52,931 bases of DNA from a virus: the IMG/VR virus record IMGVR_UViG_3300033571_016046, positions 1-52,931 of that record; one strand, written 5' to 3'. The notes beneath the pieces are model-generated. The model was given only the letters and a program-made list of their open reading frames with translations. It had not been told where the DNA came from and did no database searches. A program made the translations under genes and the position numbers. Shown here piece after piece: positions 1-52,931 of this stretch (position 1 is the first letter of the stretch; each line of letters begins with the position of its first letter).

Positions 1-1088
1 AATCCACGAAGTTCATAACCACCTTCGGAAATGACAGTAGAGCAAACTTGCTTCATCGTGCTACTACCACTTGTAGCACCAGTATTAGTAAGCTCATATC
101 TCAAAGGAAGTGATGCTGTTGTAATATAAGTTGAAGCGATTAAGTTTGCGTGGTGGAATGAATGGCAGAGGATAAACTGTCCGTTTATTACAAATCCCAT
201 TCTTACAGTACCAAGACCCAACCATTCAATATCCATCCAAAGGATTTGTGCTTTGGTAGTATCTAATGTAATACCAGACGGACCAGTTCCATTTAACTTA
301 TCACCATTCCAATTTGCTTGTGCTACTTCTGTTTGAGTTCCAGTAGATAAACTCCTTTCTACAAAGTAAGGTGTCGTGCCATTAATCTCAAAATACATTC
401 CATTATCAGCACCAAAATATCCAACTCTCTGTCTCAAGTTTGCTTTTGGTGTGGCAGGAACAAAGGTATTCATCACAAGCAAAGATTTACCTGGCTGATA
501 CGAAAATACTTTTGTGGTCTCACGAATAATCTGTGTTCCAGAAGCATTATTCACTGTTAGATTAATCAGACCTTCATTAGCACTAAAAGTAGCAGAAGCA
601 GTGCCAGTGGTAGCAGTTGACCACAGGTTATTATCTCTGTATCTGTGGGAACTATCAAAAAGAGTAAGAGGTGCTGATACTCTTTGACGACCAAAAGCAT
701 CCGTAGTTCCTGTTGGTGCTGTAGTTACAAATGTTCCAGTTACGGGAATTGGATTGTTTAAATCATTTTTAATTTCCACTTCTGGCATCGTGCCGATATT
801 AACACTACCAGATACTGTTTGAGTTGCTGGAAAATTAGATACAGAAACACTCAAAGCACCACCATTATCATTCTTAATGGGAATACCCTGAGCAGTTGTA
901 TTGTTTACTTTAACTTCTGTTCCTACATTTACTGTTCCAGTAATGGTAACACTTTCTGTTCCCAGAGAAACATGAAGTGGGTTGCTTTGGTCAATAGGGT
1001 CGCCATCCTTATTGGCAAGCATCATCACTTCATACTCATCATTATTATCACTAGCTAGTGATTGGTCTGAACGGTAAAACTTTGCCAT
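1..1088 (-). CDS. Virion structural protein, 3' end beyond the window
   Basis: An open frame runs from ATG at 1088 to the left edge (362 codons visible, no stop). The N-terminal third is rich in Thr, Val, Gly and Asn with short beta-strand-like repeats (for example TVSGSVNIGTMPEVEIKN). A more globular part follows, starting near DSSHRYRDNNLWST. This layout is typical of virion-associated proteins found next to the neck genes in T4-like cyanophages. It follows the 1092-1640 gene by 3 bp, so the two are probably co-transcribed from the late promoter near 1680. The exact role (fibre, whisker or capsid decoration) cannot be told from sequence. Confidence 0.85.
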   Translation of the reverse strand, partial: MAKFYRSDQSLASDNNDEYEVMMLANKDGDPIDQSNPLHVSLGTESVTITGTVNVGTEVKVNNTTAQGIPIKNDNGGALSVSVSNFPATQTVSGSVNIGTMPEVEIKNDLNNPIPVTGTFVTTAPTGTTDAFGRQRVSAPLTLFDSSHRYRDNNLWSTATTGTASATFSANEGLINLTVNNASGTQIIRETTKVFSYQPGKSLLVMNTFVPATPKANLRQRVGYFGADNGMYFEINGTTPYFVERSLSTGTQTEVAQANWNGDKLNGTGPSGITLDTTKAQILWMDIEWLGLGTVRMGFVINGQFILCHSFHHANLIASTYITTASLPLRYELTNTGATSGSSTMKQVCSTVISEGGYELRG

Positions 1089-1091
1089 CTA

Positions 1092-1640
1092 TCAACCACC
1101 AACAATTTGAATTTCTGTTGCATATACTTTAGAACCACCATTTCCAGCAATTGTAGCATACTTAAGACTATTATTTAGAGTGGCAGTTCCAGTAAAATCA
1201 GCATAACCAGAAGAGTTAAGAGCAACCGAAATTGAAGTATCTGTTACTGCAGTTACTGCTAGGTGTGCAACGCCAGTATTATATGCAGCAACCAAAGAGC
1301 CAGTTAGAGTAACATAATCACCAACAACAAACGAATGTGCTGGACGACCAACATCTTGTCTCATATTTAGAACAGTTGTACTCGCACCCTTAGTAATACT
1401 AGCAATAGCAGCTCTTTTTACGGAAGCAACCTTGACTACAATCTCATACCCATCATGGATGTAAAGTGTGCTGTTTGCTGCTAGAGGGTTTCCTCCCCAT
1501 GCAATTCTTGCTGGACCTTTTGCAATATCAGCAATAAAACGAATTACACCACTATTGACGATGAATGCAGTAGATTGAGTATCTGTAGTATCTGTAGTAT
1601 CTACTATAGGTAAATCTTGTACAACTTTAATGACTGACAT
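1092..1640 (-). CDS. Small beta-rich virion structural protein
   Basis: This is a 182-aa protein starting MSVIKVVQDLPIVDTTDTTD. Its second half carries a module of the form VGDYVTLTGS...YNTGVAHLAVTAV...VAL. A similar module is visible near the C-terminus of the gp7-like giant in this window, and it recurs widely in phage tail and baseplate proteins. The sequence is low in charge and rich in Ala, Thr and Val, without a signal peptide or membrane segment. It lies directly downstream of gp16 with its own ATAAATA box about 35 bp upstream, so late expression is expected. The product is assigned as structural from context only. Confidence 0.8.
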   Translation of the reverse strand: MSVIKVVQDLPIVDTTDTTDTQSTAFIVNSGVIRFIADIAKGPARIAWGGNPLAANSTLYIHDGYEIVVKVASVKRAAIASITKGASTTVLNMRQDVGRPAHSFVVGDYVTLTGSLVAAYNTGVAHLAVTAVTDTSISVALNSSGYADFTGTATLNNSLKYATIAGNGGSKVYATEIQIVGG

Positions 1641-1660
1641 TTAAATTCTCCGAATTGTTA

Positions 1661-2098
1661 TCATTCTTCCGTATTATTTATTTTGGATTGTTTTAGAAAC
1701 TTTTGAAGTTCTGCGGTGCTTCCGATAAACATTGTATTGTTTACAGTAGATGGACCTTTTCTGGAAGGAGTATCTTCTTCAATGGTCTTCATTTTTTTCT
1801 GTAGATCTACTAATTTGTCTGCAAGTTCTGATACATTTTTAATACCTTGAAAAGCAACTTCGTAAGCTCTTGGATGATCTGTTTGAGTTGCTACATCCAT
1901 TATTCCTTTTATTGCTTGTTGACCAGTTTCAATTAAATCATAAATTTGTTTTCTGCTGTGTTCATAATCTGCGTCCAAATCAGACTTTTTATCAGTAGAT
2001 AATGAAGATTCAGTTGAAGAAACTACTTCAACTTCTGTTACTTCTTCCTCTACTGGAGTAATGTTAAATGTTTTATCTAATTCATCAAAAGTAGCCAT
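1661..2098 (-). CDS. 16: Terminase small subunit gp16
   Basis: The 145-aa product corresponds to T4 gp16 (164 aa), the DNA-recognition subunit of the packaging motor that works with gp17. The N-terminus is acidic and low complexity. A central helical region follows (DADYEHSRKQIYDLIETG to about HPRAYEVAFQ), then a coiled-coil heptad stretch (VSELADKLVDLQKKMKTI), and a tail NNTMFIGSTAELQKFLK. That tail is the conserved gp16 C-terminal motif. The ATG at 2098 was chosen, 2 bp after the gp15 stop; an upstream in-frame TTG at 2119 would overlap gp15 and looks less natural. The gene order 14-15-16 is that of T4. The large subunit must lie beyond the left edge. Confidence 0.9.
   Translation of the reverse strand: MATFDELDKTFNITPVEEEVTEVEVVSSTESSLSTDKKSDLDADYEHSRKQIYDLIETGQQAIKGIMDVATQTDHPRAYEVAFQGIKNVSELADKLVDLQKKMKTIEEDTPSRKGPSTVNNTMFIGSTAELQKFLKQSKINNTEE
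1675..1681 (-). promoter_or_regulatory. T4-type late promoter (ATAAATA)
   Basis: The minus strand reads ATAAATA about 35 bp before the ATG at 1640, inside the 3' end of gp16. It matches the core of the T4 late promoter TATAAATA recognised through gp55. Confidence 0.5.
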
Positions 2099-2100
2099 GG

Positions 2101-2904
2101 TTATTCTGTCATAGTCCAAATTTCATTAAATCCAAAATCATCCTCCGCTTCAACTAGTAAATCATCTGCAGCATTTATTTGACCATCATCATTTATATCT
2201 TCAAGTGCTTTTGGGGTAGCACTGTATCTAATATATCTATTAGCATTAATAGCTGTACCAATATCAACGTTAACTTTTTTGATAACTTCAGATGTGGTGA
2301 GTGGACCGTATACATAACTCTTTACTGTGAACTGTAATACGTATATAATAGTTCTTCTTGTTACAAAGCTTCCTTCATAGTCATCCTGAATAGAAACATT
2401 ATTTAATATAATTGGAATATCTTTATACTCATTTGTTTCGTCCAACATTTTCACTGTAACATTAAATAGTGGTTGAAAATATGGAAGAATTTGTTCAAGT
2501 ATTTGAACAGCATCCTCATTATTTTTACTTATAATTGCCAACTCAAAATCTAAATTATAAGGAACTGGCATGTAATGAGAATATGACTTATCAGTGTCTC
2601 CAGACTTTGGAGTTCTGCATACTTGAACTGGACCTAATTTTCTAGAAGCGTCATATGAAATACTGTTCAACTCAAAAGAAATTCTTGGTAATTGTATTTG
2701 TGTTGGTCTACGCTTATCTAAATCTGGTTCCGCCTCTACCCTCGCTAAAAATTTCTCTTTTGGTCCATACGCAAAAGGAACTTTTATAGTTTGAATTGTA
2801 TTATTATTTTTGTCCTTTCTTTGAAGCTCTATATTATTGAATAATGTACCAAAACCAATAATAGTTCTTCTTATAGATTCGTTATAAAAGTGTCTGCCTA
2901 ACAT
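2101..2904 (-). CDS. 15: Tail sheath stabilizer / completion protein gp15
   Basis: At 267 aa it is close to T4 gp15 (272 aa), the hexamer that caps the tail tube and sheath and joins tail to neck. The N-terminus MLGRHFYNESIRRTIIGFGT matches the T4 pattern FYNSSFRR. The central block QILEQILPYFQPLFNVTVKM is almost the same as in T4 (EQILPYFQPHFN). Its start overlaps the gp14 stop by one base. The C-terminus is odd: residues about 238-252 read DINDDGQINAADDLL, an EF-hand/dockerin-like calcium loop that I do not associate with T4 gp15. Confidence 0.95.
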   Translation of the reverse strand: MLGRHFYNESIRRTIIGFGTLFNNIELQRKDKNNNTIQTIKVPFAYGPKEKFLARVEAEPDLDKRRPTQIQLPRISFELNSISYDASRKLGPVQVCRTPKSGDTDKSYSHYMPVPYNLDFELAIISKNNEDAVQILEQILPYFQPLFNVTVKMLDETNEYKDIPIILNNVSIQDDYEGSFVTRRTIIYVLQFTVKSYVYGPLTTSEVIKKVNVDIGTAINANRYIRYSATPKALEDINDDGQINAADDLLVEAEDDFGFNEIWTMTE

Positions 2905-4001
2905 TAGAATACTCCCATATTTGTATATTCACCAAATGGATTTTTTTCTGACCAATTTACAATTTGATTTCCTTCATCTTCAAACCATTTATTCTCATTA
3001 AAATCATCATTTTGATTTTCTATAGAACTAAAGGTATTAATTACCCATTCTGCATTGCTTTGGTCTCCAATTAAAGTTTCATTGTCCTTAAATTTCCCTA
3101 CTATATCTATAAGCTCAAGCTCTTTATTTGTTACATCATATCGTATTACTTTTCCTGTCGCTCCACTAACTGAACCAGTTACTAATTCATTCATTTTATA
3201 TGTTCCAGTTGGAGCCAGTATTGCTGTTGCAGATGCTCCATTTCCAGAACCAGTTATAACAACACCAGGAGCAGTACTATAATTTTCTCCTGGTTGTATT
3301 ATGTTAATGGATGTAATCACTCCATTGGTTACTGATACATTTGCAGATGCAGGAGTTGAACCAGTCACAGTACCAAAAGAAACAGTAGTATTCGCTCCAT
3401 AATTACTGCCGCCACTACCAATGTTAACTTGCTTAATACCTTTTGTAATAGAGAATGTAATTGAGAATCCTTCTTCTCTTCTAATATTATCAATTTCATC
3501 AATGCCAGTTTCAAATCTTTCACTGGAATCTTCCATTACTTCACATACTAATTGATATGTTGTAATTTGATTTAATTGTCTAAATGGTTTATTGTGCTCA
3601 ACAAATTTAATTTGAAATAATTGATTTGTAAGAGGAAAATAAATTACGTCTCCTTCATTTGGACGAATAGAAGTAACTAAATTATTTGAGGATGAAATTA
3701 AATCTTCCCATCTTCTTTTGGAAATTATAAATGTTGCTTCGTCGGCAATTCGCACACCAAATTTTGTTAGAAGTGTGCCATCACCTCCAAATCCTTGGAC
3801 ATCTGCAAGATACATTTCTATTAAATAATTTTCATCAAATTTGGAGAGAACATCTTCTCCATAAATTCCATCTGGGGTATTTACTATTTCTCTAGGAAGA
3901 TAATATACATCATGTCCATAGATTTTCAAAGACTCTATAATTAAGTCTTCGTATAATCTTTGTTCTGAATTAGTTCCGTGAGAAAAATAAACATTCTTCA
4001 T
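2904..4001 (-). CDS. 14: Neck protein gp14, enlarged by an inserted beta domain
   Basis: The first 165 residues follow T4 gp14: LYEDLIIESLKIYGHDVYYL, IYGEDVLSKF, then FPLTNQLFQIKFVE, the equivalent of FPMDNSLFEINWVE. The protein joins the head portal to the tail together with gp13. At 365 aa it is about 110 residues longer than T4 gp14 (256 aa). The extra length is a Gly/Ser/Thr-rich segment at about residues 195-325. It contains NYSTAPGVVITGSGNGASA and a module ending GKVIRYDVTNKELELID, related to modules in the gp8 and gp7-like proteins here. The tail WSEKNPFGEY matches the T4 end (SPFDNDF). Confidence 0.95.
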   Translation of the reverse strand: MKNVYFSHGTNSEQRLYEDLIIESLKIYGHDVYYLPREIVNTPDGIYGEDVLSKFDENYLIEMYLADVQGFGGDGTLLTKFGVRIADEATFIISKRRWEDLISSSNNLVTSIRPNEGDVIYFPLTNQLFQIKFVEHNKPFRQLNQITTYQLVCEVMEDSSERFETGIDEIDNIRREEGFSITFSITKGIKQVNIGSGGSNYGANTTVSFGTVTGSTPASANVSVTNGVITSINIIQPGENYSTAPGVVITGSGNGASATAILAPTGTYKMNELVTGSVSGATGKVIRYDVTNKELELIDIVGKFKDNETLIGDQSNAEWVINTFSSIENQNDDFNENKWFEDEGNQIVNWSEKNPFGEYTNMGVF

Positions 4002-4002
4002 A

Positions 4003-4824
4003 TTAGCCTACCATATCCAATGGTGGTAATTCGTAAGTACTTAATAGTTCACCATATAACTTATCTATTTCTGCTTCTGCATCATCATAAAATTGTCTGC
4101 CATTAAAAGTAACTCCACCTGGCATTTGAATTCCTTCAAATTTAATTAAATTTTGACCCCACTGCTTTTTAATTAATGCGGTCAAATATTTTTTAACCCA
4201 AATTTCGTCGTAAAGTTTAGTAAACTCAATTGGATTTAACGCTCTATAGCAATCCACAACAATAAAATCCCCAACAGATTGCATACCCCAGTCGAGATCA
4301 ATATATAATTTATTTTGAACTTTATTATATCTAATATCTTTATTACCTTCTAACATAAAGTCAAGGGTTTCAAGGTAAGTTAATACCATATAATAATTCA
4401 TAATATCATATGAATAAAAATTATAAAAATCATTCAGGAAAAATTGATATCTAAAGCCAAACATGTTATTAACAAAAGCATTAGATACTTTAAAAATTCC
4501 TTGTACACCAATAACGTGATCGGGAACTGTTAAATATCCTCTACCTTCTTCAAAATTTAAAGTTCTTGAGTTATCAGATTCATTAGTATCTGTTTGAGTA
4601 ATAGTAATATTTCTTTTCTTTCCGTTATCAATATCTTCTTGTGTAAGTTTATATTTTAAATAAGTTCTTTCCATACCATTATATGCTCTTTCATTAAAGA
4701 GTTGAATGGTATCATCAATTAGATCTTCAATTTGATCATCGTCCACGTTAATTTCAATCACTGGCTTACCAAGTTTACGAAGACAATATTCTTTTAATTG
4801 TACTCTACTACTTGGTTTTGCCAT
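4003..4824 (-). CDS. 13: Neck protein gp13
   Basis: This 273-aa protein (T4 gp13 is 309 aa) is the head-completion protein that sits under the portal and works with gp14. Recognisable segments are the N-terminal KEYCLRKLGKPVIEINVDD, DLIDDTIQLFNERAYNG, the central LTYLETLDFMLEG, and the C-terminal YLTALIKKQWGQNLIKFEG and DDAEAEIDKL. The order 13-14-15-16 supports the call. It overlaps the upstream 71-aa gene by one base. Confidence 0.95.
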   Translation of the reverse strand: MAKPSSRVQLKEYCLRKLGKPVIEINVDDDQIEDLIDDTIQLFNERAYNGMERTYLKYKLTQEDIDNGKKRNITITQTDTNESDNSRTLNFEEGRGYLTVPDHVIGVQGIFKVSNAFVNNMFGFRYQFFLNDFYNFYSYDIMNYYMVLTYLETLDFMLEGNKDIRYNKVQNKLYIDLDWGMQSVGDFIVVDCYRALNPIEFTKLYDEIWVKKYLTALIKKQWGQNLIKFEGIQMPGGVTFNGRQFYDDAEAEIDKLYGELLSTYELPPLDMVG

Positions 4825-5039
4825 TATGCGGACCTTCTAGATTTTACGGTTTCTTTTGTTCCTACCTCAGAAGATTCACCAAAAGATCCTCCATCCGATA
4901 CTGGAACTTGCTTTTGCAATGAAGTTATAACATTATTAAGATAAATCACTTTAGCTTCAAGCATTATATTTTGTGATGTCAGTTCATTTATTTTCTTTTG
5001 CATTACTGACAACAAATTGTTTACTTCATCAGAGTTCAT
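4824..5039 (-). CDS. Small coiled-coil protein upstream of gp13
   Basis: A 71-aa product with a predicted coiled coil (residues about 5-45, VNNLLSVMQKKINELTSQNI and following heptads) and a Ser/Arg-rich basic tail. It starts 21 bp after a late-promoter box and is translationally coupled to gp13 (overlap of one base). I do not recognise a family. A small late, possibly virion-associated or chaperone-like coiled coil is the simplest reading. Confidence 0.75.
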   Translation of the reverse strand: MNSDEVNNLLSVMQKKINELTSQNIMLEAKVIYLNNVITSLQKQVPVSDGGSFGESSEVGTKETVKSRRSA

Positions 5040-5059
5040 AACTACCTCATAGTTTTAAT

Positions 5060-5066
5060 TATTTAT
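5060..5066 (-). promoter_or_regulatory. T4-type late promoter (ATAAATA)
   Basis: The minus strand reads TGATAAATAATT, where TGA is the stop of the 691-aa gene. The box lies 21 bp before the ATG at 5039 and would drive the 71-aa gene, then 13-14-15-16. Confidence 0.6.
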
Positions 5067-7141
5067 CAATAGGTTCCACCATCAAGAGTTGTAGTCCAAA
5101 CAGGAACACCAGAACCATTTACTGTGAGAATTTGGTTTGATGTTGTTGCATCAGCAGTTCCTGCTGCAACTGTTGTGGTAATTCTCTTGTATGCATCAAA
5201 GAATGGAATTCCATTAGTAATTCCATCATCTAGCTTTACAGTCTTGAAGTATGCACTACCTCTGGTTCCGCTAAATACATTTCCACTGTTTGTAGCATCT
5301 GGAATATATGTGAAGTAGTAGGTTATTACATCTTCAGAAATGCCAGATTCATCATAACCGAAGAATCCAGTCTTTAGACTTTCACGATAGTATCTGTATT
5401 CGATACCACGATCCATATTATCGTCTGCACCTTGGGTAAAGGTTAGAGTAATACCAGATGCAATTCCACCAGTTAATGCAGCACTAAGAGTTACTTGAGT
5501 TGCACTAACAACTGTAATTGTAGTGTTTGCAGAAATGTTTGCATTTCCACTAACAATATCGCCAGTATTTAAACCAGTTGTATTATCTAGTGTTAGTGTG
5601 GTTGCTCCGTTAGAAGCAGATGCAGTCAGTACTTTTTCACTAATTGCATCACCAAGAGTAAATACTGGATCATTTACAGTCATTACGGTAGAATTTACCG
5701 TAGTTGTTGTTCCTGTTACCTTAAAGTTACCCCTGACAACAACATCGCCGCCAGCATCTCCACCACCAGGATAAGGATCAAGGGTAATAGTTTGGCCATT
5801 TGTATCCCCAAAAATTGTTGAACCATTAATTTTTAGATCTCCGAAGTCAGTAGTAGTAGCTGCAGTACCAAAGTTAATGGTAGTTGCTGCACCAAAAGCA
5901 TTAACAGTTGTTGCTGCTGTATTGGCTAAATTGAATGTAGAAGTTGATACTGTAAGATCACCACCATCAATATTAACATCCCCATCAACATCAAGGTTGT
6001 TATTAATATTAGTAGTACCTGTTGCAGCACCGATTTCAACTGTAGTTGCTGCTCCTGCAAAGTTTACAGTGGTAGCGTTAGTATTTACTAAATTGAATGT
6101 GGTAGTAGATACAGTTAAGTCTCCACCATCAATGTTGACATCTCCATCAACGTCTAAATTATTATTGATGTTGGTGGTTCCTGTAGCTGCACCAATTTCA
6201 ACTGTAGTTGCTGCACCAAATGCATTAACAGTGGTTGCGGTTGCATTTAAAAGATTAAATGTAGTTTGATTTGTTGTTAAATCTCCACCTTTAATCTGCA
6301 GATCATTATTAATTACTACATTTGCGGTAGAAAATGTAACTAATTCAGAACCATTTGTAGTTGTAATGTTTAAATATTGATTTGTTCCCTCTTTAATTAC
6401 AAGAGCACCAGAAGTATTATCTTTAATTTCAATATTAGTTGCAGTTTGAGATACATTAATATCTCCACCCTGTACTGTTAAATCACCAGTAACTGTAAAA
6501 TCTGAAGCAGTAGATGATCCTACACTTAAAGATCCACCAACTACTAAATTTCCTCCAATACCAACACCACCAGATACAACCAATGCCCCAGATGTTGTAG
6601 TTGTGGATGCAGTTGTATCACTAATACTGATTGCAACACCAGATGCAAAATTCCAATCTGCACCAGTTACTTCTAATCTATCGTCTGTTGCTTCATCATA
6701 TTTGATTTTGGTATCCTTACTAGTACCAAATGTTAAATATGTATCATCTGGGATTACAATTTCTCCACTTCCATTTGGATCTAAATTAATATCTCCATCT
6801 GTATTTGTAGATGAAATCGTATTTCCATCCAATGTTAAATTATCTACGTTCCAAATATTAATTTTATTTGTAGAATCTACGATCACTGCAGAGTTTGCAG
6901 TTAAGGTTCCGTGACCGTGATCCAGCATATCGGTGAAATATCTACCACCGATTACTTCAATATTAGCGGCAACACCACCAGATTCTGTTCCTGTACCAAG
7001 AAACAACTTACCATAAGATGTTACTGATGCTCCTTGATTATCTATATAACTAGAAGAACCCCAGGAGTAACCTAATTCACCTTGACCAAGATTTGGCGTA
7101 GTAGTTCCAGATGACCTTTTAATTTTAATGATAGTTGCCAT
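5066..7141 (-). CDS. Fibre- or whisker-like repetitive structural protein
   Basis: This 691-aa, Thr/Asn/Gly-rich protein has hallmarks of a trimeric fibrous beta protein. The N-terminus MATIIKIKRSSGTTTPNLGQ and a following Gly-rich segment are common in cyanophage fibre-like proteins. Residues about 150-470 carry repeated units with the core GDVNIDGGDLTVS. A module at about 530-585 (ATTLTLDNTTGLNTGDIVSG) occurs in many phage surface proteins. The C-terminus is more globular (RGIEYRYYRESLKTGFFGYD). Its position just before gene 13 matches T4 wac (fibritin), but no sequence similarity to Wac is evident, so a tail fibre, whisker or receptor-binding role remains open. Confidence 0.85.
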   Translation of the reverse strand: MATIIKIKRSSGTTTPNLGQGELGYSWGSSSYIDNQGASVTSYGKLFLGTGTESGGVAANIEVIGGRYFTDMLDHGHGTLTANSAVIVDSTNKINIWNVDNLTLDGNTISSTNTDGDINLDPNGSGEIVIPDDTYLTFGTSKDTKIKYDEATDDRLEVTGADWNFASGVAISISDTTASTTTTSGALVVSGGVGIGGNLVVGGSLSVGSSTASDFTVTGDLTVQGGDINVSQTATNIEIKDNTSGALVIKEGTNQYLNITTTNGSELVTFSTANVVINNDLQIKGGDLTTNQTTFNLLNATATTVNAFGAATTVEIGAATGTTNINNNLDVDGDVNIDGGDLTVSTTTFNLVNTNATTVNFAGAATTVEIGAATGTTNINNNLDVDGDVNIDGGDLTVSTSTFNLANTAATTVNAFGAATTINFGTAATTTDFGDLKINGSTIFGDTNGQTITLDPYPGGGDAGGDVVVRGNFKVTGTTTTVNSTVMTVNDPVFTLGDAISEKVLTASASNGATTLTLDNTTGLNTGDIVSGNANISANTTITVVSATQVTLSAALTGGIASGITLTFTQGADDNMDRGIEYRYYRESLKTGFFGYDESGISEDVITYYFTYIPDATNSGNVFSGTRGSAYFKTVKLDDGITNGIPFFDAYKRITTTVAAGTADATTSNQILTVNGSGVPVWTTTLDGGTY
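5935..6215 (-). repeat. Two 168-bp in-frame repeats in the fibre-like gene
   Basis: Two adjacent units of about 56 codons encode the same core (VEIGAATGTTNINNNLDVDG continuing to GGDLTVST). The DNA differs at many third codon positions between the copies. A third, more diverged unit precedes them at about 6215-6330. Confidence 0.8.
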
Positions 7142-7164
7142 TTTTGTAACGTTCCCTAATTGGT

Positions 7165-7398
7165 TTAGTAATTACCGCAATTTATAATTAAGCCAGGTCT
7201 TTCAATAATATTAGATACAACCCAACTATTGGTAGAAGAATCATATTGTAATAATGAACCATTTTGTGGGGTTCCTGTTACATCACCAAGTGATGTTAAT
7301 TTTTGAGCTGCATTTGCAGCTACTGTTATTACTTGTGGTTGATTAGAAACAGTTACCGCAGAATGTGATTGATTAGGTACTGTTACTCTAGTTATCAT
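7165..7398 (-). CDS. Small tail-associated structural protein
   Basis: A 77-aa product with the motif LTSLGDVTGTPQNGSLLQYD followed by NSWVVSN. This pattern (a question-and-answer 'is this data point present' beta repeat) is frequent in T4-like cyanophage fibre and tail proteins. It overlaps the upstream 111-aa gene by four bases (ATGA) and precedes the 691-aa fibre-like gene. It is probably co-expressed with it and may be its partner, but function is inferred from context. Confidence 0.75.
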   Translation of the reverse strand: MITRVTVPNQSHSAVTVSNQPQVITVAANAAQKLTSLGDVTGTPQNGSLLQYDSSTNSWVVSNIIERPGLIINCGNY

Positions 7399-7730
7399 TT
7401 TGTTACCCCTGGATTGATAGTAACTATTCCTTCTAATACTCTAGTTTTTTTGGACGCTGGATTGATAATAACAACATCATATAAATATCTGCCCTGTTCC
7501 AATTGCGATGTTTGCACAGAAGATAAATCTAAAATAATATTTCCAGTAGTCCTATCACTAGTGAAAGAAACTGTAAAATCAACAGACGTAGTACTATAAT
7601 AAGATTTTTTAATTTTTGCCTGACCTGTATAGCCAGTCAAATTCCAAGGAGCGTTGTTGTCATCAAAAATTTGAATTTGTGCATTAAAATCTGCACCTTG
7701 ATCAATGTATAAATTGTGAGCAGATGCCAT
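7395..7730 (-). CDS. Small virion protein with an Ig-like beta sandwich pattern
   Basis: The 111-aa product reads LYIDQGADFNAQIQIFDDN, then NLTGYTGQAKIKKSY and LEQGRYLYDVVI. These alternating strands resemble the N-terminal BppU-like or Ig-like domains of phage baseplate upper proteins. It has no membrane segment. A perfect TATAAATA lies only 7 bp before the ATG, so its late transcript would have almost no leader. It overlaps the next gene by four bases. Confidence 0.8.
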   Translation of the reverse strand: MASAHNLYIDQGADFNAQIQIFDDNNAPWNLTGYTGQAKIKKSYYSTTSVDFTVSFTSDRTTGNIILDLSSVQTSQLEQGRYLYDVVIINPASKKTRVLEGIVTINPGVTK

Positions 7731-7737
7731 TTAAAGT

Positions 7738-7745
7738 TATTTATA
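7738..7745 (-). promoter_or_regulatory. Perfect T4 late promoter TATAAATA
   Basis: All eight bases match the T4 late consensus on the minus strand. Only seven bases separate the box from the ATG at 7730, so initiation about six bases downstream would give a leaderless or nearly leaderless mRNA. Confidence 0.75.
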
Positions 7746-7753
7746 TAATAAGA

Positions 7754-7780
7754 AGTCTCCTTAGTATTTATAAGGAGACT
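7754..7780 (-). terminator. Perfect 10-bp hairpin between genes
   Basis: The arms AGTCTCCTTA and TAAGGAGACT flank a 7-base loop. It follows the 54-aa gene and precedes the late promoter, as expected of a terminator. The minus-strand tail (TCTTATTATAT) is only moderately T-rich; the plus-strand tail (ATCTTTTTATTTTG) is better. It may work in both directions or protect an mRNA 3' end. Confidence 0.6.
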
Positions 7781-7786
7781 ATCTTT

Positions 7787-7951
7787 TTATTTTGTTTTCC
7801 AGGATGTAAAATTAATCCAAGTTTGTTGCGTAGTGAAATATAATCTAGCAAAATCTTTTGCTATTCTTTTTGCATCTTCTTCATTTAAAGTATCAATATC
7901 ATTTAAAATTTTTTGAAGAGAAAATGCTTTTGCTAAAGGAAGTTCATTCAT
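7787..7951 (-). CDS. 54-aa hypothetical late protein
   Basis: ATG at 7951 overlaps the stop of the 68-aa gene (7944) by eight bases, and the frame closes at TAA 7787-7789. The product starts MNELPLAKAFSLQKILNDID and is mostly helical, with Asp/Glu/Lys balance and a Trp-rich end (TWINFTSWKTK). Codon use and the tight overlap support a real gene. No family recognised. Confidence 0.7.
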   Translation of the reverse strand: MNELPLAKAFSLQKILNDIDTLNEEDAKRIAKDFARLYFTTQQTWINFTSWKTK

Positions 7952-8150
7952 GGTTTTCTAAAATTTTATACAGTAAATTTTTAATTTCAAATAATTCATT
8001 TTCTAGTTTATCTATTCTTTCAGATTGATGCTGTTTCTTCCTATACGTTTTCATATAATTTTCATATTCTAATGAATTTTCATTTACAATAGCTCCGCTT
8101 TTCAAATCTCGGTATAGATTTGGATGTCCTTCAACATTAAGTTTTTCCAT
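7944..8150 (-). CDS. 68-aa small conserved phage protein with C-terminal coiled coil
   Basis: The N-terminus MEKLNVEGHPNLYRDLKSGA followed by IVNENSLEYENYMK is a pattern I know from small proteins in T4-like cyanophages. The second half (SERIDKLENELFEIKNLLYK) is a leucine-heptad coiled coil. The gene starts 3 bp after the stop of the gp10-like gene. Its function is not known; it may be a small virion or assembly factor. Confidence 0.8.
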   Translation of the reverse strand: MEKLNVEGHPNLYRDLKSGAIVNENSLEYENYMKTYRKKQHQSERIDKLENELFEIKNLLYKILENHE

Positions 8151-8153
8151 ATA

Positions 8154-11100
8154 TCATACTGCCAATGCTATAGCTCTAAAGTTTTTAATGATAGGTACAT
8201 TTGCTTGATCTGAACTTACCATTACAATTTTAACTGAAAATTCTTTAAATTCAGGTAAATTCTTAATTTCAAAATCAAATGCTTTATATTCAGTAGAATT
8301 TTTTGAGAACGGATAAGAAATTGCAGGAAGTTCAATATAATTAATATTATTAAAAGATCCTAAATTATTATCAGAATTAATTTTTGCAAATACTTTAATT
8401 TCTGGATAATCTCCACCAAGTCCTTGTTTTCTTATAGCATCAAATAATACTTTAACTGATGTAGAAGAATTTGTAAGAGTAACTTTTTTACTGATATAAG
8501 AAGCATTTCTTCCAGATAGTGGAGTAATTTCTTCTGATATATCTAGATCTCCAGTTAAAGTTACTTTCTTTCTAATTCTATTTGAAATTGTAGTTACAGA
8601 AGAACCAGTAACATCAATAATTGGACTTACATTATCTGAATTAGTAGAAAGATTAACAGAGACTGTTAAACTTCCATTAATATTAGAAAAGTATGTTCCT
8701 TTATTAATTTCGGAAAGAACTGCTCTAGATTCAGTTAATTCTTTTGTAGTTCTATTTTGAATTGATTCACCTGTGATTCTAGCAAATGAGGTATTAGAAC
8801 CATAAATGCTATTACTTCTTACACTATCAAATGTCATATTAGCATCACATGATGCAGGAACAATCATGTTTACATTAGCATATAGTTGCTCGTAAGGAAT
8901 ATTTCTGCTTGCTTTTATATTGTTCCCTCCAGAAATTACAGTAGTATTCGCTCTTTGTGGAACAGAAATTTTATAACTATCTAAATCAATTACCTCAGTG
9001 ATTTGATGTACTGTATTAAGTGCATTTAATGGAATTCCATTTAAATTATAACAATAAACTGTTGATCCTGCAGCATGAGGAGAAGCAGTAGTACCAAATT
9101 GTCCTCTTCCTCCATCTGGAATTGTAATTAAATTACCATTAATTAAATTATAACGAATAATTTCATTTTCAATTACAATGTATCCTGGATTTGAGGCAGA
9201 GATATTTACATTATTAATTTTTGTCCATTCTGTAGAATCATTTGTACTACCAATTTGAAATGCTCCAACTTGACTTCCAGAAGAAATTGCATTTACTAAT
9301 GTAGTTTCAGGAGCAATAGAAATTGCACCAGATAATTTTACAAAATTATTATTTCCATGTAGACCATGATTTGAATGGAAAACAGTAATGCTGCTGCTAT
9401 TTTGTGTAAATGAAAGTGGATTTGAACGAAGATCTATATCAGGAATTGCAATATTTTTTAATACACACTTCTTGGTTACATTTGTATCAAATTTTGCCCT
9501 GTAAAGTTTAAATTTAATATCTTCAAATTGATCTTCTGTCCATGTAACCATATTTTGCGATTTAAACAAAGATCCAATAAATGGTTGCTTATCAATGAAA
9601 ACTCCAGTAGCTACATCTTGTTCAGCAAGTCTAGATACCCAGATTTTATAATTTTTTGACGTACTTCTTACAATAAAAGCATAATTTGTTTGCTGCTTTA
9701 AATATACAGGACTTGGGAAAGTAAATCTTGTTCCAAGTCTTGCATCAGAAGAACTAGTTACTTGACTTGCGGAAAGAGTTACTACACTATATGGAATTAC
9801 AGTTTCTGTAATTGTACCATTTTCCATGGTTCTCAATTCAACAGAAACTGGAACAGAATTATCCTTAGTCTGGAAATATACTTCAATCGAAGAAATAAAG
9901 ATTCCACCTTCTTCTTCTACAAAGAATGATTGTGCGATTGGGTCTCTATTTGGTGGATTCCACCAAGGATTTGCTGCTTGTAAAGTTCTTGTTTGTGTTG
10001 GTAATGGCGTACTGGTAATCTCTGCACTAGAAACTGATAATACATTACTTGTTAGTTGAACTTGTGTGCCTTCAGTTGAATATGTAGTTTCAGCACTTGA
10101 ATTAGAAATTCCTCCTACTTCAGTTTGAAGAGTGTCATTTACTGCAAATTTAATATCTCCAGTCTCATATGTTTCTGGTGGTAATAATACAAATGCTCGG
10201 ATTACTCCAACTGCATTAGATTTTAATCTAGGAGTAGTTAATTGTAATCTTCCCGTAGCATTAGAATTTTGGCCTACAATAATAATATTGCTTCCGATAT
10301 TTGTAGGATTAACTTGACTTGAATCTGGAGTGTTTATAACTCCAAGACTTAAATATGTTGAAGTCGTTCCATAAGTACCAAATGGTGATGCTACAACAGT
10401 TGCTGTAATAAATGGAGCATTAGCACCAAAAGTAGCAAATGGATACATTCTAACTGTTTCCCCAACTACAAATGTTCCAGATCTATCAGTCAATCCTGTC
10501 ATATCTTTAGGATATACAATAGTATCTGCAGCATTTCCATCAGCAAAGAAGTAGAAGAATGTTTCTGGCTTCATTTTCTCTGCAAGAAAATCAATAATTC
10601 TAGATCTTGCAAATCTAATGTTTGTCATTCCATTGAATGTATCACCCAATTGAATATCTTGATTTGTTGGAGTAAATGTATTTCTTCTTCCATCTCTAGT
10701 CTGGGTTTCAGAGAATGTAGGACCGCCGCCCCAACCCCACCAGTTCCACCACCAACCGCCCCAGCCCCAGCCCCAGCCTCGGTTTTGATTAATTTGATTA
10801 GTTTCCCACTCTCCCCAAACATCTCCAACGCCACCACTAGCATCTAATAGTGCTCTAAATGGAGTTTCTAAGTCTAATTCTTGAGCTTCTCCTTGAGTTC
10901 GGATGGTATCAAACCATACATCTCTATCTGGAGTAACTGTGATTTCTCCAGTCCAGTTTACAGTTTCAAATGGTTGTAAATTTTCTACTCTACTTGCATA
11001 ATCCTGAATTGCATATAAAATTTCTGTAAATGGTAGAGTTACTGTCGTTCCTACTTTTAAAGTAGTAGATATACTTTCATCATAATCTAAGTTGACATTG

Positions 11101-14100
11101 TTAATATAAGGATATGGTCTCATCTCACCCTTTTCAATGTCAATAGATGCAGAATAACTAGGATTATTCATATCTGCAAAATTAAGAGACTTAAAATTAT
11201 CAGCTACAAATCCGTTTTTAAATCTATTATTTCCATCTGCATCTGTAATATTAAGAGTATTAGTATTTACTTCTAATAGGTTCAATGATGTAGTATCTTC
11301 GATAGTTCTAATTCTAGATTCCAGAACTGAAATATCTTTCATAGTATATCTTGGATTAGTTTCAAATTTCACTTTAACATCATATACATTTTTCATATAT
11401 GGTGGTATACTAATTGTGGAGATTAGTAAATTATCTGATACTTCATTTGGTTCTTTAGGAGTTAATGAATCTGCTCCTTTGATGACTGTTAGTTGACCAT
11501 TTTCATCAATATAAAGTTTATCAATTCTTCCCAGATAACAATCATAATCTAAACTTATAACTTCTCCAGGATATGAGAATGAAGTAACTATTCTAGGAAT
11601 GGAATAGTAATCCAATGCTGAAGTATTTTCTTCATATGGAGATTCTAGTGTACCTCCAGAAGTAGATCCACTTTGAACTTCATGTCTGAAATCTACAATA
11701 TCAGTATAAGGGTATCCATCTGAGGTTAGAGTTATATTTTCATAATTAACTTCTTGAATACTATAAGAATTTACGGTATAAAAATCATTAGTATTATTAA
11801 AATGTTCAAAATAATCATAGATTACAACAAATTTATTAATAGGTGTTGGACTATTTGTAGTTCTTACTAATTTTGATACATTATATGCTTCTCCAGAATC
11901 ATTTTTAACTAGGTGAAAACTACTTGTAATATCTCTATATTTTCCATATACTGAAGATGTTATATATCTACCTGTAACTTGTCTGTTAGTAGATACTACA
12001 ATCTGAATAGCTAAATTACTTCCTACAGGAAATTTTTTAGTTTCATTAGCATATTTTACGTATAACTTTAAACCATCTTTGGAAATTACCTTTGCAGAAA
12101 TATCATCCTTGGTTAATATATCTCCAGGATTAATATCACTTGAATCGTTTACTGAAATATTATCAATAAATTCTGTTTGTTGGATATCTGATCTAGTTGC
12201 TTCATGAATGGCATGAATTTTATATACGTCTGGAAATTTCAATGAAATTTCATTATCAACTAGTCTAGTTCCATAAACTGCAGAATCTGTAATACTTTTT
12301 GAAACTTGTAAGAACTTAAATTTTCTTGCTGTTTTTGTTCTTAATGAAGGATTATTAATTCTTTTCTTATACGTTACAAATACTTCAGTTCCTTGTAGAT
12401 TAGATGCAACTTGAATTCTCATACTAGATGAGCTTATTAACGTAGCAGCATGAGCAACTATTCCATTTACATTAGTAACTAAAATTCCTTCTGTTACTAA
12501 TGTAACATCTTCTGTAGGAGAAATTGTAAATATTCCTCCTACATCTACTACTTTAACTTCAGTAACTGTTCTATAGTATGTAAAGTCAGATGTAGACTTA
12601 ATAGCAGTATCTAAAATTTTTAAGAATTGAGTTGGGTTTAAATTCTTTAATGTAGGGACTAACTTCTTAACATTGTAATAAGTTCCATTTGTTGCAGTAT
12701 TATCTAAAGTTAAGGATTCAGCTCCTTTTGTGACCGCAATGGAAATTGTATCCCCAATTAATACCTTCATTGGAGTTGTTATTTCATTTTGAAAATTCGT
12801 TGAACTTCCAGTCAAGACATTATTATTAACTCTAAAACTTGTTCCACTTAAACTTACTTGCTCCAATGCAAGATTTGCAGTAAAATTATATGAGGTTGAT
12901 GTTACTTTTGAAGCTTCTTCAATTTTATTTGCTTTTACACTAGCGATTGAATATGTAGTAGTATTTCTACTATTTTTAATAGTATTACCTTGATAGAAAG
13001 TTCCTGTTACTTGTCGTAAAGTAATTGTGCTATTTGAAGTTCCAGGGCTAACTGATTCAATAATTCCTTGAGCACCTTGATTACTAATAATGAAATCTCC
13101 TACTTGTAAAGTATTCTGAAGATTTACATTTACCGTAATTATGACATATAAAGTTAAATCAATAACAAATAATTTTCCATCAGCTAATAAAGATAAAACT
13201 CTTGCTTTTCCTAAAGTTGTATCTACATTATTTGTAGTACTTTTTACAAATACGGTATTTCCTGGTTGAACTATACCTCTAATACTAGAAGTATTTAATT
13301 CAAAATATGTACCATATGAAGATACAATACCTCTATTATTTACAGATGAAGATTTCTTTGGTTTTGGAATGGTTAAATATTTTTTATCTCTATTATCAAT
13401 TTCATATCCTTTGATGTATGCTTTACCTGGAGAAATTTCTACTGTATAGTAATCTCTACCATCAATAGCCAAACCATCAGTTTGATTTGGAATTCTATTT
13501 AAAACTTTCTCCCCTGTTGGAGTTACTTCATTAAAATTATAAACCCCATTATTTTCACCATTATTATAAGTTTCTCTAATTTTTAAATTAAATCCTTTAA
13601 TTGTATAATTACCAGATTCATCATATGTTCTTCTTGCTAGATTTTTTTCTAATTCTGCATACACAGAATTTTCTGCCAGTTTTGTAACTGGAATTACTTT
13701 TTCTCCGTCAAAACGTAAAAGTTCAACGAATGAAGAGGTATCGTTAAAATTAAAATCTTTTTTAGTAAATATTGTTCTAATTTGTAATCTATCTGCACCA
13801 GGAGCAGAAAAATTTGAAGAACCTACTGCATTATCATATATTGTACTATCTTCTTCTGCAGTAATAATGCTTTCTATTACATCCAATCCAACTTTATATC
13901 TTGGAAGATTACTATATTGATCTAAAATTATATTTTGCTCTGGTACTTCTACAAAAAATCCTCGGATAAAATATACTCCATTAGTAATGAATGCTGCACT
14001 ACCAGTATAATCACTAGCATTTCTTACCGCAGTAACTGCTACTTGATTATTATTTTCATCTACCAAAACTTCATTATTTTGAAATTTTGTCTGTTGTACA

Positions 14101-14516
14101 TTATTTACAATATTTCCAGATGCTGTATATTTTACATAAAATGTAATATAATTTTTTTCTGATTCTTCTGCACTAATTGTATTAACTACTTTTGCCTTTA
14201 CGTTTGAAAGGGTTCCTCTTAAAGTTTTTCCTACTAAAGATTCTCTAATATTTTCTACACTATTTCCAATAATTAATGGCTGAATTAATACAGCATTATA
14301 TAATAGATCGTACCCAACCTGACCAGGAATTACTACAGATCCTTCTTTAAATACATGCTGACCAAATCGTTCAATTTGATTTTGTAAAATACTTTGTAGT
14401 GTAGTTAGTTCTCTCGATTGAACTGAAGTTCCTGGCTTGAAGAGTACTCTTTGATAGTTTTTAGATCTATCAAAATCATCAAAATATGGAGATAAATTAG
14501 TCTTAGTATTTTGCAT
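8154..14516 (-). CDS. Giant baseplate/virion protein, gp10-position, DUF4815-like
   Basis: The 2120-aa protein begins with a conserved block: YFDDFDRSKNYQRVLFKPG, SRELTTLQSILQNQIERFG, then VFKEGSVVIPG. Similar N-termini occur in cyanomyovirus structural proteins annotated as DUF4815 (from memory). The middle (about 200-1000) is a string of beta repeats. Residues about 1243-1264 form an extreme Trp/Gly-rich run (GWGWGWGGWWWNWWGWGGG). The C-terminal third is again beta-rich (SFFVEEEGGIFISSIEVYFQ). Its place after gene 8 is that of T4 genes 9-12, where gp10 (602 aa) joins wedge and short fibre. It may replace several of these proteins. CTAAATA lies 39 bp upstream. Confidence 0.85.
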   Translation of the reverse strand: MQNTKTNLSPYFDDFDRSKNYQRVLFKPGTSVQSRELTTLQSILQNQIERFGQHVFKEGSVVIPGQVGYDLLYNAVLIQPLIIGNSVENIRESLVGKTLRGTLSNVKAKVVNTISAEESEKNYITFYVKYTASGNIVNNVQQTKFQNNEVLVDENNNQVAVTAVRNASDYTGSAAFITNGVYFIRGFFVEVPEQNIILDQYSNLPRYKVGLDVIESIITAEEDSTIYDNAVGSSNFSAPGADRLQIRTIFTKKDFNFNDTSSFVELLRFDGEKVIPVTKLAENSVYAELEKNLARRTYDESGNYTIKGFNLKIRETYNNGENNGVYNFNEVTPTGEKVLNRIPNQTDGLAIDGRDYYTVEISPGKAYIKGYEIDNRDKKYLTIPKPKKSSSVNNRGIVSSYGTYFELNTSSIRGIVQPGNTVFVKSTTNNVDTTLGKARVLSLLADGKLFVIDLTLYVIITVNVNLQNTLQVGDFIISNQGAQGIIESVSPGTSNSTITLRQVTGTFYQGNTIKNSRNTTTYSIASVKANKIEEASKVTSTSYNFTANLALEQVSLSGTSFRVNNNVLTGSSTNFQNEITTPMKVLIGDTISIAVTKGAESLTLDNTATNGTYYNVKKLVPTLKNLNPTQFLKILDTAIKSTSDFTYYRTVTEVKVVDVGGIFTISPTEDVTLVTEGILVTNVNGIVAHAATLISSSSMRIQVASNLQGTEVFVTYKKRINNPSLRTKTARKFKFLQVSKSITDSAVYGTRLVDNEISLKFPDVYKIHAIHEATRSDIQQTEFIDNISVNDSSDINPGDILTKDDISAKVISKDGLKLYVKYANETKKFPVGSNLAIQIVVSTNRQVTGRYITSSVYGKYRDITSSFHLVKNDSGEAYNVSKLVRTTNSPTPINKFVVIYDYFEHFNNTNDFYTVNSYSIQEVNYENITLTSDGYPYTDIVDFRHEVQSGSTSGGTLESPYEENTSALDYYSIPRIVTSFSYPGEVISLDYDCYLGRIDKLYIDENGQLTVIKGADSLTPKEPNEVSDNLLISTISIPPYMKNVYDVKVKFETNPRYTMKDISVLESRIRTIEDTTSLNLLEVNTNTLNITDADGNNRFKNGFVADNFKSLNFADMNNPSYSASIDIEKGEMRPYPYINNVNLDYDESISTTLKVGTTVTLPFTEILYAIQDYASRVENLQPFETVNWTGEITVTPDRDVWFDTIRTQGEAQELDLETPFRALLDASGGVGDVWGEWETNQINQNRGWGWGWGGWWWNWWGWGGGPTFSETQTRDGRRNTFTPTNQDIQLGDTFNGMTNIRFARSRIIDFLAEKMKPETFFYFFADGNAADTIVYPKDMTGLTDRSGTFVVGETVRMYPFATFGANAPFITATVVASPFGTYGTTSTYLSLGVINTPDSSQVNPTNIGSNIIIVGQNSNATGRLQLTTPRLKSNAVGVIRAFVLLPPETYETGDIKFAVNDTLQTEVGGISNSSAETTYSTEGTQVQLTSNVLSVSSAEITSTPLPTQTRTLQAANPWWNPPNRDPIAQSFFVEEEGGIFISSIEVYFQTKDNSVPVSVELRTMENGTITETVIPYSVVTLSASQVTSSSDARLGTRFTFPSPVYLKQQTNYAFIVRSTSKNYKIWVSRLAEQDVATGVFIDKQPFIGSLFKSQNMVTWTEDQFEDIKFKLYRAKFDTNVTKKCVLKNIAIPDIDLRSNPLSFTQNSSSITVFHSNHGLHGNNNFVKLSGAISIAPETTLVNAISSGSQVGAFQIGSTNDSTEWTKINNVNISASNPGYIVIENEIIRYNLINGNLITIPDGGRGQFGTTASPHAAGSTVYCYNLNGIPLNALNTVHQITEVIDLDSYKISVPQRANTTVISGGNNIKASRNIPYEQLYANVNMIVPASCDANMTFDSVRSNSIYGSNTSFARITGESIQNRTTKELTESRAVLSEINKGTYFSNINGSLTVSVNLSTNSDNVSPIIDVTGSSVTTISNRIRKKVTLTGDLDISEEITPLSGRNASYISKKVTLTNSSTSVKVLFDAIRKQGLGGDYPEIKVFAKINSDNNLGSFNNINYIELPAISYPFSKNSTEYKAFDFEIKNLPEFKEFSVKIVMVSSDQANVPIIKNFRAIALAV

Positions 14517-14554
14517 GTATTTAAACCTTCAGAGTTTAGTACGTTCCTCGATAT

Positions 14555-14561
14555 TATTTAG
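14555..14561 (-). promoter_or_regulatory. Late promoter (CTAAATA)
   Basis: The minus strand reads CTAAATA 39 bp before the ATG at 14516, just at the 3' end of gene 8. This is the cyanophage form of the late -10 box. Confidence 0.65.
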
Positions 14562-14562
14562 T

Positions 14563-16170
14563 TTAAAATTCTAGAACAAGTTTTACGTCTTCAATCTGGT
14601 CATTAGATCTAATTACTGCCTTTCTATTCTCTACGTAAAGAATTTCACCACTGTACTTTTTAATTTCACTATTTGCATATCCAGTAACAAAAGAAATACC
14701 AGATAAAGTAACAGTACCTGCAGAAGTAATATCTGGAGTTAGTGTTATATTGCTAGTCAATCCAGTAATTTCGTTTTCTCCAGAAAAAGGAATTGATTTA
14801 TTTTTGTTCAGATCTGGATTATTTACTGTTGGGCTACTAGTTTGAGTAGCACTGATATATTCATTTTGATAGTATCTAAGAATTTTAGTAGTTGAGTCCC
14901 AGTGAATAACTCTTCCTCTTGCTCCAGTAGAAGATTGACGAATTATTTCTCCGTTTAAGAAATTTTTAGTAGAAATTGATGGGAACTTGATGGCTTTACA
15001 TACTGTAGCAGTATTTTCAATGTAATCTATATCTGCTGTAGTTTGAGGATCTGAAATTAGTCCAAATCTTCTAAATTCCATATCAACTGGAATATCACCA
15101 TTACCATCTAAGAAGTCTAAACTCTTATGTACCATTACACGATAAGCACCAAGTTCTTTGACAACATTAGAACCATGACCTCCTGGTGGAGAAATTATTA
15201 CCTCAATGCTTCCAGAAGTTCCAATACTTGTTTTTGCTACGTTTCTTGCTAACGCTGCAGCTTCAGTAGTGTAACATTCTTCTAAATCAATTTTTCCATA
15301 TGTATAACCACTTCCAGCTTGATAAATTTCAGCAACATCTATTGTTTGATTATTAGTTCCTGATGCTGGGACCACAATACGAACAATAGCTTTTGTGTCA
15401 TTATTTCCAAGTCCACCATCTCCAATAACTGGAGCATAATATGTACCAGCAGAAATTGATAATCCTCTTTGTTTAATTACTACTTGATTAATTGCACCAT
15501 CTACAGCAGCAGATTGCACAGTAGTATTTGTTTTTACTGGAATAAAATCTGTAGATACGAATTTAATATAATCTGAAATTGATAATGTATACATATATTT
15601 CCACTTATACCCATCAACTGAAACATTATCAATAATACTTGTGCTATTTCCTGTTGGCTCTAATGTACAAGGTCTTCCATTTGGATATTCTGGATTCTGT
15701 CCATTGTAAATACACTTATATACATCATAGTTACTGTTCATTACATAAAATTGACAATCATACAGTTTTGATTGTCCAGTTGCTGATAAATTTGAAGGAC
15801 TATAATTATTTCTGTACATATCATATACAGTATTAGCCTGCCAAGTTCTTCTTCTAATAACTTGAGAAACATCACTTCTAGTAACTCTCTTGAGTGAAAT
15901 CATATCGTCATAAATTTCACTTACTTCATCATATGAATCTACTGGATCTGGTGGATTAAATTCATCAACCGATGAAATTCCATCATATTTTTCTGCATTC
16001 CAATTATACGAACGACCAATAAATAAATAAATTTTACTTCTATATTTTTGCGCCGCAGCACTCAATTCATCTGCTACTGGATTTTGTAAACTATTATATG
16101 GTTCTTCCAATGACTCAATAAATTGCTCTGCGGCAAAGACTCTGAAATTGTCAGTTACTAATGCTGGCAT
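14563..16170 (-). CDS. 8: Baseplate wedge subunit gp8
   Basis: The 535-aa protein is longer than T4 gp8 (334 aa). The N-terminal 230 residues fit gp8: FAAEQFIESLEEP, KIYLFIGRSYNWNAE, SLKRVTRSDVSQVIRRRTW, YDCQFYVMNSNYDVYKCIYN, and DGYKWKYMYTLS before PVKT. gp8 dimers bind gp10 and gp7 in each wedge. The extra C-terminal part includes a module GRVIHWDSTTKILRYYQNEY that resembles modules in the gp14 and gp7-like proteins of this window. An ATAAATA box lies 39 bp upstream. Confidence 0.93.
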   Translation of the reverse strand: MPALVTDNFRVFAAEQFIESLEEPYNSLQNPVADELSAAAQKYRSKIYLFIGRSYNWNAEKYDGISSVDEFNPPDPVDSYDEVSEIYDDMISLKRVTRSDVSQVIRRRTWQANTVYDMYRNNYSPSNLSATGQSKLYDCQFYVMNSNYDVYKCIYNGQNPEYPNGRPCTLEPTGNSTSIIDNVSVDGYKWKYMYTLSISDYIKFVSTDFIPVKTNTTVQSAAVDGAINQVVIKQRGLSISAGTYYAPVIGDGGLGNNDTKAIVRIVVPASGTNNQTIDVAEIYQAGSGYTYGKIDLEECYTTEAAALARNVAKTSIGTSGSIEVIISPPGGHGSNVVKELGAYRVMVHKSLDFLDGNGDIPVDMEFRRFGLISDPQTTADIDYIENTATVCKAIKFPSISTKNFLNGEIIRQSSTGARGRVIHWDSTTKILRYYQNEYISATQTSSPTVNNPDLNKNKSIPFSGENEITGLTSNITLTPDITSAGTVTLSGISFVTGYANSEIKKYSGEILYVENRKAVIRSNDQIEDVKLVLEF

Positions 16171-16208
16171 TATTTGTAGTCCCTAAATTTGTTTGTTAGT
16201 TCTTTGTC

Positions 16209-16215
16209 TATTTAT
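16209..16215 (-). promoter_or_regulatory. Late promoter (ATAAATA)
   Basis: ATAAATA on the minus strand lies 39 bp before gene 8, overlapping the stop of the 3487-aa gene. The spacing to the ATG equals that of the box before the gp10-like gene. Confidence 0.6.
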
Positions 16216-19200
16216 TATAGATAATTATCAGAATAAATTTTGGAGTTCAAATCATGACTAATTGGAGAAGATGATCTTGTACAACCAAATAATGTATCAA
16301 CAGTTCGTGTACTTACTCCCAAATCTTCTGAATATATTCCAGAAGTTACTGAAGAATTTACAACAAATGTGAATGTATTGTTACTAGTATTTACTGATGC
16401 AATTAACCAACTTCCATTCAACTTTTCTTGCTGAGTTCCAGAAGCACCAGAAATAGTAATTATATCACCAATTGTAAATCCAGAGGTGGAAGCAACAGAT
16501 GCAGTTACTGTTGTAGTTCCGTTGCCAGTGTAATTTGTTACAACTATTGTATTACTAATATGAGAACTATAGGTATATTCTATAGTTTCAGATTGAATAG
16601 TATTTGTATCATCATAAATTATTGCTTTAAATGTGTCATAGCTTTCTCCTTCATTTTTAACTGAAACAGATAGTATTTCTCCTGTGGTAGTATTAATAGT
16701 AGGAACTAATAGACAACCAAATCCTCCACCACCAGTAACATTTAATACGGTATATTTTTCATTATACCCACTTCCTCCACTAACAACTTCAACCTTTCGT
16801 ATTCTATTTTTGCTTACAAATGCTCTGAAAACAGCACCAGAGCCTCCAGGATATCCTAATAATGTTACTACTTCGATTACAGGAGGATTTTGAGGGAAGT
16901 TTAAGCAATTTCTTAATTTAATAATTTCAGAAGAATTATTAAGCGAAGTTCTTAATATAGTAGAAATTGATACCGATGATGATTCAAGAATATTTTTATT
17001 ATACACATATCCATATGTAGTTGGAATTAGAGATGGAGTTCCAAATAGATTTCTTCCATTATATTCAATTGTTACTGGAGTAGTTATTGCGTTACCTTTA
17101 ATTTGATCAACATTTGCTACTGCTTTTGCACTAATTCCGATACCCTTAGTTCTTAATATCACGGGATAACTATAACCACTTCCACCTGATATGATGGTAA
17201 TACCAGTAAGTTTTCTAGAACTAGAATTGACAGCCGCAATAGCAGAAAAACCAGATGCTTTTCTTCCTGTATAAGTTTCAGTTTTTAATATTGTTGGGGA
17301 TACTATTTCAGTAACTTTTCTACTTTCAAATTCACCACCAAGTTGAATTTTATCTCCAACTGATATTGTATAGTTGGTATCAGTAATTTCTACATCTTTA
17401 TATGTACCAACATAATCTAATATTACTAACTTAGACGCAGTGAAAGGATTTATAAAAATTAATTTATCATTGTCAACATAATAATCATATAAAGGACTTT
17501 GAATATTTCCATCTTTATATACAATTAATTGATTCTCATGTTTTCTTGGTCTTTCAATAGTTCCATTTGGATAATATGGAGTTCCATTCAATCTTAAATT
17601 AAATGTAGTATTACCAGCAATATTAGAAGTTATAGAATCAAGTTTTACAAAATGCCCAATAGAACGTATTTCAATTTTATCTGAACTTATAGGAGCAACA
17701 GAAAATTGAACTTGACTTCCAATGGTTCCGTTCAATGTATACTCAACACCTGGATCTAGAATTTTACCATTTTTATTAATTACAATATTTGAAGCGACAG
17801 GGGTTAAACTTGTATATGTATCTGGAATAAAATTCTCTTCACCTATAAACATATTGAATAAGTTATTTGTTCCATTAAATGGAGTATTAAGTTGATCTAG
17901 ATATTTAAAATCCCCATCAAAAATAATTCCAAATAAAACTCCTGTTGTATGTGAAGAGGATAAAGTAAATCTAGAATTGGTGAAGTTGTATGTGAAATCG
18001 CCAGCATCATAAAATTTCCAGGTATTGTTTGAAAATATTACGACATTTTTTAAGTTATAACTTGTGATATTTGCAGTAGTAGAGTAAGTATTTCCATTTA
18101 CTAATGTTAAAGGAACATGAACACTATTATTCATTTTAATTGCAACTAAATTATCATTTGCAAGAGGAGCAATAGTAAAATCAACAAAAGTTCTAGCTAC
18201 ATTAATATTATATTGAGTTCCAGGATCTAGTATAATTCCATTTTTACTAATTAAAATATCAGCATCACTTAATATTTCAGATTGAGTTAAGTTTTGACCA
18301 TTATAGAGAAGCTTAAATCTCGTTCTGTTTCCATCAGGGAAATATTCAATATCATCAACAAATGTTAAATTGGGGTATTTAATTACAAATACAGTAGTAG
18401 TTGAATCTATAGCTGGTCCGAGTAAAGTAATTGTAGTGCCACTTATGGTGTAGTCTTTGTTGTAAATTTTTGGAACACCATTTACATATAAAATCATTGA
18501 TTGAATTTGACTTAACACACCATTAATATGTGTATTATAATCCATAGTATTTAATACAATTGTATTATTTACCGCACTTGTAACTCCAATTTTAATTGAT
18601 GCTGTAGTATACATTATAAAAATAGGTTCACCTGAAATTAATGGGGTAGTAAATGTCAAATTACTACTACTTAAAGTAAAATCAATCAATGGATTTTGAA
18701 ATACTCCATTTCTTAGTACAAATAAATCATCTTCATTTGGAGGAATCATTCCAAGATTTACTGTGCTTGAACTACCATTAGATATAAAATCAGTAAGATA
18801 TTGATTTATATTTAAGTTGTTGTATGAGTAGAATATTATAATCTCTTCGCCAGTAACTGGAGCTTGCGAGAATGTTATATTTGAAGTACTAGTAGTAAAA
18901 TCAATATTTGGTCTTTGATATACACCAGAACGAATTACATATAAATTATAAACACTAACAGGTGTAAACAGGACACCATCAATAGTTATAGGGAATGTAT
19001 CTAAATTTCCGTCAAAAGTTTGAATAGGATCAATAATTAAATTGGTGTTTGGAGTCAATCCTAATTGTCTATTAAAATATGCAAATTTAATATTATCAGA
19101 AGAAGTTGGAGCTTGAGTTAATGTTATCTTATTTTGAGCTACTGTATGAGAAGTTGTGTCTGGGATCAAAAATAGGTTATTTTTAATCGTAAACACATCA

Positions 19201-22200
19201 GTAGTATTCCTTACATACTGAGGAACTCCCTTATATGATAAATTAAATGTTTTTCTAGTTCCATTAAATGATACTTGAAGATCATCTAATTTAGCACTAG
19301 AAAGGTTTCCATCATTTACTATATGAGAGCTAATATAGTCAGTAACAGTACAATAATTTGAAGAACTATATACTGTGCTAAATGTTATATTAGAACCACT
19401 AATGTTATATTGAGTAGAATCTAAAACTTTGTTATCGACATTAACAATAACTGAATTTTTTCCATTTTTTGGAGTATATGGCTTACCATCAGAGAAAGTC
19501 ATTGCATAAGTGGTATTTACTCCATTAAATACTATAGGATTTATTACTTCACCGTAACTTGATGAATATTCTGGAGTAGTAAGTTTAAATTTAGTGTCAA
19601 ATCCAAATACAGTTTGATTATCCGAATCTGATACTAAAGTTCCATCAATCAATTGTTTATTAACTTCGTATATAGAATCTCTACCATAATCATAATCAAT
19701 TTTAGAAGATTCTATAAACTCTGTTACCCTTGCAATAGTACAATTTCTTGAATCTAGAATTTTTCTATCATTTAAATCTTGTGCTAAAATTCTTTGTGCA
19801 GTTACAGGCTCATTAATAAACCATCCAAATATCTCACCTTCAATTGACTCAGATAATGTTATTTGATTTCCAGATACCGTATAATCAGTTAATAGATGGG
19901 ACTGACCGACACCACGTACAAATAATACTAATTGTTGAGATGTAGATGGAGTATAATTTATTGTATATGTTGTTGAATTTACTCTAGTTAATATTAATTG
20001 GTTTAAAGTATTTGTATGTAAAATGAAACATCTAGATCCCCTACTTAAAGATTCTGTAATAGTGATAATGTTACCGTTTAAAGTAATGTCAGAAGTATTT
20101 TGAACGATACCGTTTACCGAGATTAATAAATGTTGTTTATTTGCAGGAGTAAATGGAAGTCCAATTGCTGTAAGAGGAATAGTACTACCAGTATTTGCAG
20201 CATAAACATCTAACACATCAAATTTTCCTTGAATTGTATACAAAGTTAGTTCATCTTCGTCATTAACAATAAATTTTGGAATAATATTAGTGTCAGAAAC
20301 TGAATATGCAACAAAAGGTTGTTGTAAAATACCACTATAAAATAGTAAACTAGATTTAGTTTCTTCATCAATCCCATTAATAAAATCAATGGTAACAGTT
20401 GAAACATATTCTCCTATCTCAAATTCAATCCCAGCAATAAGTTGAACTTCCATATAATTTTCTTCAATAGAAGAAATTTTTCCTTTTGCTCCACTAGAAG
20501 CTCCATAAATGTAATCACCAACATTAAACCCATCAATTCTAGTAATTGCAATATATTGTTCGGTACATTTTGAAAGTTTAAGTCCTAAATTAACTGGTGT
20601 AGTAGCAGAACTCCAGAAATTGGCAGAAAATACTACAGAACTCTTTACAATATCTTCTGTTCTTTCAAATCTTGATTTTCTTGATTGAATTGCCTTTTTA
20701 CCAAAAACTTTAAATCCTGCAGCATGGGTATTATTTTCTACTTCAGGCTTCCAATCAGTTATATTTTGCTGAGAAGATAATGTATACGACCAATCTTGAT
20801 AATAATTACTATCTAAAATTTTCTGAGTACTATCATTAAGGAATCCATAATTATTTAAAAATTCTGGAGCTATAGAAGAATATGAATTAGATCTTGCAGA
20901 TGCAGATGCTTTTCTTATATGAGCTATTTTTCCATATGGAAATCCATCAGATGTGTATACAGTATCAAATTCTTGAACTTCTCCCGAAAGTACTTTAAAT
21001 TCTAATGTGGATCCGTATGGATCAAAGTTTTTAATACTAGCAGTGGATTCATTTGTATTATTTCCTAATTTCAATATGTCATTAGCGAATATTCTTTTTC
21101 TTCTTATCTTTGCAGTTAGCACTGCTCCAGTACCAGTTAAAGAATCTACAGTTAATGTTGGAATTGATGTTAAATTAAATCCACCTCTAATAACTTCAAC
21201 TGAAAGAATAGTGCCTCGGTTTGCGATTACATTGAATTCAAAATTAGGATTTATTTGACCGTTGACTTTAATTTTATCTGTTGAAATATAATCAACTCCA
21301 CCATAAACTATCTCAACTTCATAAATTTCAAAGTTACCTAGAATTTTTGCAACATACGGAATATCTAAATCATATTGTATAGTTTTATTAGTAGTAAATT
21401 TTTCTCCGACTATTGAATAATTAAATTTCTTTAACTGCCCTATAGTATTGGAATCAAATTGTAACAACGCCCCACTTCCAGTATTGCTGGAGACACCAGA
21501 AATTTCTGGAAGTGAAATATAATTTGAACCACTATTTGAAATTGAAGCTGTATAAATTTCACCTATGGTATTAATTGAATCTGTGGTGTAAAAAATTTCA
21601 TCTATACCTTCTTCGGAGAAATCAGTTGGTTTTAGTACTCTAAATTTATTATAACTAATAATTTTAATAACTTCTTGAGGACCTTTTATTGCATAATCAA
21701 TTGCTCTTACCTCGTACAAATTGGTATTGACCAGTAGGTATAGAATTTCTGGAATTAAATCTGTTTTTATTTTTATTCCATCAGATTCAAATTTTATTGC
21801 ATTTGAATCCATATAAACTAATTGACCTTCAATGTCATAATAAAAGATTGCATTTGAAGTAAATGCGGTGTTAATTTTTACATTTTTGGCTCTATTTAAA
21901 AATACGGTATTTCCTTGTAAGGTTATATTTTGATATACAGTTTGATCTTTTGCGAAATCAAAATACACTGTATCTCCTAGTGCAAGACCGTGAGAACTTT
22001 GTGTAGTTACTTCAACATAATTTACAGAGTTTTCTCCTTCATCTTGAAGAGATAACAATGCGTAATCTAATATATTTTTTCCTTTTATTCTTGAAACATA
22101 CCCAGCGGCACTACTTCCTTTAGTTTCTCTATTATTTACAATTAATTTATCTCCAATTTTATAATTACTTCCTCCAGCTTCAACAACAATTTTATCGACT

Positions 22201-25200
22201 CCACCAGGAGTAATTTTATTTACATTAACAATAGAACGTGAAGTAGTTTTGAATTCTTTTGGATAATATGAATTTAATTGTTGATTAATTCTAGTAAATT
22301 TAGATGGTACTTTATCATTTCTTCTATCGCTACAAATGTTAAATTGATCCAAAGTTGAATAATATTCAAGTCCAACAAAGTATGGAAATTCATCGGTTAC
22401 AAAATATGCATAGGTTCCATTTGGAAATTCTGGAGTTATACAATATCTTCCATTATATTCGTCCAAAGTTCCATAGTCTTTTACATATTCATAATCTTCA
22501 ACAAAGACTCCCAATGGATACTGTGATGTAGTATGACCACCAACCCTAGTTGTTCTTAGTTTCCATGATGTTGTCATTTTAACTATATTTGATGTAGTAT
22601 CAAATTCACTAGAATATGCATACTTTCCATAAATTGGGTTTCCATCATATGCCCACCCTATGATTTGAGAATGTGATGCAGAAGAAACATTATAGAAATT
22701 ATTTAAATTTGTTGTTGATTTTAAAATTAAATATTGAGCATCAAATAATGCAGTAGGTAAATTATTTTTATTTAAATGTGGTATTAATAATGTATCAGAT
22801 GGAGTATTTGTAGGTTTTGGATCATCATCTGTAACGTTATATAGATATCCACCATAATCATCTGAAGTAAGTCTATTACTTAAATTAAAAGTCCAAGATC
22901 TTAATTCTGCTGATGCACTACCACCGCTTCCAGAGGGAATAATTCGGACAACAGGAGATATAGTATATCCAGTTCCAGGATTAATGATATCAATTGAAGT
23001 AATTCTTCCAGTAGAAACATCATTTCTAGCTCGTAAAATTGCTCCTGTACCTACACCATCAATTTGAACAGAAGGTTCAGTAAAATAATATAACCCTGCA
23101 TTATCTATTGGTACTGAAGTTATAGATCCATTTGCAGTAAATACAGTAAAAGATGCATTTGATCCTGCACTAATAGTTAATCTTGGGGTAGTTCTAAATC
23201 TGGTTGTTATGAGCCCATATACATCAATTTCCTGTTTATTATCTTTATCAAAATTTGCACCCGAAATTAATTCTCCACGGAAAGTGAATATATCTGCATC
23301 TGCCGTAGCTAGTGGAAGAGTCTGAGCATTCTTTCCGCCACCAACAATTCGTATTGTTGGTGAATTTAAATATCCTTTTCCTGGATTCTTAATGATAATG
23401 TTATCAATAATATTTGTAGTTTCGTTAAAACTTAAATCTAAATCAATTTGTTCAAAATCTACAGGGTTTCTAGTATCAGTTTTTATAGCTCCAGTTAGAT
23501 TTAATATAGTAAAATTATTTCTAAATGAAACAAATGTATTTCCACCTTCTACTGCGTCATCCTTATTAAAGTACAATCTAAATGAATTATTTGTAATATC
23601 ACCAACATAATATATAAAATTATTTCTTAATTGACCAATCTCTTCTATAGAACTTGTAAATGTTATTTTTTCTCCAGTAGTAAATCCATGATTTGTAATA
23701 TTTACAAGACTAAAAAATGTATCTAAGTTGGATTCATTAAATGTTTTTACATTTGCTGGATTATTATTAATAATTTCAATTCTTGGCTTTGATGTATATC
23801 CAGTTAAGACTGATGTACTTAATTTTGTAATGTCTACTTTGGAAAGACTACTAGAAATATATAAAAGAGTTCTTGTGGAGGTATTTGTAAGTACTGTATT
23901 ACTTCCTTCTACAAGAATTACTGGATATTTAAGATAATTAAATTGAGTATATCCACCAGAACTTGAAATGGGAACTTTATAGTTTCCAGGATTTCCAATA
24001 AAAATTTTATTTAAATAACCATAATTTATCTTATTCCCTTTTGGAGATTGTATTTCAATACCATCTATAGTAATTCCAACATTTCTTTTAGATTCTGTTA
24101 TTACTCCTTTTCCTTTTTGTACACTTATTGGAATTCTTCTTAAAAGTTTTTGATTATAGCAATTTTTTCTTCCTACGATTGATTGTAGGTATGGAGGAAT
24201 TCCAGAAGAAGTTACATAAGAAAACCCGTCATAAACATATACAGAGTTTACTCCTGTAGTATTTTCGTATGATGGTAATGTACTAGAAGTAATAGTAAAA
24301 TCTAAATTTAAATTCCAAGAAGTTATAGATGGTAGTGTAATCTTATTTTCTAATGTTGAATTAAATTCATATGATGTAGAAGAATACAAAGATCCTGTAG
24401 ATTCAACTGTTACATCAGAAATCAAACCAAGGGGTAATATTTGTACTGGTTCTTGAGTAAAATCACCATCAGTGTAAATGTCTAAGAAATATGGAATAAG
24501 ATTTTTTCCTTTATATTCCCATAAAATTCCATCTATATTTCTAACTCCAGAAGTGTGAGACGGAGATGCAATACTAGTAGTTCCAGAGTTTAATGCAATA
24601 TAGTAATAATTCCCAACATATCTATAGTCACCTTCTTTTATTGGTTCATTTGCATTGAATGGAATAGTTTTTGTATTCTTTCCATATGCATAAACTTCAG
24701 TATTTACTGGAATTACAAAAGAATTAGTATAATCACTAACATAGACACAATTAAAAAATTGATTTGCACTACGAGATTGATAGAAGAATACTCTGCCATC
24801 AATAAAGATATAACCTTGTTCTAGTGGAAATCCAGTTGCGTCATCTACAGTAATAGTTTCAAATTTAATTCCTCCAAATATTAGACTATATGTACCAGTT
24901 CTTTCAATTACTACTTTAGTTGAAGGTACAGCAACAATATTTTTATAATCTGCATTAGCTTCTATTGAAAATTCAAATATATCTGTTGAAATATTGCTAA
25001 ATTCAGTTACTTCTAAATTTACTCCTTTAATTCCACTCTCTAAATCTTGTTGTTGAATTATAGAAAGTAATCTAGGTATGACTACGGTATTATTTACAGT
25101 TTTATATAAGTTATTTTTTACTATCTTACCATGAATAATTTTTTTACCATAATATGTGGATGAAGATGGTTTAATAGTATTGTTTTTAGGAAATTCTAGT

Positions 25201-26678
25201 TCAGGATCTAAAGAAATAATTTGTACGGATGGATTGCCCTTTCTATTGATATCTGTTCTTGGATACGCTTTTGAAATAAAAGCCCTAGGCTCTTCAAATC
25301 CTTCTCCAATTAATTCATCGTCTACTCTGAAATATCCTGACGTATTATATAAAGTTAATTCATTTGAACCAGCGTCCCAGAATTCAACTCTTCCAGAACC
25401 AGTATTTGATTCATTATATACAATTTGGTCTTGATTAAAAGTTCTTTCACTTACTCTACATGTAATAGGACCTACGTAACTGATTCCTCTATTAAAAATG
25501 TTAATTTGAGTAATAGCTCCAGAAGAGTCAATATCAGTAACTTTTACTGTGGCTGTTTGAGGAATAATATTAGTTGTATCATTTTTAATTCCAAATCCAG
25601 ATCCAATTACTTCAATTTTTGGCGGATTTATTAAATTTCCAAATGAATCTTTTCTATTATCATAATCTTGTCCACCATTAATAATAGAATACCCAACAAT
25701 CCTTACAATTTTTATTTGAGAGCTGGAAGGAATTGTAAATTTTGCTGGATTGTTTATTGTAATAGAATTTTCAGTTGTATTTTTTGAAAGTACTATAGTT
25801 TCTTCTTGTAGTGAAGTATTGATTACTTGATCATTTACTTCAATATTATCAACAGAATTTAAATAAATTTTAATTGCTCCGACAGAAACATTTTGAGTAT
25901 TTGTTTTTAAAATATCTGGAAGCTGAAATCCAACCCCTCCACTGTAATTGGTTAGAACTATTTTTGCTCCACGACCTCTATTTCTTACACGAAGTTTAAT
26001 CTTCTTATCATTGAATAAAATTCGGAATAAAATTTTATGTGAGTTTAAACTTCCTTTTGAAGTATAAAAACTTTTTACTTGAGTTAAGAAACTGCTTAGA
26101 TTTAAATCCGATACTAATTTTTTTGGAAGATTTGGTGAAATCTCCGCAGTTACTCTTCTCAGAAATTCTGATGTAAAAGTAGATGCAATATTTTCTACTT
26201 TATCTCCAACACTATGCTGATGTATTTTTGTTTTAGTATCTAAATTTAATTCACTATCTTGTAAAATTACATTTGTAGAAGGAACTGTTTCCAATACGAA
26301 TGCACTGGTTCCCCTTACACAACCATTGAACGTGGTTAATGTTTTTGATCGGTAAAATATTATTTCTCCATTGATTTTAATGTACCCATTATTTGCGGGA
26401 AATCCTTTAGTGCTTGCTGCAGTAATAATAGTATCAGTTAACGATACTGCACTTTGTAATTCGGTATATTCGGTTAGTTCAGTCGCAGTAAAATTTTTAA
26501 TGTTATAGTAATCTAAAAGATTAGAAATAACATCTAGAGGCTGATATTTAGATTCTAGAGACTCGTAATACGAAGTCAAGAATGATATAAATTTTCTATT
26601 ATTTTGTGAAACAAAAGATGGAAATTGACTTCCAATTAAAGTTGAAAGGTCTACTAGGTTTTCTTCTAAGTTTCTCAT
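16215..26678 (-). CDS. 7: Giant gp7-position baseplate wedge protein with YHYH domain
   Basis: At 3487 aa it is more than three times T4 gp7 (1032 aa). The N-terminus FPSFVSQNNRKFISFLTSYY with ESLESKYQPL is the start pattern of cyanophage gp7-type wedge proteins. Residues about 1340-1436 contain a YHYH-type domain: GWAYDGNPIYGKYAYS, then LDEYNGRYCITPEFPNGTYA and FPYFVG. Many segments carry GxGYxxxPxVxI beta modules. Residues about 2170-3090 hold about ten repeats of 80-100 aa with the core VNGxxxxxxxDYTxxGxxIT. It sits between genes 6 and 8 as in T4 and overlaps gp6 by ATGA. Functional equivalence to gp7 is inferred from position and N-terminus. Confidence 0.85.
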   Translation of the reverse strand: MRNLEENLVDLSTLIGSQFPSFVSQNNRKFISFLTSYYESLESKYQPLDVISNLLDYYNIKNFTATELTEYTELQSAVSLTDTIITAASTKGFPANNGYIKINGEIIFYRSKTLTTFNGCVRGTSAFVLETVPSTNVILQDSELNLDTKTKIHQHSVGDKVENIASTFTSEFLRRVTAEISPNLPKKLVSDLNLSSFLTQVKSFYTSKGSLNSHKILFRILFNDKKIKLRVRNRGRGAKIVLTNYSGGVGFQLPDILKTNTQNVSVGAIKIYLNSVDNIEVNDQVINTSLQEETIVLSKNTTENSITINNPAKFTIPSSSQIKIVRIVGYSIINGGQDYDNRKDSFGNLINPPKIEVIGSGFGIKNDTTNIIPQTATVKVTDIDSSGAITQINIFNRGISYVGPITCRVSERTFNQDQIVYNESNTGSGRVEFWDAGSNELTLYNTSGYFRVDDELIGEGFEEPRAFISKAYPRTDINRKGNPSVQIISLDPELEFPKNNTIKPSSSTYYGKKIIHGKIVKNNLYKTVNNTVVIPRLLSIIQQQDLESGIKGVNLEVTEFSNISTDIFEFSIEANADYKNIVAVPSTKVVIERTGTYSLIFGGIKFETITVDDATGFPLEQGYIFIDGRVFFYQSRSANQFFNCVYVSDYTNSFVIPVNTEVYAYGKNTKTIPFNANEPIKEGDYRYVGNYYYIALNSGTTSIASPSHTSGVRNIDGILWEYKGKNLIPYFLDIYTDGDFTQEPVQILPLGLISDVTVESTGSLYSSTSYEFNSTLENKITLPSITSWNLNLDFTITSSTLPSYENTTGVNSVYVYDGFSYVTSSGIPPYLQSIVGRKNCYNQKLLRRIPISVQKGKGVITESKRNVGITIDGIEIQSPKGNKINYGYLNKIFIGNPGNYKVPISSSGGYTQFNYLKYPVILVEGSNTVLTNTSTRTLLYISSSLSKVDITKLSTSVLTGYTSKPRIEIINNNPANVKTFNESNLDTFFSLVNITNHGFTTGEKITFTSSIEEIGQLRNNFIYYVGDITNNSFRLYFNKDDAVEGGNTFVSFRNNFTILNLTGAIKTDTRNPVDFEQIDLDLSFNETTNIIDNIIIKNPGKGYLNSPTIRIVGGGKNAQTLPLATADADIFTFRGELISGANFDKDNKQEIDVYGLITTRFRTTPRLTISAGSNASFTVFTANGSITSVPIDNAGLYYFTEPSVQIDGVGTGAILRARNDVSTGRITSIDIINPGTGYTISPVVRIIPSGSGGSASAELRSWTFNLSNRLTSDDYGGYLYNVTDDDPKPTNTPSDTLLIPHLNKNNLPTALFDAQYLILKSTTNLNNFYNVSSASHSQIIGWAYDGNPIYGKYAYSSEFDTTSNIVKMTTSWKLRTTRVGGHTTSQYPLGVFVEDYEYVKDYGTLDEYNGRYCITPEFPNGTYAYFVTDEFPYFVGLEYYSTLDQFNICSDRRNDKVPSKFTRINQQLNSYYPKEFKTTSRSIVNVNKITPGGVDKIVVEAGGSNYKIGDKLIVNNRETKGSSAAGYVSRIKGKNILDYALLSLQDEGENSVNYVEVTTQSSHGLALGDTVYFDFAKDQTVYQNITLQGNTVFLNRAKNVKINTAFTSNAIFYYDIEGQLVYMDSNAIKFESDGIKIKTDLIPEILYLLVNTNLYEVRAIDYAIKGPQEVIKIISYNKFRVLKPTDFSEEGIDEIFYTTDSINTIGEIYTASISNSGSNYISLPEISGVSSNTGSGALLQFDSNTIGQLKKFNYSIVGEKFTTNKTIQYDLDIPYVAKILGNFEIYEVEIVYGGVDYISTDKIKVNGQINPNFEFNVIANRGTILSVEVIRGGFNLTSIPTLTVDSLTGTGAVLTAKIRRKRIFANDILKLGNNTNESTASIKNFDPYGSTLEFKVLSGEVQEFDTVYTSDGFPYGKIAHIRKASASARSNSYSSIAPEFLNNYGFLNDSTQKILDSNYYQDWSYTLSSQQNITDWKPEVENNTHAAGFKVFGKKAIQSRKSRFERTEDIVKSSVVFSANFWSSATTPVNLGLKLSKCTEQYIAITRIDGFNVGDYIYGASSGAKGKISSIEENYMEVQLIAGIEFEIGEYVSTVTIDFINGIDEETKSSLLFYSGILQQPFVAYSVSDTNIIPKFIVNDEDELTLYTIQGKFDVLDVYAANTGSTIPLTAIGLPFTPANKQHLLISVNGIVQNTSDITLNGNIITITESLSRGSRCFILHTNTLNQLILTRVNSTTYTINYTPSTSQQLVLFVRGVGQSHLLTDYTVSGNQITLSESIEGEIFGWFINEPVTAQRILAQDLNDRKILDSRNCTIARVTEFIESSKIDYDYGRDSIYEVNKQLIDGTLVSDSDNQTVFGFDTKFKLTTPEYSSSYGEVINPIVFNGVNTTYAMTFSDGKPYTPKNGKNSVIVNVDNKVLDSTQYNISGSNITFSTVYSSSNYCTVTDYISSHIVNDGNLSSAKLDDLQVSFNGTRKTFNLSYKGVPQYVRNTTDVFTIKNNLFLIPDTTSHTVAQNKITLTQAPTSSDNIKFAYFNRQLGLTPNTNLIIDPIQTFDGNLDTFPITIDGVLFTPVSVYNLYVIRSGVYQRPNIDFTTSTSNITFSQAPVTGEEIIIFYSYNNLNINQYLTDFISNGSSSTVNLGMIPPNEDDLFVLRNGVFQNPLIDFTLSSSNLTFTTPLISGEPIFIMYTTASIKIGVTSAVNNTIVLNTMDYNTHINGVLSQIQSMILYVNGVPKIYNKDYTISGTTITLLGPAIDSTTTVFVIKYPNLTFVDDIEYFPDGNRTRFKLLYNGQNLTQSEILSDADILISKNGIILDPGTQYNINVARTFVDFTIAPLANDNLVAIKMNNSVHVPLTLVNGNTYSTTANITSYNLKNVVIFSNNTWKFYDAGDFTYNFTNSRFTLSSSHTTGVLFGIIFDGDFKYLDQLNTPFNGTNNLFNMFIGEENFIPDTYTSLTPVASNIVINKNGKILDPGVEYTLNGTIGSQVQFSVAPISSDKIEIRSIGHFVKLDSITSNIAGNTTFNLRLNGTPYYPNGTIERPRKHENQLIVYKDGNIQSPLYDYYVDNDKLIFINPFTASKLVILDYVGTYKDVEITDTNYTISVGDKIQLGGEFESRKVTEIVSPTILKTETYTGRKASGFSAIAAVNSSSRKLTGITIISGGSGYSYPVILRTKGIGISAKAVANVDQIKGNAITTPVTIEYNGRNLFGTPSLIPTTYGYVYNKNILESSSVSISTILRTSLNNSSEIIKLRNCLNFPQNPPVIEVVTLLGYPGGSGAVFRAFVSKNRIRKVEVVSGGSGYNEKYTVLNVTGGGGFGCLLVPTINTTTGEILSVSVKNEGESYDTFKAIIYDDTNTIQSETIEYTYSSHISNTIVVTNYTGNGTTTVTASVASTSGFTIGDIITISGASGTQQEKLNGSWLIASVNTSNNTFTFVVNSSVTSGIYSEDLGVSTRTVDTLFGCTRSSSPISHDLNSKIYSDNYL

Positions 26679-28810
26679 GAGCAGATATTTGTAGTCTCTG
26701 GAGTGAATGTATCAAGTGTTGGGTTAATATTTGGATCTGTTCCTGGATCTCCTTCTCCACCAGTTCCACCATCGGATGGTGGAGATGTAAATGTACTTCC
26801 ATCTGGATTCGTAGTAGTTGTACTCCCATCTGGATTTACTGTAGTAACACTTCCATCTGGATTTACAACAGTAGTTCCAGGAACATCATCGAATGGAGAA
26901 TTGCCAGATGAGTCTCCATTTGAATCATTTGATGGAGTTGGCAATACAGGTTCTGGATTTAATGTATCATTATTAGCATCATTTACATCAATAATTTCAT
27001 ACTGATATTGTTCAAGAACTGGGAAGGTATCAAATCCAGTAGTAAGATCTGGGAAAACAGGAATTACATAGATATTTATTGGAGTGTCTTGGCATGAAGT
27101 TAGAGTAAAATTAATTTTTCCACTATCATAATCAATTTCTCCAACCTTAGAAATTATTCTTCCAGATACAGTAGATAAGTAAATATTTTTATCCACATCA
27201 CAACCAGAAAAATCATCGCTTAATGAACATAAAAATACTGGCTCAGCGATTCCTTTAACACAAAATAAATCACTAATTAGAGTATACTTTGATGAAAGTT
27301 TACTCTTAATTTTTGTATAAAAATCTACTTCATATTTAAATTCTATATTATTGTATAAATTAATTACTCTTCTGTATAAAGTTCTAATTAAAATATATTT
27401 AATAGATGAATCAATTGCTTCTAAATCACAAAGTAGTTTGGAAGAAGAATAAACTCCACCAAAATTTTTAAATTCATCACTGAAATTAAAGTTTAATATT
27501 GCACTATCAATCAGACTCTTTATTTGAGCTGAATTTTTTCTAGTTTTAGTTTGATCATATACAATTACAGGTTCAACTTCAATATAGAAAGGAATTGCAT
27601 CAATAATTACAGGAGTGATTGATCCTACAATATAATTTTTAATCTCATTTACTATTCTAATTTTTTCTCCCTGACTTATAAGATCTCCTACCTTTGGTTT
27701 AATGCAAATAATTACTTTTCCAAATTGAGGTGGGGAAAGTTTCTCTCCACCTGTAATATTAATCAATTCTGAATTTGCGTAGATAGTTTGAATAATACTT
27801 TCATAGTCAGATGGAGTTACTGCTCGTTGTTGTGCAGAATACCATCGAGGCGCTCTGTATTTAATTGATTTGATGTCTTCAAATTCAGAACCTCCATCGG
27901 TTTTACCTAATATTGCAGGTACAATATTTGAAGATGGAATAATTTCATCTGGTACTACATTTCTAGTTCTAGAACCTACAACAGTACCAACAAAATTAGT
28001 AGGAAGAATTGTAAAATTATTACAAACAGAACCATTAGTTACAACATATCTAATAATTACAATTTCACCATTTTCTAATTTTCTTCCAATTACATTATCG
28101 CCAAATACAATTTCGTATTTTTGATCTTGAATCTCTTCTATGAAAAATACTTTATCTGATGAAGAAACTCCTACAATTGAGGTTTTTCTTGTGTAGAAAT
28201 CTTCTACTGATTCTTGTTGATTCAGAGTAACTCCAGTTTCATCGGCAATAATGGAAACTGTAATAGAAGATACATCAACAAAGTTGTTGGGAACAAAAAA
28301 TCTTTGATTTTCGTTATTTTCGTCTACAACATATGAAATTGTAAATTCAAGTCCTTCCTGAAAAGTAATATTTTCAAAGTTTACTGTATTATTTCTATTA
28401 GTATTAATTAAAATATCATCACGTAAAATATAAGTATATGATTGATTATTTTGAACTATTGAGAATACTGGACCTGCTAATATTTTTATTGAATCATACA
28501 ATGAAACTCCAGTAACGGAAATATTACAGCTAAGTTTAGAAGACGTATATGAATTCGGAGTATATCCTAATTTTTTAGCATGTGATACTACGTTATCACG
28601 GATGACTGCAGTATCGAGATTTAACTCGTTTGCAATCATGTTTGCATTATACGATGTGTACATCGTATTGTAAGCTAGTACATCAACAAGCATTGAAAGG
28701 TTTGAACCTTCAAAATCATAATCTTGAAAGTCTGTTTTAGTCTTTATGTAATTTTTAATAGATGCTTTTATCTGCTCAAATTCAAGAGCAGCAACTGATG
28801 GTAGTTCCAT
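26675..28810 (-). CDS. 6: Baseplate wedge subunit gp6 (baseplate J-like)
   Basis: The 711-aa protein (T4 gp6 is 660 aa) forms the inner ring that holds the wedges together. The N-terminal signature is clear: FEQIKASIKNYIKTKTDFQD, SNLSMLVDVLAYNTMYTSYN, ANELNLDTAVIRDNVVSHAK. The middle has the J-like core (KYRAPRWYSAQQRAVTPSDY, then VIICIKPKVGD). The C-terminal 70 residues are unusual: repeats of NPDGSTTT type followed by a Pro/Gly-rich run (about residues 640-690). The stop overlaps the start of the giant downstream gene by ATGA. Confidence 0.96.
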   Translation of the reverse strand: MELPSVAALEFEQIKASIKNYIKTKTDFQDYDFEGSNLSMLVDVLAYNTMYTSYNANMIANELNLDTAVIRDNVVSHAKKLGYTPNSYTSSKLSCNISVTGVSLYDSIKILAGPVFSIVQNNQSYTYILRDDILINTNRNNTVNFENITFQEGLEFTISYVVDENNENQRFFVPNNFVDVSSITVSIIADETGVTLNQQESVEDFYTRKTSIVGVSSSDKVFFIEEIQDQKYEIVFGDNVIGRKLENGEIVIIRYVVTNGSVCNNFTILPTNFVGTVVGSRTRNVVPDEIIPSSNIVPAILGKTDGGSEFEDIKSIKYRAPRWYSAQQRAVTPSDYESIIQTIYANSELINITGGEKLSPPQFGKVIICIKPKVGDLISQGEKIRIVNEIKNYIVGSITPVIIDAIPFYIEVEPVIVYDQTKTRKNSAQIKSLIDSAILNFNFSDEFKNFGGVYSSSKLLCDLEAIDSSIKYILIRTLYRRVINLYNNIEFKYEVDFYTKIKSKLSSKYTLISDLFCVKGIAEPVFLCSLSDDFSGCDVDKNIYLSTVSGRIISKVGEIDYDSGKINFTLTSCQDTPINIYVIPVFPDLTTGFDTFPVLEQYQYEIIDVNDANNDTLNPEPVLPTPSNDSNGDSSGNSPFDDVPGTTVVNPDGSVTTVNPDGSTTTTNPDGSTFTSPPSDGGTGGEGDPGTDPNINPTLDTFTPETTNICS

Positions 28811-28813
28811 GTA

Positions 28814-29230
28814 CTAGCTTTCTCTTACGAGTAAAAATTCTACGTTTTGTAATGATTGAGGAAGACCTACAATATAATACTCAATATAAACATTAAATTC
28901 ATTTGAATCTTCTTCTGAGTTTATAGTAATATTACTTAATCTAACACGGGATTCAAAATTTTTTATTATATCTTCAATTTCTTGAATTAAAGTATTAATA
29001 GAAAATGAAGTTGTCAACTCAAAAAGGTATGAACTGGTATTAGTTCCAATTAAAGGACTAAACAATCTTTCTCCAAGTTTTGTTAAAACTAAATTTTTTA
29101 CTGATTGTTTAATTGCTTCTTCATTTTTTAATACAACAACATCATTAGTTATTGGATTCTTAAAAAAACTAAAACTAATGTCTTTAAAAGACCTAGAAAT
29201 TTTTCCTAGTTCTTCCGAAACAGTTGACAT
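28814..29230 (-). CDS. 25: Baseplate wedge subunit gp25 (gpW/gp25 family)
   Basis: A 138-aa protein (T4 gp25 is 132 aa) of the lysozyme-fold-like wedge family shared with T6SS TssE. Visible hallmarks are FKNPITNDVVVLKNEEAIKQ, SVKNLVLTKLGERLFSPLIG and, near the end, IEYYIVGLPQSLQNVEFLLV. It initiates sheath assembly around gp6 and gp53. It lies 3 bp from gene 6, as part of one operon. The SD-like AGGA lies 4 bases before the ATG at 29230. Confidence 0.95.
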   Translation of the reverse strand: MSTVSEELGKISRSFKDISFSFFKNPITNDVVVLKNEEAIKQSVKNLVLTKLGERLFSPLIGTNTSSYLFELTTSFSINTLIQEIEDIIKNFESRVRLSNITINSEEDSNEFNVYIEYYIVGLPQSLQNVEFLLVRES

Positions 29231-29265
29231 TTATCCTATGTTAATATGTTATATTATATAGGTAA

Positions 29266-29421
29266 TTAATTAGCAACGTCTTCAAAATACTCGCAATAAT
29301 CTAAATTATATTTACGTGTACGATGTTTTTTAATAGGTATGTAATCTGTAACCAATTTTGTGGTTCCCCACATTTCTCTCATATAATTTACATCTCGATC
29401 AGGGTTTGGTTTCACTGCCAT
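29266..29421 (-). CDS. 51-aa small late protein
   Basis: ATG at 29421 has a good SD (GGAGAAG about 4 bases upstream) and the frame closes at TAA 29266-29268. The product starts MAVKPNPDRDVNYMREMWGT and ends DYCEYFEDVAN. It lies downstream of a terminator and a CTAAATA box, so it heads the gp25-gp6 transcript. I do not know a function. Confidence 0.75.
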   Translation of the reverse strand: MAVKPNPDRDVNYMREMWGTTKLVTDYIPIKKHRTRKYNLDYCEYFEDVAN

Positions 29422-29483
29422 CTGTCTTCTCCGATAAGGGTCTAACAGAACTTTTAAAGGGGTTGCTATCCCTTCACATTTAG

Positions 29484-29490
29484 TATTTAG
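29484..29490 (-). promoter_or_regulatory. Late promoter (CTAAATA)
   Basis: CTAAATA on the minus strand, just downstream of a rho-independent terminator and 62 bp before the 51-aa gene. It probably drives the 51-aa gene, gp25, gp6 and onward. Confidence 0.65.
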
Positions 29491-29502
29491 TTGCGTTTGG
29501 CA

Positions 29503-29529
29503 TAAAAAAAGAGAGCTGTTAAGCTCTCT
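29503..29529 (-). terminator. Rho-independent terminator
   Basis: The minus strand shows stem AGAGAGCT/AGCTCTCT with a 4-base loop, followed by seven T residues. It ends the PAAR / 47-aa gene transcript. Confidence 0.9.
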
Positions 29530-29535
29530 ATAAAA

Positions 29536-29679
29536 TTATCGTCCTTGACCACGATATGCTTTTTTGCGACCATTTCTGCTGCTTGCAGAAAGGTTGGTGT
29601 TTTTTGACCTACCTTGACGAGTACATTTTGGCTTGCCAGGAATATAGCTGGACTTATTGAAACTAGGTGCTTTTGCCAT
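29536..29679 (-). CDS. 47-aa highly basic protein
   Basis: ATG at 29679 to TAA 29536-29538. The product begins MAKAPSFNKSSYIPGKPKCT and ends RKKAYRGQGR, with about a third of residues Lys, Arg, Ser or Asn. I recognise this as a small basic protein repeatedly found near baseplate genes of T4-like cyanophages. Nucleic-acid binding or a packaged internal role is possible, but not shown. It is followed directly by a terminator. Confidence 0.85.
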   Translation of the reverse strand: MAKAPSFNKSSYIPGKPKCTRQGRSKNTNLSASSRNGRKKAYRGQGR

Positions 29680-29729
29680 ATGTTTAAATAATTAATTGTT
29701 AAGATTAGATGCCGAGGTATTCCTCCAAC

Positions 29730-30062
29730 TCATGCTCCAAGCATGGAAACAAATACGTTGGTGGGGAATGGTAATATTGTACGTGGAGAAGCTGGATTTG
29801 TCAAGTCCCCCACCGAAGCAACAGACTGTCCATTAACAAATAATTTATTGACAGCAATAGGAGTTCTTGCTAATGGAGGACATACCGTATCTTTACAAAC
29901 TGGAAATCCTGGTGCAGGAGTTAGAACATCACCAACCTTTGCAACTGGTCTTCCATTAATGAAGGTTTTAGAAACTACTGGAGTGACAGTATTAACTGGA
30001 TATACACAACAAGGTCTAAATGAAACATTATCTGGGTTTCCTAGTCCTGCTACTGGTCTCAT
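29730..30062 (-). CDS. PAAR-repeat spike tip protein (gp5.4-like)
   Basis: The 110-aa protein has two PAAR-type repeats. One reads VVSKTFINGRPVAKVGDVLT and the second KLFVNGQSVASVGDLTNPAS, with Cys residues around residues 18-19, 55 and 60 and a short C-terminal tail. PAAR proteins sharpen the tip of the membrane-piercing spike in contractile tails; T4 gp5.4 (97 aa) does this on gp5. The ATG at 30062 has a strong SD (AGGAGG, 6 bases). It follows the 1063-aa gene by 8 bp, consistent with one hub operon. Confidence 0.92.
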   Translation of the reverse strand: MRPVAGLGNPDNVSFRPCCVYPVNTVTPVVSKTFINGRPVAKVGDVLTPAPGFPVCKDTVCPPLARTPIAVNKLFVNGQSVASVGDLTNPASPRTILPFPTNVFVSMLGA

Positions 30063-30070
30063 AAAACCTC

Positions 30071-33000
30071 CTAGATACTACTTGAATCAGTTCTTAACTT
30101 ATATGGCCAGAACTGAACTATATAGTTTCTTTTTTGATAACTATGGAACACTGTATTGACTGGTGGTGCATTATCAAATGGTTTTAGGGTACTTCCAAAA
30201 ACATAAGCAGTACCAGTGCTATCTATACCATCTTTAGTAGATTTAAAAGTAGTTCCTACAGCGTATCCTTCTGGAGCACCAAGTTCTAACCAATTAGTAT
30301 TGCCTATAGTTTGAATTGTATATAAAAATCCACTTTCAATATCTCCAGCTGGAACTATAACTTCAAATGTTGAGTTTGTTCCAAATTGAGCACGAATACA
30401 ATTTTCAAATGAATTTGCAGTTTTATTTCCATAGTAAATAATCTCTTCGCCAAGATAATAATAATGTTTTGATGAATTTTTTAAATCAGATTCAGATTGT
30501 TTTGTAACAAATTTTGGAAGTAATAAATATCCACTGTTCATGAAGTTTGCAGTACTACCTTTAATCTTAATTGAAGTACTGGATGAAGTTATGTCTTCGG
30601 AAAGTTCTGCGTATACTGGATCATCCTGATATGGATTACCTTTATTTGCAAGAGCTTCTGAAACAGCATTACTTATTTCATTTACTCTGAAATTTGCAAT
30701 TTTAGTAAATTTAGTTTGATAACTAAGTTCAGATTTCCAAATTATGTTTGGATATGGTCTAGCACCAGTGCAAGTTTTATGTTTACTAAATTGCTTGTTA
30801 TCATCTTCATTTGCTCCTAAAGTTCCTTCTGGTCCAGGTTCAACCCAAACTCTAGTAGAAGTTGAAGTAGATCCAGCAATTGGTGGCGGTGGTGGCGGTG
30901 GTTGTGGAGCAGCATTAGTTAATTCTACATAATCAACTGCATTCGTAATAGTTCCTACTGTCTTAGTAACAGTATTCAATGTCATATCAGGATTATTACA
31001 ACTAAATGTACCTGTAAATACAGGTATAGATCTAATAGTTAAAAATGGATTATTTTCAACTGCATTTGGATTTAAACTATTATCACTATCAAATATAACA
31101 TCATTGACTAAAAATTCTATATTTCCAAATTTGGGTGGCATTCTGCGAATAGTTTCAATAGTCAAATTAATAGGAGCTTCATTTTCTCCCTCCAACATAG
31201 GAGGAAGATTAGGAATTTGCTGAATTTTTGAAACGGATTGCTCAATAGTACTAACTGCAGATGTTAATCTATTCAGCATTGAGTTTTCATTAGAAACTAC
31301 TAATTTATACATTTCTTCTGGTAATATCATTGAAGAAGAAGATATTACTTTAGAAAGATTAGTATTAATATACTGTTGAAGTTCTTCTGTAGTAAATGCA
31401 GCGTTTGATTTAATATCTAAACAAGGATCTGATGTATTATTCACAAGTGAGCTAAAAGAATCTTGAAGTTGATTCAGTTCTTCATATGGATAATATATTT
31501 TTTCAACAGAAGGATAAATTGGATCATTACAAGTTGAATCTAATACTCTTGATACTTTTTTAGAATTTAATGATCCCTTAATTGTATCAATAACATATTG
31601 CTCCAATTCTAAAAATTTATTATCATCTGGATATTTTTTAAGAATATTTTCTAATTCTGTTTTTGATACTGGCATATTAAAATTATTCCAGTATATGTTA
31701 TTAATTCTGTATGCAATATCTGTTTTAGGTTCTGCTACTAGTTCAACATCATTTAAGTATAGTGTTTCATCTTCAAGAATAACATCTCCAATTAGGTATT
31801 TTGCATTAGAGTCTTCAATATAAATCTTTTCACAATCATTATCTCTGGTATAAAAAATAGGACTATATTCTAGATAACGCTTATTTCTTGCTGCATAAAC
31901 TCCTACAATAGCAGAACGAGTTTGAATTCCTTTTCCTGCTACAACTTTAATCTTGCATCCGTTTGTGGTGGTGTAGCTACCATCTCTAGTAAAGTTTGAG
32001 CTTCCCCCAGAAATTTCTGCATAACAAACTGTTGATGCATTTACTTTGTTTACAACATTATTTACAAAAGTAACTTTACGTATTTTGCGACTTCTAATGG
32101 AATTACTTAGAAATATTTTTCTTCCTTTAATTTGAGTTACTGTTGTACCACTAGAAATTCCTTTGCCTTTTACTTTATCTCCAACTAAAATACCAGTAAC
32201 ATTTACTGGACCAGTCCAAGCTGTACCATTCCATTGATAGTATAATTGATTTAATGTATCTTCATCGTCATCAACAATGTAATAGTCATCAATACTACCA
32301 GCATAGGATGCAGGTAAACTTGAAACGCTACTTACTTTTCCTTTAGGATCTACTAAGTCATTTACAAACACATAAGAAGGAGTTTTATTCCTCTTAGAAT
32401 ATTTTGATACTCTTCTTCTGAGAGCTTTATCGGTTACGTAGTTAACAACTTTACTGATAGTCCATCCGTTTACAGTATCTCCTTCAGCAATAACTTTAAG
32501 TGTTCCATCACTATTTGCATCTGGTTCATATGTAAAAAACATTTTATCATCAAAACTTCCACCATGGTAATAAATTAATCCTTCAGGAGGATTTTCTACC
32601 GAACTAGCAACTCCTTGTATTGAAACGGTTCCTGAAACGGTTCCTGGAGCAGCTGCATATGTATCTGTAATTACAGTTGTACTTGCTCCACCTCCACCTC
32701 CTGCACCAGACGAAGTAGTTGTGGTAGTAGTCTTAATAATACCATTGACTGCTCTGCTTACAGAGATGCTCGTGGTGGGCCAATAAAAAACATGATAAAA
32801 ATACTGTTCATCATAAACAGTATTTGCTTTACACTGTCTTTTAAAAATTGGTTTGTTGTAGTAGATGGGATCTCCATCTTCAAATGCTCCTTCACCATCA
32901 TATCCAGGAATAGTATATTCGTTCTCAGGGTCTTCAAGTGGTGCTAGTTCTTTATCGTTAAGATCATTTTTGTCCATGATCTTAACTTCATATTTTTGCT

Positions 33001-33262
33001 GATATACATATTCCCAATTGTAGTCTACATCACCATCGGTAGTCTCTCCTCGTGGTGAATACAATCTAGTTCTGTATAACTTTTCTAATTTACTGCCATT
33101 TCCAATAAGTCTAAGATTATCATTCTGACCCCCTACTTCATGCCATACTTTGTAGTCAAATGGTGCTTTCGGAGAGGATACATACTGAGCTTGTCCTGTT
33201 GGAATATACCAATGACTTATCGTTTTTTGAATTATTTCTTTTTTTGGCCTGCAATTACCCAT
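30071..33262 (-). CDS. Large virion/baseplate protein upstream of the PAAR gene
   Basis: A 1063-aa protein at the place of the T4 hub genes (53/5). The N-terminal 150 residues are globular (HWYIPTGQAQYVSSPKAPFD). A Thr/Gly linker (about 165-185, GAGGGGGAS) and later a proline run (PQPPPPPPPIAG at about residue 785) look like flexible hinges. The C-terminal region holds the module LYTIQTIGNTNWLELGAPEG, continuing to GTTFKST, which recurs in cyanophage structural proteins. I cannot identify a lysozyme domain or OB fold with confidence, so equivalence to gp5 or gp53 is not claimed. It is probably a baseplate hub or wedge component. Confidence 0.85.
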   Translation of the reverse strand: MGNCRPKKEIIQKTISHWYIPTGQAQYVSSPKAPFDYKVWHEVGGQNDNLRLIGNGSKLEKLYRTRLYSPRGETTDGDVDYNWEYVYQQKYEVKIMDKNDLNDKELAPLEDPENEYTIPGYDGEGAFEDGDPIYYNKPIFKRQCKANTVYDEQYFYHVFYWPTTSISVSRAVNGIIKTTTTTTSSGAGGGGGASTTVITDTYAAAPGTVSGTVSIQGVASSVENPPEGLIYYHGGSFDDKMFFTYEPDANSDGTLKVIAEGDTVNGWTISKVVNYVTDKALRRRVSKYSKRNKTPSYVFVNDLVDPKGKVSSVSSLPASYAGSIDDYYIVDDDEDTLNQLYYQWNGTAWTGPVNVTGILVGDKVKGKGISSGTTVTQIKGRKIFLSNSIRSRKIRKVTFVNNVVNKVNASTVCYAEISGGSSNFTRDGSYTTTNGCKIKVVAGKGIQTRSAIVGVYAARNKRYLEYSPIFYTRDNDCEKIYIEDSNAKYLIGDVILEDETLYLNDVELVAEPKTDIAYRINNIYWNNFNMPVSKTELENILKKYPDDNKFLELEQYVIDTIKGSLNSKKVSRVLDSTCNDPIYPSVEKIYYPYEELNQLQDSFSSLVNNTSDPCLDIKSNAAFTTEELQQYINTNLSKVISSSSMILPEEMYKLVVSNENSMLNRLTSAVSTIEQSVSKIQQIPNLPPMLEGENEAPINLTIETIRRMPPKFGNIEFLVNDVIFDSDNSLNPNAVENNPFLTIRSIPVFTGTFSCNNPDMTLNTVTKTVGTITNAVDYVELTNAAPQPPPPPPPIAGSTSTSTRVWVEPGPEGTLGANEDDNKQFSKHKTCTGARPYPNIIWKSELSYQTKFTKIANFRVNEISNAVSEALANKGNPYQDDPVYAELSEDITSSSTSIKIKGSTANFMNSGYLLLPKFVTKQSESDLKNSSKHYYYLGEEIIYYGNKTANSFENCIRAQFGTNSTFEVIVPAGDIESGFLYTIQTIGNTNWLELGAPEGYAVGTTFKSTKDGIDSTGTAYVFGSTLKPFDNAPPVNTVFHSYQKRNYIVQFWPYKLRTDSSSI

Positions 33263-33273
33263 ACTTTTGTAAA

Positions 33274-33453
33274 CTAATCTCCTACTTTATGTATACGAAT
33301 ACCTGGACTATCATGATGTTCAAAGAATTCCCATTCTAATGTGTCTCCTTCGACCCATTGCATCTCTTCTAGGAGTTCTTCAGGGAATGTAACGAAGTAA
33401 TCACCTGATTTTTCATCAAATTGTACTTCAGTGGTGCAAGAAAATGGTGACAT
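33274..33453 (-). CDS. 59-aa AbrB/SpoVT-like protein
   Basis: ATG at 33453 to TAG 33274-33276, ending 11 bp before the 1063-aa gene. The core GDYFVTFPEELLEEMQWVEG followed by DTLEWEF matches the pattern of the SpoVT-AbrB swapped-hairpin domain (strand, P-x-x-hhxxhxhxxGD, strand). Such domains act as small DNA-binding transition regulators or MazE-type antitoxins. It has no obvious toxin partner, and its place at the head of the late structural block suggests a regulatory role. Function is inferred. Confidence 0.75.
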   Translation of the reverse strand: MSPFSCTTEVQFDEKSGDYFVTFPEELLEEMQWVEGDTLEWEFFEHHDSPGIRIHKVGD

Positions 33454-33886
33454 AATTGTATAAATGTTTACATTATATATGAAAAAAAAATTTTTTGATT
33501 TTTTTCAGTGTTTTTTGAATTTTTCGGTGAAATTTTGTCCGATTATTTTCAAAAGTTCTCTGATGGTCATGAAAATATATGAAAATTCCTCGGATGTTGT
33601 TGTTTTTGTGTCAATTTTGGAGAATTTTTGAGTCACTTGGGGCAAACTTGAAGAATTTTGGAGGACCTTGGAGGACCTTGGAGGTTTTCGGAAAAAATTT
33701 TTGGGTTGATTAACTATATATCAGTCGATTTCAAAGTTTTATAGCTTACTGGGACCCAACACTTTTAATACGGGCCACGGGGGGCGGGACATAAACGGCC
33801 CTTATAACTGCCCACTGCTCCCATTAGGACTGCTGATGTATCAGAACTGCTGATGGATGGGGGGACTCAGCCCCCCGTTGAGCTTA
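33454..33886 (-). other. 433-bp intergenic region with A/T tracts and short repeats
   Basis: No coding frame was found. On the minus strand, long A tracts (33481-33530) lie upstream of TATAAT at 33472-33477 without a good -35, possibly a promoter for the 59-aa gene with an A-tract UP element. GGAGGACCTT is repeated in tandem near 33660-33685. The 10-mer ACTGCTGATG occurs twice at about 33830-33856. Composition shifts from AT-rich to GC-rich at about 33.75 kb. Confidence 0.6.
33859..33876 (-). terminator. G6/C6 hairpin downstream of the 58-aa gene
   Basis: Six G and six C flank a 6-base loop, 10 bp after the stop at 33887. No T tract follows, so termination strength is uncertain. Confidence 0.45.
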
Positions 33887-34063
33887 TCAGTCGGCGGTGC
33901 TGCCCAGCAGCTTGGCCAGAAGGGCTTCGGCTTCGGCCCGTTCCATTAGCAGCTGCCAGGGCTGATGGCGTCCGTTGTTGTGGTCTGCAGCAATCAGACC
34001 AGACATCACCATCTGGCGGGCGATGGTGGCTTCTGCTGCGGTCAGGGTGACGGTGGCGGGCAT
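33887..34063 (-). CDS. 58-aa GC-rich hypothetical protein
   Basis: ATG at 34063 to TGA 33887-33889. The product starts MPATVTLTAAEATIARQMVM and ends EAEALLAKLLGSTAD, an Ala/Leu-rich, mostly helical small protein. G or C dominates third codon positions, unlike the virion genes but like the neighbouring genes in this island. A CTGTAGAATT box lies about 25 bp upstream. No family recognised. Confidence 0.6.
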   Translation of the reverse strand: MPATVTLTAAEATIARQMVMSGLIAADHNNGRHQPWQLLMERAEAEALLAKLLGSTAD

Positions 34064-34088
34064 CGGTCTCGGTTCGGTTGACTCTGTA

Positions 34089-34129
34089 ATTCTACAGGCT
34101 AGGAAGGGCCAGCTGTGGCTGGCTGGCCC
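34089..34129 (-). promoter_or_regulatory. Hairpin plus TAGAAT promoter-like unit
   Basis: A hairpin (GGGCCAGC/GCTGGCCC, 34106-34129) is followed on the minus strand by CTGTAGAATT (-10-like TAGAAT at 34089-34094). The same order occurs before the genes at 35243 and 35559. The -35 is weak. Confidence 0.45.
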
Positions 34130-34145
34130 GAATGTTCACAATCCG

Positions 34146-34460
34146 TCACACAGGGGTGTTGCGGTCCTGGCTCCAGTTGCGGAGCCTGCGGTTGCTGGCC
34201 TTGCTGAACACACGGTCCCCGATGGTGCGGCCATCGGCCAAGGTGACGGAACTGCGGCCTGCTGCATCGGCGGCAACCTGGAGAGCCTTGCGGCCCAGCT
34301 GGCGCTCAGCCTTGAGAGCAGTCTCAGAGGTGGCCAGGTCAAACAGCCACTGAGCACGGTGGCGGCCAATCACCTGGGCGTGGCGAATGGTCACACGGGC
34401 CACGGCCACAGCCACCACGGTGGGGATGCTGGTGCTGGTCAGACGGTCGGAGCGGGTCAT
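34146..34460 (-). CDS. 104-aa GC-rich hypothetical protein
   Basis: The 104-aa product is basic, Ala/Arg-rich and helical, with ATSETALKAERQLGRKALQV in the middle and LADGRTIGDRVFSKASNRRL near the end. Codons are strongly GC-ending, matching the island. Its leader carries a GGGGGC/GCCCCC hairpin (34478-34496) between the promoter and the ATG, which could affect translation. No family recognised; overlapping frames in this GC-rich DNA are less protein-like. Confidence 0.65.
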   Translation of the reverse strand: MTRSDRLTSTSIPTVVAVAVARVTIRHAQVIGRHRAQWLFDLATSETALKAERQLGRKALQVAADAAGRSSVTLADGRTIGDRVFSKASNRRLRNWSQDRNTPV

Positions 34461-34477
34461 GATTCTCGGAAAGTGGT

Positions 34478-34496
34478 GGGGGCTTCTCTCGCCCCC
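34478..34496 (-). other. Leader hairpin in the 5' UTR of the 104-aa gene
   Basis: GGGGGC and GCCCCC flank a 7-base loop between the -10 box at 34505 and the ATG at 34460. It may modulate or attenuate expression. Confidence 0.5.
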
Positions 34497-34504
34497 GTGA
34501 ATGT

Positions 34505-34533
34505 ATTGTAGACCATCGGGTGGGGGGTGTCGA
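34505..34533 (-). promoter_or_regulatory. Sigma-70 type promoter
   Basis: Minus strand TCGACA (34528-34533), 17-bp spacer, TACAAT (34505-34510). The -35 is inside a hairpin (GGGT.GGGGG / CCCCC..ACCC, 34518-34545) that follows the upstream gene. Confidence 0.65.
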
Positions 34534-34574
34534 TCCCCCAGACCCGACTTGTAACAAACTGAAATAATTATACT

Positions 34575-35243
34575 TTAGGCTACGATTTCGTTGACTGTTT
34601 TCTTAGCATTACCATGTGCAGGAAATGCAATGATAAAGTCACGATCAGCCTTTGCACAAAGGCCACAAGTTGCACACGTTACGTTTTCATGAATCGTAGC
34701 GGGGCAGGTGATAACTTTACGACCTGATTCTGTTTTGTAGAATCGTTCGGTTTTGTCAGACTTGACAACAGCAACTGCAGGAATGTTGTGCTCAGTCATG
34801 ATAGCATCAGCCACCTCAACATCCTCAGTGGAAGCATTGATTGTGAAGCCTTTAGAGTTAGCTTCTTTGATTACTTCCAGGTTGTGGCTGTTGAGAACGT
34901 GGTGGGTGTAGGTATACCCTTTGCGGCCTTTGTTTGCATCAGCCAGTGCAGATACCATGGGAGCATTAATGTCACCCAGAACGTGGGGGAGGTCACCAGA
35001 TACATTGTGGCGCCAGAGTTGGCCACGCTGGAGTTTACGAACTGCAGAAGTAAACTCCTGAAAGTTTACACCTCGCTCACCCTCAGTAACTTTCTTCCAG
35101 TGAATGTTTTGGGGGCCAGATTTAGCGTAGCAACCTTTATTGTAGAAAGGGCAGGTTGCAGGGCAGGTCTCACGGCTGCTGGTGCTGGTGGGGATGGGGC
35201 CAGTCTTGGCGTTGCTGGAAACCAGGGTGAGTGCAGTGTTCAT
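34575..35243 (-). CDS. Cys-rich DUF7227-like protein
   Basis: The 222-aa protein starts with SSNAKTGPIPTSTSSRETCP followed by CPFYNKGCYAKSGPQNIHWK. It later has GQLWRHNVSGDLPHVLGDIN, GRKGYTYTHHVL, KGFTINASTEDVEVADAI and a C-terminal block CPATIHENVTCATCGLC ending FPAHGN. This arrangement of Cys clusters with a central GQLWRHN/GDLP core is the pattern of a family on plasmids and phages that I recall as DUF7227. The four-Cys ends suggest metal or Fe-S binding. The function is unknown. Composition is richer in GC than the virion module. Confidence 0.8.
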   Translation of the reverse strand: MNTALTLVSSNAKTGPIPTSTSSRETCPATCPFYNKGCYAKSGPQNIHWKKVTEGERGVNFQEFTSAVRKLQRGQLWRHNVSGDLPHVLGDINAPMVSALADANKGRKGYTYTHHVLNSHNLEVIKEANSKGFTINASTEDVEVADAIMTEHNIPAVAVVKSDKTERFYKTESGRKVITCPATIHENVTCATCGLCAKADRDFIIAFPAHGNAKKTVNEIVA

Positions 35244-35269
35244 CGGTTCGGGGTGGTGAACTTGAGAGA

Positions 35270-35302
35270 ATTCTACAGGATGGTGGGGCCAGAATTGGCC
35301 CC
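35270..35302 (-). promoter_or_regulatory. Hairpin plus TAGAAT promoter-like unit
   Basis: Hairpin GGGGCCA/TGGCCCC (35285-35302) then CCTGTAGAATTC with TAGAAT at 35270-35275. It lies about 27 bp before the ATG at 35243. Confidence 0.5.
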
Positions 35303-35313
35303 TGTTACAAAAC

Positions 35314-35559
35314 TTAATGCTGGGTTACCCAGTGGTCCATGCTCATCACCCAGCCCTCGCTGTGCCACTTGTGGAAGCGGTCAGTCTTAAACTGCTCCCA
35401 CTGGGCTGTGGTGATTAGGTGGCCTTCCACCCACACTAGGGTCTCATCCTGCTCTAGCTGAGCCTGCTTGGCCCCAGCCCTGACCCGAAACATTTCGGCG
35501 GCGATGGTGGCCTGGCTAGCATCGGGTCCGATTCCAGGGAGGTGTTCGGTGGTGAGCAT
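35314..35559 (-). CDS. 81-aa hypothetical protein in the GC-rich island
   Basis: The 81-aa product has an Ala/Gln-rich helical first half (DASQATIAAEMFRVRAGAKQ) and a Trp/His-rich end (WEQFKTDRFHKWHSEGWVMS). Codons are GC-ending. It is flanked by hairpins and carries its own CTGTAGGATT box 24 bp upstream, so it seems to be a single-gene unit. No family recognised. Confidence 0.7.
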   Translation of the reverse strand: MLTTEHLPGIGPDASQATIAAEMFRVRAGAKQAQLEQDETLVWVEGHLITTAQWEQFKTDRFHKWHSEGWVMSMDHWVTQH

Positions 35560-35582
35560 TGGTCGGTTGCGACTGCCTCAGA

Positions 35583-35617
35583 ATCCTACAGCATCGGGTG
35601 AGCCCTGGAGCCCACCC
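35583..35617 (-). promoter_or_regulatory. Hairpin plus TAGGAT promoter-like unit
   Basis: A GGGTG...CACCC inverted repeat (35596-35617) precedes GCTGTAGGATTC with TAGGAT at 35583-35588. It is preceded by TTTTGTTACAAG, which also precedes the units at 34.55 kb and, as TTTTGTAACAG, at 35.31 kb. Confidence 0.4.
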
Positions 35618-35635
35618 TTGTAACAAAATGAAATA

Positions 35636-35827
35636 TTACATCTCCAGCAGCCAATCCTGGTCTTTATGTACATTAACCCAGAAGAAGTTCCTGCCATTTA
35701 GACTACGCAGGAAGACTTTATCTCCTTTGTGTTGTTCTACAATGCAAAGTTCACATGATTCCATTACATTAGCGAACCTGTTTTTGGCTTTCTTTGAGAT
35801 AGGCTTGACTGAAATCATGGTGTCCAT
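35636..35827 (-). CDS. 63-aa hypothetical protein
   Basis: The product (MDTMISVKPISKKAKNRFAN at the start) has a Cys pair (SCELCIVEQ) and a beta-like end (KVFLRSLNGRNFFWVNVHKD). It resembles small proteins scattered in T4-like cyanophage genomes. Its ATG overlaps the stop of a 22-aa upstream frame (TAATG). An in-frame ATG at residue 4 is also possible. Confidence 0.75.
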   Translation of the reverse strand: MDTMISVKPISKKAKNRFANVMESCELCIVEQHKGDKVFLRSLNGRNFFWVNVHKDQDWLLEM

Positions 35828-35895
35828 TAGAGAAACTTTCTTTCAAAACTACGAAACAATGCTAGAGCAAAAAGAAAGAGAATGATTCCAGACAT
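35827..35895 (-). CDS. Possible 22-aa membrane peptide
   Basis: ATG at 35895 opens MSGIILFLFALALFRSFERK with two more residues before TAA at 35827-35829, which overlaps the next ATG. It would be a single hydrophobic helix with a basic end. The coupling supports it, but at this length chance cannot be excluded. Confidence 0.4.
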   Translation of the reverse strand: MSGIILFLFALALFRSFERKFL

Positions 35896-35920
35896 TTACA
35901 ATTTGTAATGTTTGTTTGGT

Positions 35921-35939
35921 GGGGGCTGGTGAAGCCCCC
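35921..35939 (-). terminator. GGGGGCT/AGCCCCC hairpin
   Basis: A 7-bp G/C stem with 5-base loop, 10 bp after the stop at 35949. No T tract on the minus strand, so it may act as a weak terminator or mRNA end. Confidence 0.5.
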
Positions 35940-35948
35940 AGAATCATA

Positions 35949-36212
35949 TCAGACAGTCACCTGCTGCAGTTCGTCAGTCTTTCGACCGTCTGCAATTGTA
36001 GAACCAATGCTAACCTTTTCTAGCATTGCATCATTGGTGAGCAAATCGCTGAGGAATTGTGCATAGTTCTCACTGCAGGTGAAAGCATAGGCTTTGTCTA
36101 CATTGTTGTGCCAGATAACTACAACATCAGTACCATCTACAGTGATAGAGTGAATGGCGCTGGATTGTTCCTTGGTAAACTGACGGTGAACGGGGGAAAT
36201 TGCAATAGTCAT
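35949..36212 (-). CDS. 87-aa hypothetical protein
   Basis: The ATG at 36212 was chosen: the longer frame begins at a TTG that is the -35 box of the promoter. The product (MTIAISPVHRQFTKEQSSAI) continues with ITVDGTDVVVIWHNNVDKAY and AFTCSENYAQFLSDLL. That is a strand-turn-strand pattern with a helix, similar in outline to KTSC-type small domains, although the signature is not complete. It is a single-gene unit between two hairpins. Confidence 0.75.
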   Translation of the reverse strand: MTIAISPVHRQFTKEQSSAIHSITVDGTDVVVIWHNNVDKAYAFTCSENYAQFLSDLLTNDAMLEKVSIGSTIADGRKTDELQQVTV

Positions 36213-36237
36213 GATGTTTCTTTGAATTAACAATGAT

Positions 36238-36266
36238 AATTTACAGGATGGGGGTTGAGTTGTCAA
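36238..36266 (-). promoter_or_regulatory. Strong sigma-70 type promoter
   Basis: Minus strand TTGACA (36261-36266), 17-bp spacer, TAAATT (36238-36243). The -35 lies in one arm of a GGGGGTTGA/TCAACCCCC hairpin (about 36250-36271). Expected start is about 19 bases before the ATG at 36212. Confidence 0.8.
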
Positions 36267-36290
36267 CCCCCGATTGATTAGGAATGCTAA

Positions 36291-36425
36291 TCAGAAGTCG
36301 ATTTCTTCTAGTGTAGGCTCTGTAGAGTTTGTATCATCAGAGCCTACAATCATGTCGAGAATGGTGAGAATTTCATTACCATTCTGACCTTTGCTTAGCA
36401 TTGAAACGAGAACTTCTTTAGACAT
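36291..36425 (-). CDS. 44-aa small conserved-type protein
   Basis: ATG at 36425 to TGA 36291-36293. The product MSKEVLVSMLSKGQNGNEIL followed by TILDMIVGSDD matches a small helical protein that I recall in multiple copies and variants in cyanomyoviruses. The C-terminus is acidic. It follows the 36433-36564 gene by 7 bp and probably shares its promoter. Function unknown. Confidence 0.75.
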   Translation of the reverse strand: MSKEVLVSMLSKGQNGNEILTILDMIVGSDDTNSTEPTLEEIDF

Positions 36426-36432
36426 AATAATT

Positions 36433-36564
36433 TCAGAAATCGAATTTAGAGTTTACAAATTGAAGAAAAGTTTCTTCGTTTACATCATCAGCAGGAACAA
36501 GAATGTCATCCTGCCAATCGTAAATTTCGGCTTCAAGGTCAACAAAGTCGTTGAAGTTTTCCAT
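36433..36564 (-). CDS. 43-aa acidic hypothetical protein
   Basis: The ATG at 36564 (MENFNDFVDLEAEIYDWQDD) was chosen. The upstream in-frame TTG is the -35 of a promoter, and the ATG sits in a 23-bp element repeated before another gene at 36824. The product is strongly acidic and ends FLQFVNSKFDF. No family recognised. Confidence 0.65.
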   Translation of the reverse strand: MENFNDFVDLEAEIYDWQDDILVPADDVNEETFLQFVNSKFDF

Positions 36565-36583
36565 GGGTGGTTCAGTAGTGAAC
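36561..36583 (-). repeat. Repeated 23-bp start-site leader, copy 1
   Basis: This 23-bp element is identical to 36821-36843. On the minus strand it reads GTTCACTACTGAACC, then ACCC, then the ATG. A partial version (GTTCAC...TTGAACCCATG) precedes the 57-aa gene at 37286. Confidence 0.85.
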
Positions 36584-36589
36584 AAACGT

Positions 36590-36618
36590 AGTTTGGCATG
36601 GATGGGGGCTGGTGTCAA
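36590..36618 (-). promoter_or_regulatory. Sigma-70 type promoter with weak -10
   Basis: Minus strand TTGACA (36613-36618), 17-bp spacer, CAAACT (36590-36595). It follows a GGGGGTTGACACCAGCCCCC hairpin. Confidence 0.5.
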
Positions 36619-36647
36619 CCCCCTGATTGATTAGGGTTGCTTATCAA

Positions 36648-36824
36648 TCATACATCATAGCAAATGTGAGACTTTTTCTGTTCATAATACCAGACACAAT
36701 CAGAATCATCCAGCATACCAGTAGCAATACCAAGACAGAAATCATAACATTCTGCCATGCTATTGTTGAGCCAAAAGTGCTCATCGTGACGCTCAACAAT
36801 CTTCTGGTTGAAGTAGTTGTCCAT
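36648..36824 (-). CDS. 58-aa hypothetical protein
   Basis: The ATG at 36824 (MDNYFNQKIVERHDEHFWLN) lies in the repeated 23-bp leader. The product has SMAECYDFCLGIATGMLDDS and an aromatic end (DCVWYYEQKKSHICYDV), with four Cys. It is acidic and probably cytoplasmic. It is not similar to the 43-aa protein that shares its leader, so only the regulatory part is duplicated. Confidence 0.65.
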   Translation of the reverse strand: MDNYFNQKIVERHDEHFWLNNSMAECYDFCLGIATGMLDDSDCVWYYEQKKSHICYDV

Positions 36825-36843
36825 GGGTGGTTCAGTAGTGAAC
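36821..36843 (-). repeat. Repeated 23-bp start-site leader, copy 2
   Basis: Identical to 36561-36583, exactly 260 bp apart. Both copies end in the ATG of their gene. Confidence 0.85.
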
Positions 36844-36849
36844 GAGTTC

Positions 36850-36878
36850 AGTATGGCAGGGATTTGGTCAGAAGTCAA
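36850..36878 (-). promoter_or_regulatory. Sigma-70 type promoter
   Basis: Minus strand TTGACT (36873-36878), 17-bp spacer, CATACT (36850-36855), upstream of the 58-aa gene. Confidence 0.5.
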
Positions 36879-36899
36879 CCCCCTGAACCATTAGTGTTA

Positions 36900-37106
36900 C
36901 TAATCAGTGAGATTAGTATTGATAAAATGTTCTAATGTATTCAATTCTTCTTCATTTAAACCTAACACATACTCCTCAATAATCTTTTCCAATAAACTAT
37001 AATTATTGTTATACAGTTGTGCAGTAATACAATCAATCATCTCATCTTGTTGCATGGATTTAGTTTGAAAGAATTGTACCAAATCAGAATAGTTCATTGT
37101 AAGCAT
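36900..37106 (-). CDS. 68-aa helical acidic protein
   Basis: The product MLTMNYSDLVQFFQTKSMQQ continues with an all-helical acidic part (NNYSLLEKIIEEYVLGLNEE). It starts 6 bp after the 57-aa gene, so the two share the promoter at 37310-37338. The ATG at residue 4 is an alternative start. No family recognised. Confidence 0.7.
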   Translation of the reverse strand: MLTMNYSDLVQFFQTKSMQQDEMIDCITAQLYNNNYSLLEKIIEEYVLGLNEEELNTLEHFINTNLTD

Positions 37107-37112
37107 AATAAT

Positions 37113-37286
37113 TTACTTATTGTTAATATCTAATGCACCATACTTGTTAAGCTTACCTGCACATGGCCTGTTATCATATAGACCAAAGTAATACTTACCA
37201 ATACTAATTCCAAATTGTTCATCACCTGTTTTTGCCCTAGTATTAGCTCCTATGTAAAGAAACTTTGAGTCGAGGGAGAATTTCAT
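37113..37286 (-). CDS. 57-aa hypothetical protein
   Basis: ATG at 37286 to TAA 37113-37115. The product MKFSLDSKFLYIGANTRAKT continues as a beta-rich basic protein (GISIGKYYFGLYDNRPCAGK). It is the first gene after the candidate origin and has a near-consensus promoter with about 17 bases of leader. Frame, start context (GAACCCATG) and promoter all support it. Confidence 0.7.
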   Translation of the reverse strand: MKFSLDSKFLYIGANTRAKTGDEQFGISIGKYYFGLYDNRPCAGKLNKYGALDINNK

Positions 37287-37309
37287 GGGTTCAATGTGTG
37301 AACGTGTTC

Positions 37310-37338
37310 ACTATAGGGGGTTTCTCTGAGGTTGTCAA
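37310..37338 (-). promoter_or_regulatory. Near-consensus sigma-70 promoter
   Basis: Minus strand TTGACA (37333-37338), 17-bp spacer, TATAGT (37310-37315). It fires away from the origin-like region into the 57-aa gene. Confidence 0.85.
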
Positions 37339-37485
37339 GGGGTCTTTGATTAGTGTTGCTTATGTATGATATGATGTATAGTTAATAATTAATAATAATT
37401 TGTCACCCCTAACAGAGTCATTATACACATATTCGGGATGTGTGTCAAGTATAGTTAATAATTGTTAATAATAGTTTTCCCCAGG

Positions 37486-37507
37486 TTTTCCACAGCCCTG
37501 TGGAAAA
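37486..37507. repeat. Inverted pair of DnaA-type boxes, copy 1
   Basis: TTTTCCACAG at 37486-37495 and CTGTGGAAAA at 37498-37507, separated by CC. Perfect palindrome arms of 10 bp. Confidence 0.85.
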
Positions 37508-37610
37508 CTATCGAAGGGGCTCTGAGTGATTTGAAGTCCTTATATATGGATTCCTTATGGGTGGTCTCGGAATGATTTGGAATCCTTATGGGTTTTTTGG
37601 GACTGGGGGC

Positions 37611-37639
37611 TTGACAAATTGGCCGAGTGATGATATAAT
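37611..37639 (+). promoter_or_regulatory. Consensus sigma-70 promoter on the plus strand
   Basis: TTGACA (37611-37616), 17-bp spacer, TATAAT (37634-37639): no mismatch in either hexamer. No coding frame follows on the plus strand. A transcript would start near 37646 and read through the AT-rich repeats toward the second box pair. Confidence 0.85.
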
Positions 37640-37700
37640 GCTCGCCAAGACTGCTGCACCTCCGTACATTTCAGATACTTTCTCTGACACCCTCGGACAC

Positions 37701-37752
37701 ATACAGTATATACTTAATAATTATCTCTTTATACAGTATATACTTAATAATT
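37701..37752. repeat. Two 22-bp direct repeats with 30-bp period
   Basis: Identical copies at 37701-37722 and 37731-37752, each containing AGTATATACTTAATAATT. The inner GTATATAC is palindromic. They resemble iterons and are too few and AT-rich for a CRISPR. Confidence 0.85.
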
Positions 37753-37820
37753 CTCTCTCTACATACATCTCTCAACTATATTTTTTATTACATTTAATAA
37801 TTGTTAATAATTATACTACT

Positions 37821-37842
37821 TTTTCCACAGCCTTGTGGAAAA
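37821..37842. repeat. Inverted pair of DnaA-type boxes, copy 2
   Basis: TTTTCCACA at 37821-37829 and TGTGGAAAA at 37834-37842. The flanks continue the similarity to copy 1 (AACTAT after the second box), so the element is a direct repeat of an inverted pair. It ends 10 bp from the stop of the 60-aa gene. Confidence 0.85.
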
Positions 37843-37852
37843 CTATGCGGAA

Positions 37853-38035
37853 CTACATATACTTCATCATTGAGTCTGCTATCTGCCAACAATATGCTGC
37901 TATCAACTCATCAGGTTCCATCTCTGCTTGTGATGCTGCTGTCTGGAAATTCTTTTCTATTACATTACTTGCTAACTGTGTAAGTGCTATCTTAGCAAAC
38001 TCTATTCTTAAAGTTTCTTTCTCTTCCTTATTCAT
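37853..38035 (-). CDS. 60-aa helical phage protein
   Basis: The product MNKEEKETLRIEFAKIALTQ ends with AAYCWQIADSMMKYM. The frame 'LRxxFAxxALxxL ... AYxxADxMM' is a very common small phage/prophage protein pattern of unknown function. It overlaps the upstream nuclease-like gene by four bases (ATGA) and ends 10 bp from the second DnaA-type box pair. The start is secure because of the overlap. Confidence 0.85.
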   Translation of the reverse strand: MNKEEKETLRIEFAKIALTQLASNVIEKNFQTAASQAEMEPDELIAAYCWQIADSMMKYM

Positions 38036-38601
38036 AGATATTGTTCTATTGGTGTACTGGATGGATTAAAGAATTGTAGATTCTTAATAATAACCAATGG
38101 ATGATATACTTGATAGATTAACTCAGGCTTTTCTTGAAATTGACATTTTGTGCTTGATGTTAGTTTAGCCTTTGGTCTATCTAAAATTAAATTTGTATTC
38201 TTTACGAAGCCTCCATCATTTCTCCTGGGAACATGCTTTGAATCAGACCTCCAGATGAGTGTTCTATAATGTGTCATTAGTACATGATAGAATACATCAA
38301 TATCCTTTTCGGAGTAATTGCTTGTTTCACTTTGAAACTTAAATGCATATCTCGACTTTCCCTTTTCAACACGATATGAAATCTTTTTCACCTGAGCAGA
38401 AAGCCAACTATTTCTACTCATTTCAATCAACAAATCAACTCCTTCATCAATATGTGGTACTGCAGTATTGAGACTTTTCATCTGGCAATATTTCATTACT
38501 TCGCTTGTACACGATTCTCCCGAATACACTGACTTGTTTGTGAGCAGTTGCTTTTCTTCAGGTAGCAGTGGTGGCATGACTGCTGGAATGATTTGTTTCA
38601 T
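38032..38601 (-). CDS. Putative PD-(D/E)XK nuclease (I-Ssp6803I-like)
   Basis: The 189-aa protein carries the spaced residues of a PD-(D/E)XK core: E34 (CTSEVMKYC), D56 (DEGVDLLIEM) and Q70-V-K72 (AQVKKISYRV). This E...D...QxK spacing is that of the group I intron endonuclease family of cyanobacterial I-Ssp6803I. The second half is basic and may bind DNA (MTHYRTLIWRSDSKHVPRRN). As a free-standing gene it may be a homing endonuclease or a host-DNA nuclease. It has no intron around it. It sits next to the origin-like region and overlaps the next gene by ATGA. Confidence 0.65.
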   Translation of the reverse strand: MKQIIPAVMPPLLPEEKQLLTNKSVYSGESCTSEVMKYCQMKSLNTAVPHIDEGVDLLIEMSRNSWLSAQVKKISYRVEKGKSRYAFKFQSETSNYSEKDIDVFYHVLMTHYRTLIWRSDSKHVPRRNDGGFVKNTNLILDRPKAKLTSSTKCQFQEKPELIYQVYHPLVIIKNLQFFNPSSTPIEQYL

Positions 38602-38687
38602 GAGTTTTGAATGTTAAATTACATAGAAGGAACACTGGGGTCACTTAGGCAATTTAAGCTCAAAAAAGTGATGTTTTTTGACCTTAA

Positions 38688-38816
38688 TTACTTGGTTTTC
38701 ATCAATTTATTTTTGAGATGGTTCAGTGATTGTTTGCGAGCTTTGAGCTTTCCTTTGCAGGTTCCTTTGGTTGTTTTGGGTTTGTTTGAGTGGTGTTGCC
38801 AATTTGGAGTGTTCAT
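38688..38816 (-). CDS. 42-aa very basic late protein
   Basis: ATG at 38816 to TAA 38688-38690. The product MNTPNWQHHSNKPKTTKGTC continues GKLKARKQSLNHLKNKLMKT, with Lys, Arg, His and Asn in the majority and no acidic residue. It has its own ATAAATA box 21 bp upstream, like the late genes, and a terminator before that. A small DNA- or RNA-binding virion protein is conceivable. At 42 aa the call is moderate. Confidence 0.5.
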   Translation of the reverse strand: MNTPNWQHHSNKPKTTKGTCKGKLKARKQSLNHLKNKLMKTK

Positions 38817-38836
38817 GGCTTGTTTAGGGGAAACTC

Positions 38837-38843
38837 TATTTAT
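38837..38843 (-). promoter_or_regulatory. Late promoter (ATAAATA)
   Basis: AAAATAAATAGAG on the minus strand, 20 bp before the 42-aa gene and just after a terminator. Confidence 0.5.
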
Positions 38844-38850
38844 TTTAGAG

Positions 38851-38873
38851 AAAAGCCCCCTTGATTGGGGGCT
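38851..38873 (-). terminator. Rho-independent terminator
   Basis: Minus strand AGCCCCC, 6-base loop, GGGGGCT, then TTTTCTCT. It lies 7 bp after the stop of the 152-aa gene. Confidence 0.8.
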
Positions 38874-38879
38874 GGAGGG

Positions 38880-39338
38880 TCAGTTTGGAATCTGTACCTC
38901 GTGCGTGTTGGTTTCACCCCAGCCAATCTTGTAAGCTTTCCACTGGTTCTTTTGAGTGAAGATATAAACATATTCTTCACTGCCAAGTTTACCAGATAGA
39001 ACTTTTCTCTTGCTGGTGTGTTCTACATTGATTTCTTCACCACGCTCTGTATGATACAGTGGTTGAGGGTTACGGTCATTTTCAGACATGATAAACCCTT
39101 CAGAATCTACAATGTGCTCTCCTTTATCATCTTTGAGAGTGCGACCATGATTCCAAGTTCCACGAGTGCGGAGACTAGACATAGAACCACCATCAATGAG
39201 TTCCATCACGGAGTCTTTGGTGGTGTAATGCTTCTTCAGCACTTTACCATTGAACTCAGGATGGCCATCCCAGTGACAATACACGGAAACGATGGAGCGG
39301 TCCTGGAGTTCGATGCCGATGCGAGAGCGAGTTCCCAT
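38880..39338 (-). CDS. 152-aa conserved phage hypothetical
   Basis: The start MGTRSRIGIELQDRSIVSVY followed by CHWDGHPEFNGKVLKKHYTT matches a family that I know from many phages (TRSxIGIxxxDGxxxxIYCHWDGYP). It is followed by SMSSLRTRGTWNHGRTLKDD and a C-terminal domain (SEEYVYIFTQKNQWKAYKIG). It is usually annotated as hypothetical. It is followed by a strong terminator and preceded by a hairpin, so it forms its own unit. Confidence 0.9.
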   Translation of the reverse strand: MGTRSRIGIELQDRSIVSVYCHWDGHPEFNGKVLKKHYTTKDSVMELIDGGSMSSLRTRGTWNHGRTLKDDKGEHIVDSEGFIMSENDRNPQPLYHTERGEEINVEHTSKRKVLSGKLGSEEYVYIFTQKNQWKAYKIGWGETNTHEVQIPN

Positions 39339-39370
39339 TGGAGTGGTGTTGTTTGAACTGAAATCAGTAT

Positions 39371-39388
39371 AGGGGCAAAGCTGCCCCT
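39371..39388 (-). terminator. AGGGGCA/TGCCCCT hairpin
   Basis: A 7-bp stem with a 4-base loop between the 30-aa frame and the 152-aa gene. No T tract follows on the minus strand. Confidence 0.5.
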
Positions 39389-39413
39389 GGTGTTTGCTCA
39401 GTGTGCCAGTGGT

Positions 39414-39506
39414 TCAACTGGTCTTGGCTGGCTTGGTATATGTATGAAGTGTACCAAAGATTTTAATAGTCTTGGGCTTTGGATTGTTGTGATAGGATTT
39501 AGTCAT
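39414..39506 (-). CDS. Possible 30-aa basic peptide
   Basis: ATG at 39506 overlaps the stop of the 88-aa gene (ATGA), frame to TGA 39414-39416. The product MTKSYHNNPKPKTIKIFGTL ends HTYTKPAKTS. The overlap and basic composition resemble other small genes here, but the length makes it uncertain. Confidence 0.45.
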   Translation of the reverse strand: MTKSYHNNPKPKTIKIFGTLHTYTKPAKTS

Positions 39507-39769
39507 AGTGCTTGTACCTCTTCTAGAATAATGTTAATGTCTTCGTCATCACGATGACCTAATACATCATCAGTGATTGGTGTTTCGTAAGTGATACTCC
39601 AGTCATCTTCTGTGCCTTGAAGAATGGCTACTTCATACAAATCTTCTTCAAAGCCATAGCTACCAGGAAACTTAACTACTGATACACCATAACCATTTTC
39701 AAAGAAATGTTTGGCTTGAATACCATCTTTAATCCCGTGAGGCTCAAAGTTCAGTTCAGTAAAGTTCAT
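39503..39769 (-). CDS. 88-aa conserved-type cyanophage protein
   Basis: The product starts MNFTELNFEPHGIKDGIQAK, then HFFENGYGVSVVKFPGSYGF and ITYETPITDDVLGHRDDEDI. I recognise this from T4-like cyanophages, where it is annotated as hypothetical. It is acidic and probably cytoplasmic. It sits in a chain of genes joined by ATGA overlaps from 40100 down to 39414. Confidence 0.9.
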   Translation of the reverse strand: MNFTELNFEPHGIKDGIQAKHFFENGYGVSVVKFPGSYGFEEDLYEVAILQGTEDDWSITYETPITDDVLGHRDDEDINIILEEVQAL

Positions 39770-39921
39770 TTGCAGTGATGATGTTGTGGGTGTTTGGCAC
39801 AGTACAACTGGTGTACTGTTCGATATTGTATATCAATGGATTTGGTATCACGAAGGACTGCAAGTACATTCCATCCAATGATAACACTCAATCCACATAC
39901 AATCCATGGTAGATGTTTCAT
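39766..39921 (-). CDS. 51-aa small membrane or secreted protein
   Basis: ATG at 39921 overlaps the upstream stop and its own TGA (39766-39768) overlaps the next ATG, so both ends are fixed by ATGA junctions. The N-terminus MKHLPWIVCGLSVIIGWNVL is one hydrophobic segment. A short polar part ends HPQHHHCK. It may be an inner-membrane peptide or lipoprotein-like; no family recognised. Confidence 0.75.
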   Translation of the reverse strand: MKHLPWIVCGLSVIIGWNVLAVLRDTKSIDIQYRTVHQLYCAKHPQHHHCK

Positions 39922-40094
39922 GCGTTGTATCCTTCTGATTTGAGAATAGCACGACGAGCATCATAGGCATCATATTGTGACTTAAAGGTTGCAATCTTTT
40001 GAAATGAATCTCTTCGATAAATTGACCAGTTGGTTGAACTCATTTCTTGTATAATCCGATATGGATTATCAATGCCAAGTGGATAAGGTTTCAT
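39918..40094 (-). CDS. 58-aa hypothetical protein
   Basis: The ATG at 40094 (MKPYPLGIDNPYRIIQEMSS) was chosen; the frame is open to a TTG at 40100 that overlaps the previous gene. It continues NWSIYRRDSFQKIATFKSQY and DAYDARRAILKSEGYNA, a compact strand-helix pattern. It belongs to the ATGA-linked chain that starts at 40354. Confidence 0.8.
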   Translation of the reverse strand: MKPYPLGIDNPYRIIQEMSSTNWSIYRRDSFQKIATFKSQYDAYDARRAILKSEGYNA

Positions 40095-40096
40095 AA

Positions 40097-40354
40097 TCAA
40101 ACAGGAAGAATGCAGAATGAAGCACAGAACTTACGAACCCACTCTAGAGTGGCATGGTAGCCACGAGGGTTCGACATCACCATACTAGCACCTTTTGCTG
40201 GATTGTGGGCGATGGCAACGTATTGTCCCTCATCCACCTCTTCAATCCACATTTGATTCACATTGCCATCTTGCCAATCCCAGCGGCTGGTGGTGTAATG
40301 GTACACCTCACGAAACTGTGGCTTGACTGGTGTGAGTGTGATGATGTCGTTCAT
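40097..40354 (-). CDS. 85-aa hypothetical protein
   Basis: The product starts MNDIITLTPVKPQFREVYHY, followed by a Trp-rich core (TTSRWDWQDGNVNQMWIEEV) and SNPRGYHATLEWVRKFCASF. A clear SD (AAGGGA, 8 bases) lies before the ATG. A promoter-like pair overlaps the 3' end of the preceding gene. No family recognised. Confidence 0.8.
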   Translation of the reverse strand: MNDIITLTPVKPQFREVYHYTTSRWDWQDGNVNQMWIEEVDEGQYVAIAHNPAKGASMVMSNPRGYHATLEWVRKFCASFCILPV

Positions 40355-40375
40355 GGGGTGTTCCCTTGACTACCT

Positions 40376-40404
40376 TTGTAGATTAACCGATTTGTGGTGG
40401 GAAG
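40376..40404 (-). promoter_or_regulatory. Possible sigma-70 promoter
   Basis: Minus strand TTGACT, 17-bp spacer, TAATCT, overlapping the last codons of the 61-aa gene. It would start the 40354-39414 gene chain. Confidence 0.45.
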
Positions 40405-40568
40405 TCAACCTCTGACTCATTAGCTTTGCTGATACGTGCGGAACGTTTCCGCATTTCATACTGATGATTCCGTGTGAAAGAATAAACAATCACAACCAGA
40501 GCACCAGCCAAACCAGCAACAGCTGCAACAGCGTTAATGTCAGTGGGAAAAGTAGTGGATTCAATCAT
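40383..40568 (-). CDS. 61-aa single-pass membrane protein
   Basis: The ATG at 40568 overlaps the stop of the upstream gene by eight bases. The product MIESTTFPTDINAVAAVAGL continues AGALVVIVYSFTRN, giving one membrane helix at about residues 11-32. A basic cytoplasmic segment (MRKRSARISKA) follows, then an acidic end. It resembles small membrane proteins of cyanomyoviruses. No function known. Confidence 0.8.
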   Translation of the reverse strand: MIESTTFPTDINAVAAVAGLAGALVVIVYSFTRNHQYEMRKRSARISKANESEVDFPPQIG

Positions 40569-40782
40569 TGATGATACCTTCGATGTGGTCGAGACAAAGT
40601 GTAATGTAGTTTGGTTCTTCTTCAATCAGTTCACGATACTCTGCATAGACTGCATCAGCATTGCGAAAGTGTTTGTACATTGTTTTATGGGTTTTAGCCT
40701 TCACTGCACGTTTATTGAATTGTTCCATTCTCTGCATAGCATTTGTATGAGAGAGAAAAATAGAATAATCAGTTTCTGTCAT
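40561..40782 (-). CDS. 73-aa helical hypothetical protein
   Basis: The ATG at 40782 (MTETDYSIFLSHTNAMQRME) was chosen. It follows an AAAGGAG about 12 bases upstream and overlaps the stop of the 52-aa gene. The product is helical and basic in the middle (QFNKRAVKAKTHKTMYKHFR), acidic at the end. The frame is open further upstream but there it would overlap the 52-aa gene entirely. Confidence 0.75.
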   Translation of the reverse strand: MTETDYSIFLSHTNAMQRMEQFNKRAVKAKTHKTMYKHFRNADAVYAEYRELIEEEPNYITLCLDHIEGIIND

Positions 40783-40927
40783 TATGATGTGGGTCTCCTT
40801 TCCCTTCAAGTGATTTTGCAAGAAGTTCTGCATACTTCTCAAGATATGCCGTATCATAAGCTGCTAAGTGGTTAGTTGTCAACTCTTTGTGCATGTTATT
40901 GAGATTAGTCCAGTCTTCGTTGTTCAT
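40769..40927 (-). CDS. 52-aa hypothetical protein
   Basis: ATG at 40927 overlaps the stop of the phosphoesterase (ATGA at 40924) and the frame closes at TGA 40769-40771, overlapping the next gene. The product MNNEDWTNLNNMHKELTTNH continues LAAYDTAYLEKYAELLAKSL. It is helical and acidic. The double overlap makes it convincing despite its length. Confidence 0.75.
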   Translation of the reverse strand: MNNEDWTNLNNMHKELTTNHLAAYDTAYLEKYAELLAKSLEGKGDPHHNDRN

Positions 40928-41538
40928 AACTCTAAGTCTATAAAATTTAACTCACCCAGACCAATATATTCAACACCATTGAAGATAGTATGGTGGTCAA
41001 CATGCCAATGTCCATGAATGAATAAATCTGGTCTGTGTATCTCCAGTAGATTATCAAGAAATTGACGAGTGATAGATTTATCGTCATATTTCGTAAGATT
41101 ACACTTGGAGCACACTATGTATGTTAAGCTCTCTGGCATTTCATGTGCTACTACTACTTCTGGCTTCAGTTTTTCATACTCATCGCACAACTTGAGAAAC
41201 TGAGCATACGACAACTCTTCATCATTCCACCAGTTCAACCCTTCTGTTCTCATGTGTGCATCAATAGATTTGGCACCACCAATACAGAATATCTTATCAT
41301 GAATCATAGTACCATCTGGTATCCAAAATGGATGCATTTGGCATACATTTGGATTATCATGATTACCACGAATAAACTTGTGGTTGCCCTTGTTCATGTG
41401 GTCATGTGGTGGGTTTGAATGACCAGAGAATCCTACACCAAAATCACCAACCTGAATCGAAGTATCGCATTCATTGATGATTTTCTTGTATCTTTTCCAG
41501 TTACCATGAACATCACCAATGAAGCGAATACTTTTCAT
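40924..41538 (-). CDS. Calcineurin-like metallophosphoesterase
   Basis: The 204-aa protein has the family motifs in order: GDVHG (8-12), GD (31-32, VGDFGVGF), GNHD (58-61), a metal His in VVVAHEMPE, and GHWH near HGHWHVDHH. These bind two metal ions for hydrolysis of phosphomono- or diesters. T4-like phages often carry such enzymes, some acting on cyclic dinucleotides or RNA 2',3'-cyclic phosphate. Here the substrate is unknown. The gene lies between a membrane protein and two small genes, each with a four-base overlap. Confidence 0.92.
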   Translation of the reverse strand: MKSIRFIGDVHGNWKRYKKIINECDTSIQVGDFGVGFSGHSNPPHDHMNKGNHKFIRGNHDNPNVCQMHPFWIPDGTMIHDKIFCIGGAKSIDAHMRTEGLNWWNDEELSYAQFLKLCDEYEKLKPEVVVAHEMPESLTYIVCSKCNLTKYDDKSITRQFLDNLLEIHRPDLFIHGHWHVDHHTIFNGVEYIGLGELNFIDLEL

Positions 41539-41864
41539 TTCTTAAGCCATTTGTATAGTAAATAGATGCCACCAAATACAATGGCAGCAAGAATAATGTA
41601 TCGAAAAGCCCAAATTGCAATCACAGCAAGAACAATTAAGAGTCCAGCCCAAGAGCCATCAGAACTAGAAGAAGAATCCCCAGATTGACTAGAAGAGACA
41701 GAGCTAGACTTTGAAATAGGATTGCAAAATCTGACTTCCTTTGCTCCATATGTTGATTTGACTTGAGCAATTGCATCTTCACGCCAAGGTCCAGGAGTTT
41801 CAAATTCAATATTCTGAAACACATTAGATTGTGTCAGAATAAGTGCTTTCCAATAGTGTGCCAT
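41535..41864 (-). CDS. 109-aa membrane protein with Ser-rich linker
   Basis: The N-terminal domain (MAHYWKALILTQSNVFQNIE to EVRFCNPIS) is soluble. A Ser/Asp-rich linker at about residues 53-70 joins it to two hydrophobic stretches (AGLLIVLAVIAIWAFRYIIL, AAIVFGGIYLLYKWL). It overlaps the phosphoesterase start by ATGA. It could anchor or partner that enzyme, which is a guess from position. Confidence 0.85.
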   Translation of the reverse strand: MAHYWKALILTQSNVFQNIEFETPGPWREDAIAQVKSTYGAKEVRFCNPISKSSSVSSSQSGDSSSSSDGSWAGLLIVLAVIAIWAFRYIILAAIVFGGIYLLYKWLKK

Positions 41865-41865
41865 G

Positions 41866-42042
41866 TTAGCGACTCATGCGATAGATGATACAACGCTTGA
41901 ACTCTTGCCATTCAGTATCACTAAAAGCATCACTAGCGTAAGGAATGCCAACATCAGCGGCACATTTCCTTGCAACACTTTCAGGAACAGGAGTCGATAA
42001 GAAATCATACTGAACAACAGAAGCGAGAAGAAAAGCAATCAT
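41866..42042 (-). CDS. 58-aa hypothetical protein with hydrophobic N-terminus
   Basis: ATG at 42042 shares one base with the upstream stop, and TAA 41866-41868 lies one base before the next ATG. The product MIAFLLASVVQYDFLSTPVP may be a short exported or membrane-anchored protein; the rest (SVARKCAADVGIPYASDAFS) has two Cys. No family recognised. Confidence 0.75.
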   Translation of the reverse strand: MIAFLLASVVQYDFLSTPVPESVARKCAADVGIPYASDAFSDTEWQEFKRCIIYRMSR

Positions 42043-42275
42043 CAATTTTCCTCAGAATAAGGATGAAAACGGTCACTCCAAAGAGTCACAAATGTCTGTC
42101 GAAGCGTGTCCAGTGTATCATACCGCTGAATGATGGGATTGTCAAGTGGCAGTTCGTGCATTCCATCATCATATGGAGCTGCAAATTGAAATGAATCAAG
42201 CGAATTCATGATAATATCAAGAAGCATTTCATGTTGAGACTCAGTGAGAGTCACAGTGATGTCACCAGTTTCCAT
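42042..42275 (-). CDS. 77-aa acidic hypothetical protein
   Basis: The product METGDITVTLTESQHEMLLD continues with IIMNSLDSFQFAAPYDDGMH and a helical end (LDTLRQTFVTLWSDRFHPYS). It is acidic and lies in the tight chain from 42514 to 40383. It resembles small proteins in T4-like cyanophages; function unknown. Confidence 0.85.
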   Translation of the reverse strand: METGDITVTLTESQHEMLLDIIMNSLDSFQFAAPYDDGMHELPLDNPIIQRYDTLDTLRQTFVTLWSDRFHPYSEEN

Positions 42276-42277
42276 AA

Positions 42278-42514
42278 TCAGTTTTTGTTAATAGTAACGA
42301 TACCACCAAATGCAAGACGGAGACCAATTAGAATTCCCCATACTTGCCACAGTGAGAGTACAGTATAGTTGAATAGATTTACAAGAATCCAATGACCAAT
42401 CCATGCAGGAATAATCATTAGAACTGCACCTACAGCAAATGCAACTGCTACAATGCCAATAATAGCAACACCAGCACCTAGGAGTTCTGCCCAGGTATAA
42501 TTTGTTTTGTTCAT
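42278..42514 (-). CDS. 78-aa two-helix membrane protein
   Basis: The ATG at 42514 (MNKTNYTWAELLGAGVAIIG) has AAGGA just before it; a further ATG at 42538 lacks a site. The product has two membrane helices (AIIGIVAVAFAVGAVLMIIP and the segment after NLFNYTVLSLWQVWG). It starts the gene chain downstream of a sigma-70 promoter. No function known. Confidence 0.8.
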   Translation of the reverse strand: MNKTNYTWAELLGAGVAIIGIVAVAFAVGAVLMIIPAWIGHWILVNLFNYTVLSLWQVWGILIGLRLAFGGIVTINKN

Positions 42515-42562
42515 AATCCTTCGGTGAGAACGTGTCATGTTTAATTAGGTGTGAACAAAGAG

Positions 42563-42591
42563 AATCTAGGATGGATTGGTCAGTTTGTCAA
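42563..42591 (-). promoter_or_regulatory. Sigma-70 type promoter
   Basis: Minus strand TTGACA (42586-42591), 17-bp spacer, TAGATT (42563-42568). The -35 overlaps the stop of the 83-aa gene; it would drive the chain from 42514 downward. Confidence 0.75.
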
Positions 42592-42839
42592 TACCATTGT
42601 GACAGTCGCTCAGCTGCACGTTCCCTGGCTGCAGCTTTGCGGTCCTCTTTGGCCTGCTCGATGTAGCGAACAACGATGCCATCCAGGTCCTTGGGCATGT
42701 AGGCTCCCAGACCAGTGACAGGGGTAATGGTCATTCCCCTGCCGCTTCCAGGGCCACCTCCAACGGCTACAGAGCCCTTTAACCCGTCTGCCCCCTTGCC
42801 GAGGTTGCCAATAGCTTTGTGTTGGTTGTGAAGTGCCAT
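42588..42839 (-). CDS. 83-aa GC-rich hypothetical protein
   Basis: The product has a Gly-rich first half (GKGADGLKGSVAVGGGPGSG) and a charged helix at the end (EQAKEDRKAAARERAAERLS). Codons are GC-ending, unlike the AT-rich helicase upstream, so it resembles the genes of the 34-35 kb island. Another frame (42610-42852) is open but reads as an unlikely Trp/His/Gln-rich protein. No family recognised. Confidence 0.7.
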   Translation of the reverse strand: MALHNQHKAIGNLGKGADGLKGSVAVGGGPGSGRGMTITPVTGLGAYMPKDLDGIVVRYIEQAKEDRKAAARERAAERLSQWY

Positions 42840-42848
42840 AGTTCAGAA

Positions 42849-44144
42849 TCAATCAACGTAGTATTCAGGAGGAATGCCCTGCCTGAAAACAAAGTCTACC
42901 ACACTTTGCAGCCGTTGCTGCGTGTTCTTTCCATAATTTTTGTGAACAGGAACCGTGACAAACCCATGAGTCTTGCGATAAGACATGTAATCTCCAGGAG
43001 TCAGACGACCCTCAGCAATATCCTTAGCATCATCACGGTCTACACGAATCACTCGACCAATGGTTTGACACATTTCGATAACATTCAGATTTCGTAGCAG
43101 AACACAATGAGTCAACCCAGGACAGTTGATACCTTCAGACAAAATAGAATAGTGAAACAATACAAATTTCTTGTGCTTGTCTTGACCCCACTTAGTCATG
43201 GTGTCAAAGAATACTTCACGATTCACTTTCTTGTCATTGACATATGCACCTTCTTTCGATGTAATATGAAGAATATCATATCCACGTTGTTTGAACTGGT
43301 GCATCACATCAGTACGAAATAACATTTGGCACAATACTTTAGTGCTAGGTGCAGCAACTAGAACTTTCTGTGACTTATCATCATCAAGTCCATCAAGAAT
43401 ACCAAGTAGAGTCTTAGCATCATGTTTCGCTGCTTCATCTTTCACACGCTCTCCATCTACTTCATAAACTTGAACCATGGGAGGAATGATGCTACCATTC
43501 TCAATCAGCTCAGGTGCAGGTACATTCTCAATCACCTGACCAAACACAATAGAGTTATTCATGCCACGACCTTTGGGATTCTGCGACAGTTTAGGTGTTG
43601 CAGTGAAATAGTATGCAGACTCTGCATGTTGAGACATCATTGCAGTAGAAACAAAGAAGTCTCGCTTGCAGGCATTGTGAGCCTCATCAAAGTAGACTGT
43701 ATCAATGTGTATTCCACTGTCAATAATACGATGAAGAGAATGATAAGTAGTAAAAAGTAGTTGGTGTTCATTGCTTTCTTTAACCATGTTATGAAACATG
43801 GTGATATGGTCAGGATTAGTGGTAGAAAAATGCCTAGTCTCCCCAGAGTGAACGTGAGCAACTACAGCATTCTTGATTTCTTGTGTAAACTCTACACACA
43901 ATTGGTTCGCAAGCAGAATGCGAGGAGCAACAATCAGTGCAGTAAAAGGTTTCTCGGATTCTTCTAACCTACGCATGAGGTCACGAATCATAATCAACGT
44001 TTTGCCACCACCAGTGGGAACATACACCTGACCCATGCGAACCAGTTCCATCTTGGTGAGGCTGCGGGCTTGGTGGGGACGGAGCTTCATGGCAAATGGT
44101 CGAATGGGTCCACCATACCATGGCAGACCCAGACCTGTCAACAT
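42849..44144 (-). CDS. SF2 DNA/RNA helicase
   Basis: The 431-aa enzyme shows superfamily 2 motifs: LRPHQ Q-motif-like at 21-25, Walker A VPTGGGKT at 42-49, DEAH at 153-156 (VYFDEAHNACK), motif III FTATP at about 180-184, and motif VI (QTIGRVIRVDR) near residue 370. It is an ATP-driven helicase or translocase related to the UvsW/type III restriction-like branch. The T4 UvsW N-terminal domain is not evident. The ATG at 44144 lies directly at the stop of the 515-aa gene; an ATG at residue 19 (44090) is also plausible. It may work in origin-independent replication or repair. Confidence 0.9.
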   Translation of the reverse strand: MLTGLGLPWYGGPIRPFAMKLRPHQARSLTKMELVRMGQVYVPTGGGKTLIMIRDLMRRLEESEKPFTALIVAPRILLANQLCVEFTQEIKNAVVAHVHSGETRHFSTTNPDHITMFHNMVKESNEHQLLFTTYHSLHRIIDSGIHIDTVYFDEAHNACKRDFFVSTAMMSQHAESAYYFTATPKLSQNPKGRGMNNSIVFGQVIENVPAPELIENGSIIPPMVQVYEVDGERVKDEAAKHDAKTLLGILDGLDDDKSQKVLVAAPSTKVLCQMLFRTDVMHQFKQRGYDILHITSKEGAYVNDKKVNREVFFDTMTKWGQDKHKKFVLFHYSILSEGINCPGLTHCVLLRNLNVIEMCQTIGRVIRVDRDDAKDIAEGRLTPGDYMSYRKTHGFVTVPVHKNYGKNTQQRLQSVVDFVFRQGIPPEYYVD

Positions 44145-45692
44145 CTACATCATTATAATATGTGGAGCAGATGTTACTGATACTTTAACTTCTCTATTTT
44201 TTTCAGTTAATACTTGCTTACTTAATGCATCTACCAATACATTGGAACCAGTTACACCAGCAAAAGAACGTTTAGTAATTGCACCAAATATAGTAAAGAA
44301 TATTTGTTTCTTTAGATATAGTCTAAACTCTCTTCCACCCGCAAGCCAAAAATATGACATCTGAAGAGAAGTATAATGATTTGATAGAATCTTTTCAGTT
44401 CTTACGATGTCAAGATTTGCAGTATATTTTCCTTCTTCACGAATAGTCTTAACACATTCTCTCAAATAAGAATCTAATAAAGTTGAGTTCCCTAATTGTT
44501 CAAAATATGGTTCTAACGTTTTCTTCAATTCTTTATATGAATGAAATTGTCGTTTCTTTATAAATGTTAATGCCTTTCTTCCTTCTGGTGTTGTTATATC
44601 AGTTTCCTTTTGAACATCGGATACTTTTAAAAATGCAGCAACACGCCTTCTAGATAATAATTCCATAATACTATCATATCCAGGATATGAAGATAACATG
44701 GGTTCTAATGTTTTAGGTGACATTCCTGCCACCCATGGAGTTTTAGCTGCAGCTCCCTTCTTAATATCAAACTTTCCATTGTAACTACCAGAACCTCCAG
44801 ATGGGAGTGGTTCTAGATTGAATCTACTATCTTCAAACTGTTTGTTTATTTTATTGTAATTAAAATCAAATACTAATTTCCAACTAGAAGAGTCTAGATT
44901 CTCTCTAACATTCCATAAGTTATACTTTACTTCAATTACTTCATCAATTAATCTTTGAACTTCAGATGGTCTTTTGTCTTTCAATAAAAGAACAAATTGA
45001 GAATATGGGTCAATATATTTTGCATCATACTTTCCAAGTTTTCTAATATTTCCTGCAACTTTAACTGTAGGAACACTAGATTTACTTCCTAACATCTTAT
45101 GAGATACACCAATTAAGTCTTGAGATTTAAACAACTTTGCAATTATATGTTCATATGTTTTGGTTTTATTCTTGTGGTAGTTTATGAGTATTTCTTGGTC
45201 ACTCTTAACATTTAAAATATTATCTCTAAACTGTTTTTCTATATCAGATTTTTCTGGGTAGTTCACAATAAAGAAATCAACAGGAGATAAAATCTGAGCA
45301 TCACCTTTTATATCAAATATCTGCTTTAGTTTCTTCAGACATGCATCTTTAACTGTTTTTGTGAATGAACTACTTTGAGTGTAAATTCTATAGTTTTTAG
45401 ACTTTGATATGATTCCAGAATAATATAACTTTTCAATTTGTTTATATGCTACTACAACATGTGCATGTGAAGCTTTTTTAGTGTAACTATATGCGGTTTT
45501 AATGCCAGAATAATCAAATCCATATTCAAGATAAGATTTATACTTTGACTTCACTTCATTTACTTTAAAGTCATTGAACATTTTTTCCCATGTACTAAAA
45601 TGTTCTTCGTTACCTTTTATACTTGGTCTAGTATCCATAAAATATGCAAAAGCTAAACACATTAAGTTTTCTTTTGCTGTAGTTGCTGCCAT
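44145..45692 (-). CDS. 515-aa protein of unknown function, late-expressed
   Basis: The protein starts MAATTAKENLMCLAFAYFMD. It has long helical, Lys-rich segments and a Gly/Ser-rich patch near residue 300 (PLPSGGSGSYNGKFDIKKGA). The C-terminal region (YFWLAGGREFRLYLKKQIFF to FGAITKRSFAGVTG) is hydrophobic. There is no motif that I can name. A CTAAATA box 22 bp upstream, directly after a terminator, marks it as a late gene among early-type genes. It could be an internal head protein or another virion-associated protein; this is inferred from timing only. Confidence 0.85.
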   Translation of the reverse strand: MAATTAKENLMCLAFAYFMDTRPSIKGNEEHFSTWEKMFNDFKVNEVKSKYKSYLEYGFDYSGIKTAYSYTKKASHAHVVVAYKQIEKLYYSGIISKSKNYRIYTQSSSFTKTVKDACLKKLKQIFDIKGDAQILSPVDFFIVNYPEKSDIEKQFRDNILNVKSDQEILINYHKNKTKTYEHIIAKLFKSQDLIGVSHKMLGSKSSVPTVKVAGNIRKLGKYDAKYIDPYSQFVLLLKDKRPSEVQRLIDEVIEVKYNLWNVRENLDSSSWKLVFDFNYNKINKQFEDSRFNLEPLPSGGSGSYNGKFDIKKGAAAKTPWVAGMSPKTLEPMLSSYPGYDSIMELLSRRRVAAFLKVSDVQKETDITTPEGRKALTFIKKRQFHSYKELKKTLEPYFEQLGNSTLLDSYLRECVKTIREEGKYTANLDIVRTEKILSNHYTSLQMSYFWLAGGREFRLYLKKQIFFTIFGAITKRSFAGVTGSNVLVDALSKQVLTEKNREVKVSVTSAPHIIMM

Positions 45693-45713
45693 TGGAGTTA
45701 GTCAAATTTTAAA

Positions 45714-45720
45714 TATTTAG
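45714..45720 (-). promoter_or_regulatory. Late promoter (CTAAATA)
   Basis: CTAAATA on the minus strand, 21 bp before the ATG at 45692, immediately after the terminator T tract. Confidence 0.7.
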
Positions 45721-45746
45721 AAAAAAAGAGGGGCTTTCGCCCCTCT
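45721..45746 (-). terminator. Rho-independent terminator
   Basis: Minus strand AGAGGGGC, 4-base loop GAAA, GCCCCTCT, then seven T. It ends the upstream chain at the 134-aa gene. Confidence 0.95.
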
Positions 45747-45750
45747 AGAA

Positions 45751-46155
45751 TCACTTATTCATTTGAAGTGTTGGAACTGGCATTCCACCTTCTGTTGGTA
45801 CATAAATGGTCACGTTACCTTTGTTTGCACCTTCTTCTAGACCAGTAATATACAGATACTGAAGATACTCACGGTTATCTTTCAGTGAATTACCAATGAT
45901 TTGGTTTGCTTTGGCAACACCAGTAGCACGAATGATTTCAGCATCAGCAAGTTGTTGTGCTGAATCTTTCTTTGCTTGTGCTTCTAGAACTGCTACCTGA
46001 CGAGTATATTCTGCTTTTTGCAATTCTGCCTTACCAGCAAGAGATTGTGCCCACACATTATACATTGGACCAGCAATAGAACTGATAACAATGAGTGAGA
46101 CAAAGAAAGAACTACCAACAATCAGAAAATTGCGAATAGTATTATCAGGCTTCAT
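45751..46155 (-). CDS. SPFH/prohibitin-like membrane protein
   Basis: The 134-aa protein has one membrane helix (about residues 9-31, FLIVGSSFFVSLIVISSIAG). A long helical, coiled-coil-like part with many Ala, Lys and Gln follows (ARQ/KKDSAQQLADAEIIRA), then a short C-terminal motif NVTIYVPTEGGMPVPTL. The helix-plus-end pattern is that of the C-terminal half of stomatin/prohibitin proteins; the SPFH domain proper is missing. It may interact with host membrane quality-control complexes. It overlaps the 60-aa coiled-coil gene by 11 bases. Confidence 0.75.
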   Translation of the reverse strand: MKPDNTIRNFLIVGSSFFVSLIVISSIAGPMYNVWAQSLAGKAELQKAEYTRQVAVLEAQAKKDSAQQLADAEIIRATGVAKANQIIGNSLKDNREYLQYLYITGLEEGANKGNVTIYVPTEGGMPVPTLQMNK

Positions 46156-46327
46156 AAATCATACCTTCCATTTGTGTAGAGAGTTCAAGTAGTTCATTTT
46201 TGAGTTTTAGATTCTCATCTTCAAGAATCTGAATCTTTCGTTTCAGTTCAACATTTTCAGAATACAAACACATCGCATCAAGTTCTGCATCTGTATATTT
46301 GTCAGATGTAATTGTAACTTCATTCAT
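46145..46327 (-). CDS. 60-aa coiled-coil protein
   Basis: The product MNEVTITSDKYTDAELDAMC is followed by an uninterrupted coiled coil (VELKRKIQILEDENLKLKNE to LELSTQMEG). It overlaps the stop of the GTG-started 55-aa gene (ATGA) and the start of the SPFH-like gene. It might pair with the helical part of that protein. Confidence 0.8.
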   Translation of the reverse strand: MNEVTITSDKYTDAELDAMCLYSENVELKRKIQILEDENLKLKNELLELSTQMEGMIYEA

Positions 46328-46491
46328 TTCAGACCAACCTCCTTGAGATAATCATGATAACGCATAAACCTTGTAAGTGATGGATGTCCTGGTGGATTCA
46401 AGCTCCAACAGACCTCAGTATAGGACAAAAACTCATACCAGGGTGTCGTTGGGTCCAGTACGTGAACTGGTACATCATTAGAGTTTTCCAC
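46324..46491 (-). CDS. 55-aa hypothetical protein with GTG start
   Basis: GTG at 46491 (AAGG about 8 bases upstream) opens a frame to TGA 46324-46326, which overlaps the next ATG. The product reads MENSNDVPVHVLDPTTPWYE, then FLSYTEVCWSLNPPGHPSLT and RYHDYLKEVGLK. The composition is clearly protein-like and no in-frame ATG gives the conserved-looking N-terminal part. It overlaps the 78-aa gene by 14 bases. Confidence 0.75.
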   Translation of the reverse strand: MENSNDVPVHVLDPTTPWYEFLSYTEVCWSLNPPGHPSLTRFMRYHDYLKEVGLK

Positions 46492-46714
46492 CTACCGTAC
46501 CTTCATAACGTGTACTTTCTGTAAACCCTTCTTGTTTACCTTTAAGATAGAATCTTGTTGCATTGATGCAAGTTTCCCGTGAGAGAGAAGTAATAAGTGA
46601 GTCCCCATTCTTATGAAAACTCTTCCAAGTTTTCCAACGAGATTGCTCAACACGAAATGTATCATCAATCCAATCTACCTCAGCAATTTCAGGATGCTCG
46701 TTTTGGTTTGTCAT
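46478..46714 (-). CDS. 78-aa hypothetical protein
   Basis: The product MTNQNEHPEIAEVDWIDDTF continues RVEQSRWKTWKSFHKNGDSL and ETCINATRFYLKGKQEGF. It is a compact small protein with mixed charge. It overlaps the 107-aa gene by four bases (ATGA) and the GTG-started gene at its end. Function unknown. Confidence 0.8.
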   Translation of the reverse strand: MTNQNEHPEIAEVDWIDDTFRVEQSRWKTWKSFHKNGDSLITSLSRETCINATRFYLKGKQEGFTESTRYEGTVGGKL

Positions 46715-47034
46715 TCAAATTCTCCAGTGCGGTTCTTGATTGTTCCTGACGAATATATTCCCTCAATTCGGGTGTTTCTGTCCACTCCCAAGTAGTTCCG
46801 TCCTTCTGAGTAAAGTTTTTCTGCATAGTTTGAATTTTCATAGATTTCTACCTCAACTTTAATTTCTCTATCATTCCAGTGTCTTATCACTCCTGCCACA
46901 ATAAAAGCATTTGTAATGAGATATGTAGCAAAAATGATAGACCTAACTGTTGCTACTTTGTCTGCTACTTTGTCGTTTTTGTGGGCTTTTTCTCCTAGTG
47001 CGAGTGCCCAAAGGTGCCACCACTGGTTCTTCAT
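46711..47034 (-). CDS. 107-aa single-pass membrane protein
   Basis: The N-terminus MKNQWWHLWALALGEKAHKN precedes a membrane helix (about residues 32-50, IIFATYLITNAFIVAGVIRH) and a soluble acidic part (REIKVEVEIYENSNYAEKLY). I recall similar WWHLWA membrane proteins in cyanomyoviruses. Its first 92 bases overlap the 3' end of the 100-aa gene in another frame. Confidence 0.85.
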   Translation of the reverse strand: MKNQWWHLWALALGEKAHKNDKVADKVATVRSIIFATYLITNAFIVAGVIRHWNDREIKVEVEIYENSNYAEKLYSEGRNYLGVDRNTRIEGIYSSGTIKNRTGEFE

Positions 47035-47245
47035 TTGATGTAAAAAATGTGTCTAGAGATGAAAACAGTTCTTGTTTCTTTTCTTTTGTTTTTTGTTTGA
47101 TTGTTTGAATACTTGCATTTGTTGGTTTGTGTCTATCAATATGTTTTTGAAGATGTTCTTGACATGTAAACCAACAAATTCTGTCTTCCTTTCCATCAGT
47201 GTATTCTAACCTGTATGGAAATCCTTCGTATGGGAAATCACTCAT
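46943..47245 (-). CDS. 100-aa protein with basic tail
   Basis: The product MSDFPYEGFPYRLEYTDGKE continues DRICWFTCQEHLQKHIDRHK, a short domain with Cys and His that could bind zinc. The tail is Arg/Lys/Ser-rich (GTRTRRKSPQKRQSSRQSSN). Similar N-termini occur in T4-like cyanophages. The tail overlaps the next gene by 92 bases; both frames look real. Confidence 0.8.
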   Translation of the reverse strand: MSDFPYEGFPYRLEYTDGKEDRICWFTCQEHLQKHIDRHKPTNASIQTIKQKTKEKKQELFSSLDTFFTSNEEPVVAPLGTRTRRKSPQKRQSSRQSSNS

Positions 47246-47607
47246 CTAAGTATTTCAACGTGTGTAATCTTACCTAATTTAAAACATATATTACATCGTG
47301 GCCAGTGTTCCCATGTATGCTTGGGATTTTGTTCTGGATAAACTTCAATACAATCTGTAATGTACACAGGTGTTACTTTACCATGATTGCCATTGGGAAT
47401 CCATTGAAATCTAGCCCAAGGTGGAAGTGTTTCATCATCAACTTCTATGAAGTCTGCAGTGATACAATCATCAACTTCAAATAATTCACCAGCAGGACTA
47501 ATCCAATATTCAGATAATGCACACTTTAATCCTTTGGTCTGCAGTATGTTAGAATTAAAATGTTCGTTGATTTTATATGAACAACGAACTCTATCAAACA
47601 TTCCCAT
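47242..47607 (-). CDS. 121-aa conserved-type phage protein
   Basis: The N-terminus MGMFDRVRCSYKINEHFNSN is the start of a widespread phage family of unknown function (MGMFDxxxCxYPLP). The rest includes EVDDCITADFIEVDDETLPP and paired Cys at PRCNICFKLG, maybe a zinc site. It directly follows the 3' phosphatase gene (one-base overlap). Confidence 0.85.
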   Translation of the reverse strand: MGMFDRVRCSYKINEHFNSNILQTKGLKCALSEYWISPAGELFEVDDCITADFIEVDDETLPPWARFQWIPNGNHGKVTPVYITDCIEVYPEQNPKHTWEHWPRCNICFKLGKITHVEILR

Positions 47608-48080
47608 TAGAAATCACCTTTACCTTGGGAGACATCAAAAGTAAATATACCACGCTCCTGCCACATTGTCAATACTCTTTTACGGTCATCAAAGACTGCA
47701 AAGATTTGATACTGTTTTTCAATTTCATTCGCAATTTCTGCCTTTACAATAGCATCATCACGATGGTCTTGATACTTTCTCATGTATAGACCATTATAAT
47801 CATCATCCATGATACTATGCTTTTCAAACCATTCAAGAGTTACATTCCGATAATCATCAGAACGGCCACTCACAAAGAAAACAGCATAGAAATACTTCAA
47901 TGCATGAAAAATTGCAAGCACTTGCTTTATAGGTTTATCATTAGAGATACCTTTATTCCATGCGTCCCAGTTACGAGGTTTGGTTGCAACAAATTGTCTA
48001 CGATTTGTCACATCGCATAGAGTACCATCTAGGTCAAAAATAATACATTTTTCTTTAGGAGTATTCGTAGAGAAATCCAT
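47607..48080 (-). CDS. PseT-like 3' phosphatase (HAD superfamily)
   Basis: The 157-aa protein corresponds to the C-terminal domain of T4 PseT polynucleotide kinase-phosphatase. The HAD motif I FDLDGT holds D16 and D18, followed by VSGRSDDYRN at 70-79, TLEWFEKH, a basic patch MRKYQDHRDDAIVKAEI, and motif IV FDDRKRVLTMW (D131, D132). The end DVSQGKGDF mirrors the T4 end VASGDF. It would remove 3'-phosphate or 2',3'-cyclic phosphate from cleaved RNA before ligation. The kinase domain is encoded separately two genes upstream. It overlaps the deaminase by 26 bases. Confidence 0.93.
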   Translation of the reverse strand: MDFSTNTPKEKCIIFDLDGTLCDVTNRRQFVATKPRNWDAWNKGISNDKPIKQVLAIFHALKYFYAVFFVSGRSDDYRNVTLEWFEKHSIMDDDYNGLYMRKYQDHRDDAIVKAEIANEIEKQYQIFAVFDDRKRVLTMWQERGIFTFDVSQGKGDF

Positions 48081-48432
48081 GATTAGTAGTATAATGAATG
48101 TGAGTAATACCAGCTTCCTTAAGAGCTAGTTCGCAAATAGGACACGGGCGAGCCATTCGTAGTTTACCTTGAGGATTGACTCTTGCAACAATGATAGTAT
48201 CTGCTTCTTCACGACACTTAACAAGCGCAGCGATTTCTGCATGAAGATATATTTTTGGGTCAAGACCAACTCGTTTTGCAAATTTAGCCTGCAATGGATG
48301 TGATTTAGTTTCTAGATTGGTGGCTGCAACAACTACTTTATTTTTATTCAGTAGCAGAGCACCAACTTGCTTTTTAGATGGCGAAGACTTTGCAGTTGCA
48401 ATTGCTTGGTCAAAAATCGAATCAGAAATCAT
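48055..48432 (-). CDS. Zinc-dependent cytidine deaminase-like protein
   Basis: The 125-aa protein has the deaminase signature H64-A-E66 (LHAEIAALVKC) and P96-C97-P-I-C100 (RPCPICELALKEAG), with Lys/Val strands before (KKQVGALLLNKNKVVVAATN). Substrates in this superfamily include cytidine, dCMP and tRNA bases. The ATG at 48432 overlaps the kinase stop (ATGA), and the 3' end overlaps the phosphatase by 26 bases. That places it between two RNA-repair genes, so an RNA substrate is as likely as nucleotide salvage. The usual dCMP deaminase extra Zn motif is not seen. Confidence 0.88.
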   Translation of the reverse strand: MISDSIFDQAIATAKSSPSKKQVGALLLNKNKVVVAATNLETKSHPLQAKFAKRVGLDPKIYLHAEIAALVKCREEADTIIVARVNPQGKLRMARPCPICELALKEAGITHIHYTTNHGFLYEYS

Positions 48433-48932
48433 CAAGCAACTTCCATCTTAAGATGAGAACCATCATGAGTCATGATAACATCAAATCCTTCATCTTCAGT
48501 TGGAAGTTCAAATTGATGATACATGCGATGAATAACAGAACGTGCAATAAACTTATTCGCTCTTTGCGAATTGCGAATGAAAGCTTCTTCAAGAGTAAGA
48601 GGAAGAATTATTGCAGTTTTAGTATATTCACATGGAATCTTTTTAAGTTTCTTCTTGCGAGTTTTCTTAGATAGATTTGTTTGGTCCCAGATAATTGATT
48701 TGCCTCGCTGAATAGCAAGGTCAAGGTCTTGGTACATTTTAACTGTAGCTTCTTCAATCACATCTTGAAAGATTTCATTGTAAGTTGTGTTGTTTTCTTT
48801 TGCAATATTCTCAATGTAATTATCGGTAGAGAGAATTACATATTCATCAAAGTAATCTGTATTCTCAACTCCCCTGCGAATGTAGGTAGACTTACCTGAA
48901 CAAGGAATGCCACACATCATAATCAGTTCCAT
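48432..48932 (-). CDS. Polynucleotide 5'-kinase (PseT N-domain-like)
   Basis: The 166-aa P-loop kinase reads GIPCSGKST (8-16), then LSTDNY (the T4 NRDDYR position), IIWDQTNLS (T4 ISDTNLN) and Arg/Lys-rich lid residues (SKKTRKKKLKKI). It corresponds to the N-terminal domain of T4 PseT, which phosphorylates 5'-OH RNA or DNA ends. Length is that of the isolated kinase domain. The phosphatase partner is the separate gene at 47607. It overlaps the ligase by 10 bases and the deaminase by ATGA. Confidence 0.92.
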   Translation of the reverse strand: MELIMMCGIPCSGKSTYIRRGVENTDYFDEYVILSTDNYIENIAKENNTTYNEIFQDVIEEATVKMYQDLDLAIQRGKSIIWDQTNLSKKTRKKKLKKIPCEYTKTAIILPLTLEEAFIRNSQRANKFIARSVIHRMYHQFELPTEDEGFDVIMTHDGSHLKMEVA

Positions 48933-50089
48933 GAAATACCTCCGAACATCCAGCGAGAATCGTTTAGTTTGGTTTGTGAAGTGAGAGACTTTTCGATTGA
49001 ATCAATCAAAAGTTGTTTGCATTCTTTGCCCTGTTTCATGCCAAACATGAATGGACGATGCATAGGAAGAAGCATTCGATTTACAAACTCAACGGCAAAC
49101 TCCTTTTTATCTGGATACATTCTATTACCACCTTCAAAGATGGTGGTAAGGTCTTGTGCCACTTCATCAACTGCACTCCAAAACTCAGCCTGGAACTTTC
49201 GTAGTCGAGCAGAATCATCCTCAGTGAGCAGAGGAATCATATCATCTACTGCATCATTGATGATAACTTGAATGATATTCTTCTCTGAATTAATTTGTTC
49301 CTTTGACCGATGGCGAAGAATATATTCATCAGCTTTGATTTTGACCATATGACCATCATCAAAGCGAATGACTACACCTTCACCATCATCCCATGTACGA
49401 ATATGATTGATTAAATCTTCGCTAGTAGGAACACCTTTAGAATATGCTTTTACACATGGAATGTCATAGTGTGATGCAAGTTCTACCATGTTGAAGTATG
49501 GTAGATAGTTACCTTTAGTGAGGTTACGAATACCAGTGAGAATGAGTTGGTCTTCAGGATAATCAACTACAATACGATTTTTTCGTGAACACCATTCAAA
49601 GATAGGTGTCATTCCACCATCAATCATGGCACGAATGAAAGTACCATATTGTGGTTTATCTCCAATGAATACTTCTGCATTCATTGCAACATCAGTAATA
49701 CCAGCTTTTGTACCTAAACGAAAACCTTCTGTAGTTGGAATAGGTCGAATCATCGAACCATCTAACTTCTCCAGAACTACATGTGAAGCACTCAAGTTGA
49801 GTGTATCAATCTGAGTTTCATCACGCTCACCAACATTAAAGAACTTATGGTATGGACGAGAAATAAGTTCACCAGTAGCAGTATTAAAGATAAGTCCACG
49901 ACATTCACGACGCATCCACATGTTGTAATGTGTGCGATGGCGAATGAGTGAAAATGTATCTTCAAATGCCACCATGTAGTTGATAACAGTGTACCAACCT
50001 TTGTCCATTACTTTAAATTCTGGCTTGTCTTCAATCTGTAGAAGAACATCATCAATGTGATTGATTTCAGGAAATGTGTAGTTCATCAT
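48923..50089 (-). CDS. rnlA: T4 Rnl1-type RNA ligase
   Basis: The 388-aa enzyme is close to T4 RnlA (374 aa). The adenylated Lys is K108 in LEKLDGSMI (KxDG motif I). Motif III-like FEWCSRKNRIVVDY, motif IV DGEGVVIRF and motif V VKIKADEY follow in order. The N-terminal MRRECRGLIFNTATGELISR before PYHKFFNVGE is also typical. It seals broken tRNA in T4 after host PrrC cleavage. The ATG at 50089 was chosen (next ATG 50086); a TTG at 50092 extends the frame. Confidence 0.95.
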   Translation of the reverse strand: MMNYTFPEINHIDDVLLQIEDKPEFKVMDKGWYTVINYMVAFEDTFSLIRHRTHYNMWMRRECRGLIFNTATGELISRPYHKFFNVGERDETQIDTLNLSASHVVLEKLDGSMIRPIPTTEGFRLGTKAGITDVAMNAEVFIGDKPQYGTFIRAMIDGGMTPIFEWCSRKNRIVVDYPEDQLILTGIRNLTKGNYLPYFNMVELASHYDIPCVKAYSKGVPTSEDLINHIRTWDDGEGVVIRFDDGHMVKIKADEYILRHRSKEQINSEKNIIQVIINDAVDDMIPLLTEDDSARLRKFQAEFWSAVDEVAQDLTTIFEGGNRMYPDKKEFAVEFVNRMLLPMHRPFMFGMKQGKECKQLLIDSIEKSLTSQTKLNDSRWMFGGISWN

Positions 50090-50252
50090 CAAAAGTAAAG
50101 TATTCGTAGATTTGAGCCATTACAGCGTCGTCAATACGCTCCATGACAGCACTAGGAGCAGGATTCTCTACATGTTTGTGTGCGAGGTGCCAACCACGAC
50201 GGACACCTTCTTCAATAGCTTGTTCTAGAATAACACGAGTTTTAACTTTCAT
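50067..50252 (-). CDS. 61-aa conserved-type cyanophage protein
   Basis: The ATG at 50252 (MKVKTRVILEQAIEEGVRRG) was chosen. The frame is open further upstream but that part would overlap the 70-aa gene and reads unlike protein. The product continues WHLAHKHVENPAPSAVMERI and YEYFTFDDE. I recognise this as a small helical protein of T4-like cyanophages. It overlaps the ligase start by 23 bases. Confidence 0.85.
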   Translation of the reverse strand: MKVKTRVILEQAIEEGVRRGWHLAHKHVENPAPSAVMERIDDAVMAQIYEYFTFDDELHIS

Positions 50253-50454
50253 CGAGTTCCCTCCTAAACATTTCATCCCGACATTGTTCAAAATGCAACC
50301 ATGCAAGCTCTTCACGCTCACGCAAACTTGTAATGACAGCAGCAGCAATCTCAGGCCACTCATTCTTACTACCTTGCCACCAATCTTTGAAGTCAGGTGG
50401 CATTACTTTGGAAAGCTCATCATCGTAAGCTTTGAGTCGTTCAAGGTCAGTCAT
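50242..50454 (-). CDS. 70-aa conserved-type cyanophage protein
   Basis: The product MTDLERLKAYDDELSKVMPP continues DFKDWWQGSKNEWPEIAAAV and ends in an acidic helix (REREELAWLHFEQCRDEMFR). It is recognisable as a small protein that usually neighbours the RNA-ligase region in cyanomyoviruses. It overlaps both neighbours by about 8-11 bases. Function unknown. Confidence 0.85.
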   Translation of the reverse strand: MTDLERLKAYDDELSKVMPPDFKDWWQGSKNEWPEIAAAVITSLREREELAWLHFEQCRDEMFRRELDES

Positions 50455-50800
50455 TGTCCCAAGGTGCAGGTCGAGAGAGTAGTTGGCGTAGAAATGGCGT
50501 GGGTGGGGCTGGGTTGTTTATCTTCTCCATCATAGAGTCAAAAGCCTCCTCTGTCAAGTAGATGGTCTCTGGAATCTCATCAGGAGAACTTATGAACATA
50601 TCACTTTCATTAGTATTTTCAATGAATGTATCATATTCCATAGTCCACCAGCCATAGTTTAATTGATACCAGAAATCTGCACACAAATGTCTATCATCGA
50701 GTCGATAATCATCATGACAACACAAACGATACCAATACCAGAATGCAGTATATCTAATCGGTTTAAATCCGATTATCCATTTGTTTATGAGAGGAATCAT
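50447..50800 (-). CDS. 117-aa two-part protein with antitoxin-like tail
   Basis: The first half is aromatic and Cys-rich (YTAFWYWYRLCCHDDYRLDD, then ADFWYQLNYGWWTMEYD). It shares a FWYxLNYG core with the gene at 52745. The second half reads ETIYLTEEAFDSMMEKINNP followed by APPTPFLRQLLSRPAPWDND. That pattern (YLxxExFDxxxxxLxNPPxPxxxLxxLL) resembles the C-terminal tail of DUF1778/RHH antitoxins. An internal ATG at about residue 53 could start the second half alone. No toxin partner seen. Confidence 0.7.
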   Translation of the reverse strand: MIPLINKWIIGFKPIRYTAFWYWYRLCCHDDYRLDDRHLCADFWYQLNYGWWTMEYDTFIENTNESDMFISSPDEIPETIYLTEEAFDSMMEKINNPAPPTPFLRQLLSRPAPWDND

Positions 50801-51027
50801 GTTTCTATAGGAATAAAGTCCAATTCAAACCACAGGTTGTCTGAGTTACAATATAAAAGTCTAGGTGGTGTTGTTTGTTGCCACATCAATTGATTTCTAA
50901 AATTAGAATTAAATGTCCATGGAGGAGTAGAACCACGTCGCAGTTTATATATTCCCCCATTGGGCAGATGTGACATATTAAGGTTTAAACCTTTTTCTCC
51001 ATCAAATCCTGCTTCAGTTGGTTTCAT
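50797..51027 (-). CDS. 76-aa hypothetical protein
   Basis: The product MKPTEAGFDGEKGLNLNMSH continues GGIYKLRRGSTPPWTFNSNF and WFELDFIPIET. It is beta-rich and carries Trp and Pro. It overlaps both neighbours by ATGA. No family recognised. Confidence 0.75.
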   Translation of the reverse strand: MKPTEAGFDGEKGLNLNMSHLPNGGIYKLRRGSTPPWTFNSNFRNQLMWQQTTPPRLLYCNSDNLWFELDFIPIET

Positions 51028-51329
51028 TTGAGAACATCCGTTGCTGTGATGGACCCATACATTTCTTCATCTAGCATTTCCATCACTAAACCCTCAAAGT
51101 CAGTGACATCACTTTCATAAACATAATGTCCACCGTTGTTGTCACTCTCGGTGTAATTACCAAGATAATCACCAAAGGTTAGAAAGATTGCCATAGCACG
51201 AGCTTTGTCATGCTCTGTGAGTGTTTTATGTGGGTGTGCTACAATACACATAATCGTATTGAATAGCTCTTCTCGTGTGTATGAGAATGCTGGTGCTTCT
51301 TCATTTAGTTTCAGTGGATTGCTCGTCAT
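51024..51329 (-). CDS. 101-aa hypothetical protein
   Basis: The ATG at 51329 (MTSNPLKLNEEAPAFSYTRE) was chosen over an upstream start because the extra residues overlap the previous gene and are less natural. The product has a helical first part (FNTIMCIVAHPHKTLTEHDK) and an acidic end (VTDFEGLVMEMLDEEMYGSI). It is cytoplasmic. No family recognised. Confidence 0.8.
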   Translation of the reverse strand: MTSNPLKLNEEAPAFSYTREELFNTIMCIVAHPHKTLTEHDKARAMAIFLTFGDYLGNYTESDNNGGHYVYESDVTDFEGLVMEMLDEEMYGSITATDVLK

Positions 51330-51582
51330 GCCATTCCTCATATCGTGTGTTAATCTTACCATCATTCAGGAAAATATTCAAGTGTCCTGTGCTACCATTC
51401 TCCAAATAGAATGCCATCCACACATGATGCCCTTCATCCATCACCTCATAGTGATACCCTTTGATGTTGTCAAGCACAAACTCATCGGGGTTGTAGAGTT
51501 CTTTGTCGGTCATTGGTATTTCATTTTGTGTGAACTCTACCTCACGGTCAGTGGGAGAGTGTCCGTTAAATTTAATTTTCAT
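51301..51582 (-). CDS. 93-aa hypothetical protein
   Basis: The product MKIKFNGHSPTDREVEFTQN continues IPMTDKELYNPDEFVLDNIK and GYHYEVMDEGHHVWMAFYLE. A beta-rich acidic protein, with alternating strands typical of small phage enzymes' inhibitors or adaptor proteins, but without an identifiable motif. It ends 28 bases inside the next gene. Confidence 0.8.
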   Translation of the reverse strand: MKIKFNGHSPTDREVEFTQNEIPMTDKELYNPDEFVLDNIKGYHYEVMDEGHHVWMAFYLENGSTGHLNIFLNDGKINTRYEEWHDEQSTETK

Positions 51583-51584
51583 GA

Positions 51585-52169
51585 TTAGGAGAAGTTATAA
51601 TGTACACAGGTGTGGAATTCTTTGAAGCACTTGGCATTAGATAGTTTCATCATCACAGGTGGGATGAAGTAAGCACATTCCGTAAGGAAATCTTCTTTGC
51701 TCAGGAACTTCAGACCATACAGCATCCAGGTGCCAAACTCTTCGTGGAACTTGCGAACAGCACGATATTGTTTAGATGTGGTGGCAACATACTTATTTTC
51801 TGAGTTTTCAAAATCCTCTTTGCAGTTTGGTGTTGCCTGTGTCATCATAATACATGTGGTGTGACCCTCACCAGTAGCAAAATAATCAGCAATCATATAA
51901 ACCCAATACTCATCTACTGGGAATACATCACGCTGATACTTCTCCTCGTATTTTTTCATACAAGCATCAGCAACCAGTTGGAAGTTTTCTTTCTTCTTTG
52001 CTTCCAGTTCTGCTCGTAGTTCTACTTTTTCTGTTTCATTAAGTTCTTTGAGTTGGTCAGAATACTTACCAACAGCACCAACAGCAGTTTTCATTACTTC
52101 AATTCTTTGGTCTTCAAGATATTCATCAATCGCTTCTTTTTTTACTTGATAGGGGTCAATTTTAGTCAT
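51585..52169 (-). CDS. 194-aa hypothetical protein
   Basis: The N-terminal 75 residues are a charged helical region (YQVKKEAIDEYLEDQRIEVM, then LNETEKVELRAELEAKKKEN). A more globular domain follows (VDEYWVYMIADYFATGEGHT, FLTECAYFIPPVMMKLSNAK) with several Cys. It is separated from the next gene by 2 bp. I do not recognise a family. Confidence 0.85.
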   Translation of the reverse strand: MTKIDPYQVKKEAIDEYLEDQRIEVMKTAVGAVGKYSDQLKELNETEKVELRAELEAKKKENFQLVADACMKKYEEKYQRDVFPVDEYWVYMIADYFATGEGHTTCIMMTQATPNCKEDFENSENKYVATTSKQYRAVRKFHEEFGTWMLYGLKFLSKEDFLTECAYFIPPVMMKLSNAKCFKEFHTCVHYNFS

Positions 52170-52573
52170 GATAGAAATACCTTAAGTGTGCGTCCTTCAT
52201 CTTGTTCTGACACTTGGACATTAGAGCAATCATATTGAACATACTCTCGTCCATTCTTACCAATCACTTCTACACGATTGATAAGTGGATAGTTTTTGAT
52301 GTAGTCTCCATTTGGTGCTTCATAATCCAAATCACCTTCATTCCAAGGTTTCTGTCCGAAAGATTCGTAATCAATACCAAGTGATTCTAATGCTGCTTTG
52401 TTTGCTGCTTCTCGTTTCGCTGCTTCTTCAAATATTTCATCAGGATAAGGTTCTTGATTGTTCATAAGTTTCCTCAGTTTCTCTTTGGCGTATTCAGTAA
52501 TTTCGTATTTTTGTTTGCGAAGTTCTTCTACTTCTTCTTGAGTGAGATTAACCCAAGGCATATCATCGTTCAT
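52166..52573 (-). CDS. 135-aa hypothetical protein
   Basis: The ATG at 52573 (MNDDMPWVNLTQEEVEELRK) overlaps the stop of the 60-aa gene (ATGA), so it was preferred to a TTG three codons upstream. An acidic helical first half (EYAKEKLRKLMNNQEPYPDE, EEAAKREAANKAALESLGID) is followed by a small beta domain (LINRVEVIGKNGREYVQYDC). Function unknown. Confidence 0.85.
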   Translation of the reverse strand: MNDDMPWVNLTQEEVEELRKQKYEITEYAKEKLRKLMNNQEPYPDEIFEEAAKREAANKAALESLGIDYESFGQKPWNEGDLDYEAPNGDYIKNYPLINRVEVIGKNGREYVQYDCSNVQVSEQDEGRTLKVFLS

Positions 52574-52752
52574 GGTTCCCAAGCATAAGATTTCAAGAGT
52601 TCATTATCCCTTTGAAGTGTTTCAATTTTATCATACAAATCATCAATAATTTCAATCAAGGCATCATAATCAATCGTTTCAGTTGTTCTACCATCCTCCA
52701 TATCCTCATAGTAGGAATACTGGAGTTGTTGTTTTAGGTTTCGTTCAGTCAT
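52570..52752 (-). CDS. 60-aa acidic coiled-coil protein
   Basis: The product MTERNLKQQLQYSYYEDMED continues in an acidic coiled coil (ALIEIIDDLYDKIETLQRDN). It overlaps both neighbours. No family recognised. Confidence 0.75.
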   Translation of the reverse strand: MTERNLKQQLQYSYYEDMEDGRTTETIDYDALIEIIDDLYDKIETLQRDNELLKSYAWEP

Positions 52753-52927
52753 AATAAGTGTTTGCGTGTCCGTAGTTCAAATAATACCAGAACAGTTTTC
52801 TCATTCTTTCTTCATTAGGATATCCATCAAGATGGTTCCACATATGATTTCTCCAAGAATACACACAATACTCAAAGAGATGGATTGAGGTATAGATGTT
52901 CCACCTTTTCCAGGTGTCTTTGGTCAT
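52745..52927 (-). CDS. 60-aa Trp/Tyr-rich protein at the window edge
   Basis: ATG at 52927 lies 4 bp from the right edge, so an upstream extension cannot be excluded. The product is aromatic (MTKDTWKRWNIYTSIHLFEY, CVYSWRNHMWNHLDGYPNEE) and ends with RKLFWYYLNYGHANTYYD. The FWYxLNYG core recurs in the 117-aa protein at 50447, so the two may be paralogous. Function unknown. Confidence 0.7.
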   Translation of the reverse strand: MTKDTWKRWNIYTSIHLFEYCVYSWRNHMWNHLDGYPNEERMRKLFWYYLNYGHANTYYD

Positions 52928-52931
52928 CGTA

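Follow-up and report, generated by a model that had tools for sequence, protein, structure and literature searches.

A conserved promoter and AT-rich locus with cyanobacterial-type DnaA boxes is a candidate replication origin of T4-like cyanophages

Results

Layout of the locus

The window, i.e., the whole stretch of DNA analyzed, is a linear IMG/VR viral fragment of 52,931 bases. UvsW, gp25 and gp6 homologues are present, which agrees with its first-pass annotation as a T4-like phage, and the best matches of the helicase are helicases of the Kyanoviridae, the T4-like cyanophages, annotated as helicase or UvsW. The locus lies between the uvsW and gene 25 homologues, in an interval packed with short hypothetical genes and in which no uvsY counterpart was identified. 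Its features and the bordering genes are as follows.

26675-28810, minus strand: gp6-like baseplate wedge gene (PHROG 219, 2e-141)
28814-29230, minus strand: gp25-like baseplate wedge gene, one border of the interval (PHROG 261, 1e-44)
37310-37338, minus strand: promoter P3, TTGACA-17-TATAGT, in the gene direction
37381-37812, plus strand: TTAATAATT repeats at 37382, 37455, 37714, 37744, 37794 and 37804, which recur in relatives
37420-37448, minus strand: promoter P2, perfect TTGACA-17-TATAAT, in the gene direction and divergent from P1
37475-37483, plus strand: variant DnaA box TTTTCCCCA, in tandem with the next box after a 2-nt gap
37486-37494, plus strand: DnaA box TTTTCCACA of palindrome 1, exact match
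37499-37507, minus strand: inverted DnaA box TTTTCCACA of palindrome 1; two relatives, L130 and L131, have homologous boxes here
37520-37543 and 37566-37589, plus strand: direct repeat CTCNGARTGATTTGRARTCCTTAT, with both copies ahead of P1 and conserved in six aligned sequences
37611-37639, plus strand: promoter P1, directed toward uvsW and thus antisense to the phage genes, a perfect TTGACA-17-TATAAT whose second hexamer is preceded by TG
37640-37698, plus strand: P1 leader (GCTCGCCAAGACTGCTGCACC...ACATTTCAGA...CTCGGA), near-identical in the six aligned sequences
37775-37818, plus strand: AT-rich element CTATATTTTTTATTACATTTAATAATTGTTAATAATTATAC, a candidate DNA unwinding element, kept in relatives even without boxes
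37821-37829, plus strand: DnaA box TTTTCCACA of palindrome 2, exact match
37834-37842, minus strand: inverted DnaA box TTTTCCACA of palindrome 2; the boxes of the relatives L134 and L135 also lie beyond the AT-rich element
42849-44144, minus strand: UvsW-like helicase gene, the other border of the interval (PHROG 16 DNA helicase, 2e-64)

As described in the first-pass annotation, four exact TTTTCCACA boxes form two inverted pairs about 335 bp apart; they are the only exact copies in the window, all inside 37486-37842. Both palindromes read TTTTCCACAGCC[C/T]TGTGGAAAACTAT, with a spacing of 335 bp and 96% identity over 26 bp. Since TTTTCCCCA, the second host oriC box type, occupies 37475-37483, palindrome 1 is a three-box array. 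It sits between P1 and P2, the only two perfect TTGACA-17-TATAAT promoters in the window, while palindrome 2 lies beyond the AT-rich element. The AT-rich repeats reported at the locus were also recovered, six of the nine TTAATAATT copies in the window (37382-37812) lying either between the palindromes or to their left. The 24-bp direct repeats at 37520-37589, just upstream of P1, are a possible activator or iteron site.

The locus had been considered devoid of genes, and we found no convincing gene inside it. A plus-frame ORF of 170 aa (37557-38069) has its start codons ahead of the promoter, and relatives do not keep its frame intact. A protein-coding P1 leader was rejected: its frame is partly open, yet broken in relatives and in distant phages. 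No relatives of the neighbouring 189-aa ORF were detected by peptide scan. Elsewhere in the window, positions 33000-36000 have a G+C content of 0.48-0.53, compared to about 0.30-0.40 in the rest, and GC skew turns positive there; this stretch contains a DUF7227 gene (34575-35243) and is possibly a foreign insert.

The boxes are clustered and match those of the host oriC

Shuffled windows contained a mean of 1.14 exact TTTTCCACA copies anywhere and 3 of 100 shuffles reached at least four boxes; the number of boxes by itself is therefore weak evidence. By contrast, neither a TTTTCCACA-N2-6-TGTGGAAAA palindrome nor any two boxes within 60 bp of each other occurred in 400 Markov-simulated windows. 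The clustering of the boxes in the window is not due to chance.

The identification of the motif as a cyanobacterial DnaA box is supported both by DoriC, which lists TTTTCCACA as such, and by host oriC regions. Upstream of dnaN in 23 picocyanobacterial genomes, we observed TTTTCCACA in 11, TTTTCCCCA in 10 and the DnaA-trio TACTACTAC in 15; Synechococcus WH7803 carries TTTTCCACG and TTTTCCCCA at this place. The phage locus holds a cluster of both common host box types, TTTTCCACA and TTTTCCCCA, as oriC does, but differs from picocyanobacterial oriC by the lack of dnaN and of the DnaA-trio, by its compact three-box palindromic arrays and by its promoter-leader unit. No (YTA)3 run was found beside the boxes in 15 of 16 arrays, the only one being CTATTATTA at palindrome 1 of the window. 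The skew switch expected at an origin of this kind by the first-pass annotation was not observed either, as cumulative GC, TA, purine and keto skew had no consistent extreme at the locus in seven complete genomes; such a switch could be masked, because one-strand transcription dominates skew. Overall, with no trio, no skew switch and boxes that are dispensable (see below), full mimicry of oriC is disfavoured.

Distribution in Kyanoviridae and conservation of the core

Scanning viral contigs for the palindrome returned at least 119 stretches, compared to 12 in the whole collection for a reversed-motif control. ORFs resembling those of six complete Kyanoviridae genomes were present at 100 of the 119 palindrome loci, among the matches listed, versus 2 of the 12 control stretches. 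We also observed TTTTCCACA palindromes in higher-G+C contigs without Kyanoviridae-like ORFs (L009, L028, L060, L074, L103 and similar), possibly from another phage group with DnaA boxes. Among the matches listed, the palindrome was upstream of gp25 in all 53 IMG/VR fragments in which this gene is visible and downstream of uvsW in all 13 in which uvsW is visible, and the cluster is also located between uvsW and gene 25 in Syn1, S-RIM2 and Syn9. When 9-mers repeated within 60 bp were counted independently of any motif, TTTTCCACA came first, in 15 of 20 uvsW-gp25 regions, the next unrelated one reaching 4. In the complete Kyanoviridae genomes that show a tight cluster, it is confined to a single locus, which holds, for example, 3 of the 8 boxes of S-PM2, 7 of the 10 of DSL-LC03 and all 5 of a 194-kb record (G001). 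This locus is near 19.2 kb in S-PM2 and near 52.6 kb in Syn9. No box cluster was found in T4 or the podovirus Syn5, nor in P-RSM4 and P-SSM2, both Prochlorococcus phages examined. The public S-PM2 record (AJ630128.1) places tRNA features on top of CDSs and of the box cluster (tRNA-Leu, 19252-19333); no tRNA was detected by ARAGORN in 12000-28000, and the annotated positions look wrong.

Across the family, the order of elements is an antisense TTGACA-17-TATAAT-like promoter, a leader with YAAGA..ACA, 40-190 nt, an AT-rich CTATnTTTTTTAAnnCATTTA and the boxes, which are arranged as TTTTCCACA-n3-TTTTCCACA-n4-TGTGGAAAA or near variants. P1 is kept in all six aligned sequences, its leader motif recurs in distant Kyanoviridae, and the promoter part is antisense in 40 of 40 orientable fragments among the matches listed. 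The -10 hexamer matches TATAAT poorly in part of the family; because of this variation, support for the promoter label is good in the window, in S-SM2, L127 and L134 and in many contigs, and weaker in S-RIM2 and Syn1. A profile combining promoter, leader, AT-rich element and boxes picked out a single clear site per genome in six complete genomes, the held-out DSL-LC03 among them, and also recovered the held-out Bellamy and S-CREM1, while S-H9-2 had no match to it. The P1 leader of L134 (minus strand, within 15650-16300) contains about three repeats of a 39-nt unit, GGCATACAGTATAAGGTTAATAATTTACTTGACACACTC. In five of six genomes, the counterpart of the AT-rich element ranks in the lowest 0.2-7% of 30-bp stretches by stability, that of Syn1 being not unusually unstable, and over 100-bp windows the element is not unusually unstable in most genomes; it is only moderately weak.

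Among close relatives the core is near-identical, and boxes are found at site 1 (L130, L131), at site 2 (L134, L135) or at neither (L127, L136). Phage Bellamy likewise keeps the core with no boxes at the locus. Since L127 and L136 keep the locus without boxes, the boxes are dispensable. The conservation on which the first-pass annotation depended is consequently partial: most of the family has the cluster at this place, but L127, L136, Bellamy and P-RSM4 have no boxes at the locus. From these alignments, the conserved core is the predicted antisense sigma-70 promoter with its leader and the AT-rich element, not the boxes.

Discussion

The locus resembles an origin of T4. T4 oriF has two parts, a promoter and a DNA unwinding element rich in AT, and acts by R-loop (PMC3016281). 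Its annotated position, 115321, is between uvsW and gene 25, and its primer is the (-) strand uvsY transcript. The cyanophage locus occupies the same interval as this origin, also called ori(uvsY), and, as far as can be read from the sequence, its promoter lies directly upstream of the AT-rich element and its transcript would run toward uvsW. The two differ in that T4 oriF depends on a MotA middle promoter and on the uvsY transcript, whereas the cyanophage locus has an early sigma-70-like promoter and, in most members, DnaA boxes; no TTATNCACA box was found near T4 oriF. Because T4 has several origins, one syntenic locus could have another role.

We therefore propose, at about an even chance of being right, that the locus is an early replication origin of the T4 oriF type with added host DnaA boxes. 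Host RNA polymerase would fire at the strong antisense P1, and the transcript would cross the conserved leader and reach the AT-rich element, where it may stay paired as an R-loop. With this RNA as primer, the phage replisome could then carry out leading-strand synthesis toward uvsW. The neighbouring TTTTCCACA boxes, inverted and in tandem, would bind host DnaA, which would help to open the AT-rich element or to hold it open; the boxes would be an accessory part that was lost in some lineages. The origin recruiting host DnaA suggested at first is retained here in modified form, since its place and its promoter and AT-rich anatomy fit T4 oriF, but the dispensable boxes and the lack of skew switch and trio do not speak for it.

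The replication genes of these phages also weigh against the proposal. T4-like phages were assumed to need no host DnaA, which probably holds here too: gp59 helicase-loader homologues were found in 11 of 18 Kyanoviridae tested, and all Kyanoviridae encode the T4 replisome (PMC2984593). Because many of these phages have gp59, helicase loading by host DnaA would not be required. No match to the gp59 N-domain was obtained in S-PM2, S-RIM44, Syn1, S-H9-2, S-CAM3, S-WAM1 and G001, in which it is lost or too divergent.

The strongest rival is transcription control by DnaA, because palindrome 1 sits between two divergent promoters, both perfect, with a third promoter close by. DnaA at palindromes 1 and 2 would then activate or repress early promoters, and the locus would be a promoter hub and not an origin. 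The boxes of close relatives also shift from one side of P1 to the other, as regulatory sites do. However, transcription from the conserved promoter would run opposite to the genes, over a stretch that lacks genes and any conserved ORF, and a promoter would not need the AT-rich element to be as conserved as it is, so we regard operators as a serious but rather unlikely explanation.

The first-pass annotation had also raised a decoy, in which the phage boxes titrate host DnaA and stop host initiation once phage DNA is abundant. E. coli datA, a DnaA titration locus, is likewise a compact DnaA-box cluster outside oriC. Three to seven consensus boxes are arrayed in one place in the cyanophages, the boxes are dispensable, and phage copy number rises during infection. 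Nevertheless, the boxes are few per genome and, unlike datA, the cyanophage locus has an antisense promoter, an AT-rich element and a fixed genomic place, which a pure decoy does not need and leaves unexplained. Titration is conceivable but unlikely.

A small non-coding antisense RNA gene, with boxes bound by a phage or host protein other than DnaA, would account for the leader being the best conserved part. However, no consensus RNA fold of the P1 leader was found, no Rfam family was above threshold and the motif is the host oriC box, which makes this explanation improbable. Finally, it is very improbable that the palindromes are transcription terminators or chance hairpins. Most arrays contain direct box repeats spaced by 11-12 nt, which are unable to form the hairpin and largely refute this reading. 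As RNA, each palindrome can adopt a fold (-10 to -19 kcal/mol), and palindrome 2 follows closely on a short minus-strand ORF, but folding z-scores are only -1.4 to -1.8 and no terminator-like site (GC-rich stem followed by a T run) was found.

Returning to the oriF-type origin, a more specific and tentative version, which we hold with less than even confidence, is a hybrid origin that couples a T4-type start, primed by a transcript in an R-loop, to host DnaA. The first round of replication would then be gated by the cell-cycle initiator of the host, and the DnaA arm would be gained or lost between lineages. The close relatives with and without boxes provide natural test pairs.

No report of DnaA boxes in cyanophages was found in the open-licence literature, nor a mapped replication origin of T4-like cyanophages in the literature searched. 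According to a review (PMC2984593), Syn9 was predicted to have a single theta origin; as its position is not given there, part of the present finding may already be known.

Taken together, our results define a family-wide candidate site of about 200 bp, tied by its position to a well-studied origin of T4. T4-like cyanophages are abundant ocean viruses, and this family of loci spans those of marine and freshwater cyanobacteria. The DnaA boxes carried by most of these cyanophages suggest that host DnaA is used or exploited to start the copying of phage DNA, which would directly link the replication starter of the host to a phage that has its own replisome.
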